Source of the DNA: Streptomyces zagrosensis
GTDB lineage: Bacteria > Actinomycetota > Actinomycetes > Streptomycetales > Streptomycetaceae
DNA: 64,000 bases
Reading direction: 5' to 3'
NCBI RefSeq assembly: GCF_014203645.1
Contig: NZ_JACHJL010000004.1
Location: 62,001-126,000 of the forward strand
Shown here: piece after piece, positions 1 through 64,000 of the stretch
Position numbering within the stretch: the stretch's first letter is position 1
Layout: each line of letters starts with the position of its first letter
Translations under genes and position numbers: made by a program
Notes under the pieces: generated by a model
Seen by the model: the letters and a program-made list of their open reading frames with translations, nothing else
Told to the model about the DNA's origin: nothing
Databases searched by the model: none

Positions 1-2
1 AG

Positions 3-965
3 TTCTGGTTCGCCGCGATGAAGGTCGCCGCCATCGCCATCTTCCTGATCCTGGGCGTCCTGGCCATCGTGGGCGCGCTGCCCGGCTCCGACGCGCCCGG
101 CACCGACAACCTCACCGGTGACGGCGGCTTCATGCCCAACGGCGTCGATGGCCTGGTCGTCGGCCTGCTGGCGTCGGTCTTCGCCTTCGGCGGCCTGGAG
201 ACGGTCACCATCGCCGCCGCCGAGTCGGAGCACCCGCGCAAGGGCGTCGCCAAGGCGGTACGTACCGCGATGTGGCGGATCGGCCTCTTCTACGTCGGCT
301 CGATGTTGATCATCGTCACCCTCATCCCGTGGGACAACCCCGCGGTCGTCGGCGACGGCCCGTACGTGGCGGTGCTCAACCACCTCGACATCCCGGCGGC
401 CGGCGAGACGATGAACGTCATCGTGCTGATCGCGCTGCTTTCGGCGATGAACGCCAACATCTACGGCTCCTCGCGCATGGCCTACTCGCTGGTCTCGCGC
501 GGCCAGGGGCCGCGGTTCCTCAACGTGCTCAGCGGTGGGGTGCCGCGCCGCGCAGTGATCGCATCGGCCGCGTTCGGCTTCCTGGCCGTGCTGTTCAACT
601 ACTGGTGGCCCGAGACCATCTTCAAGTGGCTGCTGAACATGGTGGGCGCGGCCGTGCTCGTGGTGTGGGCCTTCATCGCCGCGACCCAACTGAGCGTACG
701 CCGGCAGTTGGAGCGCGATGCGCCGGAGAAGCTCATCGTGCGGATGTGGCTCTTCCCGTATCTGACCTGGGTGGCACTCGCGGGCACGATCGGCGTACTG
801 CTGCTGATGCTGCGCGAGGACGACACCCGCACCCAGCTCTTCTTCACCGCCGGGCTCACGGTGGTCTTCGCCATCGTCGGCTACGTACGGCAGCGGACCG
901 CAGCCGCCGCGAGCGCCCCGCAGTCCAATGACACCGCGAAGACCAAGGACACACCGGCCGGCTGA
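3..965 (+). CDS. APC-family amino acid permease (C-terminal part)
   Basis: The frame is open from the window edge: codons before the ATG at 18 read FWFAA and run on into MKVAAIAIFLILG, the usual 'E-F-W-F-A-x-x-K-V' stretch of APC-superfamily amino acid/proton symporters (GabP/ProY type). The gene therefore starts upstream of the window, and the ATG at 18 is internal. About 320 residues of the C-terminal part are present. They include several hydrophobic helices (for example around 'VNVIVLIALLSAMNANIY' and 'LLNMVGAAVLVVWAFIAA') and the conserved 'NANIYGSSRMAYSLV' segment before a polar tail. The protein should be a cytoplasmic-membrane importer of an amino acid. Substrate cannot be read from the sequence. 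A strong hairpin follows at 1091. Confidence 0.9.
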   Translation, partial: FWFAAMKVAAIAIFLILGVLAIVGALPGSDAPGTDNLTGDGGFMPNGVDGLVVGLLASVFAFGGLETVTIAAAESEHPRKGVAKAVRTAMWRIGLFYVGSMLIIVTLIPWDNPAVVGDGPYVAVLNHLDIPAAGETMNVIVLIALLSAMNANIYGSSRMAYSLVSRGQGPRFLNVLSGGVPRRAVIASAAFGFLAVLFNYWWPETIFKWLLNMVGAAVLVVWAFIAATQLSVRRQLERDAPEKLIVRMWLFPYLTWVALAGTIGVLLLMLREDDTRTQLFFTAGLTVVFAIVGYVRQRTAAAASAPQSNDTAKTKDTPAG

Positions 966-1090
966 GCACGCCCGATCGGCGCGGCGCCCCCACGACGTGC
1001 CCGGCCCGGCCAGGCCCACGGCGTCTTCGGACGGCGGGCGAGAGCGGCCGAGTGGGCGCGACGGGCCCTTGACGACACACCAGCACACCC

Positions 1091-1141
1091 CGGAGGCGGG
1101 GTGGTTCCTCAGACGGAGGGACCACCCCGCCTCCGTCTTTT
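1091..1141 (+). terminator. Hairpin terminator after the permease
   Basis: A perfect 15-bp stem (1091-1105 with 1121-1135, CGGAGGCGGGGTGGT and its complement) encloses a 15-nt loop and is followed by TCTTTT. It separates the permease from sodF. Confidence 0.85.
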
Positions 1142-1195
1142 GGACCAGGTCAGCGCCAGTCCGTGGCGCGAAATGGTCTTGCTGGTAGCGTGCAC

Positions 1196-1212
1196 ATGCA
1201 AGTTAATTGCAA
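1196..1212 (+). promoter_or_regulatory. Nur box (nickel-responsive operator) of sodF
   Basis: The sequence ATGCAA-GTTAA-TTGCAA matches the Streptomyces Nur consensus tTGCaA-N5-TTGCAA almost perfectly. It lies 22 nt before the sodF start codon and just downstream of a plausible -10 element (TAGCGT, 1187-1192), so bound Nur would block transcription. Nur is a Fur-family repressor that uses nickel and represses the iron-zinc superoxide dismutase gene when nickel is available. Confidence 0.85.
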
Positions 1213-1233
1213 TAAGCAGTCGGAGGGCTCGGC

Positions 1234-1875
1234 ATGGCCATCTACACACTTCCTGAACTTCCGTACGACTACTCGGCGCTCGCCCCGGTGATCAGCCCCG
1301 AGATCATCGAGTTGCACCACGACAAGCACCACGCCGCGTACGTCAAGGGCGCCAACGACACCATGGACCAGCTCGCGGAGGCCCGGGACAAGGACCAGTG
1401 GGGCGCGATCAACGGCCTGGAGAAGAACCTGGCCTTCCACTTGTCCGGGCACATTTTGCACAGCATCTACTGGCACAACATGACCGGTGAGGGCGGCGGC
1501 GAGCCGCTGGACAAGGACGGCGTGGGCGATTTGGCCGACGCGATCACCGAGTCCTTCGGTTCCTTCGCCAAGTTCAAGACTCACCTCACCAAGGCCGCGG
1601 CCACCACCCAGGGTTCGGGCTGGGGCGTCCTCGCGTACGAGCCGGTCAGCGGCCGTCTCGTGGTCGAGCAGGTCTACGACCACCAGGGCAACGTCGGTCA
1701 GGGTTCGGTGCCGGTCCTGGTCTTCGACGCCTGGGAGCACGCCTTCTATCTCCAGTACAAGAACCAGAAGGTGGACTTCATCGAGGCGATGTGGCAGGTC
1801 GTCAACTGGCAGGACGTCGCCAAGCGCTACCGGTCGGCGACCAAGCGCGCCGGGAACCTGCTGCTCGCTCCCTGA
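1234..1875 (+). CDS. sodF: Fe/Zn-type superoxide dismutase
   Basis: The 213-residue protein is a full-length Fe/Mn-family superoxide dismutase, converting superoxide to oxygen and hydrogen peroxide in the cytoplasm. The predicted metal ligands are all present: H28 (in [10 protein letters not shown]), H76 (in GHILHSIYW), and D165 and H169 (in [15 protein letters not shown]). The overall sequence is the streptomycete SodF type. The start is ATG 1234, preceded by GGAGGG at 1222-1227. The Nur box immediately upstream indicates repression by nickel, in the known reciprocal switch with a nickel superoxide dismutase (sodN) that should lie elsewhere in this genome. Monocistronic: hairpins lie on both sides. 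Confidence 0.96.
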
Positions 1876-1995
1876 GCGACGCCGCACGCGCCGCGAGGCC
1901 GACCGGCGACCACCGCCGCTTCCCAGGCCCTCGGCCGCACCGACCTCCTGCTGACGTGATCGTCTTCTCACCCTTCACGTAAGCGGGTGGAAAAC

Positions 1996-2036
1996 AACAA
2001 GGCCCCCACGCGGTCAACGCGCGTGGGGGCCTTGTT
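1996..2036 (+). terminator. sodF terminator
   Basis: A perfect 17-bp stem, 1996-2012 paired with 2020-2036 (AACAAGGCCCCCACGCG and its complement), has a 7-nt loop. The A-rich left flank and TTGTT right end make it a plausible bidirectional terminator. Confidence 0.85.
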
Positions 2037-2205
2037 GCGCTCGACCCTCCCACGACCCAGGGGTAACAGTCACCGCTCCGACACCACACCGCCGTGTTTC
2101 CCCCACCCCCCGATGTTGGTATCCCCTCCCTTCATTACCTCCGTGCATGACGCATGGAATGATCCTGCTGACCAATACATGAGACGCAGACAAGGGAGTC
2201 ACGTC

Positions 2206-4806
2206 GTGCCCGGTGAGAACCTGACCCAAGAAGAGGCCCGTAGCCGGGCTGACCTGCTCACCGTGGACGCGTATGACATCGCGCTCGACCTGCGCAGCGC
2301 GATCGGCCCCCGCGACCCCGCGGGTGGCCCACGCACCTTCCGCTCCACCACCACCATCCGGTTCCGCTGCGCCGAGGAGGGCGCCTCCTCCTTCGCGGAC
2401 CTGCTGGCCCCCTCCATCACGGCAGTCACGCTCAACGGGCGCGACCTCGACCCGGCCACGGTCTACGACGGCTCCCGCCTCGCGCTGACCGGCCTTGCCG
2501 CGGACAACGTGCTGACCGTGGACGCCCAGTGCGCCTACAGCAAGACCGGTCAGGGCCTGCATCGCTTCGTAGACCCCGAGGACAGCGAGGTCTACCTCTA
2601 CACGCACGTCGAGCCCGCCGACGCTCGGCGCATCTTCACCAGCTTCGAACAGCCCGACCTCAAGGCCCCGTTCACCGTCGCGGTGACCGCGCCCGATGGC
2701 TGGACCGTCCTGAGCAACGGTGACCGCGCGAGCGAACCCACCGCAGCAGACGGCGGGGGCACCCACACCCGCTTCGTGACGACCCAGCCCATCTCCACGT
2801 ACATCACGGCCGTCGTCGCGGGCCCCTACCACTACGAGCGTGACCACTACAGCCGCACGTTCAAGGACGGCACCACGCTCGACATCCCGCTCGGCGCACT
2901 GTGCCGCAAGGGGCTCGCCAAGCACTTCGATGCGGCCGACATCTTCACCGTCACCAAACAGGGCCTGGACTTCTTTCACGACCGCTTCGACTTCCCGTAC
3001 CCGTTCGGCAAGTACGACCAGGCGTTCGTGCCCGAGTACAACATCGGCGCCATGGAGAACCCGGGCTGCGTCACCTTCCGCGAGGAATACGTCTTCCGCG
3101 GCAAGGTCACCCAGGCGTCCTACGAGGCCCGCACCAACACCTTGTTGCACGAGATGGCCCACATGTGGTTCGGCGATCTGGTCACCATGCAGTGGTGGGA
3201 TGACCTGTGGCTCAAGGAGTCCTTCGCCGACTTCATGGGTGCCTACGCACTGGTCGGCGCGACCCGCTTCACCGATGGCTGGATCACCTTCGCCAACCGC
3301 CGCAAGAGCTGGGCCTACCGCGCCGACCAACTCTCCTCCACCCACCCGGTCACCGCCACCATCCGGGACCTGGAGGACGCCAAGCTCAACTTCGACGGCA
3401 TCACCTACGCCAAGGGCGCCTCGGTACTCAAGCAGCTCGTCGCGTACGTCGGTGAGGAATCGTTCCTCGAAGGCGCCCGCCGCTACTTCAAGCGACACGC
3501 CTACGGCAACACCACCCTCGCCGATCTGCTGTCGGTGCTCCACGAGACCTCGGGCCGCGACATGGCCGCCTGGTCCGCCGCCTGGCTCCAGACCGCCGGC
3601 GTCAACGCGCTCACCCCCCAGGCCACCTACGACGCGGCCGGCACGATCACCGAGCTCGCCGTGCTCCAGGAGGCCTCCGACTCCCACCCGACGCTGCGCC
3701 CGCACCGAGTCGCGGTGGGCCTGTACCGGCGCGCGGACGGAGAGTTGAAGCGGTACGCGCGGGCCGAGTTGGATGTGGCCGGGCCGCGCACGGTGGTGGC
3801 CGAGTTGGCGGGGGCCGAGCGACCCGACCTGATCCTCGTCAACGACGACGACCTGACGTACTGCAAGATCCGCTTCGACGAGGGGTCCCTGGCCACCTTG
3901 CGCGGGCACCTCGGCGAGCTGGCCGACCCCATGGCCCGCGCCCTGTGCTGGTCCGCGCTGTGGAACCTCACCCGGGACGGGCTGATGCCAGCGCGCGACT
4001 TCCTCGCCCTGGTCGAGGCGTTCAGCGGCATGGAGACGGACATCGGCGTGCTGCACATGGTGCAGTCCTGGGCCGGGTACGCGCTGGCCCACTACGCCGC
4101 GCCGGGAACCCGCGAGCAGGCCGGGCAGACCCTGGCCCAGGGTGCGCTGCGAGAACTTCGGCTGGCCGAGCCGGGCAGCGGCCACCAACTGACCTGGGCC
4201 CGGTTCTTCGCCGGCGTCGCCTCCACCGAACCCGACCTTCAGCTACTGAGCGGGCTGCTCGCCGGCAACGCGAAGGTGGATGGTCTGGAGGTGGATCAAG
4301 AGCTGCGCTGGACGTTCTTGACCACGCTCGCCGCGTACGGCGCCGCCGACGCCGCGCAGATCAATGCCGAACTGGCCCGCGACAACACCGCGTCCGGCAA
4401 GCGGCACCAGGTCCGGTGCCTGACGGCGCGCCCATCGGCCGAGGTCAAGGCCGAGGCATGGACGTCGATCGTGGACCGTGACGAGCTGTCCAACGCGCTG
4501 GTGGAGGCCACCATCGCGGGGCTCAACCAGCCGCACCAGCGCGAGCTGCTCGCCCCGTTCGCACCCACGTACCTTCAGGCGCTGGAGCGAGTGTGGCAGG
4601 AGCGGTCCATCGAGATCGCGCTGACCATCGTCAACGGCCTGTTTCCCATCCTCCAGGGCGACCAGGCCACGCTCGACTCCGTCGAGGAGTGGCTGACCAA
4701 GCACGCCGACGCAGCCCCGGCCCTGCGCCGCCTGGTCGCGGAGGGTCGCGACGACCTGGCCCGCGCCCTGCACGCCCAGTCCTGCGACGTGGTGCCCGCG
4801 GCGTAA
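2206..4806 (+). CDS. pepN: Aminopeptidase N (M1 metallopeptidase), copy 1
   Basis: An 866-residue M1-family zinc aminopeptidase that removes N-terminal residues from peptides, probably cytoplasmic as no signal peptide is visible. The substrate-recognition motif GAMEN is at residues 281-285, the zinc motif HEMAH at 315-319 with the third ligand E338 in LWLKESF, and the conserved tyrosine segment in DGITYAKGASVLKQL. A C-terminal ERAP1-like helical domain follows. The open frame extends 73 codons further upstream, but GTG 2206 is chosen because AGGGAG precedes it at a good distance and because its N-terminus (MPGENLTQEEA) matches the second copy at 14208 (MPGTNLTREEA). A close paralogue lies 9.4 kb downstream. 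Confidence 0.94.
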   Translation: MPGENLTQEEARSRADLLTVDAYDIALDLRSAIGPRDPAGGPRTFRSTTTIRFRCAEEGASSFADLLAPSITAVTLNGRDLDPATVYDGSRLALTGLAADNVLTVDAQCAYSKTGQGLHRFVDPEDSEVYLYTHVEPADARRIFTSFEQPDLKAPFTVAVTAPDGWTVLSNGDRASEPTAADGGGTHTRFVTTQPISTYITAVVAGPYHYERDHYSRTFKDGTTLDIPLGALCRKGLAKHFDAADIFTVTKQGLDFFHDRFDFPYPFGKYDQAFVPEYNIGAMENPGCVTFREEYVFRGKVTQASYEARTNTLLHEMAHMWFGDLVTMQWWDDLWLKESFADFMGAYALVGATRFTDGWITFANRRKSWAYRADQLSSTHPVTATIRDLEDAKLNFDGITYAKGASVLKQLVAYVGEESFLEGARRYFKRHAYGNTTLADLLSVLHETSGRDMAAWSAAWLQTAGVNALTPQATYDAAGTITELAVLQEASDSHPTLRPHRVAVGLYRRADGELKRYARAELDVAGPRTVVAELAGAERPDLILVNDDDLTYCKIRFDEGSLATLRGHLGELADPMARALCWSALWNLTRDGLMPARDFLALVEAFSGMETDIGVLHMVQSWAGYALAHYAAPGTREQAGQTLAQGALRELRLAEPGSGHQLTWARFFAGVASTEPDLQLLSGLLAGNAKVDGLEVDQELRWTFLTTLAAYGAADAAQINAELARDNTASGKRHQVRCLTARPSAEVKAEAWTSIVDRDELSNALVEATIAGLNQPHQRELLAPFAPTYLQALERVWQERSIEIALTIVNGLFPILQGDQATLDSVEEWLTKHADAAPALRRLVAEGRDDLARALHAQSCDVVPAA

Positions 4807-4855
4807 GCACTCGCCCTTGGTGGCGCCCCCTGAGCGGGGCAATAGCCGACCGGTG

Positions 4856-4885
4856 GCCGGCGGGAGGCTGTGCCCTCCCGCCGGC
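4856..4885 (+). terminator. Hairpin after pepN copy 1
   Basis: A perfect 12-bp GC stem (4856-4867 with 4874-4885, GCCGGCGGGAGG and complement) with a 6-nt loop lies 50 nt after the stop. There is no T run. Three direct repeats of the 7-mer GGCTGCT follow at about 4896-4920. Confidence 0.6.
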
Positions 4886-5082
4886 TGCGGGCTTTCGGCT
4901 GCTGGCTGCTGGCTGCTGGCTTTCAGTGTGGGTGGCGTGGCTCACGGGGTGGTGTTTGCCGGCGGCGTCCGGGAGCGTTATCGGGAGTCGAACTCATATG
5001 CTTTAGTGTGGGATCGTCCCGGTTTTCCGACAGTTCTGTCACAGCGGATACGGGGGCGCGCAAGCGCGGGAACGTGCGGAGC

Positions 5083-6102
5083 ATGACTCATGACTTCATG
5101 GCGCCCCGCGGAGTCGCCGCTCCGCTCCCGCTGCGCCACCTCTCCGCCGTCCAGCGCCGGGTAATGACGGTCAACCAGCTGCGTGAGCACGGGGTGCCCG
5201 CCGCCGTGGTCGCCGAGCGCGGACGCCCCGGCGGGCCATGGCAGCAGGTGCTGCCGGGCGTGTACCTGCTCCATGCGGGCCGGCCCAGCGGAGCCGAACG
5301 CGTACAGGCTGCGCTGTTGTACGCGGCGCCACCGGGCACCGACCACGGTGCGCACCCGGCGGCGCTGGTGACCGGGGCGGCAGCGCTCGCACTGCACGGG
5401 TTCGCCTCGATGCCGCCGCTGGCCGCCCTGGAGCGGATCGACATCTTGGTGTCGCGCTCCCTCCAGCGACCGCGTTCGACCGCCTTTGCCCAACTACTGT
5501 CCACCGGTGCGCTACCCCGCCCGCGAGACATCACCGGGCTCCCGGTGGCGCCGGTGGCCCGCGCTCTCGCGGATGTGGTCGGCTCGCTGAGCGATGCCGA
5601 CGACGTACGCGCCTTGTTGCTGGAGGCGGTACGCGATGGGCATGGTGAAGCCAGCACGGTGGTAAGGGAGTTGACGGCGGCCCAGTTGCTGGACCGGCCG
5701 CAGGTGAGGGGCGCGATCGAGGGGCTGCTGGCCGAGAGTCGGGCGGTCGCGGAGGGGCTGCTCTACCGGATGGTGCGCGAGTACGGGCTGCCGGAACCCC
5801 TGTGGAACGTGGGCTTGCGACGGCTCGGCGGTCCGTACCTGGCCACCGTGGACGCCTACTGGCCGGACCAGGCCGTGGCCGTCGAGCTGATCGCGCGCGG
5901 GCCACAGGGCGACGAGGACACGCCCTGGCCGCAGGACGCGCGCCGCCGCGAGCACCTGGAAGAGCTCGGCATCACGGTCATCCAGCTCACGGCGCGGCGG
6001 CTGCGGGAGAGCTTGGAGCGGCGGGCCGCAGCCGTGCGGGCCGCCCTGTTGGCGTCCGCCGACCGCGAGCCCCCCGCCTATGTCACTATCCTGCCGCGCT
6101 GA
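5083..6102 (+). CDS. AbiEi-type antitoxin-domain protein, orphan
   Basis: A 339-residue protein. The N-terminal region (about residues 20-90) resembles the winged-helix domain of type IV AbiEi antitoxins: MTVNQLREHGVPAAVVAERG, then a 'LPGVYLLHAG' strand, then 'LVTGAAALALHGF'. The C-terminal 90 residues resemble the DUF559/Vsr nuclease fold ('TVDAYWPDQAVAVELIA', then 'RREHLEELGITVIQLT'), but the expected E-x-K catalytic triplet reads E-L-I, so nuclease activity is doubtful. Start ATG 5083 has GGGAA about 9 nt upstream; ATG 5098 is an in-frame alternative. No AbiEii nucleotidyltransferase toxin is adjacent. The 3' end overlaps the convergent hydrolase gene by 17 bp. It may be a DNA-binding regulator rather than half of a toxin-antitoxin pair. 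Confidence 0.75.
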   Translation: MTHDFMAPRGVAAPLPLRHLSAVQRRVMTVNQLREHGVPAAVVAERGRPGGPWQQVLPGVYLLHAGRPSGAERVQAALLYAAPPGTDHGAHPAALVTGAAALALHGFASMPPLAALERIDILVSRSLQRPRSTAFAQLLSTGALPRPRDITGLPVAPVARALADVVGSLSDADDVRALLLEAVRDGHGEASTVVRELTAAQLLDRPQVRGAIEGLLAESRAVAEGLLYRMVREYGLPEPLWNVGLRRLGGPYLATVDAYWPDQAVAVELIARGPQGDEDTPWPQDARRREHLEELGITVIQLTARRLRESLERRAAAVRAALLASADREPPAYVTILPR

Positions 6103-7366
6103 CCGACGCACTGATGGGCGAGGTCACATCGGTACGCCTCGCCTGGTCGTCACCCTTCGGATGGGCCTTGTCGTGGCCCTTGTCCGGTGTGGTGTCGGTG
6201 GGGCCGCAGAACTCCGCTTCGACCACGGCCACGCCGTCGCCGACCCAGTCGCTGTTGAGGTTGAACGCGATGGCGTGGTTGGCGTCCTCGCTGGCGAAGG
6301 CGAACGAGGCGGAGCCGTGGATGCCGCCGTCGTGGCCCCACACCGCCTTGTCGCAAGAGAGCCGCAGCTGGGCCAGGCCAAGGCCGTACCGCAGCGGGCT
6401 GCCCGCACCGGTCGAAACGGTGGTCTTCATCTCGGCCAGCTCCGCGCGGGGCAGCAGCTTGCCGCGCAGCAGCGCGGCGTAGAAGCGGTTGAGGTCGGCG
6501 GAGTTGGAAATGATCTCGCCGGCCGCCCAGCCCCAAGAAGGGTTGAGCCGGGTGACGTCGTAGACCTTGCCCTGCGGGTCGCCCTGGAACTTGCCGTAGG
6601 CGCGCCCGCTCGGCGCGGGAACGTTCGGGTTGGTGCCGGGGAAGGTGGTGGACCGCAGCTTCAGCGGCTGCACGATGCGCCGCTGGACCTCGGCTGCGTA
6701 CGGCTTGCCGGTCACCTTCTCGATGATGAGGCCGGCGAGCATGTAGTTGGTGTTGGAGTAGTTCCAGTCGGTGCCCGCCGGAAAGTCGGGAAGGTGCCGC
6801 ATGGCGAGGGCCACCGCCTGTTGGGGCGACAGCGTGTCGTAGCGGTGGGCAAGGAATTTCTTGGTGGCGTACTTCTGCTGGAACGTCGAATCAGCGGTGT
6901 AGCTGAAGATCCCGCTGGTGTGGTTGAGGAGTTGGCGCACCGTGATCTTCCGGCCGTCGTGGCCGTTGCCGCGGACCAGGCCAGGCAGATAGGTGTCCAC
7001 CGATGTGTCGAGGTCGATCTTTCCCTCGGCCTGCAACTGAAGCAGCACGGTCGCCGTGAAGGTCTTGTTGATGCTGCCCGCCCGAAAGCGGTCGTTCTTG
7101 CCGCGCGGCTTGCCGGTGGTCAGGTCGGCCACGCCCGCGTTTCCGTTCCATACCCCGTGCTTGTCGCGGGCCTGGCCCACCACGCCCGGCACACCATCCG
7201 CCACCTGCGCGTCCATGGCGGCCTGGGTGGCCGCGTGCCCGGTGTCCCGGCTCGCGCCGTCCGCACCATCGGTCGCCCCCGCGGTGGGTGCCGTCAGTGC
7301 GGCGGCTCCCAGTGTGGCGACCACCGTCGCCCCTACCACCGCGGTCCGTATCGCCTGTGCCGACAT
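6086..7366 (-). CDS. Secreted serine hydrolase (beta-lactamase/DD-carboxypeptidase fold)
   Basis: A 426-residue class C beta-lactamase-like enzyme, probably an extracytoplasmic D-alanyl-D-alanine carboxypeptidase or esterase. The N-terminus is a signal peptide (AIRTAVVGATVVATLGAAAL, cleavage near TAGATDG). The catalytic S-x-x-K is S98-I-N-K101 in FRAGSINKTF, the Y-x-N motif is in YSNTNYMLAG, and an H-x-G-like third motif is in WGHDGGIHG. Start ATG 7366 follows a strong GGAGGAGGGG. The last 17 bp overlap the convergent AbiEi-like gene. Natural substrate (peptidoglycan stem peptide, ester or beta-lactam) cannot be decided from sequence. Confidence 0.9.
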   Translation of the reverse strand: MSAQAIRTAVVGATVVATLGAAALTAPTAGATDGADGASRDTGHAATQAAMDAQVADGVPGVVGQARDKHGVWNGNAGVADLTTGKPRGKNDRFRAGSINKTFTATVLLQLQAEGKIDLDTSVDTYLPGLVRGNGHDGRKITVRQLLNHTSGIFSYTADSTFQQKYATKKFLAHRYDTLSPQQAVALAMRHLPDFPAGTDWNYSNTNYMLAGLIIEKVTGKPYAAEVQRRIVQPLKLRSTTFPGTNPNVPAPSGRAYGKFQGDPQGKVYDVTRLNPSWGWAAGEIISNSADLNRFYAALLRGKLLPRAELAEMKTTVSTGAGSPLRYGLGLAQLRLSCDKAVWGHDGGIHGSASFAFASEDANHAIAFNLNSDWVGDGVAVVEAEFCGPTDTTPDKGHDKAHPKGDDQARRTDVTSPISASVSAAG

Positions 7367-7517
7367 CTGCGATCAACCCCTCCTCCGCGCGCTGCCGCGC
7401 GTCGCTGGGCCATGCGTCCGCGCGCCGTCCCCTGGTCACAGGGACCCACGCGTCATGGCCCTCGGTCATAGGGACAGGACGTCGCGCACGGCGCACGGGT
7501 TGATCGTTTTTGCGACA

Positions 7518-7539
7518 CCCGTACGTGGCTTCGTACGGG
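7518..7539. other. Perfect hairpin upstream of the serine hydrolase
   Basis: CCCGTACG-TGGCTT-CGTACGGG gives an 8-bp stem with a 6-nt loop in the 225-bp space between the serine hydrolase start and the GNAT remnant. It has no T run on either strand, so it could be an operator or a weak terminator for the remnant. I see no gene in this gap. Confidence 0.4.
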
Positions 7540-7591
7540 ACGCTCGCCAGGGCAGGGCCACGGGCGGTGCCGGGGACGGGACGGGACGAGG

Positions 7592-7900
7592 TCAGGCGGC
7601 TGCGCGCCGTATAGGGAGATGACCATCGAGCGGGTAGGAGGGAGGAGCGGACGGCAGGATCTTGTCGAACTGGTAGCCGTTCTTCTCGGCGACGCGGCAG
7701 GATGCCAAGTTGTCCATTCGATGGAGGAGTTCGAGGCGTTCCAGACCAGTTGCTTGGAAGGCATCGAAGGACCAGGCGGTGAGGGTGTGCAGGGCTCGTG
7801 GGGCCACGCCTCGCCCGCGAGCCTGTGCCGCCGTCCAGTAGCCGACCTCGGCAGACGGCTTGCCGGGTGCGGCGGCCTTGAGTATGACGGGAGCGTTCAT
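7592..7900 (-). pseudogene. Truncated GNAT acetyltransferase (C-terminal half)
   Basis: The 102 residues match the second half of RimJ/RimL-type GNAT N-acetyltransferases. The acetyl-CoA-binding segment (VGYWTAAQARGRGVAPRAL) is followed by 'LELLHRMDNLASCRVAEKNGYQF', then the C-terminus. A whole enzyme has about 170-190 residues, and the N-terminal strands are absent. In-frame codons before the ATG read AAYDPAM, which still looks like GNAT sequence, but then turn into Cys/Ala-rich sequence within the 77 bp left before the next gene. The ATG has no ribosome binding site. I read it as a 5'-truncated remnant; a short functional protein cannot be excluded. Confidence 0.5.
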
Positions 7901-7977
7901 TGCCGGATCGTATGCAGCAGGACCGCTCGGTCGAGCGCAGCACAGCGCAGCACAGCCGCGATGCGGAAGTCGGTGGG

Positions 7978-9756
7978 TCAGCGGCGCTTGCGCAGCAGCA
8001 GTTCGGTGTTGCGGTCGTGCGGGTCACCGGCGAGTGCTGTGCTGCGTGCCGGGGCGTTGAACGACAGCTCGCGGTAGAGGGCGGCGAGGCCGGTCTGGGA
8101 GAGGTCGGCGTAGTCCGTACGGTGCGGCGCGGCCGACTCGATGAGGGTGGTGAACAGCGAGAGGGTGCCGTCGTTGTTGTCCACCAGCTCGACGATGCGG
8201 GCCAGTTGCGGGAAGTCGATGTGGGAGGCCGTGGTGATTTCCCAAAACGTCTTGCGCGGGGTGATCTCGTTCGTGTGGCTGTGGCCATTGATCCAGGCCA
8301 GCACGCTGGGGTTGCGGTTGAAGAGCGCGACCAGCTCCGCGCCGCTGTGCCGGGCCTCCTTCGGGCGGGCCGGGTCACGGTTCATGTTCTTCATGCCGCG
8401 GCTGTAGTGGTGGCTGAAGACGATGATGTGCTCGTCTCGGTGCGCCTTGAGGGTGCGTTCCAGCCAACGGAGTTGAGCGGTGCCGACGGAGCCGGTGTAG
8501 TGGCCGCCGGGGTCGGTGGAGTCCAGGCTGATGCCGACGACGTCAGCGGAGATGCGGAACGTGTAGTACAGGGTGCCCGCGTCGAGGTTGGCGCGGGTGT
8601 AACCGTGGCCGATGGGCCCGGGGCCCGTGTGCTGCGGGGCGAGGTGGGCGGCCAGGTACTCGCGCTGGGTGAAGGGCGCGCGGCGCTCGTCGGGGGTGAC
8701 GGTGCGCATGCGCTTGGAGTGCGCGCGCAGCAGTTCCTTCATCCGCTTGCCGGTGGGGTCATCACCCTTCCGCTCGGCCTGGTACATCTTCTCGGCCTCG
8801 GCGGCCGGGATGATCTGGAGCTTCCGTTTGCCGGTGGCGACGTCGGCGAGGTAGCTGCCGCCGAAGGCGTAGGCGCCGCCTGACAGATCGTCGTGGTTGC
8901 CGATGGTGGAGTACCAGGGCATCCGCAGCCCGGGGCTGTTGACGTCGCGCATCGCAGCCTTCAAGAAGCCGTCCAGGCGCGGGAAGCCGAGCTTTTTGTC
9001 CGCGTCGCGCAGGGCGCTCTCCGGATGCCAGAACTCGCGCAGACCGCTGTCCTGGACACCCTCGTAGTGCCGCCGGTCACCGGTGTTGGGGGAGATCCGG
9101 CCGCCGCTCATGGCGGTGAGGTACCAGTCGAGTTCGACCTTGGCGTTGTTGTCGGTGTTGTCGCCCGTGGTCATCGCGAAGGACAGCGGTGCGCCGGTCA
9201 CCGGGCCGTGCCGTAGCGCGTTGACCCGCTCGATGAGGGAGACCGCGCCGACGACCGACAGCGCCTCGTGCGGGCGCCAGGCGTTCACGCGGCCCGAGCG
9301 CATGAACTCGTACCGCAGCGGGTGCTGCACATCGGTCAGATGCAGGTCGGTGAGTTGAACGAAGGAGGCGAGCGTGGTGCGCCGGTCGGCGCGGCCCGCC
9401 TTGGCGGCGGCCAGCTCGCCGCGCACCTTGCGCGGCCAGCCCGGCCCGTCACCCAGCCGTCGATACGCGCCGGAGCCGCGCGGGGCGGCGACGCTTTGCA
9501 GCGTGGTACCCGCGGCCGATGGCCGGGCCGCCGCGGCGGGCGCCGGAGCGACGCGGCGTTCGGCGCCGCGTACGGGCTCCGGCGGTGACGGCGACGCGGT
9601 GGCCGACCCGGTGGCGGGGCCGAGGGCCAGGCCGAGTCCGACGGCGGCGCCGGTGCCCCCGGCGGCGGCGAGCAGGGTGCGGCGATTGACCGCGGCCACC
9701 GTGGACGTGGCGGCCGATGCGGCGGAACGGATACGGGACCGGGCCATACGGGACAT
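7978..9756 (-). CDS. Tat-exported metallophosphoesterase
   Basis: A 592-residue actinobacterial calcineurin-like metallophosphoesterase. A twin-arginine signal (NRRTLLAAAGG followed by GAAVGLGLALG) lies about 25-50 residues from the start, so the folded enzyme is exported. Metal-binding motifs in order: D-x-H in 'FVQLTDLHLTD', G-D in 'MTTGDNTDN', GNHD in 'YSTIGNHDDLSGG', the histidine in 'IIVFSHHYSRG', and 'INGHSHTNEI'. The start is ATG 9754-9756, preceded by GGGGAG; the open frame continues 91 codons upstream with no sign of coding sequence. A second in-frame ATG lies three codons later. The substrate is unknown; the family contains phosphodiesterases and phospholipase-like enzymes. Confidence 0.88.
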   Translation of the reverse strand: MSRMARSRIRSAASAATSTVAAVNRRTLLAAAGGTGAAVGLGLALGPATGSATASPSPPEPVRGAERRVAPAPAAAARPSAAGTTLQSVAAPRGSGAYRRLGDGPGWPRKVRGELAAAKAGRADRRTTLASFVQLTDLHLTDVQHPLRYEFMRSGRVNAWRPHEALSVVGAVSLIERVNALRHGPVTGAPLSFAMTTGDNTDNNAKVELDWYLTAMSGGRISPNTGDRRHYEGVQDSGLREFWHPESALRDADKKLGFPRLDGFLKAAMRDVNSPGLRMPWYSTIGNHDDLSGGAYAFGGSYLADVATGKRKLQIIPAAEAEKMYQAERKGDDPTGKRMKELLRAHSKRMRTVTPDERRAPFTQREYLAAHLAPQHTGPGPIGHGYTRANLDAGTLYYTFRISADVVGISLDSTDPGGHYTGSVGTAQLRWLERTLKAHRDEHIIVFSHHYSRGMKNMNRDPARPKEARHSGAELVALFNRNPSVLAWINGHSHTNEITPRKTFWEITTASHIDFPQLARIVELVDNNDGTLSLFTTLIESAAPHRTDYADLSQTGLAALYRELSFNAPARSTALAGDPHDRNTELLLRKRR

Positions 9757-10504
9757 GCGCGATCTCCCCGAGTCAATGCGCGGAAGCAGTGGGGCGTGAC
9801 GGGCGAGTGCTGGGCACGACGGGTGTGGTGGGCGGGTGATGGGAGCACGAGGGATGGGGCCGGTAGGAGCAACGGCAGGCGGCTGGCCACCGCCGTCACT
9901 TGGATCGTTGGCAGTGGGAATGGCCTGCGCGTAAACGGGACAGCAACGTGTGACGCCCATCTCCGCACGTGGATCTCTCGCCCCAGGGACGGCCATCGAC
10001 CGCTCGCCCGCGGGAGCTTTGCCGGCCACCGCGTGTTCACCGAAGAGGGGAACGCACTGGCGGCACGGCCCCCGCGTGCGGGGCGCCGGGCCCGGTGCCG
10101 GCAGGTGAAGTGGGACGGGCTACGTGGCGCTTGTGAGCCCCGGTTGACGCGCCGCCCGCGCCGCGGAGCCTTCGCGCAACTAGCTTGATCACCGTCGCTG
10201 GGCCGCTCGCGCTCGGCCGCTGCGGCCGGGCGCCCCGCCCTGCCCGCGCCATACCGCCCGCGGGCCGCTCGCGCCCCATCGCACCGCACCGCGCCCCGCC
10301 GCACCGCACCGCACCGCGCCCTACCGCGCCCGTTCGCTTCGGCCCGGGCGGCCCCCTTTGGGGCTCTATATCGCATTCGTCAGGTATGCCGCATGGCGGG
10401 AATATGCCAACCACTACATCTGGCTTGGGTAGCACTCCCCAAACAATGTGTTCTTACACAAAGGTGAACGGTCAGTTGGCACCGCATTCCGAACAAGGAT
10501 GTCC
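9757..10504. other. 748-bp intergenic region between divergent genes
   Basis: No convincing gene is present. The middle (about 10190-10340) is very GC-rich and holds an irregular run of CGCACC/CGCGCC units. The last 130 bp before the subtilase are clearly more AT-rich (stretches such as GGGAATATGCC and TTCTTACACAAAGG), which fits a promoter region for that gene. No palindromic operator stood out. Confidence 0.5.
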
Positions 10505-13500
10505 ATGTCCCGATCACCTGTTGATATATCCCGACGTCAGAGACGCACGACTCGCATCGTGCTCGCTGCTGGCCTGGTGGCGGCGCTGTCCGCTGCCGGG
10601 GTGGCGCCCGTGCTCGCTGATGAGCCCGGCCCCGTTCCCGCCCCGCTCGTTCCCGCCAAGCCGGCGAAGGACAAGCTTGGTGCGGCCGATGCCAAGCTGC
10701 TCGCCGAGGCCAAGGCCGAGGGCGACAAGACGATCACGATGATGGTCGCGGCCCAGCCGGGTTCGACCGACCGCGTCGCCAGCGAACTGGATGCCGTCAA
10801 GGGCGCGTCCGTTGGCCGCACGTACGACAAGCTCGGCTACGTCCGCGCCACCGTCCCCATCGGACAGGCCGATCAGGCCATCAGCAAGGCCAAGCAGCTG
10901 TCCGATGTGCACGGCATCGACCTCAAGCACGAGATCAAGCTGCCGGACCCGACTCCCGGCGCCGATTCGGTGCGCGGCGGCACGTCCGCGAAGGCCGGTT
11001 CGTACCCGGCTCCGGGCAAGAAGACCCCCGCCAAGAACCCGTACCAGCCCGCGCATGAGACCGGCGCCGTGGACTTCGTGAAGAAGAACCCGCGCGCCGA
11101 TGGCCGGGGCGTGACCATCGGCGTCCTGGACTCCGGTGTCGATCTCGCGCACCCCGCGCTTCAGAAGACCACCACCGGCGAGCGCAAGATCACGGACTGG
11201 GTCACGGCGACCGACCCGATCACCGACCAGGACGGCACCTGGCGCCCGATGACGACCAACGTCGCCGGCCCCAGCTTCTCCTTCAACGGCCGCACCTACA
11301 AAGCCCCCGAGGGCTCGTACCAGGTGAATGTCTTCCAGGAGAAGATCACCGACGGCGGCCCTGACGGCAGCGACTACCACGGTGACGTCAACCGGGACGG
11401 CGACAAGACGGACTCGTGGGCCCTGCTGTACGACGCGGCCAAGGGCACCGTCCGCGTGGACCTCAACGACAACGGCGACTTCGCGGACGACAAGCCGATG
11501 AAGCCGTATCGGGACGGGCACCAGGTCGGCTACTTCGGCACCGATGACCCGAAGACGCCGATCGCGGAGCGCTCCCCGTTCGTCGTGGAGATCCGCAAGA
11601 ACGTGCCGCTCGACCCGCTGGGCGGCAGCAACGTCGGCAAGAAGGCCGACTTCGTCAACGTCGGCATCATCGAGTCCGAGCACGGCACGCACGTCGCGGG
11701 CATCACGGCCGCCAACAAGCTGTTCGGCGGCAAGATGAACGGCGCCGCCCCCGGCGCCAAGATCGTCTCCTCGCGTGCGTGCAGTTGGAGCGGCGGCTGC
11801 ACCAACGTGGCGCTGACCGAGGGCATGATCGACCTCGTCACCGAGCGCGGCGTGAACGTCGTCAACATGTCGATCGGCGGCCTGCCGCCGCTGAACGACG
11901 GCAACAACGCGCGCTCCGAGCTGTACACCCGGCTCATCGACACCTACGGCGTGCAGCTCATCATCTCCGCGGGCAACAGCGGTCCGGGTGCCAACACCAT
12001 CGGTGACCCGGCGCTCGCCAACAAGGTGATCAGCGTCGGCGCGGGCGTGTCCAAGGAAACCTGGGCCGCCAACTACGGCTCCGAGGTGAAGCGGACCTAC
12101 AACCTCTTCCCGTTCTCCTCGCGCGGGCCGCGGGAGGACGGCGGCTTCACGCCGACCCTCGTCGCCCCGGGTTCGTCCATCAACACGACCCAGACCTGGC
12201 TGCCCGGCTCGCCGGTAGCTGAGGCCGGATACGACCTGCCGGTCGGCTACAGCATGCTGCAAGGCACCTCGATGGCGTCCCCGCAGGCCGCCGGCGCCTC
12301 GGCGCTGCTGCTCTCGGCAGCCAAGCAGCAGGGCATCAAGCTCACCCCCGCCGCTCTGCGCACGGCGCTGACCAGCACCGCTCACAAGATTCCGGGCGTG
12401 CAGGCGTACGAGCAGGGCGCTGGCCGGATGGACATCGTCGATGCCTGGAAGTCGATTCGCAAGGGCGCCAAGGCGCATGAGTACACGGTCAAGGCGCCGG
12501 TGAAATCCGCGCTCTCGGACTACCTCAAGACCCCGGGCTTTGGCACCGGCGTCTACGACCGCGAGAGCGGTCTGAAGGCCGGACAGTCCAAGACGTACGA
12601 CGTCACCATCACCCGCACCACAGGCCCGGACCGCGCCGTGTCGCACCAGTTGAACTGGCGCAACAACAGCGGTGCCTTCCGGCTCGACGGCCGCAGCACT
12701 GTGTCGCTGCCGCTGAACAAGCCGGTCACCGTCAAGATTGCCGCCAAGCCTCGCGCGGTGGGCGTGCACAGCGCCATCCTGGAGGTCAACGACCGCAGGA
12801 CCGAGGGCGTTGACCACCAGATCCTGAACACGGTCGTGGTCGCGAAGCCGCTTGCTGCTCCGTCGTACACGGTCAAGGAGTCGGGTTCGGTGCAGCGCAG
12901 CGCCCCGACCTCGTACTTCGTCAACGTCCCCAAGGGCGCTAAGACCCTTGAGGTGGCGCTCGGCGCACTGAAGGGCAAGAGCCAGACGCGCTTCATCGCG
13001 ATCAACCCGTACGGGATTCCGGTGGACTCGACCTCGTCGATCGCCTGCTACCCGAACTACAACAACCCGAACAACACCTGCCGTCCCGACCGGCGCGCGT
13101 ACGCCAACCCGATCCCGGGCGTGTGGGAGATCGAGGTCGAGGCCCGGCGGACATCGCCGATCCTGGACAACCCGTACCAGCTCACCGTGAACGCGCTGGG
13201 CAGCACGTTCGCGCCCGAGACGCAGACCCTCGCTGAGGCGAAGGTCGGCAAGGCCACCCCCGTGGAGTGGAAGGTCACCAACGGGTTCGGCCCCATCGAC
13301 GGCAAGCTGAAGGGCGGCCCGCTCGGCTCTGCGAAGACCGAGCGCCCCACCATCAAGCAGGGTGAGACCCGCAAGACGCAGGTCACGGTCGCCGAAGGCA
13401 CCTCGCGTCTCGACGTCACCATCGGTGGCGCCGCCGACGCCAAGTCGGACCTGGACCTGGCCGTGGTGTTCAACGGCCAGGTGGTGGGCGACTCCACGTC

Positions 13501-13825
13501 GTCCGGCTCCGATGAGAAGGTGTCGCTGCGTACGCCCAAGGCGGGCACGTACACCATCGAGGTCGCCGGCTACTCGGTGCCCGCGGGCAGCACCGCCTTC
13601 GACTACCAGGACCTGTTCTTCGCCCCCTCGCTGGGTGAGTTGAAGGCCGACGACGCCAAGCCGGTCAAGCTCGCCAACGGTCAGTCGGCCCAGGTCACGG
13701 CCGATGTCGTGGTCGCAGGTCCGGCGCCGGACGGCCGGACGTTCTTCGGTGAGCTGTCGCTGGTCAACCAGGCCGGCACCAGCACCGGAGGCGGCAGCGT
13801 GAAGATCGAGAAGGTCATCCCCTAA
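10505..13825 (+). CDS. Large secreted subtilisin-like serine protease (S8)
   Basis: An 1106-residue exported protease. A signal peptide (TTRIVLAAGLVAALSAAGVA, cleavage near VLADEPG) is followed by a pro-region. The catalytic triad is D209 (VTIGVLDSGVD), H393 (SEHGTHVAG) and S589 (LQGTSMASPQAAG). The 184-residue gap between Asp and His is unusually long and includes an acidic, glycine-rich segment (YHGDVNRDGDKTD, DLNDNGDFADDKP) that may bind calcium. The 430 residues after the catalytic domain form beta-rich modules ending in a pre-peptidase-like domain (LDVTIGGAADAKSDLDLAV). Start ATG 10505 has AAGGA at 10495-10499; an ATG at 10499 overlaps that ribosome site. A hairpin terminator follows. 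Confidence 0.9.
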   Translation: MSRSPVDISRRQRRTTRIVLAAGLVAALSAAGVAPVLADEPGPVPAPLVPAKPAKDKLGAADAKLLAEAKAEGDKTITMMVAAQPGSTDRVASELDAVKGASVGRTYDKLGYVRATVPIGQADQAISKAKQLSDVHGIDLKHEIKLPDPTPGADSVRGGTSAKAGSYPAPGKKTPAKNPYQPAHETGAVDFVKKNPRADGRGVTIGVLDSGVDLAHPALQKTTTGERKITDWVTATDPITDQDGTWRPMTTNVAGPSFSFNGRTYKAPEGSYQVNVFQEKITDGGPDGSDYHGDVNRDGDKTDSWALLYDAAKGTVRVDLNDNGDFADDKPMKPYRDGHQVGYFGTDDPKTPIAERSPFVVEIRKNVPLDPLGGSNVGKKADFVNVGIIESEHGTHVAGITAANKLFGGKMNGAAPGAKIVSSRACSWSGGCTNVALTEGMIDLVTERGVNVVNMSIGGLPPLNDGNNARSELYTRLIDTYGVQLIISAGNSGPGANTIGDPALANKVISVGAGVSKETWAANYGSEVKRTYNLFPFSSRGPREDGGFTPTLVAPGSSINTTQTWLPGSPVAEAGYDLPVGYSMLQGTSMASPQAAGASALLLSAAKQQGIKLTPAALRTALTSTAHKIPGVQAYEQGAGRMDIVDAWKSIRKGAKAHEYTVKAPVKSALSDYLKTPGFGTGVYDRESGLKAGQSKTYDVTITRTTGPDRAVSHQLNWRNNSGAFRLDGRSTVSLPLNKPVTVKIAAKPRAVGVHSAILEVNDRRTEGVDHQILNTVVVAKPLAAPSYTVKESGSVQRSAPTSYFVNVPKGAKTLEVALGALKGKSQTRFIAINPYGIPVDSTSSIACYPNYNNPNNTCRPDRRAYANPIPGVWEIEVEARRTSPILDNPYQLTVNALGSTFAPETQTLAEAKVGKATPVEWKVTNGFGPIDGKLKGGPLGSAKTERPTIKQGETRKTQVTVAEGTSRLDVTIGGAADAKSDLDLAVVFNGQVVGDSTSSGSDEKVSLRTPKAGTYTIEVAGYSVPAGSTAFDYQDLFFAPSLGELKADDAKPVKLANGQSAQVTADVVVAGPAPDGRTFFGELSLVNQAGTSTGGGSVKIEKVIP

Positions 13826-13833
13826 CGCGCACT

Positions 13834-13863
13834 CCCGCGCGCAGTACGCGTACTGCGCGCGGG
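13834..13863 (+). terminator. Terminator of the large subtilase
   Basis: CCCGCGCGCAGTA at 13834-13846 pairs perfectly with 13851-13863 around a CGCG loop, 9 nt after the stop codon. Confidence 0.75.
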
Positions 13864-14207
13864 ATACACGCTGTGCACGAGGCACACGCAACGGGTGCCA
13901 TGTGCGAATCATGCGCCATGTGCGAGATGTACGGGATGTGCCTGTTTGGCGGGGCGAGCCGGTGTCTTCGGCTCGCCCCGCCGTGTTGTTCCCGCGCCTG
14001 CGTCCGCGGCTGCGGCTGCGCCTGCCCGCAGCTCTGCCTGTGGCCGCGGCTGCGCCTGTTCTCGCGGTTGCGGTGGCGCGCCGGCAAGACCCAGCCGCTC
14101 CCCCGCGCGGGCCGCACCGTTTCGCGCGGACCCGATTAATCAGCGGGGCCGTCTCTGGGGGCGTGGAAGGATGGCAGTACATCTAAAGTCGTTAAGGAGA
14201 TGCCCAG
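13864..14207. other. Intergenic region with a second hairpin
   Basis: This 344-bp stretch holds a second perfect stem (GGCGGGGCGAGCC, 13948-13960, with 13970-13982, 9-nt loop, followed by GTGTTGTT), then a Cys/Arg-coding GC-rich low-complexity run (about 13985-14110). The last 50 bp before pepN copy 2 contain AAGTCGTTAAGGAG, which includes that gene's ribosome binding site. I see no gene here. Confidence 0.55.
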
Positions 14208-16823
14208 GTGCCTGGCACGAATCTGACCCGCGAAGAGGCGCAGGAGCGGGCGCGCCTGCTCACCGTCGATGCATACGCGATCGAACTCGATCTCGCCGGC
14301 GCACAGGAAGGAGGCACCTACCGCTCGGTAACCACGGTGCGGTTCGACTCCGCCGAGAGCGGCGTGTCCTCGTTCATCGATCTGGTCGCCCCCGCGGTGC
14401 ACGAGGTGGTGCTCAACGGCGAGGCGCTCGATGCGGGTGAGGTCTTCGCCGACTCCCGGATCACGCTGCCGGGGCTGCTGGCCGGCCGCAATGAACTGCG
14501 GGTGGTCGCGGACTGCGAGTACACCAACACCGGTGAGGGTCTGCATCGGTTCGTGGACCCGGTGGATCAACAGGCTTACCTGTACACCCAGTTCGAGGTG
14601 CCCGACGCGCGCCGAGTGTTCGCCTCCTTCGAGCAGCCGGACCTGAAGGCAACCTTCCAGTTCACCGTGGTGGCCCCCGACAACTGGACGGTGGTCTCCA
14701 ACTCCCCGACGCCCGAGCCCAAGAACAACGTCTGGCACTTCGAGCCGACGCCGCGCATCTCCTCGTACATCACCGCGCTGATCGTCGGCCCGTACCACAG
14801 CGTGCACAGCTCGTACGAGAAGGACGGGCGCGCCGTGCCGCTGGGCATCTACTGCCGTCCCTCGCTCGCCCAGTACCTGGACGCCGACGCGATCTTCGCG
14901 GTCACTCGGCAGGGCTTCGACTGGTTCGAGGAGAAGTTCGACTACGCGTACCCGTTCGCCAAGTACGACCAGCTCTTCGTGCCCGAGTTCAACGCGGGCG
15001 CCATGGAGAACGCGGGCGCGGTCACCATTCGCGACCAGTACGTCTTCCGATCCAAGGTGACGGACGCGGCGTACGAGGTGCGGGCCGAGACCATCCTGCA
15101 CGAGCTGGCCCATATGTGGTTCGGCGACCTGGTGACCATGGAGTGGTGGAACGACCTGTGGCTGAACGAGTCGTTCGCCACCTACACCTCCATCGCCTGC
15201 CAGGCCTACGCCCCCGGCTCCAAGTGGCCGCACTCGTGGACCACCTTCGCCAACTCGATGAAGACCTGGGCGTACCGGCAGGACCAACTGCCGTCCACTC
15301 ACCCGATCATGGCCGAGATCGGCGACCTGGACGATGTGCTGGTCAACTTTGACGGCATCACCTACGCCAAGGGCGCCAGCGTCCTCAAGCAACTCGTCGC
15401 CTACGTCGGCATGGACGAGTTCTTCCGCGGCGTGCAGGCGTACTTCAAGCGCCACGCGTACGGGAACACGCGGCTGAGCGACCTGCTCGGCGCGCTGGAG
15501 GAGACCAGTGGCCGCGATCTGAAGACCTGGTCGAAGGCATGGCTGGAAACGGCGGGCATCAACGTGCTGCGCCCCGAGATCGAGACCGACGCGAACGGCA
15601 TCATCACCTCCTTCGCCATCCGGCAGGAGGCCCCGGCGCTGCCCACCGGTGCGAAGGGCGAGCCGACGCTGCGCCCGCACCGGATCGCGGTCGGCGCCTA
15701 CGACCTGGACGCGAACGGCAAGCTGGTGCGCGGCGCCGGCGTCCCCGCGACCGAGGACTGGGGGCGGGTGGAGCTGGACGTGGACGGCGAACTCACCCCC
15801 GTGCCGCAGCTCGTGGGCAAACCGCGCCCGGCCGTGGTGCTGCTCAACGACGACGACCTGTCGTACGCCAAGGTGCGGCTCGACGAGGAGTCGCTGCGCG
15901 TGGTCACCCAGCACCTGGGCGACTTCGCCGAGTCGTTGCCGCGGGCGCTGTGCTGGGCCTCGGCGTGGGACATGACGCGGGACGGCGAGCTGGCCACCCG
16001 CGACTATCTGGCGCTGGTGCTCTCCGGCATCGGCAAGGAGACCGACATCGGCGTCGTGCAGTCGCTGCACCGCCAGGTGAAGCTGGCGCTGGACCTGTAC
16101 GCGGCGCCGGGCTGGCGCGAGAGCGGCCTCGCCATCTGGAGCGATGCGGCGCTTGAGCACCTGCGGGCCGCGGCGCCAGGCAGCGACCACCAGTTGGCGT
16201 GGGCCCGCGCGTTCGCCGCCACCGCCCGCATCGAGGCCCACCTCGACCTGCTCGCCGCGCTGCTCGACGGCAGCGAGACGATCGAGGGCCTGGCCATCGA
16301 CACGGACCTGCGCTGGGCGCTCCTTCAGCGGCTGGCCGCCACGGGGCGGGCCGACGAGGACGCCATCGCGGCCGAGCTTCAGCGCGACCAGACCTCAGCC
16401 GGCGAGCAGTACGCGACCAGCGCCCGGGCGGCACGCCCGACGCCGGAGGCCAAGGCCGCGGTGTGGGCGGCGATCGTGGAGGACGACACGCTGCCCAACG
16501 CGATGCAGGAGGCCGCCATCGGCGGCTTCGTCCAGACCGACCAGCGCGAGCTGCTCGCCCCGTACGCGGAGAAGTATTTCGCGGTGGTCAAGGGCCTTTG
16601 GAACAACCGCAGCCACGAGATCGCCCAACAAATCGCGGTGGGCCTCTACCCCTCGCTCCAGATCTCGCAGGCCACCTTGGACGCGGCGGACGCCTGGCTG
16701 GACAGCGCCGAGCCGAGCGCGGCCCTGCGCCGAGTGGTGACGGAGAACCGCGCGGGCGTGGAGCGGGCCCTGCGCGCGCAGCGCGCCGACGCGGACGCCG
16801 CGGCGGCGGCGCAAGCCGGCTAG
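14208..16823 (+). CDS. pepN: Aminopeptidase N (M1 metallopeptidase), copy 2
   Basis: An 871-residue M1 zinc aminopeptidase with the same architecture as the copy at 2206. GAMEN is at residues 264-268, the HELAH zinc motif at 298-302, the third ligand E321 in LWLNESF, and the conserved DGITYAKGASVLKQL follows. Start GTG 14208 has AAGGAG about 10 nt upstream. It lacks the small insertion near residue 36 and the longer 'TEPTAADGGG' loop of copy 1, and has its own Ala-rich C-terminus, so the two are diverged paralogues and not a recent duplication. Both should be cytosolic peptide-trimming enzymes. Which is the housekeeping one cannot be decided from sequence. Confidence 0.95.
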   Translation: MPGTNLTREEAQERARLLTVDAYAIELDLAGAQEGGTYRSVTTVRFDSAESGVSSFIDLVAPAVHEVVLNGEALDAGEVFADSRITLPGLLAGRNELRVVADCEYTNTGEGLHRFVDPVDQQAYLYTQFEVPDARRVFASFEQPDLKATFQFTVVAPDNWTVVSNSPTPEPKNNVWHFEPTPRISSYITALIVGPYHSVHSSYEKDGRAVPLGIYCRPSLAQYLDADAIFAVTRQGFDWFEEKFDYAYPFAKYDQLFVPEFNAGAMENAGAVTIRDQYVFRSKVTDAAYEVRAETILHELAHMWFGDLVTMEWWNDLWLNESFATYTSIACQAYAPGSKWPHSWTTFANSMKTWAYRQDQLPSTHPIMAEIGDLDDVLVNFDGITYAKGASVLKQLVAYVGMDEFFRGVQAYFKRHAYGNTRLSDLLGALEETSGRDLKTWSKAWLETAGINVLRPEIETDANGIITSFAIRQEAPALPTGAKGEPTLRPHRIAVGAYDLDANGKLVRGAGVPATEDWGRVELDVDGELTPVPQLVGKPRPAVVLLNDDDLSYAKVRLDEESLRVVTQHLGDFAESLPRALCWASAWDMTRDGELATRDYLALVLSGIGKETDIGVVQSLHRQVKLALDLYAAPGWRESGLAIWSDAALEHLRAAAPGSDHQLAWARAFAATARIEAHLDLLAALLDGSETIEGLAIDTDLRWALLQRLAATGRADEDAIAAELQRDQTSAGEQYATSARAARPTPEAKAAVWAAIVEDDTLPNAMQEAAIGGFVQTDQRELLAPYAEKYFAVVKGLWNNRSHEIAQQIAVGLYPSLQISQATLDAADAWLDSAEPSAALRRVVTENRAGVERALRAQRADADAAAAAQAG

Positions 16824-16840
16824 GCACAAGCGGCTGGGAC

Positions 16841-16877
16841 ACAGCGGCCCCGTCCTGGTGTGCGGACGGGGCCGTGT
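16841..16877 (+). terminator. Terminator between pepN copy 2 and the convergent desaturase
   Basis: An 11-bp perfect stem, CGGCCCCGTCC (16845-16855) with 16864-16874, is flanked by ACA/TGT that extend it past one bulge. It lies between convergent genes and may serve both. Confidence 0.7.
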
Positions 16878-16961
16878 TCGGTTGTGCTGGCGGGAGCCGA
16901 GCGGGGCTCTCGCCGGTGCGGCCGGGGCGGGTAGGTCCCGGCCGCTGGGCACTCGGGCCGG

Positions 16962-17930
16962 CTAGCGGCCCCGCGCGGCGCGGCGGGCCAGCAGGGCCTC
17001 GCGCCGCTCGTCGAAGCGGGTGGCCTGCTCATTGAGGCCGCCCATGAACATGCCGAGCTCCTCCTGCGCCTTGAGCCCGTCCGGGCCGAGCGCAGAGATG
17101 TCGAGCACCTTGAGGTAGCGCAGCACCGGCTGGAGCACATCGTCGTGGTGGATGCGCAGGTTGTAGATGCCACCGATGGCCATCTGCGCCGCCGCCCGCT
17201 CGAAGCCGGGGATGCCGTGCCCGGGCATCCGGAAGTCCACGACCACATCGCGTACGGCACACATCGTCTGATCGGGGGCCAGCTCGAACGCCTTGCCGAG
17301 CAGGTTCCGGTAGAAAACCATGTGCAGGTTCTCGTCAGTGGCGATGCGAGCCAGCATCCGATCACACACCGGGTCGCCCGACTCATGGCCGGTGTTGCGG
17401 TGCGAGATGCGGGTGGCGAGCTCCTGGAAGGCGACGTACGCGACGGAGTGCAGCATGCTGTGCGCGTTGTCGGACTGGAAGCCCTCCGACATGTGCGACA
17501 TCCGGAAGCGTTCGAGCTCGACCGGGTCCACGGCGCGCGAGGCGAGCAGGTAGTCGCGCATGACGATGCCGTGCCGGCCCTCCTCCGCGGTCCAGCGGTG
17601 CACCCAGGTGCCCCAGGCGCCGTCACGGCCGAAGAGACTGGCGATCTCGTGGTGATAGCTGGGGAGGTTGTCCTCGGTGAGCAGGTTCACCACGAGCGCC
17701 ACCCGGCCTACCGGGGTGACCTTGGACTGCTCCAGGGCCCAGGCGTCGCCGCCCATGATGCCGTCGAAGTTACGTGCGTCGCTCCACGGCACGTACTCGT
17801 GTGGCATCCATTCCTTGGCAACGTGCAAATGGCGATTCAGCTCTGTCTCGACGACCTCTTCGAGCGCGTACAACAACTGACTGTCGCTCCACGCGGCCCT
17901 TCCCGTAGGGCGTGGTATTGCGGTGGTCAC
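16962..17930 (-). CDS. desA: Acyl-ACP desaturase (soluble diiron)
   Basis: A 322-residue member of the plant-type soluble acyl-[acyl carrier protein] desaturase family, which introduces a cis double bond into ACP-bound fatty acids using a di-iron centre and O2. Diiron motifs visible are the glutamate in LTEDNLPSYHHE, E-E-G-R-H at 116-120 (TAEEGRHGIVMRDYLL) and D-E-N-L-H at 199-203 (ATDENLHMVFYRNLL). No transmembrane helix is seen, consistent with a cytosolic enzyme. The start is GTG 17928-17930, with AGGAG 8 nt upstream. A strong inverted and direct repeat in the promoter indicates a dedicated, probably TetR-family, regulator of membrane lipid unsaturation. No electron-donor gene is adjacent. 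Confidence 0.92.
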   Translation of the reverse strand: MTTAIPRPTGRAAWSDSQLLYALEEVVETELNRHLHVAKEWMPHEYVPWSDARNFDGIMGGDAWALEQSKVTPVGRVALVVNLLTEDNLPSYHHEIASLFGRDGAWGTWVHRWTAEEGRHGIVMRDYLLASRAVDPVELERFRMSHMSEGFQSDNAHSMLHSVAYVAFQELATRISHRNTGHESGDPVCDRMLARIATDENLHMVFYRNLLGKAFELAPDQTMCAVRDVVVDFRMPGHGIPGFERAAAQMAIGGIYNLRIHHDDVLQPVLRYLKVLDISALGPDGLKAQEELGMFMGGLNEQATRFDERREALLARRAARGR

Positions 17931-17980
17931 AGCGGGAACTCCTGGGGACGGGGAGTGACGGACTCCTGGGGATGTGTCCG

Positions 17981-18015
17981 ACCTACGGTTCCGTAGGTTA
18001 CGTCAACGTAGGTTA
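17981..18015 (-). promoter_or_regulatory. Operator and promoter of the desaturase gene
   Basis: ACCTACGG-TT-CCGTAGGT (17981-17998) is an inverted repeat with perfect 8-bp arms. The right half plus flank, CGTAGGTTA, is repeated exactly 15 bp on (17992-18000 and 18007-18015), giving three half-sites. On the minus strand TTGACG (rc of 18002-18007) could be a -35 element, placing the repeats over the promoter. The layout resembles operators bound by TetR-family lipid regulators; the regulator itself is not in the window. Confidence 0.65.
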
Positions 18016-18123
18016 AAGCGTCTGTAAACGCCAAGCCGCACTTACCCACCTCGCTGCCGCTCCCCTCCTACCCCGCTACTGCCCTTCTCTTACCCGCATC
18101 CGGAGTACCCCCCAACCGGTCAG

Positions 18124-19262
18124 TCAGTCACTCACGGCCGCGTACCGCTCCAGCAGACGGGCCTGACCTGCGGCGGAGAGAGTGCCATGGGCCCGTAGCC
18201 GGGCGATGCCCCCATCCGGGAAGGCATCGAGGCGCAGATGCGTGGCAATGGCAGGCGCTGCGAGCCGAAATCGGTGTGGGGTGTCCGGCTGAAGGGTGGT
18301 GCGGGGCAGGATCTCGAACCAGGACGCATCGTCGTATGGGTCGGCGGCGGTGGCGTCGCAGCCGTAGACCGCGGTCCAGCCCGCGGCGTTGCCCTTGTTG
18401 AGGTAGGCCGTGTCGATCTCCAGGCGCGGATTTGACCGTGCCCCGCGAGCCGGAACCGCACCCAGTCGTTGGTCTCCCGCACCCGGCGGCGGTTCTCCCA
18501 GCCGTCGTCCGTCTTTCGGGCGCGGTCGGGTCGAATGATGCTGGTGGGAGAGGAGTAGAAGCAGTCAGACGCGTCCTCGACGGCGCCGCCGTGCAGCACC
18601 GAGGCCAGATCGAAGGTTCCGAGCAGGCCAAGCCACTCGGGGGCGGGCACCACCTTGCCGTACACCCGCAGCCGGGCAATGCCGCCGTCTGGATGCTGGT
18701 TGAGGCGCAGATGGGTGTAGCGCCGCTCACCGCGGACAGTGAAGCCGTTGGCAGCGTGGCCCCGTACGGGCGTACGCGGCACGATCTCCTCCCAGGGCAC
18801 CGCGCCCGACAGCAAATGCTCCGGACTCGGCGCGCCCTCGACCGCCGCGGCCTCGACGCTGACGCGCTGCGGATAGTTCCCCCGAAAGTGGGCGGTGTCC
18901 ACGACCAGTCCGCGCACCATTCCGGGCGCGCCGAGCCGAATCAGCGCCCAGTCGTGGTCGGCATCGGCCGGAAAGGGATGATCGGCATCGGCGCCCCTGC
19001 GGCGCCGAGTCTCCCAGCCGTCCATGACCTTGCCCTTGTGGCCGAACGCCTGCGGATCGAACACGGCCGGCTCAGGCACCAGCAGATTCTCCCGCTGGGC
19101 GAAGAACTCGTCATTGGCGGCGATGACACCGGCGCCCAACTGGCGGTCGGCCAGATCGACCAACTGGGTGAACGGGAAGTCGCCGCTTCGATAGTCGGCG
19201 TACGGGTCGCCGCCTGGGTGGGGGGCGGTGTCGTTGGCGTGCGGGTCGCTATGACGTGGGGG
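18124..19262 (-). pseudogene. alc: Allantoicase, frameshifted and without a clear start
   Basis: Most of an allantoicase (allantoate to ureidoglycolate and urea, purine breakdown) is readable: GAGVIAANDEFFAQRENLLV, GHKGKVMDGWETRRRR, VVDTAHFRGNYP and NQHPDGGIARLRVYG. At 18424-18425 one base is missing. After GHGQIR the frame becomes non-homologous, whereas the frame shifted by one continues LEIDTAYLNKGNAAGWTAVY and a second HLRLDAFPDGGIARLRAHG repeat, ending at TGA 18124-18126. At the 5' end the family-like sequence (GGDPYADYRSGDFPFTQ) continues upstream of the only possible start (TTG 19163) to a TGA at 19263-19265, with no ATG, GTG, CTG or TTG between. The gene is damaged at both ends unless the assembly is wrong. 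Confidence 0.8.
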
Positions 19263-19265
19263 TCA

Positions 19266-19795
19266 CCGTCTGTGTGGGGAGTGGCGCCTGCGTGGGGCTG
19301 CGTTGAGCTGCCGGGTTGGCTTGAGCCGGGCTGGCCTGAGTAGGACTGGCCTGAGCCGGACTGGTCTTCGCCGTGCGCGTCGGGGCGGGGCGGGGTGCTG
19401 CGGGGCGAGGCTAGGGGCCGTGCCTCGCCTTTCGGTAGCGGTGCTGGGTCGCGCGGGTGCTGGTCCGCGGTCCGGCGAGTTGCATTTCCGGTTCCGAGGG
19501 CTGGTGCGGAGCCTGGGGGGTGCTGAGCCGCGGGCCCCTCCTGGTCACCGAAGTGGCTTGCCTACGACTGTCGCAGCGGCCGAACGCACTCGCTGAGGGC
19601 ACGCAGCACGCGGAGCTTTCTGAGATCCCAGTCGGACATGGGGGCAAGCTACCCAGCGAAGGCGACTCCGGCGGCAACGCCGGGCGGGTACGGAGCGAGA
19701 CAGCGGGCGACACCGGTCAGCGTGTGGGGCGAGTGCGGGGGCGTTCGGCCCGGGGGGTGCGCCCGCCTGCGCCCTCACCCGCGCTTCTCCACGCC
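19266..19795. other. Degenerate intergenic region upstream of the allantoicase
   Basis: No intact gene. It contains related copies of CTGGCCTGAG/CGGACTGG at about 19330-19365, a 6-bp hairpin (CGAGGC/GCCTCG) near 19408-19430 and a short LysR-like stub (19562-19639). A long open frame on the minus strand here encodes only Gly/Ser/Pro/His-rich sequence and looks non-coding. Confidence 0.45.
19562..19639 (-). pseudogene. N-terminal stub of a LysR-type regulator
   Basis: The first 18 codons from ATG 19639 read MSDWDLRKLRVLRALSEC, which closely resembles the extreme N-terminus of a family of actinobacterial LysR-type regulators (W-D-L-R-K-L-R-V-L-R-A-L). The helix-turn-helix expected to follow is missing, and the frame stops after 25 codons at TAG 19562-19564. 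No other frame restores the helix-turn-helix. I infer a remnant left after deletion of the rest of the gene; the match is short, so chance or a leader peptide remain possible. Confidence 0.35.
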
Positions 19796-19826
19796 AAAAG
19801 CGCCCACGGCGCGAAGCCGTAGGCGC
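19796..19826 (-). terminator. Terminator of the small membrane-protein gene
   Basis: Read on the minus strand, GCGCCTACGGC-TTCGC-GCCGTGGGCGC forms an 11-bp stem (one T-G wobble) followed directly by TTTT: a textbook intrinsic terminator 17 nt after the stop of the 80-residue gene. Confidence 0.85.
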
Positions 19827-19842
19827 ATGGCGGAGCGAAAAA

Positions 19843-20085
19843 TCAGCTCGTGGTCTGCTTGTCGCTCTTGCTGCCGATCATCACGAGACCAGCGATCACG
19901 AGGAACGCGACGATGGGAGCAACGACGTAGAGGCCGAGCGTCTCCACGACACTCAGGCCCGGACCCGGGTCATCACCATCGTCGCGGCTGATCGCGAACG
20001 CGGGGGACGACATCAGCAGCATCAACGTCAGCCCGGCGGTGACCGTACCGGCGCGCAGGGCGTTCTTCTTGGCCTTAGTGCTCAC
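19843..20085 (-). CDS. Small exported membrane protein, hypothetical
   Basis: An 80-residue protein. Residues 1-31 form a signal sequence or first helix (KKNALRAGTVTAGLTLMLLM, then SSPAFA, a plausible signal peptidase site). A short acidic stretch follows (SRDDGDDPGPG), then one strong transmembrane helix near the C-terminus (LGLYVVAPIVAFLVIAGLVMI) and a basic/polar tail (GSKSDKQTTS). The start is GTG 20083-20085 with only a weak ribosome site (GGTAAG). The reading frame, terminator and codon bias support a real gene. I do not recognise a function. Confidence 0.7.
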   Translation of the reverse strand: MSTKAKKNALRAGTVTAGLTLMLLMSSPAFAISRDDGDDPGPGLSVVETLGLYVVAPIVAFLVIAGLVMIGSKSDKQTTS

Positions 20086-20293
20086 GGCAGCAACTTACCG
20101 AACCCACTCACATGCCGCGCGCCCGGGGTGCCGGAAGGCGCCGCGCGTCGCGCCCCTCGAAGCCCGTCGGCCGACCCCATCGGCCGGCCCCATCGCCTGG
20201 ATGCCACGCGCCCGGCGCTGCGCTCCTGCCGCCCGGGCTGACGCGCTCCCGTCACCCGGCCGGCGCCCGGCGCGCGCCTGCCTCGGTAGGCGC

Positions 20294-22825
20294 TCACGTC
20301 GGCCCGTGAGCTGCCCGCTCGGCGGCGGCCTCCGCACGCACCTCCGTCCGCACCTCCGCGAGCAGCGCGCGCAGCCGCGGTGACGCGAGGAGTTGCTCCA
20401 GCGACATCGGCTGCCCGGTGGCGTCGGCGATGGGCAGCCGCCAGTTCGGGTACTGATCCGAGGTACCGGGCACGTTCTGGGGCCGCCGATCACCCACCGC
20501 ATCGGGCAGCCATACGCCGACCAGCCGGGCCGGGGTCCTGGCCAAGAAGCGGTAGACCGCCCTGATCGCGGCCTCGTCGTCACCGAGCCCCTCCCGCAGC
20601 AGGCCGAGGCCGCGCAGCAAGCTCAGCCATTCGGCGGTCTCCACGGCGTCCCTGGCTTGCTCGTCGGCGAGCGGTTTGGTGCGGAGGCCCAGCCGGTGTC
20701 GCAACTGCACATGCTCGCCGGTCAGCCGGGCTGCGGTGCTCGGCAGGTCATGCGTGGTCGCCGTGGCCAGGCAGTCCGTACGCCACTCCCCCGGCGCGAG
20801 CGGCCGGGGAGCGCGCGCCGGCGTTCGGCGACCCGCCGCGGCCTCGGGGGCAGCAGCTTCGGGGGCGCGGGCGCCGGCCAGCACCGCGCCACCGTGCGCC
20901 GCGCCGTCCTGTGCCACGTCGCCGTGCGCCGCGTCGGGCAGCGGCCCGTCGTCGTGTGCCGCACCATCCCGTGCCACGGCACCTTGTGCGTACGCCCGCT
21001 CGAACCACAGCACCGACGTGCCCAGCACACCGCGCTCGGCGAGCGTCTCGCGTATGCCCGGTTCGACCGTGCCCAGGTCCTCGCCGATGACCAACGCGTT
21101 GGCCCGGTGGGCCTCAAGGGCGAGCATGCCGAGCATCGCCTCTGCGTCGTAGCGGACGTAGCAGCCGTCGATCGGCTCCCGGCCCTGCGGCACCCACCAC
21201 AGCCGGAACAGGCCCATCACATGGTCGATGCGCAGCGCGCCCGCGTGCCGGAGCATGCCACGCAGCAGTTCGCGGTACGGGGCATACGCCGACGCCGCCA
21301 GCGCGTCGGGGCGCCACGGGGGCAGCCCCCAGTCCTGGCCGCGGGAGGTGAAGGCGTCGGGCGGCGCGCCGATGGACATGCCCGCGGCGAAGACGTGCTG
21401 CTGTGCCCAGGCGTCCGCACCAAAGGGATGGACTCCGATGGCCAGGTCGTGGATGAGGCCGATGCCCATGCCCGCGTCGCGCGCCGTGCGCTGGGCGGCA
21501 GCGAGTTGCGCGTCGGTCAGCCAGGACAGCCAGCAGTGGAAGTCCACCTGGTCGAGGTGGTCGCCCCGAAACCGCGCGGTGCGGCCGGAGCGCGGGTCGG
21601 ACAGGCCACTCGGCCAGGAGCGCCAGTCGGGCCCGTACCGCTCGGCCAGTACGCACCAGGTGGCGTGGTCGTCGAGCGCCTGACCGCGTTCGGCGAGGTA
21701 GTCGCAGTACGCGGCGCGCCGTCCGGGGCTGAGTGGAACCTTTCTGACCAGCTCTAGGGCCTCCCGCTTAAGGTCCCAGGTGGCGTCCCTGTCGATGAGG
21801 GCGCCCTTGCCGAGCACGGCGTCGCGCAGCGCGTCGGCCCGGACCAGCAGCTCATCCACGCGAGCCCGATCGGCGCCGCGAAGCTGCGCGTACTCCGGCA
21901 CGTCCGCGACCCGCAGATAACTGGGGTCGGGGAAGCGGCGGGAGGAAGGCCGGTAGGGGGAGGGATCGGTCGGGGCGCCGGGCACCGCCGCGTGGAGCGG
22001 GTTGAGCTGGAGGAATCCGGCGCCGATGGTGCGGCCTGACCAGGCGGCGAGATCGGCCAGATCGCCGAGGTCGCCCATGCCCCAGGAGCGGGCGGACAGC
22101 AGCGAATAGAGCTGCACAAGGAAGCCATGCGTACGCCCTGGCCGCTCGGGCATCCGGTCCGGGGCCACGATCAGCCGGGAGACGGCGGAGCGCCCACCGG
22201 GCGCGTGGGCTCGCAGCGTATGGCAGCCGAACGGCAGGGCTGCGTCCAGGCCGTCGCCCTGCCCGTGTCTTCGGGCCCTGTCCCATTCCTGCTGTCCATG
22301 GCGTTCTGCGCTTCGCACCCGGTTCGGGTCACGGCGCGGGTCGCGATGGTCGGCCCGCTCTGGGTCACGGTTGGAGTTGGGGTCCTGGTCGCGGTCTTGT
22401 CGGGTGCCGCGGCCCGCGGCCACGTCGTCCGCTTCCGGCCCCCAGCCCCGTACACCGCCGTCCTCGGTGTCCACCCGCAGCACGGTCCCGTCAGGGACGT
22501 TGAGCCGGGCCGGCCGCCCTGGGCGCGTCACCACGTACGGCGGCAGCAACAGTTGCGATACGTCGTGCGTGTACTGGTCGAGGGCGGTTCGCACGGCGCG
22601 CGGCGTAGAAGCGTCCACGCCGAGCGCGGCGAGCACCGCCACAACGGTGTCATCGGGCACGTGCCGGATGCGCCCCGGCGCCGGGGCGTAGGAGGTGGAT
22701 ACGCCATGCAGGTCGGCGAGCCGCGCCAGGTTGCCACGCTCGCTGCCGCAGCCGGCGCTACGCGGCTTGGTGCGTGCGGGGGCTGGCTCCCGGTGCTGGC
22801 GCTGGTTGCTCTGGTCGCGGCACAT
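20294..22825 (-). CDS. malQ: 4-alpha-glucanotransferase (amylomaltase, GH77)
   Basis: An 843-residue GH77 enzyme that transfers alpha-1,4-glucan chains between oligosaccharides (maltodextrin and glycogen metabolism, cytoplasm). The N-terminus carries the actinobacterial extension (LARLADLHGVSTSYAPAP...DTVVAVLAALGVD). Catalytic residues: nucleophile D534 (ALRIDHVMGLFRLWW), acid/base E582 (LVIGEDLGTVEPG) and D693 (TTHDLPSTAARLTG). The start is ATG 22823-22825, because GGGGAGG lies 4-5 nt before it; the ATG 48 bp further upstream has no ribosome site. The protein is longer than usual for the family owing to two low-complexity insertions, Asp/Arg/Asn-rich at about residues 135-193 and Ala/His/Gly-rich at about 613-676, both probably surface loops. 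Confidence 0.93.
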   Translation of the reverse strand: MCRDQSNQRQHREPAPARTKPRSAGCGSERGNLARLADLHGVSTSYAPAPGRIRHVPDDTVVAVLAALGVDASTPRAVRTALDQYTHDVSQLLLPPYVVTRPGRPARLNVPDGTVLRVDTEDGGVRGWGPEADDVAAGRGTRQDRDQDPNSNRDPERADHRDPRRDPNRVRSAERHGQQEWDRARRHGQGDGLDAALPFGCHTLRAHAPGGRSAVSRLIVAPDRMPERPGRTHGFLVQLYSLLSARSWGMGDLGDLADLAAWSGRTIGAGFLQLNPLHAAVPGAPTDPSPYRPSSRRFPDPSYLRVADVPEYAQLRGADRARVDELLVRADALRDAVLGKGALIDRDATWDLKREALELVRKVPLSPGRRAAYCDYLAERGQALDDHATWCVLAERYGPDWRSWPSGLSDPRSGRTARFRGDHLDQVDFHCWLSWLTDAQLAAAQRTARDAGMGIGLIHDLAIGVHPFGADAWAQQHVFAAGMSIGAPPDAFTSRGQDWGLPPWRPDALAASAYAPYRELLRGMLRHAGALRIDHVMGLFRLWWVPQGREPIDGCYVRYDAEAMLGMLALEAHRANALVIGEDLGTVEPGIRETLAERGVLGTSVLWFERAYAQGAVARDGAAHDDGPLPDAAHGDVAQDGAAHGGAVLAGARAPEAAAPEAAAGRRTPARAPRPLAPGEWRTDCLATATTHDLPSTAARLTGEHVQLRHRLGLRTKPLADEQARDAVETAEWLSLLRGLGLLREGLGDDEAAIRAVYRFLARTPARLVGVWLPDAVGDRRPQNVPGTSDQYPNWRLPIADATGQPMSLEQLLASPRLRALLAEVRTEVRAEAAAERAAHGPT

Positions 22826-22886
22826 GCCACCTCCCCGCTGTCCGCCCCGGTCTCCCGCACGCGCTGAGGTCATGGTGCCGCGGTCA

Positions 22887-23162
22887 TCAGTACGCCGCTG
22901 GCTCCTGCCCCGTGTCGGCGCGTCCCACCGGGTAGGCAGCGGCGGTCGGCTCGCTGGTCAGCGGCAGCTCGGCGCCCAGCGGTGGCTCGCTTGTCAGGGG
23001 GGCGGCGTCGGACAGGGGCGGTTCGCTGGTCAGTGGCTGCTCGGCGAACCCACAGGAACCGGAACCGTCTAGCCCCGACTCGGGATCGGACACCCCCTCG
23101 TAGAGGTCAGGCTCCACCTGTTTGGCAAGGGCGGACGGAAGAAGTTGAGCTGACGCGGCCAC
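22887..23162 (-). CDS. Small protein with three PLTSEP repeats, hypothetical
   Basis: A 91-residue open frame starting at GTG 23160-23162, 5 nt after a perfect AGGAGG (23168-23173), which strongly supports translation. The N-terminal third (VAASAQLLPSALAKQVEPDL, YEGVSDPESGLDGSGS) is followed by three copies of PLTSEP separated by 6-8 residues (PLTSEPPLSDAA, PLTSEPPLGAEL, PLTSEPTAAA). It ends 61 bp before the malQ start on the same strand, so the two are probably co-transcribed. No signal peptide or membrane helix is visible; a single cysteine lies before the repeats. Function unknown. Confidence 0.6.
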   Translation of the reverse strand: MAASAQLLPSALAKQVEPDLYEGVSDPESGLDGSGSCGFAEQPLTSEPPLSDAAPLTSEPPLGAELPLTSEPTAAAYPVGRADTGQEPAAY

Positions 23163-23716
23163 TCGGGCCTCCTGGGGTCGGTCTGGGGTCGGTCGGCAGT
23201 CAGACACGTCGAGCCCTACCCAATGCCAGCGGAGGCAGACGCATCTCATCCTCTAACGTGCTCCAGGTCACATTCTCTTCCCAGCGGACGATTTCTCGCG
23301 CATCGAGGCCGATCACCGCGAGATGTGAGCCCACCCGAGCGCTCCAACGACGGATTTACGGAGTTATCCGGACCGCGTCCCCCGCCCCCGGTAGTCCCGC
23401 ACACCGCAATCACGGCACTTCGGTCACCGCCGTTGACACCCCGACCAGCCGGGTGGTGGGCTCGGCTCGCGGCGGCTCGCCACCCCCTTTAAGGCGCCAG
23501 CCATGGCGTGCGACAGTCGGCCATCCACCCCCACACAGGCGTTGTCCGTTTGTCCGACAACTGGTTATCCACAGGCACCGGCAGACATCTGCCGCATCCA
23601 CCACAATCGCTGTACCTGCCGCAATCGCTGTGTCTGCCGCAGTCGCTGTATCCGCCGCGTCGGCGGAGTCCACAGCGGAAGACGAATGAGGCGTTGGAAG
23701 ACGTAAGGAGGGGGCC
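23163..23716. other. 554-bp divergent intergenic region
   Basis: No gene is visible. It should hold the promoters of the malQ unit (minus) and the GH84 gene (plus). It contains an interrupted inverted repeat GTTGTC-N9-GACAAC (23541-23561), an isolated TTATCCACA (23565-23573) and three 18-bp tandem repeats at 23604-23657, listed separately. Confidence 0.5.
23604..23657. repeat. Three tandem 18-bp repeats
   Basis: Units at 23604-23621, 23622-23639 and 23640-23657 share the pattern CARTCGCTGTnYCnGCCG with a few substitutions. They sit 60-110 bp before the GH84 start codon, in its likely promoter or leader. Confidence 0.7.
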
Positions 23717-26700
23717 GTGCGAGTCCGGGGGAACAGCCAGGGGGATATCCGGCGGGACAAGCCGCGATCGGCGCGGGCCGCAGGCGCCGCAGGGGCGACC
23801 GCCATGGTCGCCGCCGTCATCGGTGGGCTGCTTGGGCCCGTGCCGGGCGCCGTCGCCACGCCTGCGCCGGGAGGAGGTGACGCGGGTCGCGCCACCGGGG
23901 CCACCAAGAGCGCCGAAACTCCCGAAAGTGCCGCCAGTGGGTTGCCATCGGTGTGGCCGCGCCCACAGTCGATGCGCGCTGCGGGCGCCTCGCTGGCGGT
24001 CACCGACGAGGTGACGCTGGTAGCCGATGCGGACACCGACCCGCACGCGCTGGAGGTGCTGCGCTCCGTGCTGCGCGCCGCCGGGGCTCGTACGGTGACC
24101 GATGCGAGTCCGGGCGCGCCTTCGCCGCCGCGGGGGCTCGTGGTCTACGTGGGCGGGCGGGGTGCGGACGAGGCACTGCGGGCCTTGCGCGCACCCGCCC
24201 GGGGCGATCTGCCCAGCGGCGGCTATCGGCTGGCGACCGGTGTGGTGAACGGACGCGGCACGCTCGCCCTGGACGGCGTGGGCCCGGACGGCCTCTTTCA
24301 CGCTGCGCAAACACTGCGCCAGCTCGTCATCGACCGCGACGGGCAGCCCGCTGGGCACCGGGAGCTGCCCGGGGTGAGCGTGCGGGACTGGCCCGCGACG
24401 CCGGCGCGCGGCCTCACCGAAGGGTTCTACGGAAGGCCGTGGACCCACCGGGAGCGGCTTGACCAACTCGACTTCCTGGGCCGTACGAAGCAGAACCGGT
24501 ATCTCTACGCACCGGAGGAGGACACCTTTCGGCAGGCCCGCTGGCGCGACCCCTATCCGGCCGAGCAGCGCGCCGAGTTCCGCGCGCTGTCCGAGCGTGC
24601 CCGGCGCAACCATGTGACGCTCGGCTGGGCGGTGGCGCCCGGGCAGGACCTGTGCTTCTCATCGGATGAGGATGTGCGGGCTCTCAAGCGCAAAGTGGAT
24701 GCGATGTGGGCGCTGGGGGTGCGCTCCTTCCAGCTCCAGTTCCAGGACGTGAGTTACAGCGAATGGCACTGTGATGCGGATGCCGACGCCTTCGGCTCGG
24801 GGCCAGAGGCCGCCGCGAAGGCGCAGGCAACGGTGACCAACGCGCTGGCCGCGCATCTGGCGGAGCGGCACCCCGGGGCGCAGGCGCTGTCGCTGCTGCC
24901 GACCGAGTATTTCCAAAAGGGTGCGACCGAGTTCCGTGCGGCGCTGGCCGGTGCGCTCGATCCGCAGATCGAGGTGGCCTGGACCGGGGTGGGCGTGGTG
25001 CCGAAGACGATCACGGGCCGGGAAATGGCCGAGGCCCGCACGGCGTTTCGGCACCCGCTGGTCACCATGGACAACTACCCGATCAATGACTATGCGCAAG
25101 ACCGGATCTTCCTTGGCCCGTACTCGGGTCGCGACCCGGCCGTGGCCAGCGGCTCTGCGGCGCTGCTGGCCAACGCGATGAAACAGCCCACGGCGTCCCG
25201 CATCCCGCTGTTCACCACCGCGGACTTCGCATGGAATCCGAAGAGGTATCGGCCGCAGGAGTCCTGGCAAGCCGCCATTGACGACCTCGCGGGCGATGAT
25301 GCGCGTACCCGCGCGGCGATGCGGGCCTTCGCGGGCAATGACGCCTCCTCACTCCTCGGCGGCTGGGGGCAAGACCCGGCGCAGACCGTGCCGGAGTCCG
25401 CGTATCTGCGCCCCCTGCTTGACGAGTTCTGGGCGGCACGCAAGGCGGCGGCCCAAGACGGCGGCCACGCCCTCGCTCCACGTGGCGGCTCCAGCGGCGC
25501 AACCGGTGCGAACCGTGGGGGCGATGGTGGCAGCGCGACTGGGGCGAGCGGCACGGGCGATGGCACTGGCACGAGCGGTGGTGACGGCACTGGCACCGGC
25601 ACTGGCACCGGCACCGGCACCGGCACCATGAGCCGCCCTGGCGAGCGACGGTTCGCCAGGGCGGCGGAGCGGCTGCGCGTCGAGTTCCGCACCCTGCGCG
25701 ATGCGCCCAAGCTGCTGGGCGACACCTTCGACGGTGAGGTCACGCCATGGTTGGAGCAGTTGGGCCGCTATGGCGCGGCCGGTGAGCGCGCCGTTGCCGC
25801 ACTGACCGCACAGGGGCGCGGCGACGGCGCGACCGCCTGGCGGGCCCAGCGCGAGCTGCGCACGCTGCGCGCGCAAAGTGCCGCCAGTCCGGCCACGGTC
25901 GGCAAGGGAGTGCTGCCCGACTTCCTCACCCGCGCGATCACCGAATCCGACGCGTGGTGGGGCCTGGACGCCGCAGGCGGCAAGGAGCGGGCGAAGACCC
26001 TCACACCGGACGAGGGCGCTGAGCAGGCGAGCGACGGCGATCCGATGACGGCGTTTTGGCCGAGCGCGCCGGGGGCGGCCGGTGCCCCAGAGGGCAGCTC
26101 CGGCGGCGACTCGGGCAGCGACCCAGGCGGCGGGACGAGTCTGGCCGATCCGGTGACGGTGGCCTTCGGCGACCGCCGACCGCTCAGCGCCGTCACGGTG
26201 CTGACCCAAGCGGCCACGGGCAAGGACGCCAAGCGGCCCACCGGCGCGATCGGGACCGTGGAGGCGCGGGTGCCCGGGCACGGTTGGCGGCGGCTCGGCG
26301 AGCTATCAGCCAGCGGGTGGACCCAGGCACCGGGCAAGGGCGTGCACGCCGACGCGGTGCGGCTGCGCTGGGCAGCGGGCGTGCGACCGCCGGCCGTGCA
26401 GGAGATCACCCCCTGGTTCGCCGATGGGCCGGTTGCGGAGCTGCGCGTGTCGCGTACGGAGGCGGACGCGGAGATCGGCGGCCCTCCGGCTCGGGTGACG
26501 GTCTCGCTGGTCGGCCGGCGGCCCGGTGACGTTCGCGGCGATCTCACGGTGCGTACCAAGGACGGGCTAAAGGTCACGGCTCCGTCCCAGATCACAGCTC
26601 CGCGCGGGGGCACGGCGACGGCAGAGGTGGAGGTGTCAGTGCCGGCGGGGACCAAGCCGGGTTCGTATCGACTGCCGATCCGCTTCGGTTCACAGGAGAC

Positions 26701-27286
26701 CACCTTGACCGTACGGGCGTATCCGCGAACCGGCGGCCCGGACCTGGCGCGGGACGCGCGCGCGACCTCGTCGGCGGACGAGACGAAGGACTTCCCCGCA
26801 TCGGCCGCGATCGATGAAGATCCGGCAACTCGTTGGTCCTCGCCCGCCGATGACGACGCCTGGTGGCAGTTGGAGCTGGCCGGCCCGACCCGGCTCGGCC
26901 GCCTCGACCTGCACTGGCAAGACGCCCATGCCGCCCGGTACCGAATACAGGTCTCGTCCAACGGGCGCACCTGGCGCACGGCGGCCACGGTCCGCGACAG
27001 TGCGGGCGGACGCGAAACGGTCCGCATGGACGCGCCCGGCACCCGCTTCGTACGCGTCCAGGGGCAGGAGCGGGCGACGCGTTTCGGATACTCGCTGAGG
27101 TCGGTCCGGGTCTACGCGGTAGCGCCCGGGACGACGAAGACACCGGGGGCAGCAAGCGTGCCAGCAGCGACACAAACACCAGCGGAGGCAACAGACGGAG
27201 GGCAGCCGCGCATCCGGAGCACCCCCGACCCGGCTGGCACAGCGGCCCCAGCCGAGACATCACCAGCGCCGTCCGCTGCCGGCTGA
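23717..27286 (+). CDS. Secreted GH84-type beta-N-acetylglucosaminidase with F5/8C domain
   Basis: An 1189-residue exported enzyme. The signal sequence is GAAGATAMVAAVIGGLLGPV. A GH20b-like N-domain (about 78-220) is followed by the GH84 barrel (about 230-545: ARGLTEGFYGRPWTHRERLD, the family signature), a low-complexity Gly/Thr linker (about 600-637), a helical domain, beta modules and a discoidin-type F5/8C domain (about 1005-1130). The catalytic Asp-Asp pair of the family reads Q343-D344 (QLQFQDVSYSEWHCD), so the first aspartate is a glutamine. Start GTG 23717 follows AAGGAGGGGG. The likely role is removal of terminal N-acetylglucosamine from chitin fragments or glycoconjugates outside the cell. 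Confidence 0.88.
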   Translation: MRVRGNSQGDIRRDKPRSARAAGAAGATAMVAAVIGGLLGPVPGAVATPAPGGGDAGRATGATKSAETPESAASGLPSVWPRPQSMRAAGASLAVTDEVTLVADADTDPHALEVLRSVLRAAGARTVTDASPGAPSPPRGLVVYVGGRGADEALRALRAPARGDLPSGGYRLATGVVNGRGTLALDGVGPDGLFHAAQTLRQLVIDRDGQPAGHRELPGVSVRDWPATPARGLTEGFYGRPWTHRERLDQLDFLGRTKQNRYLYAPEEDTFRQARWRDPYPAEQRAEFRALSERARRNHVTLGWAVAPGQDLCFSSDEDVRALKRKVDAMWALGVRSFQLQFQDVSYSEWHCDADADAFGSGPEAAAKAQATVTNALAAHLAERHPGAQALSLLPTEYFQKGATEFRAALAGALDPQIEVAWTGVGVVPKTITGREMAEARTAFRHPLVTMDNYPINDYAQDRIFLGPYSGRDPAVASGSAALLANAMKQPTASRIPLFTTADFAWNPKRYRPQESWQAAIDDLAGDDARTRAAMRAFAGNDASSLLGGWGQDPAQTVPESAYLRPLLDEFWAARKAAAQDGGHALAPRGGSSGATGANRGGDGGSATGASGTGDGTGTSGGDGTGTGTGTGTGTGTMSRPGERRFARAAERLRVEFRTLRDAPKLLGDTFDGEVTPWLEQLGRYGAAGERAVAALTAQGRGDGATAWRAQRELRTLRAQSAASPATVGKGVLPDFLTRAITESDAWWGLDAAGGKERAKTLTPDEGAEQASDGDPMTAFWPSAPGAAGAPEGSSGGDSGSDPGGGTSLADPVTVAFGDRRPLSAVTVLTQAATGKDAKRPTGAIGTVEARVPGHGWRRLGELSASGWTQAPGKGVHADAVRLRWAAGVRPPAVQEITPWFADGPVAELRVSRTEADAEIGGPPARVTVSLVGRRPGDVRGDLTVRTKDGLKVTAPSQITAPRGGTATAEVEVSVPAGTKPGSYRLPIRFGSQETTLTVRAYPRTGGPDLARDARATSSADETKDFPASAAIDEDPATRWSSPADDDAWWQLELAGPTRLGRLDLHWQDAHAARYRIQVSSNGRTWRTAATVRDSAGGRETVRMDAPGTRFVRVQGQERATRFGYSLRSVRVYAVAPGTTKTPGAASVPAATQTPAEATDGGQPRIRSTPDPAGTAAPAETSPAPSAAG
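25586..25627 (+). repeat. (GGCACY)7 hexanucleotide array coding Gly-Thr
   Basis: Seven GGCACC/GGCACT units encode seven Gly-Thr dipeptides inside the GH84 linker (residues 624-637). Looser related sequence precedes them from about 25550. Confidence 0.85.
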
Positions 27287-27458
27287 CCTCGCCGCAGGGG
27301 TCGCGGGTGCCGGGGAGGCCGCGGGGCGCACGCGTCACGGAAGCATCCGGTGTTGGGCATAAGCCGCACGCCGTAAGCCGCACGCCGTGCCCCGGCGTCC
27401 CGCACGCCCGTGCCTCGCGCTGTGCCCCGGGCCTCGCGCTGTGCCCCGGGCGTTCAGC

Positions 27459-27483
27459 GCGCCGCGCACCCGGTGCGCGGCGC
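27459..27483. terminator. Hairpin between convergent GH84 and HNH genes
   Basis: GCGCCGCGCACC (27459-27470) and its complement (27472-27483) form a very stable GC stem with a minimal loop, 28 bp from the HNH stop. The rest of the 224-bp gap holds imperfect repeats (CACGCCGTAAGC, GCCCCGGGC) and no gene. Confidence 0.6.
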
Positions 27484-27510
27484 GGCGTACACACGCTGAT
27501 GGCCCGGTTC

Positions 27511-28047
27511 TCAGGCGGATACGCCGTCGATCCGAGCCATCACATCGTCCGCCCCGTACGGCTGTAGGTATGGCAGCCAGCGCGGGTCCCTATGCCCGGT
27601 GCCGATGATCCGCCAGGCGAGGCCGGATGGTGGAGCTGGTTGGTGACGCAGCCGCCAGCCGAGTTCCGCGACATGGCGATCAGCCTTGACGTGGTTGCAG
27701 CGGCGACACGCCGCGACCACGTTCTCCCAGGCATGCTGACCGCCCCGGCTGCGCGGGATGACGTGATCGACGCTGGTTGCGACGCCACCGCAGTACGCGC
27801 AGCGACCGCCGTCCCTGGCGAACAGGGCACGGCGGGTCAGCGGAACAGGAGCCCGAAAGGGGACTCGCACGAACCGCTTCAAGCGGACGACGCTGGGTGC
27901 GGGTATGACGCGGGTCGCGCTGTGCATCAGGGCGCCTGACTCCTCAAGGCTGACGGCCTTTTCGTTGAGGATGAGTACGAGCGCGCGGCGGAGCGGTACG
28001 ACGCCAAGTGGCTCGTACGACGCGTTGAGGACCAGAACATGCGGCAC
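27511..28047 (-). CDS. HNH endonuclease
   Basis: A 178-residue protein of the compact actinobacterial HNH family. The N-terminal half (MPHVLVLNASYEPLGVVPLR) is typical of the group. The HNH zinc finger is in the middle: C-A-Y-C-G-G, then VDHVIPRSRGG with the metal-binding histidine, WENVVAACRRCNHVKADR with the asparagine, second C-x-x-C and final histidine. Start GTG 28045-28047 has GGGAGG 5 nt upstream. The family is widespread as a solitary chromosomal gene and its physiological role is not settled. No restriction, phage or intein context is seen here. Confidence 0.9.
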   Translation of the reverse strand: MPHVLVLNASYEPLGVVPLRRALVLILNEKAVSLEESGALMHSATRVIPAPSVVRLKRFVRVPFRAPVPLTRRALFARDGGRCAYCGGVATSVDHVIPRSRGGQHAWENVVAACRRCNHVKADRHVAELGWRLRHQPAPPSGLAWRIIGTGHRDPRWLPYLQPYGADDVMARIDGVSA

Positions 28048-28278
28048 GGGTGCCTCCCTGTACGCCGGCGGCGCGTGGCTCGCGCCGGGACGATCTCCCC
28101 TTAGTGTCTATGCACCCCTGGTGAGAGCGCCACCACCGCCAGGTAACGGACCAAGAGTGTTTTCGACCACACCCTCTTCTTGCCCGGGCCGCTCACTGTT
28201 GTCTCTCGAACATCACAACGAGACACCCTCCGCGCCCCGTTAGTGTGGATGGTCTGCCCGTGCGCCAAAGTGCCGGGC

Positions 28279-29367
28279 ATGTCCACGAAAGGGTTGTCCC
28301 CTGTGCTCCGGTCCGCCGCACCGTCCCCTGACGCGACGCCACGCGCCACGGCGCTCGACGAGACGCAAGAGTCCGCGGAGAACGCCGCGGGCTGGATCGG
28401 AGAGAACTGGTCCGACTGGCTGGGCCTCGGGTTGCGCATGCTGCTCATCGTGGTGATCGCGGTCGTGTTGCGGTCGGTGATCCGGCGCTCGATCACCCGG
28501 TTGATCTCACGCATGAACCGCACCGCCCAGGCCGTGGACGGCACGGCACTCGGCGGACTCCTGGTCAACGCGGAGCGTCGGCGTCAACGGTCCGAGGCGA
28601 TCGGCTCGGTGCTGCGCAGCGTCGCCTCATTCATGATCATGGGCACGGCGGCGCTAATGATCCTCTCCGCCCTGGACATCAACCTCGCGCCGCTCCTGGC
28701 GAGTGCGGGGGTCGCGGGCGTGGCGATCGGCTTCGGCGCCAGGAACCTGGTCACCGACTTCCTCTCCGGGGTCTTCATGATCCTTGAGGACCAGTACGGG
28801 GTGGGCGACTCCATCGATGCGGGCGTGGCCTCCGGCGAGGTGATCGAGGTCGGCCTGCGCGTGACGAAGCTGCGCGGCGACGACGGCGAGATCTGGTACG
28901 TACGCAACGGCGAGGTCAAGCGCATAGGGAACCTCAGCCAGGGTTGGTCCACAGCGGGCGTCGATGTCCAGGTCCGCTACGACGAGGACCTGGAGAAGGT
29001 CAGGAAGGTGATCGCCGGCGCCGGTGCGGAGATGGGGACGTCCCAGCCGTGGGACGAGGCGCTGTGGGAGCCGGTGTCGGTGCTCGGCCTGGACGCGGTG
29101 TACCTCGACTCGGTGGTGATCCGCGTCACGGCGAAGACCATGCCGGGCAAGGCGTTGATCGTGGAACGGGAACTGCGCTGGCGGATCAAGCGGGCGCTGG
29201 ACGCGCAAGGCATTCGGATCGTGGGCGGTCCGCCACCGGACGCCGGCACCACGCTCCCGGCCGACCCGACCGCGGGCATGTCCGCGCCCTCGGCCCTGGC
29301 CCTCCCCACGTCGCCCCAATCCGTCGCGGCGTCACCGATACCACCGCCCACCAACCTACAAAAGTAG
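28279..29367 (+). CDS. MscS-type mechanosensitive ion channel
   Basis: About 362 residues. Two or three membrane helices (WLGLGLRMLLIVVIAVVL, FMIMGTAALMILSAL and the pore helix) precede the MscS signature ASAGVAGVAIGFGARNLVTD, FLSGVFMILEDQYGVGD, followed by the beta domain (VIEVGLRVTKLRGDDGEIWY) and the C-terminal alpha/beta domain. It should open under membrane tension to release solutes during hypo-osmotic shock. The start is uncertain: ATG 28279 is used, with GTG 28303 an alternative and ATG 28180 unlikely. The C-terminal 50 residues are Pro/Ala/Ser-rich and probably disordered. It is divergent from the HNH gene. Confidence 0.88.
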   Translation: MSTKGLSPVLRSAAPSPDATPRATALDETQESAENAAGWIGENWSDWLGLGLRMLLIVVIAVVLRSVIRRSITRLISRMNRTAQAVDGTALGGLLVNAERRRQRSEAIGSVLRSVASFMIMGTAALMILSALDINLAPLLASAGVAGVAIGFGARNLVTDFLSGVFMILEDQYGVGDSIDAGVASGEVIEVGLRVTKLRGDDGEIWYVRNGEVKRIGNLSQGWSTAGVDVQVRYDEDLEKVRKVIAGAGAEMGTSQPWDEALWEPVSVLGLDAVYLDSVVIRVTAKTMPGKALIVERELRWRIKRALDAQGIRIVGGPPPDAGTTLPADPTAGMSAPSALALPTSPQSVAASPIPPPTNLQK

Positions 29368-29481
29368 CCCGGCCCCACCCGGTCCCCACACTTCGCGCGC
29401 TCCCGAGGCCCCACGCGACCTCGGCTTTCCCGTACGGCCCCGGCAACCCCGTAGGCGCGGCAATGCCCGCCGCATGATGAA

Positions 29482-29536
29482 GGGCGCCCCGCCACACCGT
29501 GGCAGGACGCCCCGCGCGGCCCGGGCGAAGCGGGCC
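29482..29536. terminator. Paired hairpins between convergent MscS and subtilase genes
   Basis: GGGCGCCCCGCCAC (29482-29495) pairs at 12 of 14 positions with 29499-29512 around ACC. A second stem, GGCCCG/CGGGCC (29518-29523 with 29531-29536), follows. They lie between converging genes, so they probably end transcription from both sides. The rest of the 293-bp gap shows no gene. Confidence 0.65.
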
Positions 29537-29660
29537 CGGACCTCATCTCACCGTCACCTCACTTCGGCCCAGATCGGCCCAGCTCGGGTCGGCCCGCGTC
29601 AGTCAGCTGACGGACCGGGGCCCGCGGCGACAGGGCCATGTCAGGCGGCGCCGGTTGGCG

Positions 29661-31670
29661 TCAGGAGACGTCTACGGTGACGTCGTCGAGGACGAAGGAT
29701 GTCTGGACGGATGCGTCCTCCTGGCCCAGGAAGCGAAGCTGAACCTCCCGGCCCGCGTACGCGGACAGGTCCACCGTCTGCCGGGCGTAACCGCTGTTCT
29801 CCTGTTGGTTGGAGTGCGTTTTCAAGGTCGCCAGGACGCTGCTGCCGCCCGCGTCGAGTACCTGCACCTTGAGCGTGTCCCACGCCCTGGTCGGTGATTC
29901 ATCCGAGTCGATGTGAAGGTGGTAGTTCAGTGCGTATTGGGAGCAGTTGGCGGGTAGCGTCACGTTTTGCCGGGCGTTGTCCGTTGCCGTACGGCCCCGG
30001 CCATTGAGCCAGGCGTTGTAGCTGCCGGTGCGTGCGGGCTGCTCACGCCACTGGCCGATGACGTCGGCCGTGGCCTGCCAACCGGTCGCGCCCGACTCGA
30101 AGCCCGGGTTGGCCAGCTTCTGGCCCGGCTCACAGCCGGTGTCGCCGCCGGTCACCGTGAGGGTGTACGTGGCGGTGTGCGAGGCGGACGGCGAGGTGCC
30201 CTTGACGGCCACCTGGTAGGTCCCCGATGGCGTGTTGGCCGAGGTGGAGATGGCCAGCCCGGCCGACTGGCCCGTCTGCACCGAGGCGGGGTCGAACCTG
30301 GCCTCGGCGCCGTTCGGCAGGCCGGATGCGGTCAGGGTGATGTTCTCCGGGTCGCCCTTGACCACCGACGTGGTCACCTTGGTGCCGATCTCCTGGCCGG
30401 CCTCGACCGTGCCCGATGCGGGCCCGGTGGCCAGCGCGAAGTCGTTGTCGGGGGTGGGGATGTCCTCGCCCGTGACGCGCAGCAGCTTGTTGGGGGAGCC
30501 GGGGCGCGGGTCTGTCACGACGCCGCTGGTGGCGCGCTGGACCAGGGCATCGCGGACCTGCTGCGGGCTCCAGTTCGGGTGAGCGCCGTGCACCAGGGCC
30601 GCGGCGCCGGCGGCGTGCGGGGAGGCCATCGAGGTGCCGCTGATGGTGCTGGTCGCGGTGTCGTCGGTCATCCACGCCGAGGTGATGTCGCTGCCAGGCG
30701 CGAAGATGTCGAGGCAGGAGCCGTAGTCGGAGAAGCTGGAGCGGCCGTCGCTGCGCGTGGTGGAGCCAACCGTGATGGCCGCCGGGGCGCCGGACGGCGA
30801 TCCGGTGCAGGCGTCCTCGTTCTCGTTGCCCGCGGCGACCGCATAGGGAATGCCGGCGTTGATGGAGTTGGTCACCGCGCGGTCCAAGGTCTCGGACTTG
30901 CCGCCGCCCAGGCTCATGTTGGCCACGGCGGGCTTGGCCGCGTTGGCGGTCACCCAGTCGATGCCCTTGATGACACCGGCGGTGGTGCCCGACCCCTCGC
31001 AATCCAGCACCTTGACGGCCACGACCTTGGCCTTCTTGGCCAGGCCGAAGTCATCGCCGACCATGGTGCCCGCCACGTGGGTGCCGTGGCCGTTGCAGTC
31101 GCGGTTCTCGCTGTCGACGGTGTTGGTCCCCCAGCTGGCGCGCCCGCCGAAGTCCTCGTGGGTGACGCGGATGCCCGTGTCGATGACGTACGTGGTCACG
31201 CCCTGCGAGGTGTCCGGGTAGGTGTAGCTCTTGTCCAGCGGCAACTCCTCCTGGTCCACGCGGTCCAGGCCCCACGACGGCGGATTGGGTTGGGTGCCCA
31301 GGGCGCGCATCCGTTGGTCGGCCTCGACCTGGAGTACCGCCGGGTCGGCCGCGAGCCTGCGTGCGGACTCCTCGTCCGCGCGGAGGGCGAAGCCCTTCAG
31401 GGCGGTGGAGTAGGTGCGGGTGACCTCGCCGCCGTAGGTGTCGGCCAGGCTCGTGGCGGTCGCCGCCACCGACGGGGTGTTCTTGAGGGTGACGACGTAG
31501 CTGCCGTCAACGCGGTGCGGGCTGTCGGCGGCGAGTATGCGGCCCTGCGGCGGGCCGGCCGCCTGCGCGGGTGCGGTCACGGCGGCGCCGGCGAGCATGG
31601 CGGTCACGGTCGCCGTCACCAGCGCTCCCGTGGTCGCAAGTCGGCGAACGCGTGCGGATCTTCGTTGCAT
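29661..31670 (-). CDS. Secreted proteinase K-like subtilase with C-terminal beta module
   Basis: A 669-residue exported serine protease. The signal peptide (LATTGALVTATVTAMLAGAA, APAQAA) is followed by an I9 inhibitor propeptide (SYVVTLKNTPSVAATATSLA...LRADEESARRLAADPAVLQV). The catalytic domain has D164 (TYVIDTGIRVTHEDFGGRA), H195 (NGHGTHVAGT) and S347 (ISGTSMASPHAAGAAAL). The C-terminus carries an Ig-like repeat and a galactose-binding-like module (ANPGFESGATGWQA...FVLDDVTVDVS) that probably binds substrate. Start ATG 31670 has GAGGA upstream. The enzyme should degrade extracellular protein. It is smaller than, and not closely related to, the subtilase at 10505. Confidence 0.93.
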   Translation of the reverse strand: MQRRSARVRRLATTGALVTATVTAMLAGAAVTAPAQAAGPPQGRILAADSPHRVDGSYVVTLKNTPSVAATATSLADTYGGEVTRTYSTALKGFALRADEESARRLAADPAVLQVEADQRMRALGTQPNPPSWGLDRVDQEELPLDKSYTYPDTSQGVTTYVIDTGIRVTHEDFGGRASWGTNTVDSENRDCNGHGTHVAGTMVGDDFGLAKKAKVVAVKVLDCEGSGTTAGVIKGIDWVTANAAKPAVANMSLGGGKSETLDRAVTNSINAGIPYAVAAGNENEDACTGSPSGAPAAITVGSTTRSDGRSSFSDYGSCLDIFAPGSDITSAWMTDDTATSTISGTSMASPHAAGAAALVHGAHPNWSPQQVRDALVQRATSGVVTDPRPGSPNKLLRVTGEDIPTPDNDFALATGPASGTVEAGQEIGTKVTTSVVKGDPENITLTASGLPNGAEARFDPASVQTGQSAGLAISTSANTPSGTYQVAVKGTSPSASHTATYTLTVTGGDTGCEPGQKLANPGFESGATGWQATADVIGQWREQPARTGSYNAWLNGRGRTATDNARQNVTLPANCSQYALNYHLHIDSDESPTRAWDTLKVQVLDAGGSSVLATLKTHSNQQENSGYARQTVDLSAYAGREVQLRFLGQEDASVQTSFVLDDVTVDVS

Positions 31671-32251
31671 GAATCGTCCTCACTGTGCGTCACTGTGGGT
31701 CGTACGAGGGGGTATGACGTCGGGTGGGGGCCGCCCTCCATCGGGGGCGCGGCGGCGTGCGAGGGAGTCACGCCGGCCGGGCGTGCCGCCACCCGGCCCG
31801 CCGCGTGCCCCGTCCGCCGCGCGGGACGGACAGCCGCGTGGCGGACGGGAACACCGAGCACGGCCGAAGCCGCAGCCCCGCCCGGCCGGGAACGTGACCC
31901 GACGACACGCAGGTCATGTCCATGACGAGTCCCGACCGGGTGAGGTGAACCCTCGCACCGCCCATGGGCGGCGTCAACGAACGGGACTTCCGCGCTGCGA
32001 CCCTGTCAAATAGGGGCAACTTCCGTGTTATGCCGGCACGTTATGGAAGGAGCACGGGTTTGGCCGCGCCGGATCGACCCGTACGGACGGGAGGATGCCC
32101 GTGAGGAAGAAAGCGGGCCCGCTGGGCCGACGAGGGGTCGCACGGGGTGCACGCGGGGGCGATGTTCGATAACACTTTGGGCGATCGGGTGTGTCCGCCC
32201 GGGCCGAACCATTGACGAGCCGCCGATGGCCGCCTACCTTCCTGTTCACCA
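31671..32251. other. Divergent intergenic region between the subtilase and csnR
   Basis: No gene is visible in 580 bp. Two small perfect palindromes occur: GTCATG-TC-CATGAC (31913-31926) and CCGCCCATGGGCGG (31958-31971). The section 32000-32060 is slightly AT-richer and may carry promoter elements. Confidence 0.45.
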
Positions 32252-32268
32252 TTAGGAAACTTTCCTAA
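32252..32268 (+). promoter_or_regulatory. CsnR-type operator
   Basis: TTAGGAAA-C-TTTCCTAA is a perfect 8-bp inverted repeat around one base, 58 bp before the csnR start. ROK-family CsnR of Streptomyces binds a palindrome of this GGAAA/TTTCC type upstream of its own operon and the chitosanase gene, and releases it on chitosan-derived oligosaccharides. Here it would autoregulate the csnR-K operon. Confidence 0.8.
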
Positions 32269-32325
32269 CAGATGATCGCGGCAATGGGGCCCGGCGTCTG
32301 ATCGGTGAAGGGCGGGTGGTCAGAC

Positions 32326-33519
32326 GTGGCCGGCACTCCGGGAACGCCGCGCGTGCTGCGGGCAATGAACGACCGGGCGGCCCTGGACCTTCTGGTCGCC
32401 CACGGGCCGCTGACCCGCACCCAACTCGGCGAGCTGACCGGCCTGTCCAAGCCCACCGCATCCCAGTTGCTCAGCCGGCTGGAGGCGGCCGGCCTGGTGC
32501 GCGCCACCGGGACCGCCACCGGACGGCCGGGCCCCAATGCGCAGCTCTACGAGGTCAATGCGGCCATCGCGCATGTTGCGGCGCTGGAGGTCAACCCGTT
32601 CGGCATCACCGCGGTCGTCGCCGACCTCGCCGGCACGGTGGTCGGCGAACAGCACGTGGCGGCCGACGCGACGGCCGATGACGTACGCGGTCGCACCCCC
32701 GAGTTGGTCGCCGAGGCCGTGGACGGGGCGCTGCGCGCCGCGGGGCTCGGCCGGGACGCGCTGCACCGCGCCGTCATCGGCACCCCCGGCGCCCTCGACC
32801 CGCGCACCGGGACCCTGCGCTACGCACCGCACTTGCCCGGCTGGCAATCTCGTGCGCTACGCACCGAGCTCAGCGCCGTGCTCGGGGTCTCGGTCGACAT
32901 CGAGAACGACGTCAACTTGGTCGCACTGGCCGAGCACGATCGGGGCACCGCCCAGGACTTCGACGACTTCGTATTGGTGTGGGCCGATGAGGGCGTCGGC
33001 GCCGCGATCGTGCTGGGCGGCGCCCTGTTGCGCGGCGCCACCGGTGGCGCGGGCGAGATCGGCTATATGCCGCTGCCCGGCGCCCCGCTCGCGCACGGGC
33101 TCGCCGCCACCGCCGCTCCGGACGGCGGCGGCGGATTCCAGCGGCTGGTCTCCTCACCGGCCGTCGTCGCACTCGCCCAGACACACGGCTTCAGCGCCCC
33201 GGACGCCCCCAGCGCGCTGGCCGATGCGCTCGCCACTCCCGGCGCGGGCGACGACGTTCTCGCCGAACTCGCCCGCCGCCTCGCCACCGGCCTCGCCTCC
33301 GTGATCGCCGTCATCGATCCGGACCTGGTCGTGCTTTCCGGCCAGGTGGCACAAGCGGGCGGAGAGCGGTTACTCGCCCTAGTTGAGGATGAGTTGACCG
33401 GCCTCGCGCTGCCTCGGCCACAGCTACGGCTGAGCGCGCTCGACGGCAGGCCCATCCTCGTCGGCGCGTTGCGCACCGCGCTGGCCGATGCCCGTCACAC
33501 CGTCTTCGACACCGCCTGA
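32326..33519 (+). CDS. csnR: ROK-family repressor (CsnR-type)
   Basis: A 397-residue ROK regulator. The N-terminal winged helix (LTRTQLGELTGLSKPTASQL, LSRLEAAGLV) precedes a ROK sugar-kinase-like domain (VSVDIENDVNLVALAEHDRG; GAGEIGYMPLPG). The C-x-C-x-x-x-x-C zinc site of ROK kinases is absent, as expected for a pure regulator. Start GTG 32326 (MAGTPGTPRVLRAMNDRAAL) has GGGCGGGTGG upstream; GTG 32305 is an in-frame alternative with no ribosome site. It heads the operon and an operator lies just upstream. Codon 349 (33370-33372) is TTA, the rare leucine codon read by bldA tRNA, so translation may be development-dependent. Confidence 0.88.
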   Translation: MAGTPGTPRVLRAMNDRAALDLLVAHGPLTRTQLGELTGLSKPTASQLLSRLEAAGLVRATGTATGRPGPNAQLYEVNAAIAHVAALEVNPFGITAVVADLAGTVVGEQHVAADATADDVRGRTPELVAEAVDGALRAAGLGRDALHRAVIGTPGALDPRTGTLRYAPHLPGWQSRALRTELSAVLGVSVDIENDVNLVALAEHDRGTAQDFDDFVLVWADEGVGAAIVLGGALLRGATGGAGEIGYMPLPGAPLAHGLAATAAPDGGGGFQRLVSSPAVVALAQTHGFSAPDAPSALADALATPGAGDDVLAELARRLATGLASVIAVIDPDLVVLSGQVAQAGGERLLALVEDELTGLALPRPQLRLSALDGRPILVGALRTALADARHTVFDTA

Positions 33520-33620
33520 GCACCTCAAGCCCCGACCCGACCCCGACCCCGGACTCGCCCCTCCCCGCGCCCCTTCCGCGCCCCTCCCTCACCCGTCCCC
33601 CGCCGTTAAGGAAGTCCGCC

Positions 33621-34970
33621 ATGCCGCGAACGCGTACGCATCGCGCTCCGGCCGTCCTCGCCGCCATGCTCGCCACCACCGGGCTGCTGCTCGCGGGATG
33701 TGCCAACCCCAGCACCGGTAGTGCGAAGGACGACCCAACCAAGCCCGTGACCTTGAAGTTTTGGCACGGCTGGGCAGAGAAGAACGAAGTCAAGGCCATC
33801 AATGACAGCCTTGACCGCTTTCGGGAACAGCACCCGAACATCAAGGTGAAGGCCGTCGGCAACGTCACCGACGCCACCATGAACCAAGCGCTGCGCGCGG
33901 GCGGTGGCGACGCCCCCGACGTCGTGTCCTCCTTCACTACGAACAACGTCGGGCAATACTGCTCATCGGGCATGTGGGTCGATCTGGACCCGTTCATGAA
34001 AAAGACCGGCCTCGATAAGAAAAAGGTCTTCCCCAAGACGCTCCTTGACTACACGAGCTTCGAAGGCGAGCAATGCGCCCTACCGCTCCTCGCCGATGCC
34101 TTCGGCCTCTATTACAACAAGGACGCCTTCGAAGCAGCGGGCATCAAGCGGGCACCGCGCACCATGTCGGAGTTCCACCGCACTGCCGTGAAGCTGACCC
34201 AGCGCACCAAGGGCGGCGGCTATGAACAGCTCGGCTTCATGCCCAATTTCCGGATGTACCAAAACAGCCCGGACCGGCTGTTCGCGCAGTGGGACCCGCG
34301 CTACTTCGACGCCGCCGGCAAGGCCCGGCTGGCCAAGGAGCCGGCCGCCAAGGAGTTCTTCACCACCCAGCGCAATATGGTGAAGGCGCTGGGCGGGTAC
34401 GGGGCATTGGAGAAGTTCCGTACCACCTTCGGGGACGAAATGTCGTCCCAGAACGCCTTTCTCACCGGCAAGCTCGCCATGCATATGGATGGTGAATGGC
34501 GTGGCCTCATGCTGAACGACGCCAAGGCCGACTTCGCATGGGACACCGCACCGATGCCGGTACCCGATGACCAGGCCGACACCTATGGCCGCGGCTATCT
34601 CACGGGCACCGTCGCCGGCATCGCCCACAGCAGCAAGCACCAAAACGCCGCGTGGGAACTGGTGCGCTTTTTGACATCGGACACCGACCAGGTGGTCGCC
34701 TTCGCCAATGCCATTCACAACGTGCCGTCCACCAAGGCGGCACTCACCTCACCGAAGCTCGACGCCGACCCCACGTTCCGCACCTTCTTGGACATCACCC
34801 GGCACCGGGACAGTGTCGCGCTGCCACCCTCGATCAACGGTGGTCAGTACGTCCTGGCCCTCCAGGACTTCGCATATGCGGCGGAGGCCGGAAAGGTCGG
34901 CAATCTCGATAAGGGATTGCGAGAACTCGACGACCAGATAGACGCCGACAACCTCCAAGCGCAGAACTGA
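33621..34970 (+). CDS. csnE: ABC transporter sugar-binding lipoprotein (CsnE-type)
   Basis: A 449-residue family 1 extracellular solute-binding protein. The lipoprotein signal ends in LLLAGC with the modified cysteine at residue 27. The mature part begins with the usual sugar-binding pattern (VTLKFWHGWAEKNEVKAIND, SLDRFREQHPNIKVK) and contains 'ALPLLADAFGLYYNKDAFEA'. It should capture amino-sugar oligosaccharides (chitosan oligosaccharides by analogy) at the cell surface and pass them to the two permeases downstream. Start ATG 33621 has AAGGAAG upstream. The 101-bp gap from csnR is pyrimidine-rich with no terminator, consistent with one transcript. Confidence 0.9.
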   Translation: MPRTRTHRAPAVLAAMLATTGLLLAGCANPSTGSAKDDPTKPVTLKFWHGWAEKNEVKAINDSLDRFREQHPNIKVKAVGNVTDATMNQALRAGGGDAPDVVSSFTTNNVGQYCSSGMWVDLDPFMKKTGLDKKKVFPKTLLDYTSFEGEQCALPLLADAFGLYYNKDAFEAAGIKRAPRTMSEFHRTAVKLTQRTKGGGYEQLGFMPNFRMYQNSPDRLFAQWDPRYFDAAGKARLAKEPAAKEFFTTQRNMVKALGGYGALEKFRTTFGDEMSSQNAFLTGKLAMHMDGEWRGLMLNDAKADFAWDTAPMPVPDDQADTYGRGYLTGTVAGIAHSSKHQNAAWELVRFLTSDTDQVVAFANAIHNVPSTKAALTSPKLDADPTFRTFLDITRHRDSVALPPSINGGQYVLALQDFAYAAEAGKVGNLDKGLRELDDQIDADNLQAQN

Positions 34971-34982
34971 CGGAGCCCAGCC

Positions 34983-35972
34983 ATGGCAAGATCACACACC
35001 ACATCGGAAGCCGCCCCACCCGCCATACCGGGCCACGCTGAGGCGCTGCGCCGCAAGCACCGCAACGACCGGCTGCGTACGCTTGGCTTCCTCTCTCCTT
35101 GGCTCATCGGATTCACCGTTTTCTTCGGCTATCCGCTGATCGCCACCGTCTATTTCTCGTTTATGCACTACAACCAGATCGAGCCGGCCACCTTTGTGGG
35201 CTGGCGGAACTGGAAGTACGTGTTCGACCAGATGCCGTTGTTCGGCCCCGCGTTGTGGAACACGTTGTGGCTGGTCGTGGTGATGGTGGCGTTGCGTGTC
35301 GCCTTCGGCATCGGCATTGGGCTGCTGATCACGAAGCTGAAGACCGGTGTCGGCTTCTTTCGTACCGCGTTCTACCTGCCCTACCTCGCGCCGCCCGTGG
35401 CCGCGACCGTCGCCTTCGTCTTTCTGCTCAACCCGGGCACCGGCCCGGTGAACGAGATGCTCGGCACGATCGGCATCGACGCGCCGAACTGGTTCAACGA
35501 TCCCAACTGGGCCAAGCCGTCGCTGGTCATGCTGTCGCTGTGGGGCATTGGCGACCTGATGGTCATCTTCATGGCCGCACTGCTCGATGTGCCCAAGGAA
35601 CAGTACGAGGCTGCCGAGCTCGACGGCGCGGGCTCCTGGGCGAAGTTCCGCTATGTCACCTGGCCATCGATCCTGCCCATCGTGATGTTCGCGGTGGTCA
35701 CCGGGACCGTGCAAACCATGCAGTATTACACGCAAGCGCTGGTCGCTGGAAAGCTCGCTTCTGGCGTGAGCATCGGACCCGGCTCGACCATTCAGCCCGG
35801 TTATCCCGACCATTCCACGCTCACCGTGCCGCAACTCGTCTATTCGCTCGGCTTCCAGAACTTCAACACCGGCGCGGCATGCGTGCTCTCCCTCGTGCTG
35901 TTCGCCATCGCCATGGCCGTGACCACCCTGCTGATGCGTAAGCGCGCCGGGCTGCTGACGGCGGAGGACTGA
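34983..35972 (+). CDS. csnF: Sugar ABC transporter permease 1 (CsnF-type)
   Basis: A 329-residue MalF-type inner-membrane permease with six predicted helices, starting with LGFLSPWLIGFTVFFGYPL. The EAA loop that contacts the ATPase reads EAAELDGAGSWAKFRYVTWP. It starts 12 nt after csnE and ends 3 nt before the partner permease. It should form the translocation channel with the next gene product. No ATPase gene is in the operon. Confidence 0.93.
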   Translation: MARSHTTSEAAPPAIPGHAEALRRKHRNDRLRTLGFLSPWLIGFTVFFGYPLIATVYFSFMHYNQIEPATFVGWRNWKYVFDQMPLFGPALWNTLWLVVVMVALRVAFGIGIGLLITKLKTGVGFFRTAFYLPYLAPPVAATVAFVFLLNPGTGPVNEMLGTIGIDAPNWFNDPNWAKPSLVMLSLWGIGDLMVIFMAALLDVPKEQYEAAELDGAGSWAKFRYVTWPSILPIVMFAVVTGTVQTMQYYTQALVAGKLASGVSIGPGSTIQPGYPDHSTLTVPQLVYSLGFQNFNTGAACVLSLVLFAIAMAVTTLLMRKRAGLLTAED

Positions 35973-35975
35973 CCC

Positions 35976-36884
35976 ATGACCACCACCGCACTCCCACCGC
36001 GCGCCACCCGCACGCCTGGCCCCGCGCGGACGCCCGCACAGGCCGCGTCCCGTGCGCGCCGCAAGTCCGTCCTGCACTGGATCGCCGTGCACACCGGCGC
36101 GCTGGCCGTCGCGCTGTTCTTCCTACTGCCTTTCGTCTTCGTCTTTTTGACCTCCGTCATGAGCGACAGCCAGGCGATGAGCGGCGAGTTGTGGCCGCAC
36201 GAATGGCGCTGGTCGAACTACGCAGACGTGTTCAACACACCAGGCTTTTTGACCTGGTGGCGCAATTCGCTGCTGTACGCGGGTCTCGGCACGCTCTTCA
36301 CCGTCTGTTCGTCCATACCGGTGGCGTACGCACTGGCCAAGTTCCGCTTCCGCGGCCGGCGCGGCGCCATGATCCTGGTCATCTCGACCATGATGCTGCC
36401 GCCGCAGGTCATCGTCATCCCCATGTATCTGGTGTGGGCTCAGCAGTTCGGCCTCTCCGGGTCGCTGTGGCCACTCATCATTCCGATGGCATTCGGTGAC
36501 GCGTACTCCATCTTCCTGCTGCGTCAGTTCCTGCTGACCATCCCCAAGGAATATCTGGAGTCCGCCCGTGTCGATGGCTGCGGGGAACTGCGTACGCTGC
36601 TCACCATCGTCGTGCCGATGGCCAAGCCTGGCATCGCGGCCATCGCCCTGTTCCAGTTCTTCTACTGCTGGAACGACTATTTCGGCCCGCAGATCTATGC
36701 GGCGCAAAATCCTGGCGCATGGACGCTGAGTTACGGTCTTGAATCCTTCAAGAGCGCGCACAGCGTCAACTGGAATCTGACCATGGCCGCGACGCTGCTC
36801 GTCATGGCGCCGGTCATCATCGTCTTCTTCTTCGCACAGAAGGCCTTCGTCGAAGGCGTCACTCTCACCGGAGTAAAGGGCTAA
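35976..36884 (+). CDS. csnG: Sugar ABC transporter permease 2 (CsnG-type)
   Basis: A 302-residue MalG-type permease. The N-terminal helix (VALFFLLPFVFVFLTSVM) and the region around NYADVFNTPGFLTWWRNS are typical, and the EAA loop reads ESARVDGCGELRTLLTIVVP. It starts 3 nt after csnF and is followed 6 nt later by the glycosidase gene. It pairs with CsnF; energy probably comes from the shared multiple-sugar ATPase MsiK encoded elsewhere. Confidence 0.93.
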   Translation: MTTTALPPRATRTPGPARTPAQAASRARRKSVLHWIAVHTGALAVALFFLLPFVFVFLTSVMSDSQAMSGELWPHEWRWSNYADVFNTPGFLTWWRNSLLYAGLGTLFTVCSSIPVAYALAKFRFRGRRGAMILVISTMMLPPQVIVIPMYLVWAQQFGLSGSLWPLIIPMAFGDAYSIFLLRQFLLTIPKEYLESARVDGCGELRTLLTIVVPMAKPGIAAIALFQFFYCWNDYFGPQIYAAQNPGAWTLSYGLESFKSAHSVNWNLTMAATLLVMAPVIIVFFFAQKAFVEGVTLTGVKG

Positions 36885-36890
36885 ATAGCT

Positions 36891-38174
36891 ATGAAGCTCG
36901 CAGTGGTCGGCGGGGGCTCCACCTACACCCCCGAACTCATCGATGGATTCGCCCGGTTGCGCGATGCGCTGCACCTGGAGGAACTGGTCCTCATCGACCC
37001 GGCAGCAGACCGGCTCGAATTGGTCGGCGGACTGGCACGCCGCATCTTCGCCAAGCAGGGGCACCCCGGCAAGGTGTCGTGGACCTCGGACCTGGACGCG
37101 GGCGTGGACGGCGCCGCCGCCGTGCTGCTGCAACTGCGCGTCGGCGGCCAGGCCGCCCGGAACAAGGACGAGACCTGGCCGCTTGAGTGCGGCTGCGTCG
37201 GACAGGAGACGACCGGCGCCGGCGGCCTGGCCAAGGCGCTGCGTACGGTGCCCATCGTCTTGGACATCGCGGAGCGGGTACGGCGCCGCAACCCCGACGC
37301 GTGGATCGTGGACTTCACCAACCCGGTCGGCATCGTCACCCGCGCCCTGCTCACCGAGGGCCATCAAGCGGTCGGACTGTGCAACGTCGCCATCGGCTTC
37401 CAGCGCAAGTTCGCGCGGCTTCTCGACGTCGCCCCCGACCAGATCTACCTGGACCACGTGGGGCTCAACCATCTCACCTGGGAGCGTGGGGTACGGATCG
37501 GCGGGCCCACCGGCGACGATGTGCTACCGAAGCTGCTCGCCGAGCACGGCGAGGCGATCGCGGCTGACCTGCACATGCCGCGGGACCTCGTGGACCGGCT
37601 CGGCGTCGTCCCCTCGTACTACCTGCGCTACTTCTACGAGCACGACGCCGTCGTACGGGAGCTGAAGTCCAAGCCGTCCCGGGCCGCCGAGGTCGCCGCC
37701 ATCGAGCAGGAGTTGCTCGACATGTACGCAGACCCGGCACTCGACGAGAAGCCGGAGCTGCTCAGCAAGCGCGGCGGTGCCTTCTACTCCGAGGCCGCCG
37801 TCTCGCTGACCTCCTCGCTGCTCGGCGACACGGGCGACGTCCAGGTGGTCAATGCCTTCAACAACGGCACACTGCCCTTCTTGCCCGATGACGCGGTGAT
37901 CGAGGTCCCGGCCGCGGTCGGGGCGAACGGTGCCAAGCCGCTGCCCGTCGCGCCGCTGGAGCCGCTGTACGCCGGTCTCACCGCCCATGTCACCGCGTAC
38001 GAACACCTGGCGCTGGACGCCGCGTTGCTCGGTGCGGGCGCCGGGGCTGCGGCGGGGCGGCGCGCGGTGTTCAACGCTCTGCTCGCACACCCGCTGGTCG
38101 GCCAGATCGAGTACGCGGACCAGCTCACCGATGCCCTGATCGCGCACAACCGGGAGCACCTGGCGTGGGCCTGA
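36891..38174 (+). CDS. csnH: GH4 family glycosidase (CsnH-type)
   Basis: A 427-residue GH4 enzyme, the NAD- and Mn-dependent redox-type glycosidase family usually annotated as 6-phospho-beta-glucosidase. The NAD motif is at the N-terminus (KLAVVGGGSTYTPELIDGFA). The substrate/metal motifs are DFTNPVGIVTRAL, GLCNVAIGFQRKF with the metal-binding cysteine, and DHVGLNHLTWERG with the histidine. In this operon it should cleave imported amino-sugar oligosaccharides in the cytoplasm, possibly after phosphorylation by the kinase encoded next. It overlaps that kinase gene by 10 bp. Confidence 0.92.
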   Translation: MKLAVVGGGSTYTPELIDGFARLRDALHLEELVLIDPAADRLELVGGLARRIFAKQGHPGKVSWTSDLDAGVDGAAAVLLQLRVGGQAARNKDETWPLECGCVGQETTGAGGLAKALRTVPIVLDIAERVRRRNPDAWIVDFTNPVGIVTRALLTEGHQAVGLCNVAIGFQRKFARLLDVAPDQIYLDHVGLNHLTWERGVRIGGPTGDDVLPKLLAEHGEAIAADLHMPRDLVDRLGVVPSYYLRYFYEHDAVVRELKSKPSRAAEVAAIEQELLDMYADPALDEKPELLSKRGGAFYSEAAVSLTSSLLGDTGDVQVVNAFNNGTLPFLPDDAVIEVPAAVGANGAKPLPVAPLEPLYAGLTAHVTAYEHLALDAALLGAGAGAAAGRRAVFNALLAHPLVGQIEYADQLTDALIAHNREHLAWA

Positions 38175-39193
38175 CCGGTTCCGTACTCGCCATCGACGCG
38201 GGTAACAGCAAGACCGATGTGGCCCTGCTCGGCCCGGATGGCACGGTGCTCGGCAGGGCGCGCGGCGGCGGTTTCCAGCCGCCGATGGTCGGCACCGAAC
38301 GGGCCGTCGCGGGCCTGGCCACACTCGTAGCGCAGGCGGCGGCGGACGCGGGCGTGGCCGGGCCGCCCGAGGCGGACGCCCTGGCCGCGGGCGCGCCGCC
38401 GCTGACCGAGCACGTCTCCGCCTGCCTGGCCAACTGCGATCTGCCCAGCGAGGAGGAGCAGCTGACGGAGGCCATCGCGGTCCGCGGTTGGGGCCGTACG
38501 GTCACCGTCACCAACGACACCTTCGCGCTGCTGCGCTCCGGGCTGCCGGATGGCGGGGAGCCCACCGGGGTCGCCGTCGTGTGCGGTGCGGGCATCAACT
38601 GCGCGGGGCTTGCCCCCGGCGGGCGCACCGCGCGCTTCCCCGCGATCGGCCGGATCTCCGGCGACTGGGGCGGTGGCGGATTCCTGTCCGAGGAGGCGCT
38701 GTGGTGGGCGGCACGGGCCTGGGACGGCCGCGGCGAACCCACCGCGCTCGCCCACGAACTCCCCGCGCACTTCGGGCTGTCCGACATGCTGGAGCTGATC
38801 AGCGCGCTGCATCTGGGCAGCGTGCCGCGCAGCCGGCGCCATGAGGTAACCCCGGTGCTGTTCGCGGTGGCCGACGCCGGCGACGCCGTGGCCCGCACGA
38901 TCGTGGCCCGGCAGGCGGACGAGGTGGTCACCATGGCCACGGTCGCGCTGAGCAAGCTCGACCTGCTCGGCGAGGAGACCCCGGTGGTCCTGGGCGGCGG
39001 CGTCCTCGCCGCTCAACACCGGCTGCTCGACGACGGGGTACGCGAACTCCTCGCCGAGCGCGCCCCCAAGGCCGTGCCCCGCGTGGTGGTGGCGCCACCG
39101 GTGCTCGGCGCCGCTCTGCTCGGTCTTGACCACACCCGAGCGGCGCCCGCGCTGTACGCGCAGTTGCGGGGGGCGTACGGGGCTGCCGCGTAA
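38165..39193 (+). CDS. csnK: BadF/BadG-family sugar kinase (CsnK-type)
   Basis: A 342-residue ASKHA-fold kinase related to N-acetylglucosamine kinase. The phosphate-1 motif is at the N-terminus (VLAIDAGNSKTDVALLGPDG), the conserved 'VTVTNDTFALLRSG' and 'GVAVVCGAGINCAG' segments follow, then the phosphate-2/adenosine region (ISGDWGGGGFLSEEALWWA, VVLGGGVLAA). Start GTG 38165 lies inside the end of csnH, indicating translational coupling. It probably phosphorylates the amino sugar released by, or fed to, the GH4 enzyme. Last gene of the operon; an imperfect hairpin follows. Confidence 0.9.
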   Translation: MGLTGSVLAIDAGNSKTDVALLGPDGTVLGRARGGGFQPPMVGTERAVAGLATLVAQAAADAGVAGPPEADALAAGAPPLTEHVSACLANCDLPSEEEQLTEAIAVRGWGRTVTVTNDTFALLRSGLPDGGEPTGVAVVCGAGINCAGLAPGGRTARFPAIGRISGDWGGGGFLSEEALWWAARAWDGRGEPTALAHELPAHFGLSDMLELISALHLGSVPRSRRHEVTPVLFAVADAGDAVARTIVARQADEVVTMATVALSKLDLLGEETPVVLGGGVLAAQHRLLDDGVRELLAERAPKAVPRVVVAPPVLGAALLGLDHTRAAPALYAQLRGAYGAAA

Positions 39194-39203
39194 GAAGACC
39201 CGA

Positions 39204-39246
39204 TGTGCGCCGGCGGCTCTCGGGCGCGGGAGCCCCGGCGCGCACC
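39204..39246 (+). terminator. Imperfect hairpin after csnK
   Basis: GTGCGCCGG-(c)-GGCTC pairs with GGAGCC-(c)-CGGCGC-(g)-CAC across a short GC loop, 11 nt after the stop. Probably the operon terminator, though no T run follows. Confidence 0.5.
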
Positions 39247-39377
39247 ACCGAACGGCAAGCGCCCGTCTTATCCGGCTAGTCCGTTTTAATCACCGAAAGG
39301 CAATGAATAGGAACTTCCCATCTATTGTCCCCCAGTCGGAGCACGCCCAATCGGGCTAGCCCCTCGTTTAACCCCAC

Positions 39378-39710
39378 GTGACTTCATCCACCGCGCATCC
39401 CGGTCCGATGAACTCGGCCGCGCCCCTTACGGAGTCTCACCGCATGGGGGACTGGGTGCTCACGGCCGTGCCCACCAACGGCCCACGAGGCTTCACCCGC
39501 GCTCATCTGCAACGCGGCGTGGAACGCGTCGAGGTGCGATATTGCCTGGCCGAGTTGGTCGAGCTGGCCGCGACCGTGGCGCGTATCGAGACAGAGTTCA
39601 TCCAGGGCTGCGACGAGTTGCGCCGGGCTCCCACCGAAATGGTTCATCCGCACGAGCCGGGGGCTGTCTTGCCACGTTCCTCGTATCTGCGGCAGGACCA
39701 CCATGCATGA
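39378..39710 (+). CDS. Conserved small protein upstream of the DUF2637 gene, hypothetical
   Basis: A 110-residue protein from GTG 39378. It starts with a Ser/Thr/Pro segment and then a compact folded-looking core (GDWVLTAVPTNGPRGFTRAH, LQRGVERVEVRYCLAELVEL). A helical segment of charged and aliphatic residues ends it (VARIETEFIQGCDELRRAP). There is no signal peptide or membrane helix. The stop overlaps the next gene by 8 bp, so the two are translationally coupled. The ribosome site is poor (GTTTAACCCCAC). Function unknown. Confidence 0.65.
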   Translation: MTSSTAHPGPMNSAAPLTESHRMGDWVLTAVPTNGPRGFTRAHLQRGVERVEVRYCLAELVELAATVARIETEFIQGCDELRRAPTEMVHPHEPGAVLPRSSYLRQDHHA

Positions 39711-40776
39711 GCCCTACGATCCCTACGGCCTAGGCATCCCGGGGGCCGTTCCCCACCCCGACGTCGGGACCGACCGCGGGGGCGGGCCCGGCGCTGGTGG
39801 GGGTGGGTTCGGCGGGGGTCCCGACATGGGCGCCGGTGCCGGCTTCACCGCGGACGGCTCTTTTCCCGCCGGCGGTTCCTTCCCTGCCGCCGGCACCTTC
39901 CCCGCTGGCGGCTCCTTCCCTGACGACTCCTTTGCCACCGGTACGGGCTTCCCTACAGACGGCTCCTTCTCCGCCGGTACCAACCTCAGTGCAGACGGCT
40001 CCTTCCCCACTGGTGCCGCTTTCACTGCGGACGGCCCCTTCCCCACCGGTGCCGCTTTCACTGCGGACGGCCCCTTCCCCACCGGTGGCTCGTTCCCCGC
40101 CGACGGCTCCTTTGCCGGGGCCCAGCCGCTCACCGCCCCCGATCTCGCGGTACTTGGCGGGCATTGGGACTCGGAGGCCGAACTGGCCAATCTGCTGCGG
40201 GAGTCGGCCGAGACACAATCCCTCAGCCCCTTCGTACCGACCCCGGTCATCCCCGCGCCGCGCCTGTCCCAGCCGCACGCCACCCATCGCCGCCGCCGCT
40301 TTCGGCGGCTGCGAAAGGCGCTGCGCAAACCCCACCGGGGAGTGACCCGCGCGCAGGTGCTGAGCTTCCTGCTCGCTGTGCTGGTCGCGGTCATCGTGGC
40401 GGTAGTCAGCGTGCTCGGTGGGATGTTCGCCCACCAGCCGCTGCAACAAGTTGTCGCACCCGACGTGGCGCGCCGCCTCGCCATCTGGTGGCCAGTGCTC
40501 ATTTACGGTCCGTGGCTGGCAGCCTCGCTGTCCATCGTCCGGCACGCGGTGCACCACCGGCGGGCCCCCCACGCATGGACGATCGTGGTGCTGTTCAGCG
40601 CGTTCTCCATCGTCCTTTGCGTGGCGCACGCACCGCGGACCGTCAACGGCATCGCCGTCGCCGCGCTGCCCGCCCTCGCCGCGCTGGCCTGTTTTTATCA
40701 ACTGGTCCGCCAGATCACCCTGACCAGGCCGCCCCGCCGCTCCGTTCCCGGTCAGCACGGGGCGCCGCGGCGCTGA
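39703..40776 (+). CDS. DUF2637-like membrane protein with N-terminal FP repeats
   Basis: A 357-residue protein. Residues 1-47 are Gly/Pro-rich. Residues 47-139 are a degenerate array of short units built on D-G-S-F-P/A-G-G-S-F-P/T-G-A-A-F-T-A. The C-terminal 160 residues contain about four membrane helices (VLSFLLAVLVAVIVAVVSVL, IWWPVLIYGPWLAASLSIVR, WTIVVLFSAFSIVLCVAH, AVAALPALAALACFYQLV) and resemble the actinobacterial DUF2637 family. It ends in the basic RQITLTRPPRR motif. The repeat region probably lies in the cytoplasm or as an extended tail. Role unknown. Confidence 0.7.
   Translation: MHEPYDPYGLGIPGAVPHPDVGTDRGGGPGAGGGGFGGGPDMGAGAGFTADGSFPAGGSFPAAGTFPAGGSFPDDSFATGTGFPTDGSFSAGTNLSADGSFPTGAAFTADGPFPTGAAFTADGPFPTGGSFPADGSFAGAQPLTAPDLAVLGGHWDSEAELANLLRESAETQSLSPFVPTPVIPAPRLSQPHATHRRRRFRRLRKALRKPHRGVTRAQVLSFLLAVLVAVIVAVVSVLGGMFAHQPLQQVVAPDVARRLAIWWPVLIYGPWLAASLSIVRHAVHHRRAPHAWTIVVLFSAFSIVLCVAHAPRTVNGIAVAALPALAALACFYQLVRQITLTRPPRRSVPGQHGAPRR
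39843..40120 (+). repeat. Degenerate repeat array with a perfect 36-bp tandem duplication
   Basis: Related 15-36 bp units encode the FP-rich tail. Two units at 40012-40047 and 40048-40083 are identical over all 36 bases, indicating a recent duplication by slippage or unequal crossover. Confidence 0.85.
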
Positions 40777-41268
40777 TGCTCCCCACCACGGCCTGCCAGC
40801 GGCCCGGGTGGCGGATGCGGACGGCGCGGGCCGGGGCCCACCGCCGTACGGGGCGCCAGGGGCGAAGTCGGAAGGTGGCTGGAAAACGCGTATATGCGTT
40901 CCTTCGGCTTTTTCTCGCTCTCTCACGTTTCGGCCCCGCCAAGGCGCCGTTCACCGTGCCGTGGATCACGTACGCGCAGTACGAACCGCCCAGGGCGCCA
41001 CGCCTCTGCGACCCGTCCGCACTCCGGGCACCAGGGCATAACGTACGGTAACGGCGCTGGTACCGGAACCGAACACCGCCTCCCGGCGTGATGGGAGGCA
41101 AGAACGCGGGCGAAGCCCTGGGGATACGGCGGCGAGGCGGCTTCTCCTGCAAGATCAGTTCACGACCGGTGTGGTTGTCAGCCCTTGCCGCCATACTGCT
41201 GCCGGGGGTGCGCACCGTCCCGGCCCGCCGGGCGCCGGTCCACTGCCAGCGAACCAGGGGGAGGTCTC
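40777..41268. other. Intergenic region upstream of glnX
   Basis: No gene is recognisable in 492 bp. A small AT-richer part (40885-40930) and the stretch around 41030-41060 (GGCATAACGTACGGTAACGG) may hold promoters. A 7-bp hairpin, GCCTCCC/GGGAGGC (41078-41084 with 41093-41099), lies 170 bp before glnX. Confidence 0.45.
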
Positions 41269-42786
41269 GTGTCACACCCGCCGACCGGCGGTATCGCGCC
41301 CATGGCTGCGCCTGCGCCCGAGGCCCCGGCTGCCACCGCGTACACCTCCGCGCCGCCGACGCTGTCCGGGCCGCCTGCGCCGCCCGGCGCGCCGCACGCG
41401 GCCTGGCGCGAGGCCCTCGACCGGTTACGCGCGGCGGCAGTGACCGAGCCGGGTCGGCTGCGGGCCATCGGCGCCCTACTGGCCGCCCTGCTCGTGGTGT
41501 TCGGCGCACTGACGGCCTGGCAGGTCGCCGACCGCTCGGACGCCGCCGAGGCCGTCGTGGAGCGCAGCCAGCCGCTGAGCGCGGACGCCGCCGACATCTA
41601 TCGTTCGCTGGCCGACGCCGACACCACGGTCGCCAGCGGCTTCCTGGCGGATGGGCCCGAGCCACGTCACATACGCAAGCGTTACGACCAGGACATCGCG
41701 CTCGCCTCCAAGCTACTGGTCAAGGCCGCGGCCAACAGCGGCGGTTCGCCCACGGCCCGCGCGCGCATCGATCAGCTCAACCGCGTGCTGCCGATCTACA
41801 CGGGCCTGGTGGAGTCGGCGCGCGCCAACGAACGGCAGGGGCTGCCTCTGGGCGGCGCCTATCTGCGGTACGCGAACGACACCATGCGCGAGCGCCTGCT
41901 GCCGGCGGCGAGCGAACTGTACGAGGCACAAAGCGGGCAGCTCCAAGCGGACTACGACGATGCGAAGGCATGGCCTTGGGTGGCGCTCGGTGTGGGCGCC
42001 CTGGCTCTTGGCGCACTGGTGTGGGCGCAGCGCCGTAACTACCGCCGTACGAACCGGGTGTTCAACCTCGGCCTGCTGGCCGCCACCGCGGCAACAGCGG
42101 CCGTCGTGCTGTGGCTCGTGGTGGGCCACAGCGTGGCGCGCGCTGGGTTGAGCAAGTCCGACCAGCACGCTGCACGGTCGCTGCGGGCGCTGAGCGCGGC
42201 GCGCATCGCGGTGCTACAGGCCCGGGGCGATGAGAACCTGACGCTGGTGGCGCGGGGCGCTGTGGTGGTCGAGAAGGGCCCGGACCGGGGCAAGGACGCC
42301 TACGAGGTGGGCTACAACGACCGGATGCAGGCCCTCATCGGTGCGTCAGCGCTGGACTCGGCCAGCACATCCGGGCCGGACGCATCGTCCTCCGAAACTG
42401 CGGTCGCCACCCGGGACAGCCTGCTGGGTCGGGCCGACGCACTGGCCGACAACGACGGCGGACGCGGGCCGGTAGCCGAGGCGATCGACGAGGCATGGGA
42501 ATGGCAGCGGCGGCACGGCGAGGCCAGGAAGACCGACGACCAGGGCGATTACGAGCAAGCGTTGGCCAAGGTCACCGGCGGCAAGGGCAGCACGGGTGAG
42601 TCCTTCGACCGCGTGGATGACGCGTTGGCCAGGGCGATCGGCCACGAGCAGGGCGAGTTCAAACGCGCGGCGGATGATGGGCGCGGCCTGCTGAACGCCC
42701 TGCCGATCGGCGCCGCCGTGCTGGCCGTGCTCGGTGCCGTGGGCACGGTGCTCGGCGTGGGCCGCAGGCTGTCGGAGTACCGGTGA
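41269..42786 (+). CDS. glnX: GlnX-type four-helix membrane sensor/relay protein
   Basis: A 505-residue membrane protein in the position and with the topology of mycobacterial GlnX. A Pro/Ala-rich cytoplasmic N-terminus leads to TM1 (about 66-87), a helical extracytoplasmic domain (about 90-232), TM2 (235-254), TM3 (265-286), a second extracytoplasmic domain and TM4 (about 477-496). Start GTG 41269 follows GGGGGAGG. The stop overlaps glnH by 4 bp (GTGA). In mycobacteria GlnX relays binding of amino acids by GlnH to the kinase PknG. Codon 53 (41425-41427) is TTA, so expression of this first gene may depend on bldA tRNA. Confidence 0.85.
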   Translation: MSHPPTGGIAPMAAPAPEAPAATAYTSAPPTLSGPPAPPGAPHAAWREALDRLRAAAVTEPGRLRAIGALLAALLVVFGALTAWQVADRSDAAEAVVERSQPLSADAADIYRSLADADTTVASGFLADGPEPRHIRKRYDQDIALASKLLVKAAANSGGSPTARARIDQLNRVLPIYTGLVESARANERQGLPLGGAYLRYANDTMRERLLPAASELYEAQSGQLQADYDDAKAWPWVALGVGALALGALVWAQRRNYRRTNRVFNLGLLAATAATAAVVLWLVVGHSVARAGLSKSDQHAARSLRALSAARIAVLQARGDENLTLVARGAVVVEKGPDRGKDAYEVGYNDRMQALIGASALDSASTSGPDASSSETAVATRDSLLGRADALADNDGGRGPVAEAIDEAWEWQRRHGEARKTDDQGDYEQALAKVTGGKGSTGESFDRVDDALARAIGHEQGEFKRAADDGRGLLNALPIGAAVLAVLGAVGTVLGVGRRLSEYR

Positions 42787-43970
42787 CGGGGGGCGGGGAC
42801 ATGCGCACGGGCAGCACGGACGGCACAGGCAGCACAGGCAGCACACAGGCCGCAGCAGCCGGAGAGGCCGCGGGTGGCACGGCGAGCCCGGGCGGTGAGC
42901 ATGCTGCGGCGAGCACGTACGGTGCGGCGGGCACGCTGCGAGCGGGGCAGCGGCCGGCCGGCCGACGACGGACGGTGGCCCTGTCGGTGGCGGGCTGCGC
43001 CCTGGCGGTGACGGCCGCGCTGCTGGCCCCGGCCGCCTTCAACAACAGCGGTCACAGCAGCCACAGAGAACAGAGCGGCCAACGGGCGCACAGCCGGCAG
43101 GCGGTGGCCCCAGCGCGGGACGGCACATCCGAGACGAGCGAGAGCTGCCAGCGCCCGGAGGAGAGCCTGCGCCCCTTGCCCATCACCGGTGACGCAGTGC
43201 GCCGGATCAAGAACCGGAAGCCCGGAAAGCTGATTGCCGGGGTGGACCAGAACAGCTTCCGCTGGGGCTACCGCGACCCGGCCACCGGCGAACTCGCCGG
43301 CTTCGACATCGATCTGGTGCGGGCCATCGCCCAGGAGATATTCGGTGATCGCAACGCGGTCATCTTCCGTACGATTCCCACTAGTCAGCGCATCCCCGCG
43401 TTGCAACAACGCACGGTGGACATCGTCGTACGGACCATGACGATCAACTGTGATCGGATCAAGAAGGTCGCGTTCTCCACCGCGTACTTCCAGGCCGGAC
43501 AGCAACTGATGGTGCCCCAGGACTCGACCATCACCTCCTACGGCCCCTCGCTGCGCGGCAAGCGGGTGTGTACGGCCACGAGCTCGACGGGTGAGGGGCT
43601 GCTCGATGACGACGGCAAGCGCGGCGCGCGGGCGCTGGGGGCGACCAAGGTGACCGTGCCCAACCAACTCGACTGCCTGGTACGGCTCCAGCTCGGACAG
43701 GTGGACGCCGTCTTGACGGACAACGCGCTCGCCGCGGGCCAGGCGGCGCAGGACCCGTCGGTGAAACTAGTCGGCGTACCGCTCACGAAAGAGCCGTACG
43801 GTGTGGCCATGAACCTGGAAGACACCGATCTGGTGCGCAGGGTGAACAAGGTGCTGGAGGATTACCGCAAGGGCGGCAAGGACAGCCCCTGGATGCAGGC
43901 ATACCGCTATTGGCTCCAGGACGACCTGAAGGGGATCACGGCACCGCCGCAACCCGCCTACAAGGACTGA
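42783..43970 (+). CDS. glnH: GlnH-type amino-acid-binding protein, membrane-anchored
   Basis: A 395-residue periplasmic-binding-fold protein (type 2, glutamine/glutamate family). A low-complexity N-terminus, then a hydrophobic helix (about 64-86, TVALSVAGCALAVTAALLAP), precede the binding domain: LIAGVDQNSFRWGYRDPATG, LAGFDIDLVRAIAQEIFGDR. The lipobox-like V-A-G-C lies inside the helix instead of at its end, so a transmembrane anchor is likelier than a lipid anchor. No transporter permease or ATPase is adjacent; its partner is GlnX. By homology to the mycobacterial protein it should sense aspartate, glutamate or similar outside the cell. Confidence 0.88.
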   Translation: MTGGGDMRTGSTDGTGSTGSTQAAAAGEAAGGTASPGGEHAAASTYGAAGTLRAGQRPAGRRRTVALSVAGCALAVTAALLAPAAFNNSGHSSHREQSGQRAHSRQAVAPARDGTSETSESCQRPEESLRPLPITGDAVRRIKNRKPGKLIAGVDQNSFRWGYRDPATGELAGFDIDLVRAIAQEIFGDRNAVIFRTIPTSQRIPALQQRTVDIVVRTMTINCDRIKKVAFSTAYFQAGQQLMVPQDSTITSYGPSLRGKRVCTATSSTGEGLLDDDGKRGARALGATKVTVPNQLDCLVRLQLGQVDAVLTDNALAAGQAAQDPSVKLVGVPLTKEPYGVAMNLEDTDLVRRVNKVLEDYRKGGKDSPWMQAYRYWLQDDLKGITAPPQPAYKD

Positions 43971-43995
43971 ACCTTACGCACAGGAGAGGTGATCG

Positions 43996-45402
43996 ATGGC
44001 GGCCTCGGGACCCGCCCCCAGCTCGTCGGGGATGCCCCAGGTTCCGGTCATGGACCGGGAGGAGGTGGACCGCGCGTTGGCGAAGCTGAACGCCGAGCAC
44101 GAGGCGATCGAGACCTCGCTGCTGGCGCTCCAAGACCACGCCGGCCGCAGGCTACTCGAAGGGGCCGAACTGACCGGCACCACCAAGGTGCGCTGGGCCA
44201 CCGCCGAACAGACGATCTCCATGCTGTGGACGTACTACGACGCCTACACCGTGGCCCTGGGCAAGGCCCGTGAGCTGCGCGCCCGCCGCCGCTGGCCCGG
44301 CCAGAGCGAACTCGTCGAGCTCACCGAGATATTGCGCGGCGAGCGGGTCACCGTTCCCGGCGGCGCGCTGTCCGGCTCGACCCGGCTGAGCGAACGGTTC
44401 ACCCTGGACGCCCTCGTGGAGCGGATGAACAGCGGGTACGCACAGGCGCTCGACGTCGTCGTCACCTCGGACGCCATCTGGTCGGCGCTGCCCGCGCGTA
44501 TCGACATGCTCGCCGCCGAATTGCAGCGCACCCGCTCGCTGGCGCACTCGGTGGGCGTACGGCCCGGTGAGCACCCCTCCGGGGACGACCTGGAGCAGAT
44601 CACCACCGAACTCCATGCCCTGCGCGCCGAGGTGATCTGTGACCCGCTGGCCTTTTGGTCCGGCGCATCACTCAGTTCGGCGCCCGGCGGCGGCCGTCCG
44701 AACACCGAGCGCTACGACCGGGCGGCGCGCGCCCTGGAGGAAGTGCGGCGGGAGATCGAGGCCGTGCTGGCCGTTCGGCAGGACGCGGAGCGGCGGCTGA
44801 TGCTGCTGCGCGATGTGCTCTCGCGCGCGGACCGCACGCTCACCGAGGCCAGGCAGGCGCGCGGCGAGGTGCTGGCGAAGATCGCCGCATCCGACGTGCC
44901 CGCGGTCAGCGGCCCGCCCACCGCGCTGCACGAGCAACTCGCGCTGGCCGCCGACTACCGCAGGCACTCCCAGTGGCACCGGCTGTCGCCACTCCTTGAA
45001 AGCCTCGAACAGCGGGTAGAGGACGAACTGCTGCGCGCCCGCGAGTCGTTGACGTCGGTGACCGCGCCGCTGGCGATCCGCGCGGAGCTGCGCGGCAGGC
45101 TCGACGCGTACAAGGCAAAGGTCGCCCGGCACGGGATGGCCGAGGACCCGCTGCTGATGGAGCGGTACGACGCGGCCAGGCGGTTGCTGTGGAGCGCGCC
45201 GTGTGACCTGCGTGCCGCGGAACAGTGCGTGCTGCGCTACCAGCAGGCGACGGCGGAGACGCTGGTCCCCCGGCAGCCGGCGCCGCTGGACGGGCCGCCG
45301 CTAGACCGGGCGCCGCAGGGGCGGCCGGGCGAGTCGGGTCACGGCGACTGGGATGCGCCGACCCGGCCGGGACACTCCCAAGCGCCAGGGGGCCATGGAT
45401 GA
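43996..45402 (+). CDS. Coiled-coil protein of the PknG operon, hypothetical
   Basis: A 468-residue soluble, mostly helical protein with no signal peptide. It contains extended heptad-like regions (REEVDRALAKLNAEHEAIET; RAARALEEVRREIEAVLAVR; RLMLLRDVLSRADRTLTEAR) and an Arg-rich loop (LRARRRWPGQSELVELTEIL). Near the C-terminus, LMERYDAARRLLWSAPCDLR, AAEQCVLRYQQA resembles a small helical repeat. The last 45 residues are Pro/Gly-rich. Start ATG 43996 follows AGGAGAGG, 25 nt after glnH. The stop shares ATGA with the kinase start, so the two are made together. It is a candidate scaffold between GlnX and the kinase. Confidence 0.75.
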   Translation: MAASGPAPSSSGMPQVPVMDREEVDRALAKLNAEHEAIETSLLALQDHAGRRLLEGAELTGTTKVRWATAEQTISMLWTYYDAYTVALGKARELRARRRWPGQSELVELTEILRGERVTVPGGALSGSTRLSERFTLDALVERMNSGYAQALDVVVTSDAIWSALPARIDMLAAELQRTRSLAHSVGVRPGEHPSGDDLEQITTELHALRAEVICDPLAFWSGASLSSAPGGGRPNTERYDRAARALEEVRREIEAVLAVRQDAERRLMLLRDVLSRADRTLTEARQARGEVLAKIAASDVPAVSGPPTALHEQLALAADYRRHSQWHRLSPLLESLEQRVEDELLRARESLTSVTAPLAIRAELRGRLDAYKAKVARHGMAEDPLLMERYDAARRLLWSAPCDLRAAEQCVLRYQQATAETLVPRQPAPLDGPPLDRAPQGRPGESGHGDWDAPTRPGHSQAPGGHG

Positions 45403-48146
45403 GCGCCGAATGCCAGCGGCCCGACTGCGCCGGGACCTACGAGGACATGGGCGGCGGGGAGCTGTACTGCGACACCTGCGGCTTGGCCCCCGTGGTCTCG
45501 CCCAGCGGCTTGCTCTCCTCACCACCCACCGGCATGGCGGCCGGCGGGGGCGGCGCGGGGAGCGGTCGCGCGGGCGGCTCGGGGCGGGCCGCCAGCGCCA
45601 GGGCTTCCGGGCGCTCCTCCCAGTCCACGCAGTCATCGCGGTCCACACGCTCATCGACGTCCCGTTCCGCGGGCTCGCGCCGATCGGTGTCGGGCCAGCT
45701 GTCCCGGACGTCATCGGGGCGTGCCAACAGCCGTTCGGTGTCGGTGCGCAGCTCTATGGCTTCCACCTCCTCCTCCAGCCGCAACCGGCTGGGCGCCGGC
45801 CTGGTGAGCATGCCGGCCGTGCCGCGCCCCGACCCGCGCACGGCCGTGCTCGCCGACCCGGAGGTTCCCGAGCGGAAGCGTTTTTGTAGCCGCTCCGACT
45901 GCGGCGCGCCGGTGGGCCGCGCACGGAAAGACGGTCCGGGCCGCACCGAGGGTTTTTGCACCAAGTGCGGTCACCCGTATTCGTTCGTGCCGAAGCTGGG
46001 CCCCAAGGACGTCGTGCATGGGCAGTACGAGGTGGTCGGTTGCCTCGCGCACGGCGGCCTCGGCTGGATCTACCTCGCCATCGACCGTGCGGTGTCCGAC
46101 CGCTGGGTGGTGCTCAAGGGCCTGCTCGACACCGGCGACGAGGACGCGTTGGCCGTCGCGCTGTCCGAGCGTCGGTTCCTCGCCGAGATCGAGCACTCCA
46201 ACATCGTGCGGATCTACAACTTCGTCGAACACCTCGATCAACGCACCGGCAGCCTCGACGGCTACATCGTCATGGAGTACGTGGGTGGCAAGTCGCTCAA
46301 GGAATTGGCCAACGACCGGCGCGCGGCCGATGGGCGACGCGACCCGCTGCCGGTGGAGCGGGCGTGCGCGTACGGCATCGAGGCGCTGGAGGCACTCGGC
46401 CATCTACACAGCCGCAACCTGCTGTACTGCGACTTCAAGGTCGATAACGCCATCCAGCAGGGAGACCAGCTCAAGCTCATCGACATGGGCGCGGTCCGGC
46501 GGATGGACGACGAGGACAGCGCGATCTACGGCACCGTCGGCTACCAGGCCCCCGAGGTCGCCGAGCACGGCCCGTCCGTGGCCTCCGATCTGTATACGGT
46601 GGCCCGCACCCTGGCCGTGCTCACCTTCGATTTCCAGGGTTACACCAACGTCTTCGCCGACAGCCTCCCCGACCCCAGCAATATCGAGGTATTCCGCCGC
46701 TACGAATCCTTCTACCGCCTGCTGGTACGGGCCACCGACCCGGACCCGGGACGCCGGTTCGCCTCCGCCGAGGAGATGGCCGACCAGCTCACAGGCGTGC
46801 TACGCGAAGTGGTCGCCATCCAGTCGGGACACCCGCGCCCCGCGCTTTCCACCCTCTTCGGTCCTGAACTGCGCATCGTAGACACTCAGTTGTTCGACGA
46901 GGACCACGCGGAGCCCGCACAACGGGGCGCGGGCAACGGCGCACGGCGCAGACGGCGCCCCGGGGTGACGGCGGAAGGCTCGGCGAGTGCGTCGCTGACG
47001 GCGCCAGAGACGCCCCACGCGGCAGCGGGCACCGGTATAGGCACGGGCACCGGGCAGCTTCCACACCAGCGAGGACGGGTACCGCTTTCGGGGCCGGCCA
47101 GCCCAGCAGTCACGGCCAGCCCAGCAGGCACAGCACAGCCGGCGGCGGCAACGGGCCTGGGTCAGGCGACCCTGCGGCTGGACGCCCGGGCCGCCGCGTT
47201 GGCGCTGCCGGTACCGCGCATCGACCCGAGCGACCCCAACGCCGGCTTCCTCGCCGGACTGCTCACCGCGGCCCCCGCCGAGCTGAACAGCGCCCTCCGC
47301 GCCGCCCCTGCCGACTCCGCCGAGCTGCGGTTGCGCCGGGTGCGAGCCGACCTGGAGCTGGGCTACGACCCGCTCGCCGGGCAGAGCCTGGACGCGCTGG
47401 GGGCACTGCACCCCGACGACTGGCGGATCGTTTGGTATCGCGGCTTGCATGCGCTGGTCACCGGCGACCGGGAGACGGCGGCGCTCTCCTTCGACGCGGT
47501 GTACGACGCGTTCCCCGGCGAGCCCGCTCCCAAGCTGGCGCTCGGCGTGTGTGCGGAGATGCTGGGTCAACTCGACAACGCCGCCGATTACTACCACCTC
47601 GTGTGGGCTACCGACCCGAGTTTCGTCAGTGCCGCGTTCGGGCTCGCCCGTGTGCGGTTCGCTGCCGGCGACAGGGCCGGCTCGGTCGCCGCCTTGGAGT
47701 CCGTGCCGGAGGCGTCCATCCACTACACGGCGGCCCGAGTGGCGGCCGTACGGGCCCGATTGCGCCTTGGCCCACCGCCTGCCGGGGGCCTGAAGCCGGG
47801 CGCGGACACGGAGCGACTCGCCGATCTGACGGCCGCGGCGGACCAGGTGGAGCGGCTCGCGGGCTTCGGGCTTGACGCCGTGCGGCGCGAGCGGCTGAGC
47901 ACCGAGGTACTCGGCAGCGCGCTGGACTGGATACTCTCCAGCGGCAGCGTAATTCCGCAGACCGCCAGACCCGAGGCGGCGACGGGAGCCCGGCCCGCGC
48001 TGCTCGGCAACCGTCTAGACGAGCGCGGGCTGCGCTTCGGTCTGGAACGGTCGTACCGGGTACTCGCCAGGCTCGCGCAGCGCGGCGAGGAAAGGATCGA
48101 ACTGGTGGAGCGGGCTAACCGCCTCCGCCCAAGGACGTGGGTGTGA
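45399..48146 (+). CDS. pknG: PknG-type serine/threonine protein kinase
   Basis: A 915-residue soluble kinase. Order: a first zinc ribbon (C5, C10, C24, C27), a Ser/Arg-rich linker (about 65-130), the rubredoxin-like zinc site known from PknG (C163, C168, C187, C190), the kinase domain (about 208-480) and a C-terminal TPR-like domain (about 600-915). Catalytic features are PknG-like: ATP lysine K240 (RWVVLKGLLD), the non-RD loop LLYCDFKVDN with D345 and N350, and D362 in LIDMGAVRR in place of DFG. Start ATG 45399 overlaps the previous stop. The first zinc ribbon and the Ser-rich segment are additions relative to the mycobacterial enzyme (about 750 residues). Confidence 0.92.
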   Translation: MSAECQRPDCAGTYEDMGGGELYCDTCGLAPVVSPSGLLSSPPTGMAAGGGGAGSGRAGGSGRAASARASGRSSQSTQSSRSTRSSTSRSAGSRRSVSGQLSRTSSGRANSRSVSVRSSMASTSSSSRNRLGAGLVSMPAVPRPDPRTAVLADPEVPERKRFCSRSDCGAPVGRARKDGPGRTEGFCTKCGHPYSFVPKLGPKDVVHGQYEVVGCLAHGGLGWIYLAIDRAVSDRWVVLKGLLDTGDEDALAVALSERRFLAEIEHSNIVRIYNFVEHLDQRTGSLDGYIVMEYVGGKSLKELANDRRAADGRRDPLPVERACAYGIEALEALGHLHSRNLLYCDFKVDNAIQQGDQLKLIDMGAVRRMDDEDSAIYGTVGYQAPEVAEHGPSVASDLYTVARTLAVLTFDFQGYTNVFADSLPDPSNIEVFRRYESFYRLLVRATDPDPGRRFASAEEMADQLTGVLREVVAIQSGHPRPALSTLFGPELRIVDTQLFDEDHAEPAQRGAGNGARRRRRPGVTAEGSASASLTAPETPHAAAGTGIGTGTGQLPHQRGRVPLSGPASPAVTASPAGTAQPAAATGLGQATLRLDARAAALALPVPRIDPSDPNAGFLAGLLTAAPAELNSALRAAPADSAELRLRRVRADLELGYDPLAGQSLDALGALHPDDWRIVWYRGLHALVTGDRETAALSFDAVYDAFPGEPAPKLALGVCAEMLGQLDNAADYYHLVWATDPSFVSAAFGLARVRFAAGDRAGSVAALESVPEASIHYTAARVAAVRARLRLGPPPAGGLKPGADTERLADLTAAADQVERLAGFGLDAVRRERLSTEVLGSALDWILSSGSVIPQTARPEAATGARPALLGNRLDERGLRFGLERSYRVLARLAQRGEERIELVERANRLRPRTWV

Positions 48147-48149
48147 TCG

Positions 48150-49829
48150 ATGTCGCAGAAGCCTCGGCTGTCAGCCTGCCCGAGCTGTGCGGAGCCGCTT
48201 GACTCGGCGGACAACTTCTGCGGCGCATGCGGGGCCAGCGTCGCCGTCGCGCCAGCAATGGCGACGCCAGCCGCCCGCGGGCCCGCTGGACCCGGGCCTG
48301 GCGGCCCGCACGGCGCGGTCGGGCCCGGGCCCGCACCGCAGCCTGGCCCGATGCCGCCAGCTCCTCCCGTGGCGCCGCCGGTACCGCCCGTAGCACCGGG
48401 GGGGCCTGAGATGCCGCCCGCAGCGGGGCCTTTCGAGCCGCCGCCCGTGCCACCCATGCCAGCGGGCGTGCCGCAGGCCGCAGGCACTGCGGAGCCGGCG
48501 CCGGCGTTTCCCTCGCTGACGCCGATCGCGCGCACCGTCGCGGGCACCGGCTCGGTGTCGGCACCCGGCTATGGCCCTGCCCCGGGCGGCGAGGCCGGGG
48601 CCGTACCGGCCAGCGGTGGGCCGCACGGTCGGCAAAGCCAGCCAACACAGCCAGGGCAAGCCGGGCGGCAGCCGGCTCCCGATGCCACAGCCGGCCCCCT
48701 CGGCGGCGAGGCAGGCGCGCCGCCCGATCCGCGGGAGGCGACTGCGCTCGACGCCCCGGCCGGGGTGGATGACCCCACGCTGGTGATCTGTAGCGGCGCC
48801 GGCGTGGTCGATGAGTACGGCCGCACCGACCGAAACGCAGCGGCCGGCAGCCCGCCGGCTGGCGGTGCGCCTGGTGCCGCGCCAGCGGATGGCACGCCGG
48901 GTGCCGGGGCGCCGCGCCAGTGCGCCGAGTGCCGGGCCGGTGCCATCGATGACGACGGATACTGCGAGAACTGCGGGCACGCTCAACCTCGGGAACGGGA
49001 CCACATGGAAGAGGAACTGGCGTTCGTCGCCGCCGCCAGCGACCGCGGGCTGCGGCACCGCCGTAACGAGGACTCGTTCGCCCTCTCCGAGGCCGAACTG
49101 CCAGACGGTTCGCCCGCCGTTGTCGCCGTCGTATGTGACGGGGTGTCCTCCGCGACCCGTCCCGACGACGCGTCCGCTGCCGCGGCACGCGTGGCGGGCG
49201 AGCGGCTGCTGACCGCGCTCCCTCTCGGCACCCACCCGCAGCAGGCCATGCACGAGGCGATCGTCGCCGCCGCCGACGCGGTCAATGCGCTGGCGCGCGA
49301 GCCGGGCCCGGCCCGGCAGGCCCCACAGCGGCACGAGAACGCCCCGGCCTGCACGATCGTCAGCGCCATCATCGCCTCCGGCATTCTCACGGTGGGCTGG
49401 ATCGGCGACAGCCGTGCGTACTGGGTTCCCGATGACCGCGCCACACCGGCCGCGCGGCTCACCGAGGACGACTCGTGGGCGGCGCAGATGGTGGCGGCCG
49501 GACTGTTGTCGGAGGCGGAGGCGTACGCGGACGAACGCGCGCACGCGATCACGGGCTGGCTGGGGGCGGACGCGTACGAAATCGAGCCGCACACCGCCGC
49601 ATTCAAGCCCGATCGGCCCGGCGTGGTGGTGGTGTGCACGGACGGGCTGTGGAACTACGCCGAATCGGCCCCCGAGATGGCGGCGGCCGTCCCCTCGGAT
49701 GCCAGGGCCCGGCCGATGGACAGCGCACGGACACTGGTCGGTTACGCACTGGAGGGCGGGGGCCACGACAACGTAACAGTGGCGGTGCTGCCGTTCCCGG
49801 TGCCGCCGGGGCGGGCAGGATCGGCCTAA
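48150..49829 (+). CDS. PP2C-family protein phosphatase with two zinc ribbons
   Basis: A 559-residue phosphatase. A zinc ribbon (C10, C13, C24, C27: CPSC...CGAC) opens the protein, followed by about 220 residues of Pro/Gly/Ala-rich linker. A second zinc ribbon (C258, C261, C272, C275) is followed directly by the PP2C domain. All main PP2C motifs are present: RRNEDS (304-309), VVCDGVSS with D330, GWIGDSRAYW, VVCTDGLWNY with D498, and GGHDNVTVAV with D540 and N541. It should remove phosphate from Ser/Thr using two Mn or Mg ions and oppose the PknG-type kinase 3 nt upstream. Start ATG 48150 has only a weak ribosome site, consistent with coupling. Confidence 0.93.
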   Translation: MSQKPRLSACPSCAEPLDSADNFCGACGASVAVAPAMATPAARGPAGPGPGGPHGAVGPGPAPQPGPMPPAPPVAPPVPPVAPGGPEMPPAAGPFEPPPVPPMPAGVPQAAGTAEPAPAFPSLTPIARTVAGTGSVSAPGYGPAPGGEAGAVPASGGPHGRQSQPTQPGQAGRQPAPDATAGPLGGEAGAPPDPREATALDAPAGVDDPTLVICSGAGVVDEYGRTDRNAAAGSPPAGGAPGAAPADGTPGAGAPRQCAECRAGAIDDDGYCENCGHAQPRERDHMEEELAFVAAASDRGLRHRRNEDSFALSEAELPDGSPAVVAVVCDGVSSATRPDDASAAAARVAGERLLTALPLGTHPQQAMHEAIVAAADAVNALAREPGPARQAPQRHENAPACTIVSAIIASGILTVGWIGDSRAYWVPDDRATPAARLTEDDSWAAQMVAAGLLSEAEAYADERAHAITGWLGADAYEIEPHTAAFKPDRPGVVVVCTDGLWNYAESAPEMAAAVPSDARARPMDSARTLVGYALEGGGHDNVTVAVLPFPVPPGRAGSA

Positions 49830-50169
49830 CGGCGGGAGCGGGCCCTGACGAACAGCGGCCCGCGACGGCCGAGCGGCGCCGGGGGGCGCCACATACGGGG
49901 GCTGGCGCCGCAATCCGTGGTGGATTGCGGCGGGGCCATGAGGAAGAGACGCGATCCCGGCCCGGTACGACTCGGCGCCGAGCACGGCACGGTACGGGAA
50001 CGCGCAAGGCCACGGGGGCAGGAGCCTCCCGAGGCCACGGGGGATCTCAGGGCACGCGCGAGCAGTCAACGAGCCGTCAGCGATCGCGTCCCCATCCGCC
50101 CATGTGTCGATGTGTCGATGTGTTCACACGGAGCGCCAAAGACGTCAAGGACGTCAAGGAGGGGAACCG
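49830..50169. other. Gap between the phosphatase and vWA genes
   Basis: 340 bp without a convincing gene. Near its end AAGACGTCAAGGACGTCAAGG contains a direct repeat (GACGTCAAG twice, about 50142-50160) that runs into the vWA ribosome binding site AAGGAGG. No strong terminator separates the two genes, so read-through is possible, but a separate promoter may lie here. Confidence 0.45.
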
Positions 50170-51528
50170 ATGGCCAACTTCTCCAAGTCGAATGTGCCGC
50201 AGTTCTCGGTAGAGGTCTACCAAAACGAATACCTCTCGGAAGGTGGGCGGGACGTCAGCGCGATCGTCACCGTCACCGCCACCGGCGGCGGCACCACCGG
50301 CGGCCTGCCGCTCCCCTCGCTCGATCCCCGCCATGCGGGTCTGCGGGGGCCGGGCTCTGACGCAGCGGTGGTCATCATGGTGGATTGTTCCGGTTCGATG
50401 GACTATCCGCCCACGAAGATGCGCAATGCGCGCGAGGCGACGGCTGCGGCGATCGACACGCTGCGCGACGGAGTCGCCTTCGCCGTGGTCGCCGGTACGC
50501 ACAAGGCGGCCGAGGTCTACCCCGGCGCTGGCAGGCTGGCCGTCGCCGACGCCAGCACCCGCGCGCAGGCCAAGGACGCGCTGCGCAGACTGAACGCGGG
50601 CGGCGGCACCGCGATCGGGAGCTGGCTGCGGCTCGCGGAGCGCTTGCTGTACTCGGCGGATGTGACGATCCGGCACGGCATCTTGCTCACCGACGGCCGC
50701 AACGAGCACGAGAAGCCAGAGGCGTTGCGGGCGGCCCTGGACGCCTGCGCGGGCCGCTTCACGTGCGACGCCCGCGGCGTGGGTACCGACTGGGAGGTGA
50801 AAGAGGTCACAGGCATCGCCTCGGCCCTCCTCGGCACAGCCGATATCGTGGCAAACCCTTCCGAATTGGCGATCGACTTCATGCGGATGATGGAGACCGC
50901 TATGGGGAAGGAAGTCGCAGATGTCGCCTTGCGTATATGGACTCCGCAGGACACGGACGTCACATTCATGAAACAGGTCGCGCCCACCGTCGAGGACCTC
51001 ACCGACCGTCGCGCCGACGCAGGTCCACGCTCCGGCGACTATCCAACGGGCTCCTGGGGCGACGAGTCCCGCGACTATCACCTCGCGGTGCGGGTGCCGA
51101 TCGCTTCGGTGGGCCAGGAGATGCTGGCAGCACGGGTGGCACTGGTCCTTCCAAGCCCGGACGGCGGCCCACCACAGACGCTGGCGCAGGGCCTCGTGCG
51201 CGCCGTGTGGACGGACGACATGGCGGCTTCCACTTCCATAAATCCGCAGGTCGCGCACTACACGGGACAGGCAGAACTGGCCCAGGCGATCCAGCAGGGA
51301 CTCGACGCGCGCAAGTCGGGCGACTGGGACGGAGCGACCGCGAAACTGGGCCGCGCGGTGCAACTCGCGAACGCCTCGGGGAACGCCGATACGGCGAAGC
51401 TGCTGTCAAAGGTGGTGGACGTCGTAGACGCGGTGACGGGTACTGTGCGACTGAAGGCGAAGGTCGCGGACGCGGACGAGATGACGCTCGAAACGCGCTC
51501 GACGAAGACCGTTCGCGTCAAGAAATGA
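50170..51528 (+). CDS. von Willebrand factor A domain protein
   Basis: A 452-residue cytoplasmic protein with no signal peptide. An N-terminal beta region (FSVEVYQNEYLSEGGRDVSA) precedes a vWA domain with a complete MIDAS metal site: D72-C-S74-G-S76 (VIIMVDCSGSMDY), T147 (GGGTAIGSWL) and D175 (ILLTDGRNEHEK). A beta module and a helical tail (about 380-430) follow. The protein ends in TLETRSTKTVRVKK, a basic tail with threonines. Start ATG 50170 follows AAGGAGG. vWA proteins often act as metal-dependent adaptors; here the neighbours suggest it is a substrate or partner of the kinase, phosphatase and FHA protein. Confidence 0.9.
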   Translation: MANFSKSNVPQFSVEVYQNEYLSEGGRDVSAIVTVTATGGGTTGGLPLPSLDPRHAGLRGPGSDAAVVIMVDCSGSMDYPPTKMRNAREATAAAIDTLRDGVAFAVVAGTHKAAEVYPGAGRLAVADASTRAQAKDALRRLNAGGGTAIGSWLRLAERLLYSADVTIRHGILLTDGRNEHEKPEALRAALDACAGRFTCDARGVGTDWEVKEVTGIASALLGTADIVANPSELAIDFMRMMETAMGKEVADVALRIWTPQDTDVTFMKQVAPTVEDLTDRRADAGPRSGDYPTGSWGDESRDYHLAVRVPIASVGQEMLAARVALVLPSPDGGPPQTLAQGLVRAVWTDDMAASTSINPQVAHYTGQAELAQAIQQGLDARKSGDWDGATAKLGRAVQLANASGNADTAKLLSKVVDVVDAVTGTVRLKAKVADADEMTLETRSTKTVRVKK

Positions 51529-51548
51529 AGAGCGTTCGCATCAAGAAA
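51510..51548 (+). repeat. Imperfect duplication at the end of the vWA gene
   Basis: CGTTCGCGTCAAGAAA (51510-51525) recurs as CGTTCGCATCAAGAAA (51533-51548), one mismatch in 16, offset 23 bp. It straddles the stop codon, so the tail motif VRVKK reappears as VRIKK just beyond the gene. Confidence 0.75.
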
Positions 51549-51728
51549 CAACGCGCCGCGTGGCCGCACAGACGGCCGCGCGCACCGCTGCATATCGGGG
51601 CCTGACCGGCGCCAGATCGGCCCGGTTCCGAACTCCACCTGTTTCACCCGTTCCATCCAGCTTCATCCGTTCCACCAGCTCGAACAGCTCCAACGCCAAG
51701 AAACGGCACACGAGGGGGAATCACCGAC

Positions 51729-53774
51729 ATGCCGACTTGCCCAAACGGCCATCAGTCGTCGGCCGAGGACTATTGCGAGGTATGCGGGCACCGCATGTCG
51801 GCCGCACCCGCCGGCGCCGTTCCCCCGCCTCCGCCGCCGCCCGGAATGATGGGCGTACCGCACCCGCCGCCGCCGCCCGCGTACCCGGGTCCGCCCGGGC
51901 CCGGAGGACCCGGCGGCTATGACCGCCCCGGTGGTTACGACGGACCGGGCGGGCACGCGCCCGGGCAGGGCCCCGGCGGCTTCGATGGACCCGGCGGCCC
52001 GGGTGGACCTGGCCGCCCTGGCGGCCCTGACAGTCCAGGCGGCTCTCAGGGGCCCGGCCCCGGTCCCGGCCCCGGCGGCCCCGGTCCCGGAGGGTTCGAC
52101 GGTCCTGGTGGTCCTGGCGGCTTTGACGGACGCGGAGGACCCGGAGGACACGGAGGACCCGGTGGACACCGCCCGAACGGGCCCGGTGAGCCTGGGGGGT
52201 TCGGGGGGTTCGGGGGGCCCGGTGAGCCCGGGGGCCCGCGCGGCTTTGGCGGCCCCGGCGGTTTCGATGGGCGCCCTGGTGGCCCGGGCAGCCCTGGCGG
52301 GTTCGACGGTTCCGGCCGCCCCGGGCCAGGGCAGGGCCCCGGCGGCTTCGATGGACCTGGCGGCCCGGGCGGGCCCGGTGGACCTGGCGGGTTCGACAGG
52401 CCCGGTGGGTTCGACGGCCCTGGCCGCCCCGGCCCCGGACCGGCTCCTGGCGGTTTTGATGGACCCGGTGGCCACGGCGGACCGAGCGGCCCCGGTGGCC
52501 CCGGTGGCCCCTTCCACGCTCCGGGCGGGCACGGTGGGCCGTCAGGCCCCGGCGGCCCGGGCGCTCCGGGTGGTTATGGCTACCCCGGTGAGCAGCCGGA
52601 CGCGACCTTCCGGGTCGAGATGTGCCCCCAGTGCCGCACGCCGCGCGAGGCGCAGGCGCCCTTCTGCGAGGAGTGCCGCTACAACTTCATCACCCACTCG
52701 GCAACCTCGTACACGCCGTACAGCCCGGCGCCGGCTCCCGGCCGAGGCGGCTTCCCGCAGCCCCAGCCCCAGGGCCCGCCGCCCCAGGGGCCACCGCCGC
52801 AGGGGCCACCCCCGCACGGCCAGCCGCCGCATCCGCACGGGTCGGAGTCATCCCAGCCGCCTGGCCCGCTCGGGCCGCCGCAGGGCATGGACTACCAGGG
52901 CTCTCGGCCGTCCCAGGTGAACCGCCCCGCCGAGCCGCTGCCCCCGCAGCCGCCGCACGCTGGAGGCCAGTACGGCGGTGCGCCGGGCGAGCGGCCCGCG
53001 GACCCGCCGAGCGGCCAGGGCTTCGGGGGCAACGACGACTGGATGCTCTCACCGCCGGGTTCCCCGGAGGCTGCGGCTCAGGCCGCAGCGCCGCACCCCG
53101 GTGCCTCGGCGCCTGCGCCGCCCCAGCAGTTCCCCAACGCTCCGGGTCAGGGCCCCGGTGGCGCACCCTCGGGCCGGCCCCCCTTCCACGGGGACGACGA
53201 CTTCCCGGGTGCGGCACCGCCGCAGCCGGGACCGCCGCCCTTCCCCGGGCAACAGGGGCAGCCGCCGTCCGGCCCGTCCCAGCACGGGCAGCCGCCGCAG
53301 CCCGATGGTGGCTACCGGCCGGATGGGGCGTACCAGCAGGGTCCGCCCGCAGGCGGCCAGGCCGGAGCGGGCAACTGGGTCGCGGTCATCGCGCCTGACC
53401 GTGACTACTTCATGGCGATGATGACGCGCAGCGGCCCCGAGGCGTCCGGGCTCAACTTGCCCGCGTACTCCCCGGAGCAGCAGGTGTCCTTGTCGGGGAG
53501 CCAGATCACCATCGGTCGTCGCCGGCACAGCACGGGCGAGGCCCCTGACATCGATTTGTCCCGGCCGCCCGAGGACCCGGGCGTCTCGCACCAGCACGCG
53601 GTGCTGGTGTCGCAGCCGGACGGTGGCTGGGCCGTCGTGGACCAGGACTCCACGAACGGCACGACCATCAACGGCGGCGATGAACCGATCCAGCCGTACG
53701 TGCCGATCCCCCTCCAGGAGGGCGACCGGGTCCACGTAGGCGCGTGGACCACGATCACGGTCCGTAGGGGCTGA
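51729..53774 (+). CDS. FHA-domain protein with zinc ribbons and collagen-like linker
   Basis: A 681-residue protein. The N-terminal zinc-binding motif is C4, H8, C16, C19 (CPNGHQSSAEDYCEVCGHRM). It is followed by a very long Gly/Pro linker (about 30-290) rich in GPGGP, GGFDGPGG and GRPG units. A second ribbon follows (MCPQCRTPREAQAPFCEECR), then a Pro/Gln-rich region. The C-terminal FHA domain (about 590-681) has the conserved phosphothreonine-binding features: ITIGRRRHS, then V-S-H-Q-H, then DSTNGTTING. FHA domains read phosphothreonine, so this is the likely output or adaptor of the kinase cassette. Start ATG 51729 has GGGGGAA upstream. Confidence 0.92.
   Translation: MPTCPNGHQSSAEDYCEVCGHRMSAAPAGAVPPPPPPPGMMGVPHPPPPPAYPGPPGPGGPGGYDRPGGYDGPGGHAPGQGPGGFDGPGGPGGPGRPGGPDSPGGSQGPGPGPGPGGPGPGGFDGPGGPGGFDGRGGPGGHGGPGGHRPNGPGEPGGFGGFGGPGEPGGPRGFGGPGGFDGRPGGPGSPGGFDGSGRPGPGQGPGGFDGPGGPGGPGGPGGFDRPGGFDGPGRPGPGPAPGGFDGPGGHGGPSGPGGPGGPFHAPGGHGGPSGPGGPGAPGGYGYPGEQPDATFRVEMCPQCRTPREAQAPFCEECRYNFITHSATSYTPYSPAPAPGRGGFPQPQPQGPPPQGPPPQGPPPHGQPPHPHGSESSQPPGPLGPPQGMDYQGSRPSQVNRPAEPLPPQPPHAGGQYGGAPGERPADPPSGQGFGGNDDWMLSPPGSPEAAAQAAAPHPGASAPAPPQQFPNAPGQGPGGAPSGRPPFHGDDDFPGAAPPQPGPPPFPGQQGQPPSGPSQHGQPPQPDGGYRPDGAYQQGPPAGGQAGAGNWVAVIAPDRDYFMAMMTRSGPEASGLNLPAYSPEQQVSLSGSQITIGRRRHSTGEAPDIDLSRPPEDPGVSHQHAVLVSQPDGGWAVVDQDSTNGTTINGGDEPIQPYVPIPLQEGDRVHVGAWTTITVRRG
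51880..52590 (+). repeat. Collagen-like Gly-Pro-rich coding repeats
   Basis: Dense, imperfect repeats of GGNCCNGGNGGN and GGCTTCGATGG units encode G-P-G-G-P and G-G-F-D-G-P-G-G blocks in the FHA protein. Several 20-40 bp sections recur nearly identically (for example GGGCAGGGCCCCGGCGGCTT near 51963 and 52332). Confidence 0.8.
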
Positions 53775-53780
53775 CCGCTT

Positions 53781-53832
53781 CCCAGGCCCATCCGATACGG
53801 CCCCTTGCGATGGGGCACTGGGTGGGCCTGGG
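53781..53832 (+). terminator. Terminator of the PknG-FHA cluster
   Basis: An outer 10-bp stem (CCCAGGCCCA 53781-53790 with 53823-53832) and an inner 5-bp stem (GCCCC 53800-53804 with GGGGC 53812-53816) form a nested hairpin right after the FHA stop codon. Confidence 0.75.
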
Positions 53833-54018
53833 GCGGCCGGCAGTGGCCGGGCCTGGTCAGGTGCCGCGCGCGGCCGACCTCGCTCCCGAGATCGCGGGGA
53901 CGCGATCCCCAAACACGCCTTCCCCGCACACGGACGACCTCATTCAGGCCGGCGAGCGTCCGCGCGGCCTGTTCCTCCGTCAGCGCCGCATGGGCTGGTG
54001 CGTACTCTCGTCCGCATC

Positions 54019-54190
54019 ATGCCTACCTTCTCCACACCTGATGGCACCCAGCTCGCGTACCGCGTGATCGGGGACGGCGACCCGGTTGTCTGCGTTCCGG
54101 GAGGCCCCACGGACTCCGGCTACCTCGGCGACCTCGGTGGCCTGTCCGCGTGTCGCCGCCGGTCCGCCTCGTCGTCCTCAGCTTCAAAAG
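54019..54190 (+). pseudogene. N-terminal remnant of an alpha/beta hydrolase
   Basis: From ATG 54019 the sequence reads MPTFSTPDGTQLAYRVIGDG, DPVVCVPGGPTDSGYLGDLG, GLSACRR, which is the start of a proline-iminopeptidase-like alpha/beta hydrolase. After GLSACRR the frame becomes serine-rich, while a shifted frame continues VRLVVLSF, close to the family's next strand. All homology then ends at the stop of the convergent phosphotransferase gene. The nucleophile elbow and the other 230 or so residues are absent, so this is a truncated, frameshifted remnant. Confidence 0.6.
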
Positions 54191-54203
54191 CCAGCCCCAG
54201 AAG

Positions 54204-55004
54204 TTAGCCCCAGAAGTCGGCCCATAGGCGGGCGGCCTCAACGGTTGGTTCGATTCCCGTGACGCCGTATTGCCTCCAGTCTTCCCAGGACCGTGCCTCC
54301 GCCTCTGCGAGCGCGCGCACCCCCTCGCGGGGTGCGTCAGCGAGAGCGGGCACCGTCGAGGCCCACTGGCCTGCCTGCTCCGGGGTCTGCCTGCCGTCCA
54401 AGACGAGTCGGAATCCCCACAGAGCCGCGTCGATCCATCCCGGCCCCCGTGCCGCCCAGGCCCAATCGGCAAGCCACGTCCGGTCGCCGATGAGGAAGTT
54501 CGTCGCCGCGGGGTCGGTGTGCAGGAGGCACTGGCCGGTCAGCAGCGGTTCGGCCGCGGGGTCGCAGTAGGGCCCCCACCTGTCCCAGGCCGTCATCAGC
54601 CCGACGTCCGGTGCCGGCCGGGTACTCAGCTCCCGCAGCACCGTCGCCACCGGTTCCAGGTGGTTGCCCGTGGGTGTGAAATCCGCCCACGGAGTGGCGG
54701 TGACCCCCTCGAACCCCAGCAACCGCCAGCCTCCAGCCTCCACCTGCCACAGCAGCTTGGGGGCGTAGTCGGGCAAGTAGGGGTTGACCTTCGCTTCCTT
54801 TTCCAGCTCCGCGGCCCGCTCGTGCTCGACGGGCAGGCCTTTGACGAAGATCTTCGCGCCGTCCGGGAGGAAGAGCAGCGTGGCGACACCGGAGCTCTCC
54901 CCCGTGGTCATCTCGGCCTTCTCATACGGTGCTCGCACCCGGTCTTCCACCGCCGCGCGGGCCTGGGCGGGGAGCTGGTTCCAGCCGATGTGCTCGACAC
55001 GCAT
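54204..55004 (-). CDS. APH-family phosphotransferase
   Basis: A 266-residue protein of the aminoglycoside phosphotransferase/choline kinase fold. It shows the nucleotide-binding strands (VATLLFLPDGAKIFVKGLPV with the likely ATP lysine), the catalytic loop H-T-D-P-A-A-T-N (LLHTDPAATNFLI) and the metal site (WLADWAWAARGPGWIDAALW). The substrate is unknown: such proteins in Streptomyces phosphorylate antibiotics, small metabolites or nothing known. The start is ATG 55002-55004. The sequence ends where the hydrolase remnant begins, suggesting that insertion or rearrangement of this gene disrupted its neighbour. Confidence 0.82.
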   Translation of the reverse strand: MRVEHIGWNQLPAQARAAVEDRVRAPYEKAEMTTGESSGVATLLFLPDGAKIFVKGLPVEHERAAELEKEAKVNPYLPDYAPKLLWQVEAGGWRLLGFEGVTATPWADFTPTGNHLEPVATVLRELSTRPAPDVGLMTAWDRWGPYCDPAAEPLLTGQCLLHTDPAATNFLIGDRTWLADWAWAARGPGWIDAALWGFRLVLDGRQTPEQAGQWASTVPALADAPREGVRALAEAEARSWEDWRQYGVTGIEPTVEAARLWADFWG

Positions 55005-55384
55005 GATCAGGTCGGCCTCGGCCGCGGAGGATTCGGCGGGAAGGGCGGGTTCTTGTCCGGCCCCGGACGGCTGGGGGGACGCCCTGATGGTGGCTGGGAG
55101 GGAGGACGGGCAGGAGGTCTCCGTGCCTCGGTCAGCATCGGCATGGGACGAGGGTAGGGCGGCGGCGAACTGTGCTGCCAGTAGGGGCTGCTAGCGGGGG
55201 CTGCCGCGTTGGGTCTGCCAGCAGGGGCTGCCTAGCAGGGTCTCGATTCCCGCAAGGCCCGCGGAGTCGGCTGCGACCTTGTCACCCACTACTGGCTGAA
55301 GGAGACCCAGTGAGCCCAACTGATTTCCGCCGGGCAGGACCTACGTCTCACGGCCTCCGTCGCGGCATCTGAGAGCATGGAGGG
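55005..55384. other. Intergenic region upstream of the globin gene
   Basis: 380 bp. On the minus strand a Pro/Arg-rich frame (55007-55144) abuts the phosphotransferase start but has no ribosome site. On the plus strand a GTG at 55310 preceded by GGAG opens a 20-codon frame ending 12 nt before the globin gene. Neither is convincing. Repeats of GGGGCTGC occur at 55185-55235. Confidence 0.4.
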
Positions 55385-55789
55385 GTGAACGAGATTCCGC
55401 GCGGCACGCTACAGGAGCAGACCTTCTACGAGCAGGTCGGCGGCGAGGAGACCTTCCGGCGCCTGGTGCACCGCTTCTACCAGGGGGTCGCGGACGACCC
55501 GCTGCTGCGGCCGATGTATCCCGAAAAGGACCTCGGGCCGGCCGAGGAGCGCCTCGTGCTCTTCCTTATGCAGTATTGGGGTGGCCCTCGTACGTACAGC
55601 GATGAGCGCGGCCATCCTCGGCTGCGGATGCGGCATGCGCCGTTCACCGTGGACCGCGCCGCGCACGATGCCTGGCTGCGGCACATGCGGGACGCCGTGG
55701 ACGAGATCGGCCTCGCCCCCGAGCACGAGCAGCAGTTGTGGAACTACCTCACGTACGCCGCCGCCTCCATGGTCAACACCGAAGGCTGA
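55385..55789 (+). CDS. glbO: Truncated haemoglobin, group II (trHbO)
   Basis: A 134-residue group II truncated haemoglobin. Family residues are visible: Phe-Tyr at the B9-B10 position (HRFYQGVADDPLL), tyrosine CD1 (RPMYPEKDLG), the proximal histidine F8 (RLRMRHAPFTVD) and tryptophan G8 (HDAWLRHMRDAVDEIG). Such proteins bind oxygen or nitric oxide, and in actinobacteria are linked to redox and nitrosative stress. Start GTG 55385 sits directly after GGAGG, a tight spacing, with GAGAG a little further upstream. It is probably a single-gene transcript. Confidence 0.93.
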   Translation: MNEIPRGTLQEQTFYEQVGGEETFRRLVHRFYQGVADDPLLRPMYPEKDLGPAEERLVLFLMQYWGGPRTYSDERGHPRLRMRHAPFTVDRAAHDAWLRHMRDAVDEIGLAPEHEQQLWNYLTYAAASMVNTEG

Positions 55790-55801
55790 GCGCGTACGCG
55801 C

Positions 55802-55824
55802 CCGGGCCCCTTGGCCGAGCCCGG
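55802..55824 (+). terminator. Hairpin after the globin gene
   Basis: CCGGGC (55802-55807) pairs with GCCCGG (55819-55824), followed by CGTTG. A short, moderately convincing terminator. Confidence 0.45.
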
Positions 55825-55858
55825 CGTTGAACGTACGTGTGCGCTCTCCCACACCCTA

Positions 55859-55886
55859 CGTATCGGATAACGGACGCTCCGTATCG
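55859..55886 (+). promoter_or_regulatory. Possible operator upstream of the ABC transporter
   Basis: ACGGA-CGC-TCCGT (55870-55882) is an inverted repeat lying between two exact copies of CGTATCG (55859-55865 and 55880-55886). With one bulge the arms extend to GAT(A)ACGGA/TCCGTATC. It lies about 180 bp before the first permease gene in an AT-richer section and looks like a TetR-type site. Confidence 0.4.
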
Positions 55887-56063
55887 TATTTCGGTCACAA
55901 TCCGATCAAGTCCTGACCACAACCGCTTTCAGCCACCATCTTTCTCTGACAACATCCAGACACGCCGCCGGGCCCGACACGGCTGTTGCCGTTCGCCGGT
56001 GACGCTGTGTCCGCCATCGGCTGGCGAAGGTCCAGCGGGGCGGGGAGCAGCGCGGGGGGTTCA

Positions 56064-59000
56064 GTGGCGGGTTTTGTGTTCCTGCGGGTCCGCGCGCATC
56101 GATTGCTATTGGCTGCCGCGCTGGTCACCGTGCTGCTCACCACCGCCGTGCTGGCCACCCTTGCCGCCTTCACCACTGCCATCGGCGACGCCGGGTTACG
56201 GCACACGCTGCGTGAACGGTCCGCCGCGCCCGCCGCGTTGCGGGTGGCCACGAGCCTGCCGGAGGCGGAGCGCGCGAACGCCGAGCGGGTGGTACGGCGC
56301 GGCGCCGAGCAAACGTTTCACGGCCTGCCGGTGACGCTCCGCTCGATGGCTCGTTCCGGCCCCTACGCGCTGCCTCGCGAGCTTCAGTCCCCCGCCGCAC
56401 GCGAGGGCGACCCGGATCTGACGCTGTTCGCGACCATCGACCGCTCCCGCGTCAAGCTGGCCTCCGGCGCGTGGCCCCAAAGCACCGCACAGGGGTCCAA
56501 CGCCACCGGCCCGCTGCCCGTCGCGCTGCCTGAGACGGCCGCCGCGCGGCTGGGGCTGCGCGTGGGGGCGACGCTCACCCTCGCCGACCGGCTCTCGGGT
56601 CCTTCCGTGCCGATTCGGGTCACCGGCCTGTATCGGCCCAAGGACCGCACCGACCCGTATTGGCGCCTCGACAACCTCGGCGGCAGCGGCGTACGGACGC
56701 TGGCGTTCACCACGTACGGGCCGCTGCTGACGGACGGTGCGGTCTTCCGCGACGGTCGGGTCGCGCAGGCCGGGATGTCATGGCTGGCGACGGCCGACTT
56801 TTCCAAGCTGACGGCGGATGATGTGGACGGGTTGCGGTCGGCCGCCGAACGCGGCCGGGACGCGCTGGCCAAGGACCCCGCGCTCGGTAGCCCGCAGGTG
56901 AGCACGGCCCTGCCGACCGTGCTCGACCAGGTGGACCGCTCGCTCCTCGGCGCTCGTTCGACGCTGCTGATCGTGACGCTGCAACTCATCCTGCTCGCCG
57001 GATACGCGCTGCTGCTCGTGGCGCGGTTGCTGAGCTCCGAACGCGCGGGCGAGACCGAGTTGTTGTTGGCCCGCGGTGGTTCGGGCGGCCGGATCGCGTG
57101 GCTCGCTGCCGCCGAGGCGCTGATGCTGGCCGGCCCCGCCGCCGTGGCGGCGCCGCTGCTCGCCGGCCCGTTGATGGAACTCCTCGCCGCGCATGGGCCG
57201 TTGGCTCGGATCGGATTGCGGCTCGATACCGGACTGACCCTGCAAACGTGGGTGGTGGGCGTCGCCGTGGCGCTGGGTTGCGCGGCGGCCGTGGTGGCCC
57301 CGGCGCTGCTCGGAGCGGGGGCGCAGGGTGGCACATCGGTGGTGCGCACTCGGGCCAGCGCGCTGCCCGCGCCGCTGCGCGCCGGGGCGGATATCGGCCT
57401 CCTGGTCATCGCCGCCGTCGCGTACTGGCAGCTCGACCAGCAGACTTCGGGCGCCGGCAGCGGCGTACTCAGCACAGACGGCGGCGCCCTCGGGGTGGAC
57501 CCCGTGCTGGTCACGGCGCCCGCGTTGGCCCTGCTCGCCGGCACGGTGCTCACCCTGCGGCTGCTGCCGCCCGTCGCCAAGATCGCCGAACGTCGGGCGG
57601 CGCGCGGCCGTGGCCTGCCCGCCGCGCTCGCTGGGTGGCAGCTCTCCCGCCGTCCGCTGCGGGGCGCGGGCCCGGTCCTGTTGCTCGTACTCGCCGTCGC
57701 GATGGGCATGTTCGCGGTCGGCCAGGGCGCCTCCTGGGAGCGGTCGCAGGACGACCAGGCCGACTTCGCGGCCGGCACCGGCGTGCGCGTACTGTCCAGC
57801 CGCACACCGCAGTTCGGGCAGGGCGGCGCGTACGAGGCGGTGCCGGGCGTGGCCGCGGCTGCGCCCGCCGCCCGTACGCACTTCGGCCTCTCCGGCGGGC
57901 GCGGAGCCTCGTTGCTCGCGCTGGACGCGGAGCACGCCAAGGGCTCGCTGCTGCTGCGCGACGATCTGGCGGGCCGCGACGGTGATGGGCTGCTGGCCGC
58001 CGTCGCGCCGCGCGCCGGCGACGCCAAGCGCCCCGGCATAGCCCTGCCGGGCGCGCCCGACGCGTTGCACCTGGCGGCCCGGCTCAGCGCACCGGGCCAG
58101 CCGCGGAACGCCTCGCCCAGCGACACGGTGGCCAACGTCGCGGTGACCATCGAGGACCGCTACGGCGTCCCGTACCGGCTGCGCCTGGGACAACTGCCCG
58201 CCGATGGCGCGCCCCATACGCTCGTCGCCGGCATCGCGCAAGCGGCGGGCGCGCCTGCCGGCAAGCCCGCGGGTCCGCTGCGGTTGACCGCCATCGAGCT
58301 GGATTTGTTGCAGCCTGACCGTGACGAGCAGCACCGCTTCGAGCTGAGCGCCCTGCATGCGGTGGCCCCGGGCGGGGGGTCCCGCGCGGTGCCGGTGCCG
58401 GACACGTTCGACTGGGGGGCCACGAGCGTCTTCACAGCGGAGGCGCCCGGCGCGGTCCGGGTCAAGCCGCGCGCCGAGCAGCCGCAGCACACGGCGGACC
58501 GGCCGTTGACGGCCACCTACCACACCGGAGGGCACGCCGGGGTAGGCCGCTACGGCGCTGCTCCCACCAGCACGTTCACCTTCGCCGCGCCCTGGCAGCG
58601 GCAGCCGGGGCCGCTGCCAGCGGTGGCCACCGACCGCTTCTTGGACTCCAGCGGGGCGAAAGTCGGTTCGACGGTCAACGTGCCGGTTGCGGGCGAGACG
58701 CTTTCGGTACGGATCGTGGCGGCGGCCCGCGCCCTGCCCACGACGGGCGACACGGCCGACCAGGCAGGCGGCGGGGCCGCCGACCAGGCGGCGAACACAA
58801 GGAGCAGCGGGGGTGCCGGCGACGCGGACTCCGGTGGCGGTTCAGGGCCGGACGGTGGTGCGCTGCTGGTTGATTTCCACGCCGTAAACCAGGCGCTCGC
58901 TGCCCGCTCGTCGGCCTCGCTGCCGCCGACCGAGTGGTGGCTGCGGCCGGCTGCCGGCAAGGACGATCAGGTCGTGGCCGCGCTACGGCAACGGCCCGAC

Positions 59001-59492
59001 ACCGACCCCGCGCAGGTCATCGCGCGTTCCGAGATCGCGGACGAGCTGCACGACGACCCGTTCGGTGCCGGGCCGCAGGCCGGGCTCAGCGCGGCGGCCC
59101 TGGTCGCGGCGGCTTTGGCGGCGGTCGGTTTCGCGGTCAGCATGGCGGGCTCGCTGCGCGAACGCGGCGCGGAATTCGGTGTGTTGCGCGCCCTGGGCAC
59201 CCCACGGCGGCAACTCGCCCGCATGGTCGCCGCGGAACAGGCCCTCCTGATCGGCCTGGCGCTTGCGGTCGGACTCGCCCTGGGCACCGTGCTGACCAGG
59301 GCGGTCGTCCCGCTGATCGTACTGACCGGCGAGGCGGCCCAGCCGGTGCCCAAGGTGCTGGTCGAACTGCCGCTGTGGCAGGTCGGCGGGGTGCTCGCGG
59401 CGGTCGCCGCCGTACCCGTACTGATCGTCGCGGCGGTAGCGCTACGACGCGGCGACCCGGTCGCCACACTCCGCCACCGAGGAGGTGACTAG
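56064..59492 (+). CDS. FtsX/MacB-type ABC permease 1
   Basis: An 1142-residue membrane protein with duplicated FtsX-like permease domains. An N-terminal helix (RLLLAAALVTVLLTTAVLAT) is followed by a large extracytoplasmic domain, a cluster of helices around 300-560, a second large extracytoplasmic domain, and a C-terminal FtsX domain (MAGSLRERGAEFGVLRALGT, a typical coupling-helix motif, then the last helices). Start GTG 56064 (MAGFVFLRVRAHRLLLAAAL) is chosen for its GGGGGG and hydrophobic start; GTG 56007 and TTG 55986 are in-frame alternatives. Codon 45 (56196-56198) is TTA. It should work with the next permease and ATPase in export or lipoprotein/lipid handling. Confidence 0.85.
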   Translation: MAGFVFLRVRAHRLLLAAALVTVLLTTAVLATLAAFTTAIGDAGLRHTLRERSAAPAALRVATSLPEAERANAERVVRRGAEQTFHGLPVTLRSMARSGPYALPRELQSPAAREGDPDLTLFATIDRSRVKLASGAWPQSTAQGSNATGPLPVALPETAAARLGLRVGATLTLADRLSGPSVPIRVTGLYRPKDRTDPYWRLDNLGGSGVRTLAFTTYGPLLTDGAVFRDGRVAQAGMSWLATADFSKLTADDVDGLRSAAERGRDALAKDPALGSPQVSTALPTVLDQVDRSLLGARSTLLIVTLQLILLAGYALLLVARLLSSERAGETELLLARGGSGGRIAWLAAAEALMLAGPAAVAAPLLAGPLMELLAAHGPLARIGLRLDTGLTLQTWVVGVAVALGCAAAVVAPALLGAGAQGGTSVVRTRASALPAPLRAGADIGLLVIAAVAYWQLDQQTSGAGSGVLSTDGGALGVDPVLVTAPALALLAGTVLTLRLLPPVAKIAERRAARGRGLPAALAGWQLSRRPLRGAGPVLLLVLAVAMGMFAVGQGASWERSQDDQADFAAGTGVRVLSSRTPQFGQGGAYEAVPGVAAAAPAARTHFGLSGGRGASLLALDAEHAKGSLLLRDDLAGRDGDGLLAAVAPRAGDAKRPGIALPGAPDALHLAARLSAPGQPRNASPSDTVANVAVTIEDRYGVPYRLRLGQLPADGAPHTLVAGIAQAAGAPAGKPAGPLRLTAIELDLLQPDRDEQHRFELSALHAVAPGGGSRAVPVPDTFDWGATSVFTAEAPGAVRVKPRAEQPQHTADRPLTATYHTGGHAGVGRYGAAPTSTFTFAAPWQRQPGPLPAVATDRFLDSSGAKVGSTVNVPVAGETLSVRIVAAARALPTTGDTADQAGGGAADQAANTRSSGGAGDADSGGGSGPDGGALLVDFHAVNQALAARSSASLPPTEWWLRPAAGKDDQVVAALRQRPDTDPAQVIARSEIADELHDDPFGAGPQAGLSAAALVAAALAAVGFAVSMAGSLRERGAEFGVLRALGTPRRQLARMVAAEQALLIGLALAVGLALGTVLTRAVVPLIVLTGEAAQPVPKVLVELPLWQVGGVLAAVAAVPVLIVAAVALRRGDPVATLRHRGGD

Positions 59493-59494
59493 GC

Positions 59495-62400
59495 ATGCCT
59501 GAGTCAGCAGACGGTCGCTATGAGGCCGATAGGCCGGGTGACGGGGCCGACAGGCCGGATGACACAGCCGACAGGCCGGGCGACACAGCCGACAGGCCGG
59601 ATGACACAGCCGACAGGCCGGGTGCTAGAGCCGGCGAACCGGGCGACACAGCCGCCAGGCCAAACAGTGCAGCCGAAGGGCCGAGTAATGCAGCCGCCAG
59701 GGTGGTGACCGGCTGGGTGCGGTTGCGGCTGCGTGCCGCGCCGGGTGCGGCGCTCGCGCTGGCGCTCTTGGTGCTGTTGACCGCGTTCCTCGCCGCCGTG
59801 TTCCCGCGCGGGATCGACGCGTACGAGTCGCATGCCATCCGCGAGCAGATCGCCGAGGCCCCACCGGGGCACAGCGCGTACCAGATCACCTCTGGGCCGC
59901 CGGGAGCGCAGCGCCCGCAGCATGAGCGCGCTGCCGCCCTGAAGCCGGGGCCGCTCGCCGAGCAGTACCGTGCGCTGCGGCAGCAACTGCCCGCCCTGCT
60001 ACGGATCGACCCCGAGCAGTCCGCGTACGGCGTACGCACGGCCGAGCCGCTGCTGGCATCCGACGCATGGTTGCCACGCCCTGACGGCCTGCCGCCGAAA
60101 CTGTCGTTGACGGCCCAGTCGGCGCTGCCCGAGCACAGCCGGTTGCGCGAGGGCCGGTTGCCGCGCGCCACAAACGACCCGCCCGACACCAGCGCTGATG
60201 CCGACACCAGCACCGGCACCGGCACCGGCACCGGCACCGGCGCCGGCGCCGACGAGCCAGCCGACAAGGTGGAGGTCGAGGCCGCCGTCACGCAGGACAC
60301 CGCGGACGCGCTGCGTCTGAAGGTCGGCTCACGGGTGCACCTCAACGCGCTGGGGACCGCCGATCTGTCGGCGCTGATCGTTGGCATCGTCACGCCGCGC
60401 GCCCCGGAGAAGACGTACTGGTCGGTTGACCCGCTACTACGCTCACCCGGCCTTGGCATGGACAGGACCTCTGGCGTCGAGCCCAAGAAGTTCTGGCTGG
60501 GGGCACTGCTCCTCGCCCCCGAGTCGGGCCCCTCGCTGCTCGCGGCGAGCGGCGCGCCCGAAACGTACTGGCGGCTCGCCAACGATCCGGGCCACCTCAC
60601 CGGCCGCGATGTAGGACACATACGCAAGCACGTCGCTTCACTCGAAGGCGGCCCTGCCCTCGTCGCACTGCGTGAGACCACCGGGCCCGGCACCGTGTTG
60701 AACACCGAAGTGGACAGCATCCTCGGCGACTTCGGGGAGATGCGGGACGCGGTGGCGCCGGTGGTGGCCGTCGCGGCCTTCGGCGTCGGGACGGTCGCCG
60801 CCGTGGTGCTGTTGATGGCGGGCGGTCTGGCCACCGCACGCCGCCGCGCGGAACTCACGCTGCTGCGCTCACGGGGCGGCTCGCTCACCGGCATCGGCCG
60901 CCGCCTGCTGGCCGAGACCTCCGTGATCGCCTTGCCCACAGCGGCCATCGGCTGCGCCCTAGCGATCGTGATCGTGCCGGAGGCTCGGCTCGGCCCCGCG
61001 TTGCTGGCTGCCGGCACGGTGGCGATGCTGGCCTGCGGCGCTCTGCCGATCCGCGCGATCGCCGCTCACCGCCGCCCGCTGACCAGCGGTGACCGTACCG
61101 ACGTGGTACGGGCCAAGCCGTCCCGGCGGCGCGCGGTAGCCGAACTCACCGCGCTGATCCTCGCGGTGGGTGCCGTCGCCGCCCTGCGGCAGCGCGGCAC
61201 CGCGGACGGCGAGGTGGATGCGCTGGTCAGCGCCGCGCCGGTGCTCATTGGAGCAATTGCGGCGCTGCTGCTCGTACGGCTGTATCCGCTGCCCTTGCGG
61301 TTCGTCGCCCGTCCCGCGACCAGGCGCCGTGGCGCGGTCGGCTTCCTGGCCCTGGCCCGCGCCGGCCGCGCGCCGGCAACCGGTGTGCTGCCGCTGCTGG
61401 CCCTGATCACCGCGCTGACCACCGCGTCCTTCGGCGGTTCGGTACTCGCCGGGGTGGGCGACGCGCGGGACGAAGCCTCACTGCTCTCGGTGGGCGCCGA
61501 CGCCAGAGTGGACGACAGCACAGGGCTGCCGGACGGACTCGCCGACACGCTGCGCACGGTAGCGGGCGTACGCCAGGTCGTACCCGCGCACGTCGAGTAC
61601 GACCTGCGGCTGAACGACGACGGCGACGAGATCGCGCTGGTAGCCATCGACCCGGTCGCGTACAACAAGCTCGCCCGGCACGTCGGCATGGATCGCATAC
61701 CGGCGGACGCGCTGCGCGGCGGGGCGCAGAGGTCCGTCGTACCCGCCATCGCGTCGCCCAGCGTCGCCAAGCGCCTGGGCACCACGACACATGCGTTGCG
61801 ACCGCTCGGTGGTGACATCACGGTGAAGGTCGCCGCCGTTCAGCAGGGCAACCCGGCGACGCAGGTCAGTTCCTACCTCCTCATCGACGCGTCCCGCCTG
61901 CCCCGCCCGTACCCAACGGCCCTGCTCCTGGCCGGCAGTGGCGCCCACGGCTCGGGCATCGACACGGCGGCGCTCCGGGAGACGGTACGCAAGAGCACGG
62001 GCGCCCGCGACACGGCGAGTTCGGGTACGGGTTCGGGCACGGGTACGGGTTCGGGCACGGGCACGGGTTCGGGCACGGGTACAGGTACCAGCTTAGGTAC
62101 GGGCAAAGACGCCGGCACAAAGTCAGCAGGGGGCGCACAGGAGAGCGACGGGGCGCAGGAACGTACCGCGGGCGCGGGCGGCACCGTCAGCATCAAGTCC
62201 CGCGCCGAGCAGTACGCCGAACTGGCCGACTCGCCCCTCCAAGACGGTACGGAGCAGTTGTACGCGGCGGCGGTGGCGGCGGGCGCCGGGTACGCGGCGT
62301 TGGCCGTGCTCCTCTCGCTGCTCCAGGCCACACCGGAGCGGACGGCGTTGCTGGCCCGGCTGCGCACCATGGGTTTGACCCGCCGCCAAGGGCGCCGGCT

Positions 62401-62692
62401 CCTGGTGTTGGAGGCACTGCCGCAGGCCCTACTGGCCGCGTGCGGTGGCGCGCTCGTCGGTTACGGAGCTATTCGTCTGCTCGCCCCCGGATTGGACCTG
62501 ACGCGATTGGCCCTGTCCGCACGCTCCGGCTTTGACGCGTTCGGCACCGTACGACTACACGCCGACACGATGTCCTTGCTGATCCCCGCGCTGGGCGTGG
62601 TGGTGCTGACCCTGGCGGTGGTGCTGGTGCAGGCGTGGTGGAGCGGGCGCCGCAAGGAGAACACCGAGCTGAGGGCGGGAGAGTCACGATGA
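59495..62692 (+). CDS. FtsX/MacB-type ABC permease 2
   Basis: A 1065-residue partner permease. Residues 11-66 are a repeat-rich cytoplasmic tail of A-D-R-P-G-D-T units. The first helix is at about 84-105 (ALALALLVLLTAFLAAVFP). A large extracytoplasmic domain follows, then central helices and a second extracytoplasmic domain ending in a Gly-Thr/Gly-Ser tract, and a C-terminal FtsX domain (RTALLARLRTMGLTRRQGRR, then LLIPALGVVVLTLAVVLVQA). Start ATG 59495 is 2 nt after the first permease's stop, with GAGGAGG upstream. Codon 867 (62093-62095) is TTA. The stop shares ATGA with the ATPase start. Confidence 0.87.
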   Translation: MPESADGRYEADRPGDGADRPDDTADRPGDTADRPDDTADRPGARAGEPGDTAARPNSAAEGPSNAAARVVTGWVRLRLRAAPGAALALALLVLLTAFLAAVFPRGIDAYESHAIREQIAEAPPGHSAYQITSGPPGAQRPQHERAAALKPGPLAEQYRALRQQLPALLRIDPEQSAYGVRTAEPLLASDAWLPRPDGLPPKLSLTAQSALPEHSRLREGRLPRATNDPPDTSADADTSTGTGTGTGTGAGADEPADKVEVEAAVTQDTADALRLKVGSRVHLNALGTADLSALIVGIVTPRAPEKTYWSVDPLLRSPGLGMDRTSGVEPKKFWLGALLLAPESGPSLLAASGAPETYWRLANDPGHLTGRDVGHIRKHVASLEGGPALVALRETTGPGTVLNTEVDSILGDFGEMRDAVAPVVAVAAFGVGTVAAVVLLMAGGLATARRRAELTLLRSRGGSLTGIGRRLLAETSVIALPTAAIGCALAIVIVPEARLGPALLAAGTVAMLACGALPIRAIAAHRRPLTSGDRTDVVRAKPSRRRAVAELTALILAVGAVAALRQRGTADGEVDALVSAAPVLIGAIAALLLVRLYPLPLRFVARPATRRRGAVGFLALARAGRAPATGVLPLLALITALTTASFGGSVLAGVGDARDEASLLSVGADARVDDSTGLPDGLADTLRTVAGVRQVVPAHVEYDLRLNDDGDEIALVAIDPVAYNKLARHVGMDRIPADALRGGAQRSVVPAIASPSVAKRLGTTTHALRPLGGDITVKVAAVQQGNPATQVSSYLLIDASRLPRPYPTALLLAGSGAHGSGIDTAALRETVRKSTGARDTASSGTGSGTGTGSGTGTGSGTGTGTSLGTGKDAGTKSAGGAQESDGAQERTAGAGGTVSIKSRAEQYAELADSPLQDGTEQLYAAAVAAGAGYAALAVLLSLLQATPERTALLARLRTMGLTRRQGRRLLVLEALPQALLAACGGALVGYGAIRLLAPGLDLTRLALSARSGFDAFGTVRLHADTMSLLIPALGVVVLTLAVVLVQAWWSGRRKENTELRAGESR
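59525..59692 (+). repeat. Eight tandem 21-bp coding repeats
   Basis: Units of 21 bp starting at 59525 encode A-D-R-P-G-D-T-like heptads. Units two and four (59546-59566 and 59588-59608) are identical; the last four units are progressively degenerate. Confidence 0.85.
60209..60250 (+). repeat. Gly-Thr hexanucleotide array in permease 2 (first)
   Basis: Repeated GGCACC units followed by GGCGCC encode (Gly-Thr)n-(Gly-Ala)n in the first extracytoplasmic domain. Confidence 0.8.
62026..62104 (+). repeat. Gly-Thr/Gly-Ser array in permease 2 (second)
   Basis: Alternating GGTACG, GGTTCG, GGCACG units encode G-T-G-S-G-T-G-T-type sequence in the second extracytoplasmic domain. The TTA codon lies at its end. 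Confidence 0.8.
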
Positions 62693-63975
62693 CACAGACG
62701 GCAGCCGGCGAGCCGGCATCCAAGGGCGCGGCATCCAACGGCGCGATACCCAAGGAAGCCGCGGCCAAGGGAGCGGCGTCCAACACGGCGACCACGGGAA
62801 CGGCCAAGGGGACGGCAAGCAGCGAGGCCCACCGGACCGACGAGGTGACCGACCCGGCGGCGGTGAACGGGCCGGCCGCGGTGAGCGAGCCGGCGAGTGG
62901 GCCGGTGAGTGGGCCGGTGAGTGGGCCGCGCCCCGCCGTGCCCTCGCTCGCCGAGCTCGAACGCCGGGCCACCTCGCGTCGCGACCGCCCGGCCTACGGG
63001 CACGACGCGTTGATCTCGTGCGACCGACTGGTACGGGTCTTCTCCACCGATGGGGTCGAGGTACAGGCGCTGCAAGGGCTCGATCTGCTCGTCACCAAGG
63101 GTGAGTTGATGGCGCTGGTCGGCGCGTCCGGAAGCGGCAAGTCCACGCTGATGAACATCCTCGCCGGTCTCGATGTGCCCACGGCGGGCGCGGCCACGGT
63201 GGCCGGGAGCGACCTGCTGAACATGGACGCGGGGGCCCGGCTGCGCTACCGGCGCGACATCGTCGGCTTCGTCTGGCAGCAAACCGCTCGTAACCTCATG
63301 CCGTACCTGACGACCATACAAAACGTGCTGCTCCCCATGCAGTTGCGGGGCCGCGGCCGGCAACGAGCGGAACGTCTCAAGCACGCCGACGAACTACTCA
63401 AGATGCTGCACATCGACCACTGTCGGGACAAGCGCCCACAACAGATGTCCGGCGGCGAACAGCAGCGCGCGGCCATTGCCGTGGCCCTCGCCAACACGCC
63501 GGCCGTGCTGCTCGCGGACGAGCCGACCGGCGAGTTGGACTCGGCCACCGGAGAGGAGATCTTCGCGGCCTTCCGCACCGCCAACGCCGAGTTGGGGACG
63601 ACGGTGGTGATCGTCACCCATGACCAGACCGTGGCGAGCGAGGTCCGTCGAACGGTCGCGATCCGCGATGGCCGCACCTCGTCCGAGGTCCTACGCCGCA
63701 CCGAGGTGGACGCCGAGACGGGCCAGGAATCCCTGGTGGCCCGCGAGTACGCCATGCTCGACCGCGCCGGGCGCCTGCAACTCCCGGCCGACTACACGGA
63801 GTCGCTGGGCATGGAGCACCGCGTACTCCTCGAACTCGAACCCGACCACATAGCCATCTGGCCGGACCACACCCCAGCCCCCGAAGAGTCCACGGCCACG
63901 GAGCCAGCGGCCCGTACCGAATCGACGACCCACGAGGAACCTGCGTCCACTCCCCCGGCGCCCGACGCCCCCTAG
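62689..63975 (+). CDS. ABC transporter ATP-binding protein (MacB/LolD type)
   Basis: A 428-residue ATPase. The N-terminal 100 residues are Ala/Ser/Gly low complexity, including three SGPV repeats. The nucleotide-binding domain follows: Walker A GASGSGKST (145-153), Q-loop (FVWQQTARNLMPYL), signature MSGGEQQRA (253-261), Walker B AVLLADEPTGELDS and the switch histidine VIVTHD. The ABC domain is the LolD/MacB subclass that pairs with FtsX-like permeases. A C-terminal extension of about 75 residues (RAGRLQLPADYTESLGMEHR) plus an acidic Pro/Thr/Glu tail is atypical. ATG 62689 overlaps the previous stop (ATGA). Confidence 0.92.
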   Translation: MTQTAAGEPASKGAASNGAIPKEAAAKGAASNTATTGTAKGTASSEAHRTDEVTDPAAVNGPAAVSEPASGPVSGPVSGPRPAVPSLAELERRATSRRDRPAYGHDALISCDRLVRVFSTDGVEVQALQGLDLLVTKGELMALVGASGSGKSTLMNILAGLDVPTAGAATVAGSDLLNMDAGARLRYRRDIVGFVWQQTARNLMPYLTTIQNVLLPMQLRGRGRQRAERLKHADELLKMLHIDHCRDKRPQQMSGGEQQRAAIAVALANTPAVLLADEPTGELDSATGEEIFAAFRTANAELGTTVVIVTHDQTVASEVRRTVAIRDGRTSSEVLRRTEVDAETGQESLVAREYAMLDRAGRLQLPADYTESLGMEHRVLLELEPDHIAIWPDHTPAPEESTATEPAARTESTTHEEPASTPPAPDAP

Positions 63976-64000
63976 CGCTGCCGTCTTCCTGGCCGCGCCC

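Follow-up and report, generated by a model that had tools for sequence, protein, structure and literature searches.

Does a TTA codon in glnX, the first gene of an operon that also contains pknG, place a signaling operon of Streptomyces zagrosensis under the control of the bldA tRNA? The original prediction, made on the window (the whole 64,000-nucleotide stretch of DNA analyzed here), held that it may, and that a block at this codon could affect the whole unit because glnX overlaps glnH. The codon itself is confirmed. TTA occupies positions 41425 to 41427 of the forward strand, flanked by CGG and CGC; counted from GTG 41269, it is the in-frame codon 53 of glnX. Running from 41269 to 42786 on the forward strand, the gene has 505 codons for 505 amino acids, with a TGA stop at 42784 to 42786 and a frame that is open throughout. 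GTG 41269 looks right as the true start, judging from the ribosome-binding region AGGGGGAGGTCTC directly 5' of it (41256 to 41268, forward strand) and from the starts of the orthologues. This region is conserved in the genus, being identical in the two nearest relatives (G047 and G170) and similar in the other 13 aligned upstream regions, and VTHPP or a similar sequence forms the protein N terminus of several glnX orthologues. The TTA thus lies downstream of a supported start, about one tenth of the way into the gene.

The name glnX was given because of the gene's place in the operon, the topology of its product, and its conserved location next to pknG; a Pfam search of the product returned 0 matches. 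GlnX has four hydrophobic, membrane-helix-like segments (residues 66 to 84, 234 to 252, 267 to 285, and 477 to 495), consistent with the established topology of Corynebacterium glutamicum GlnX (PMC9769921); two outer domains are presumably present, as placed from the spacing of these segments. Codon 53 belongs to the N-terminal tail ahead of the first segment, and the tail 5' of this codon is poorly conserved. Downstream, all on the forward strand, are glnH (42783 to 43970), encoding a family-3 solute-binding protein according to Pfam, orf3 (43996 to 45402; 468 amino acids), for which no Pfam family was matched, and pknG (45399 to 48146), whose product has the rubredoxin, kinase, and TPR domains in Pfam. 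The order glnX-glnH-(orf3)-pknG, with a four-helix membrane protein, a family-3 binding protein, and a rubredoxin-kinase-TPR kinase, resembles the mycobacterial and corynebacterial GlnX-GlnH-PknG-GarA/OdhI pathway, GlnX being likened by topology. Unlike that pathway, the operon here has an extra orf3 before pknG and a TTA in glnX.

The tRNA that the original prediction presupposed is encoded in the same genome. An intact bldA gene for tRNA-Leu with the anticodon TAA is present, as it also is in G047 and G170. A search of the window's genome with an anticodon-arm pattern gave one match at two or fewer mismatches, while at three mismatches the matches were about as numerous as those of a control pattern. 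In an inventory of six Streptomyces species, each had a single UUA-reading gene and no wobble substitute (PMC4932002). By the decoding rules, codon 53 of glnX should need the bldA tRNA, and the synthesis of GlnX may fall when this tRNA is scarce.

Among the orthologues surveyed, the codon is absent. TTA at codon 53 was found in 0 of 231 glnX orthologue loci of the genus (1 of them gapped there), which consist of 151 loci from genus genomes (150 distinct genomes, one of them fetched twice) and 80 named loci that are the best-scoring 80 of 575 and lean toward the window's gene; the two sets may share species. The site is occupied by CTG in 155 loci, GTG in 19, CTC in 17, GCG in 13, TTG in 10, CTT and GCC in 5 each, GTC in 3, and ATC, ATA, and TTC in 1 each, that is, by another leucine codon in 187 loci and by a non-leucine residue in 43. 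Leucine is not required at residue 53, which varies across the genus. Retention among orthologues, which supports but does not strictly define a bldA-regulated gene, is therefore not seen. The original prediction had named a strain-specific TTA as the first of two signs that would speak against it, and this half is borne out, at the species level.

These counts depend on the starts and genomes used. Starts with a ribosome-site score of at least 5 were present in 221 of the 231 loci, and the alignment-based start was used for the other 10; a start chosen too late would mask an N-terminal TTA. TTAs that precede the start in stop-to-stop frames were left uncounted (L051, L061, L077, and L087, as well as L028 and L032, which come from another genus and lie outside the 231), and one locus (L026, from G010) was excluded because N covers its codon-53 site. 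Any match to glnX was found in 197 other genomes of the genus, of which 150 were included and 47 left out; among the latter, G008, G066, G098, and G118 count as weak matches (G008 gave 0 matches in the orthologue search), and these genomes may lack glnX or have it in an unassembled region. In G002 and G021, the closer glnX is accompanied by a further homologue that is more distant (49% and 44% identity, respectively). Of the 80 named records, 78 carry Streptomyces titles. The glnX of a record titled Streptosporangium nondiastaticum (L053) is 64% identical to the window's gene, as close as Streptomyces records are, which is possibly a matter of naming.

In a FastTree protein tree, G047 and G170 form the sister pair of the window's glnX with a support of 1.0. 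Both have CTG at codon 53; they are distant sisters (64 to 66% protein identity to the window's GlnX). By parsimony, the TTA would have arisen on the window's own branch, with two base changes needed from CTG. Elsewhere in glnX, a TTA occurs in only 1 of the 231 loci (L143, codon 126), and sporadic TTAs are found in other genes of relatives' operons, namely in orf3 of L042 (8490 to 9806, codon 344) and L105 (8456 to 9778, codon 171) and in pknG of L102 (10018 to 12762, codon 89). Such scattered occurrences form the pattern that drift would give.

The background rate of the genome points the same way. A home-made gene finder predicted 320 genes in 464 kb of the window's genome, and 20 of them carry a TTA. 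For a gene with 54 leucines, which is the number in glnX, the probability of at least one TTA is 0.108 if all genes set the rate and 0.058 if only those with a GC3 of at least 0.84 do (8 of 224 carry TTA), so that a single TTA in glnX is unsurprising and within the genome background. Nor is the proportion of TTA-bearing genes unusual in this genome: it is similar in G170 (8/139) and G074 (7/104) and higher than in G047 (3/143), G013 (1/115), G153 (2/98), and the regions around glnX in the named loci (6/701 predicted genes; best 80 of 575), the last of which all represent one conserved part of the genome. Within the window, no TTA was found in glnH, orf3, or pknG or in three genes further downstream (48150 to 49829, 50170 to 51528, and 52887 to 53774). 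Three other predicted genes of the window bear a TTA: 32353 to 33519 (codon 340), 56064 to 59492 (codon 45), and 59702 to 62692 (codon 798).

Codon usage in this genome is shifted. In a 400-kb sample, GC3 is 0.863, compared with 0.928 to 0.949 in the relatives sampled, CTA accounts for 3.06% of leucine codons, compared with 0.14 to 0.55% in relatives, and 12 of 14 A-ending codons (all but AGA and ATA) are more frequent than in either comparison set. This shift to A-ending codons may have helped the TTA to arise. As G170 and G074 have like TTA shares but far fewer CTA codons, codon drift alone does not set the frequency of TTA. A special sequence context of TTA, suggested by the C that follows 15 of 24 TTA codons (against 27% after CTG and CTC), was dropped as an idea because C also follows 64% of CTA codons and 48% of six other A-ending codons taken together.

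Taken together, the codon and its frame, its absence from the orthologues surveyed, the presence of an intact bldA gene, the background rate, and the shift to A-ending codons make it probable that this leucine codon is private to the window's own branch, as opposed to a conserved switch of development; a recent, incidental substitution is more likely than an established switch. Several observations count against this explanation. The TTA lies early in glnX, and a review describes the TTAs of streptomycetes as tending to be near gene starts (PMC4255298); signal transduction genes are reported to be enriched in TTA in 126 of 213 species (PMC10327506). In addition, in-frame TTA is below expectation in this genome, which means that the TTA of glnX has survived some selection and could be favored.

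In the genome sample, 24 in-frame TTA codons were seen against 64.4 expected (ratio of 0.37), the expectation being calculated as CTA × TTG / CTG, with the first and third bases treated as independent; when stratified by GC3, it is 72.5. AGA, the parallel arginine control, was seen 97 times against 67.8 expected, and the TTA ratios elsewhere in the genome are 0.85 and 0.89 in the other frames, 0.75 in antisense, and 1.13 in intergenic sequence. In-frame TTA looks specifically avoided in the window's genome, and we infer that this avoidance reflects selection. The corresponding ratios in relatives are above 1 (1.17 in G047, 2.86 in G170, 7.6 in G074, 2.14 in G013, 4.4 in G153, and 3.04 in the 80 named regions, the best 80 of 575), which muddies the argument from selection, but they derive from 1 to 8 codons each, with expectations (0.5 to 2.8) that are too small to show avoidance.

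Together with the real codon past a supported start and the tRNA gene, this under-representation makes it plausible that translation of GlnX is limited by bldA. One might go further and suppose an adaptive switch of this species, in which production of GlnX (and of GlnH, by coupling) waits for charged bldA tRNA to accumulate and nutrient sensing by PknG is thereby delayed to late growth. The presence of the tRNA gene, the rarity of in-frame TTA in the genome sample, the early position of the TTA in the first gene of the operon, and a report that deletion of glnX mimics loss of pknG in Mycobacterium smegmatis (PMC6069109) are all in keeping with such a switch. Given that codon 53 is TTA in 0 of 231 loci, that the background rate explains it, and that residue 53 itself varies across the genus, we consider this unlikely.

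How far would an effect of the TTA reach? The overlap of glnX and glnH that was originally claimed is real (GTGA, 4 bases, 42783 to 42786), and translational coupling of the two genes through it is probable. The glnH start is at the same offset in 67 of the 80 named loci (best 80 of 575), the others having no glnH start within 10 nucleotides (8 loci), other offsets (1 locus), or a gene missing (4 loci). Ribosomes lost at codon 53 could lower GlnH as well. The situation of pknG is different. A gap of 25 nucleotides separates orf3 from glnH, the ATG of orf3 is preceded by a separate ribosome site, AGGAGAGGTGATCG, and pknG overlaps orf3 by ATGA; translation of PknG should therefore not depend on that of glnX, and its protein level would remain largely unaffected. 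All four genes (glnX, glnH, orf3, and pknG) occur together in 76 of the same 80 loci; the pknG overlap offset is found in 61 of these 76, and an orf3 start with its own ribosome site between -20 and +120 nucleotides of the glnH stop in 51, with 25 lacking one.

A block of the entire operon by the TTA, extending to pknG through lost coupling or polarity, is for this reason very unlikely. The GTGA overlap and its recurrence among the named loci would fit such a block, as would the polarity linked to TTA that has been proposed for a gene cluster of S. coelicolor (PMC2000904) and the single promoter from which the three genes of the mycobacterial operon are expressed (PMC6069109). However, pknG overlaps orf3 and neither glnX nor glnH, orf3 has a ribosome site of its own, and glnH, orf3, and pknG are themselves devoid of TTA. 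Of the whole-unit effect that was predicted, a decrease in GlnH by way of the overlap may stand, while a corresponding decrease in PknG is not expected, unless by transcriptional polarity. Because deletion of glnX resembles loss of pknG in M. smegmatis, a lower level of GlnX could still lower the activity of PknG; what might be reduced is only its activation, which depends on GlnX in mycobacteria. If the TTA is indeed private, it is an ordinary, lineage-specific event whose expected effect is local, on GlnX and perhaps GlnH.

The regulator gene adpA is the classic and usual main target of bldA. The gene that we take to be its orthologue in the window's genome (G000:C4:307828-308844; L304), 96% identical to a 340-residue AdpA query, has no TTA in frame and carries CTG at the canonical TTA site (the L of DRSLPEE). 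The same is true of adpA in the sister genomes G047 and G170 (L307 and L336). The canonical TTA is present in 22 of 29 relatives, which are the best-scoring 29 of 149 other genomes and do not provide an estimate for the genus; among the seven without it, L324 does have a TTA at another place in adpA. A review describes adpA as the only gene that bears TTA in all streptomycetes analyzed (PMC4255298), and the most frequent TTA orthogroup, whose gene is not named in the sentence concerned, covers 187 of 213 species (PMC10327506). The loss is therefore not unique. The TTA-free adpA is a more unusual fact than the TTA of glnX, and the S. coelicolor model of bldA is not simply transferable to this genome.

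A small clade that has bldA but a TTA-free adpA offers a natural case of the role of bldA once its best-known target is disconnected. CTG in adpA of three genomes, retention of the tRNA, the low TTA level in the window's genome, and a TTA in a membrane sensor might be read as a rewiring in this clade, by which the tRNA gates nitrogen and TCA cycle signaling via GlnX, the sensor that would switch on PknG, instead of the master developmental regulator; we regard this as most improbable. The TTA could also be without effect, the tRNA-Leu(UAA) being available throughout growth, the codon being misread, or translation restarting at GTG codon 58. Expression of a TTA gene can be leaky without bldA, as in the case of adpA of S. 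ghanaensis (PMC3814723), control by bldA is at least altered here since adpA is free of TTA, and the tail 5' of codon 53 is poorly conserved. Nevertheless, the under-representation of in-frame TTA suggests that the codon is still costly, and GTG 58 has no ribosome site, so that an absence of effect is unlikely.

Codon 58 (41440 to 41442, forward strand), five codons past the TTA, is the sole in-frame ATG, GTG, or TTG from the TTA up to the first membrane segment. It has no upstream sequence resembling a Shine-Dalgarno site, and the GTG also exists in the TTA-free nearest relatives. Restart at this codon as an answer to the TTA is rejected on both grounds.

What can be retained of a bldA-dependent signaling operon is the in-frame TTA, the tRNA gene, and the under-representation of TTA; against it stand the 0 of 231 loci, the background rate, the expected independence of PknG synthesis, and the TTA-free adpA. 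A search of titles and abstracts in the open-license literature found no report of bldA control of the glnX-pknG operon. Like the bldA-dependent genes adpA, actII-ORF4, and redZ, glnX is a regulatory or signaling gene with one in-frame TTA in a genome that encodes tRNA-Leu(UAA). Unlike glnX, whose TTA is known from sequence, these genes have a bldA dependence that is reported from experiments (PMC4255298 and PMC2635970), and the TTA of adpA is widely conserved, whereas that of glnX occurs in one genome only when compared with 231 loci. The closer likeness is to the volatile, lineage-specific TTAs of the genus, most of which are described as poorly conserved and as differing between close species (PMC10327506). 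From these, the TTA of glnX shows no difference in kind, although the operon to which glnX belongs is conserved and TTA is less common in such surroundings (6 of 701 predicted genes in the best 80 of 575 regions). TTAs are often taken for developmental switches on sight; when the orthologues are surveyed and the genome background is considered, a private TTA needs no such reading.

Upstream of glnX, the window contains GGAAC and CGTG separated by 17 bases (41065 to 41090), and GGAACCG is found in 11 of 16 aligned upstream regions, two of which are identical there. This element, a putative promoter, resembles those of ECF sigma factors. A second block (41150 to 41199; CAAGATC ... CCATACTGC) is located between the GGAAC element and the glnX start, and CCATACT is present in 15 of the 16 aligned regions.
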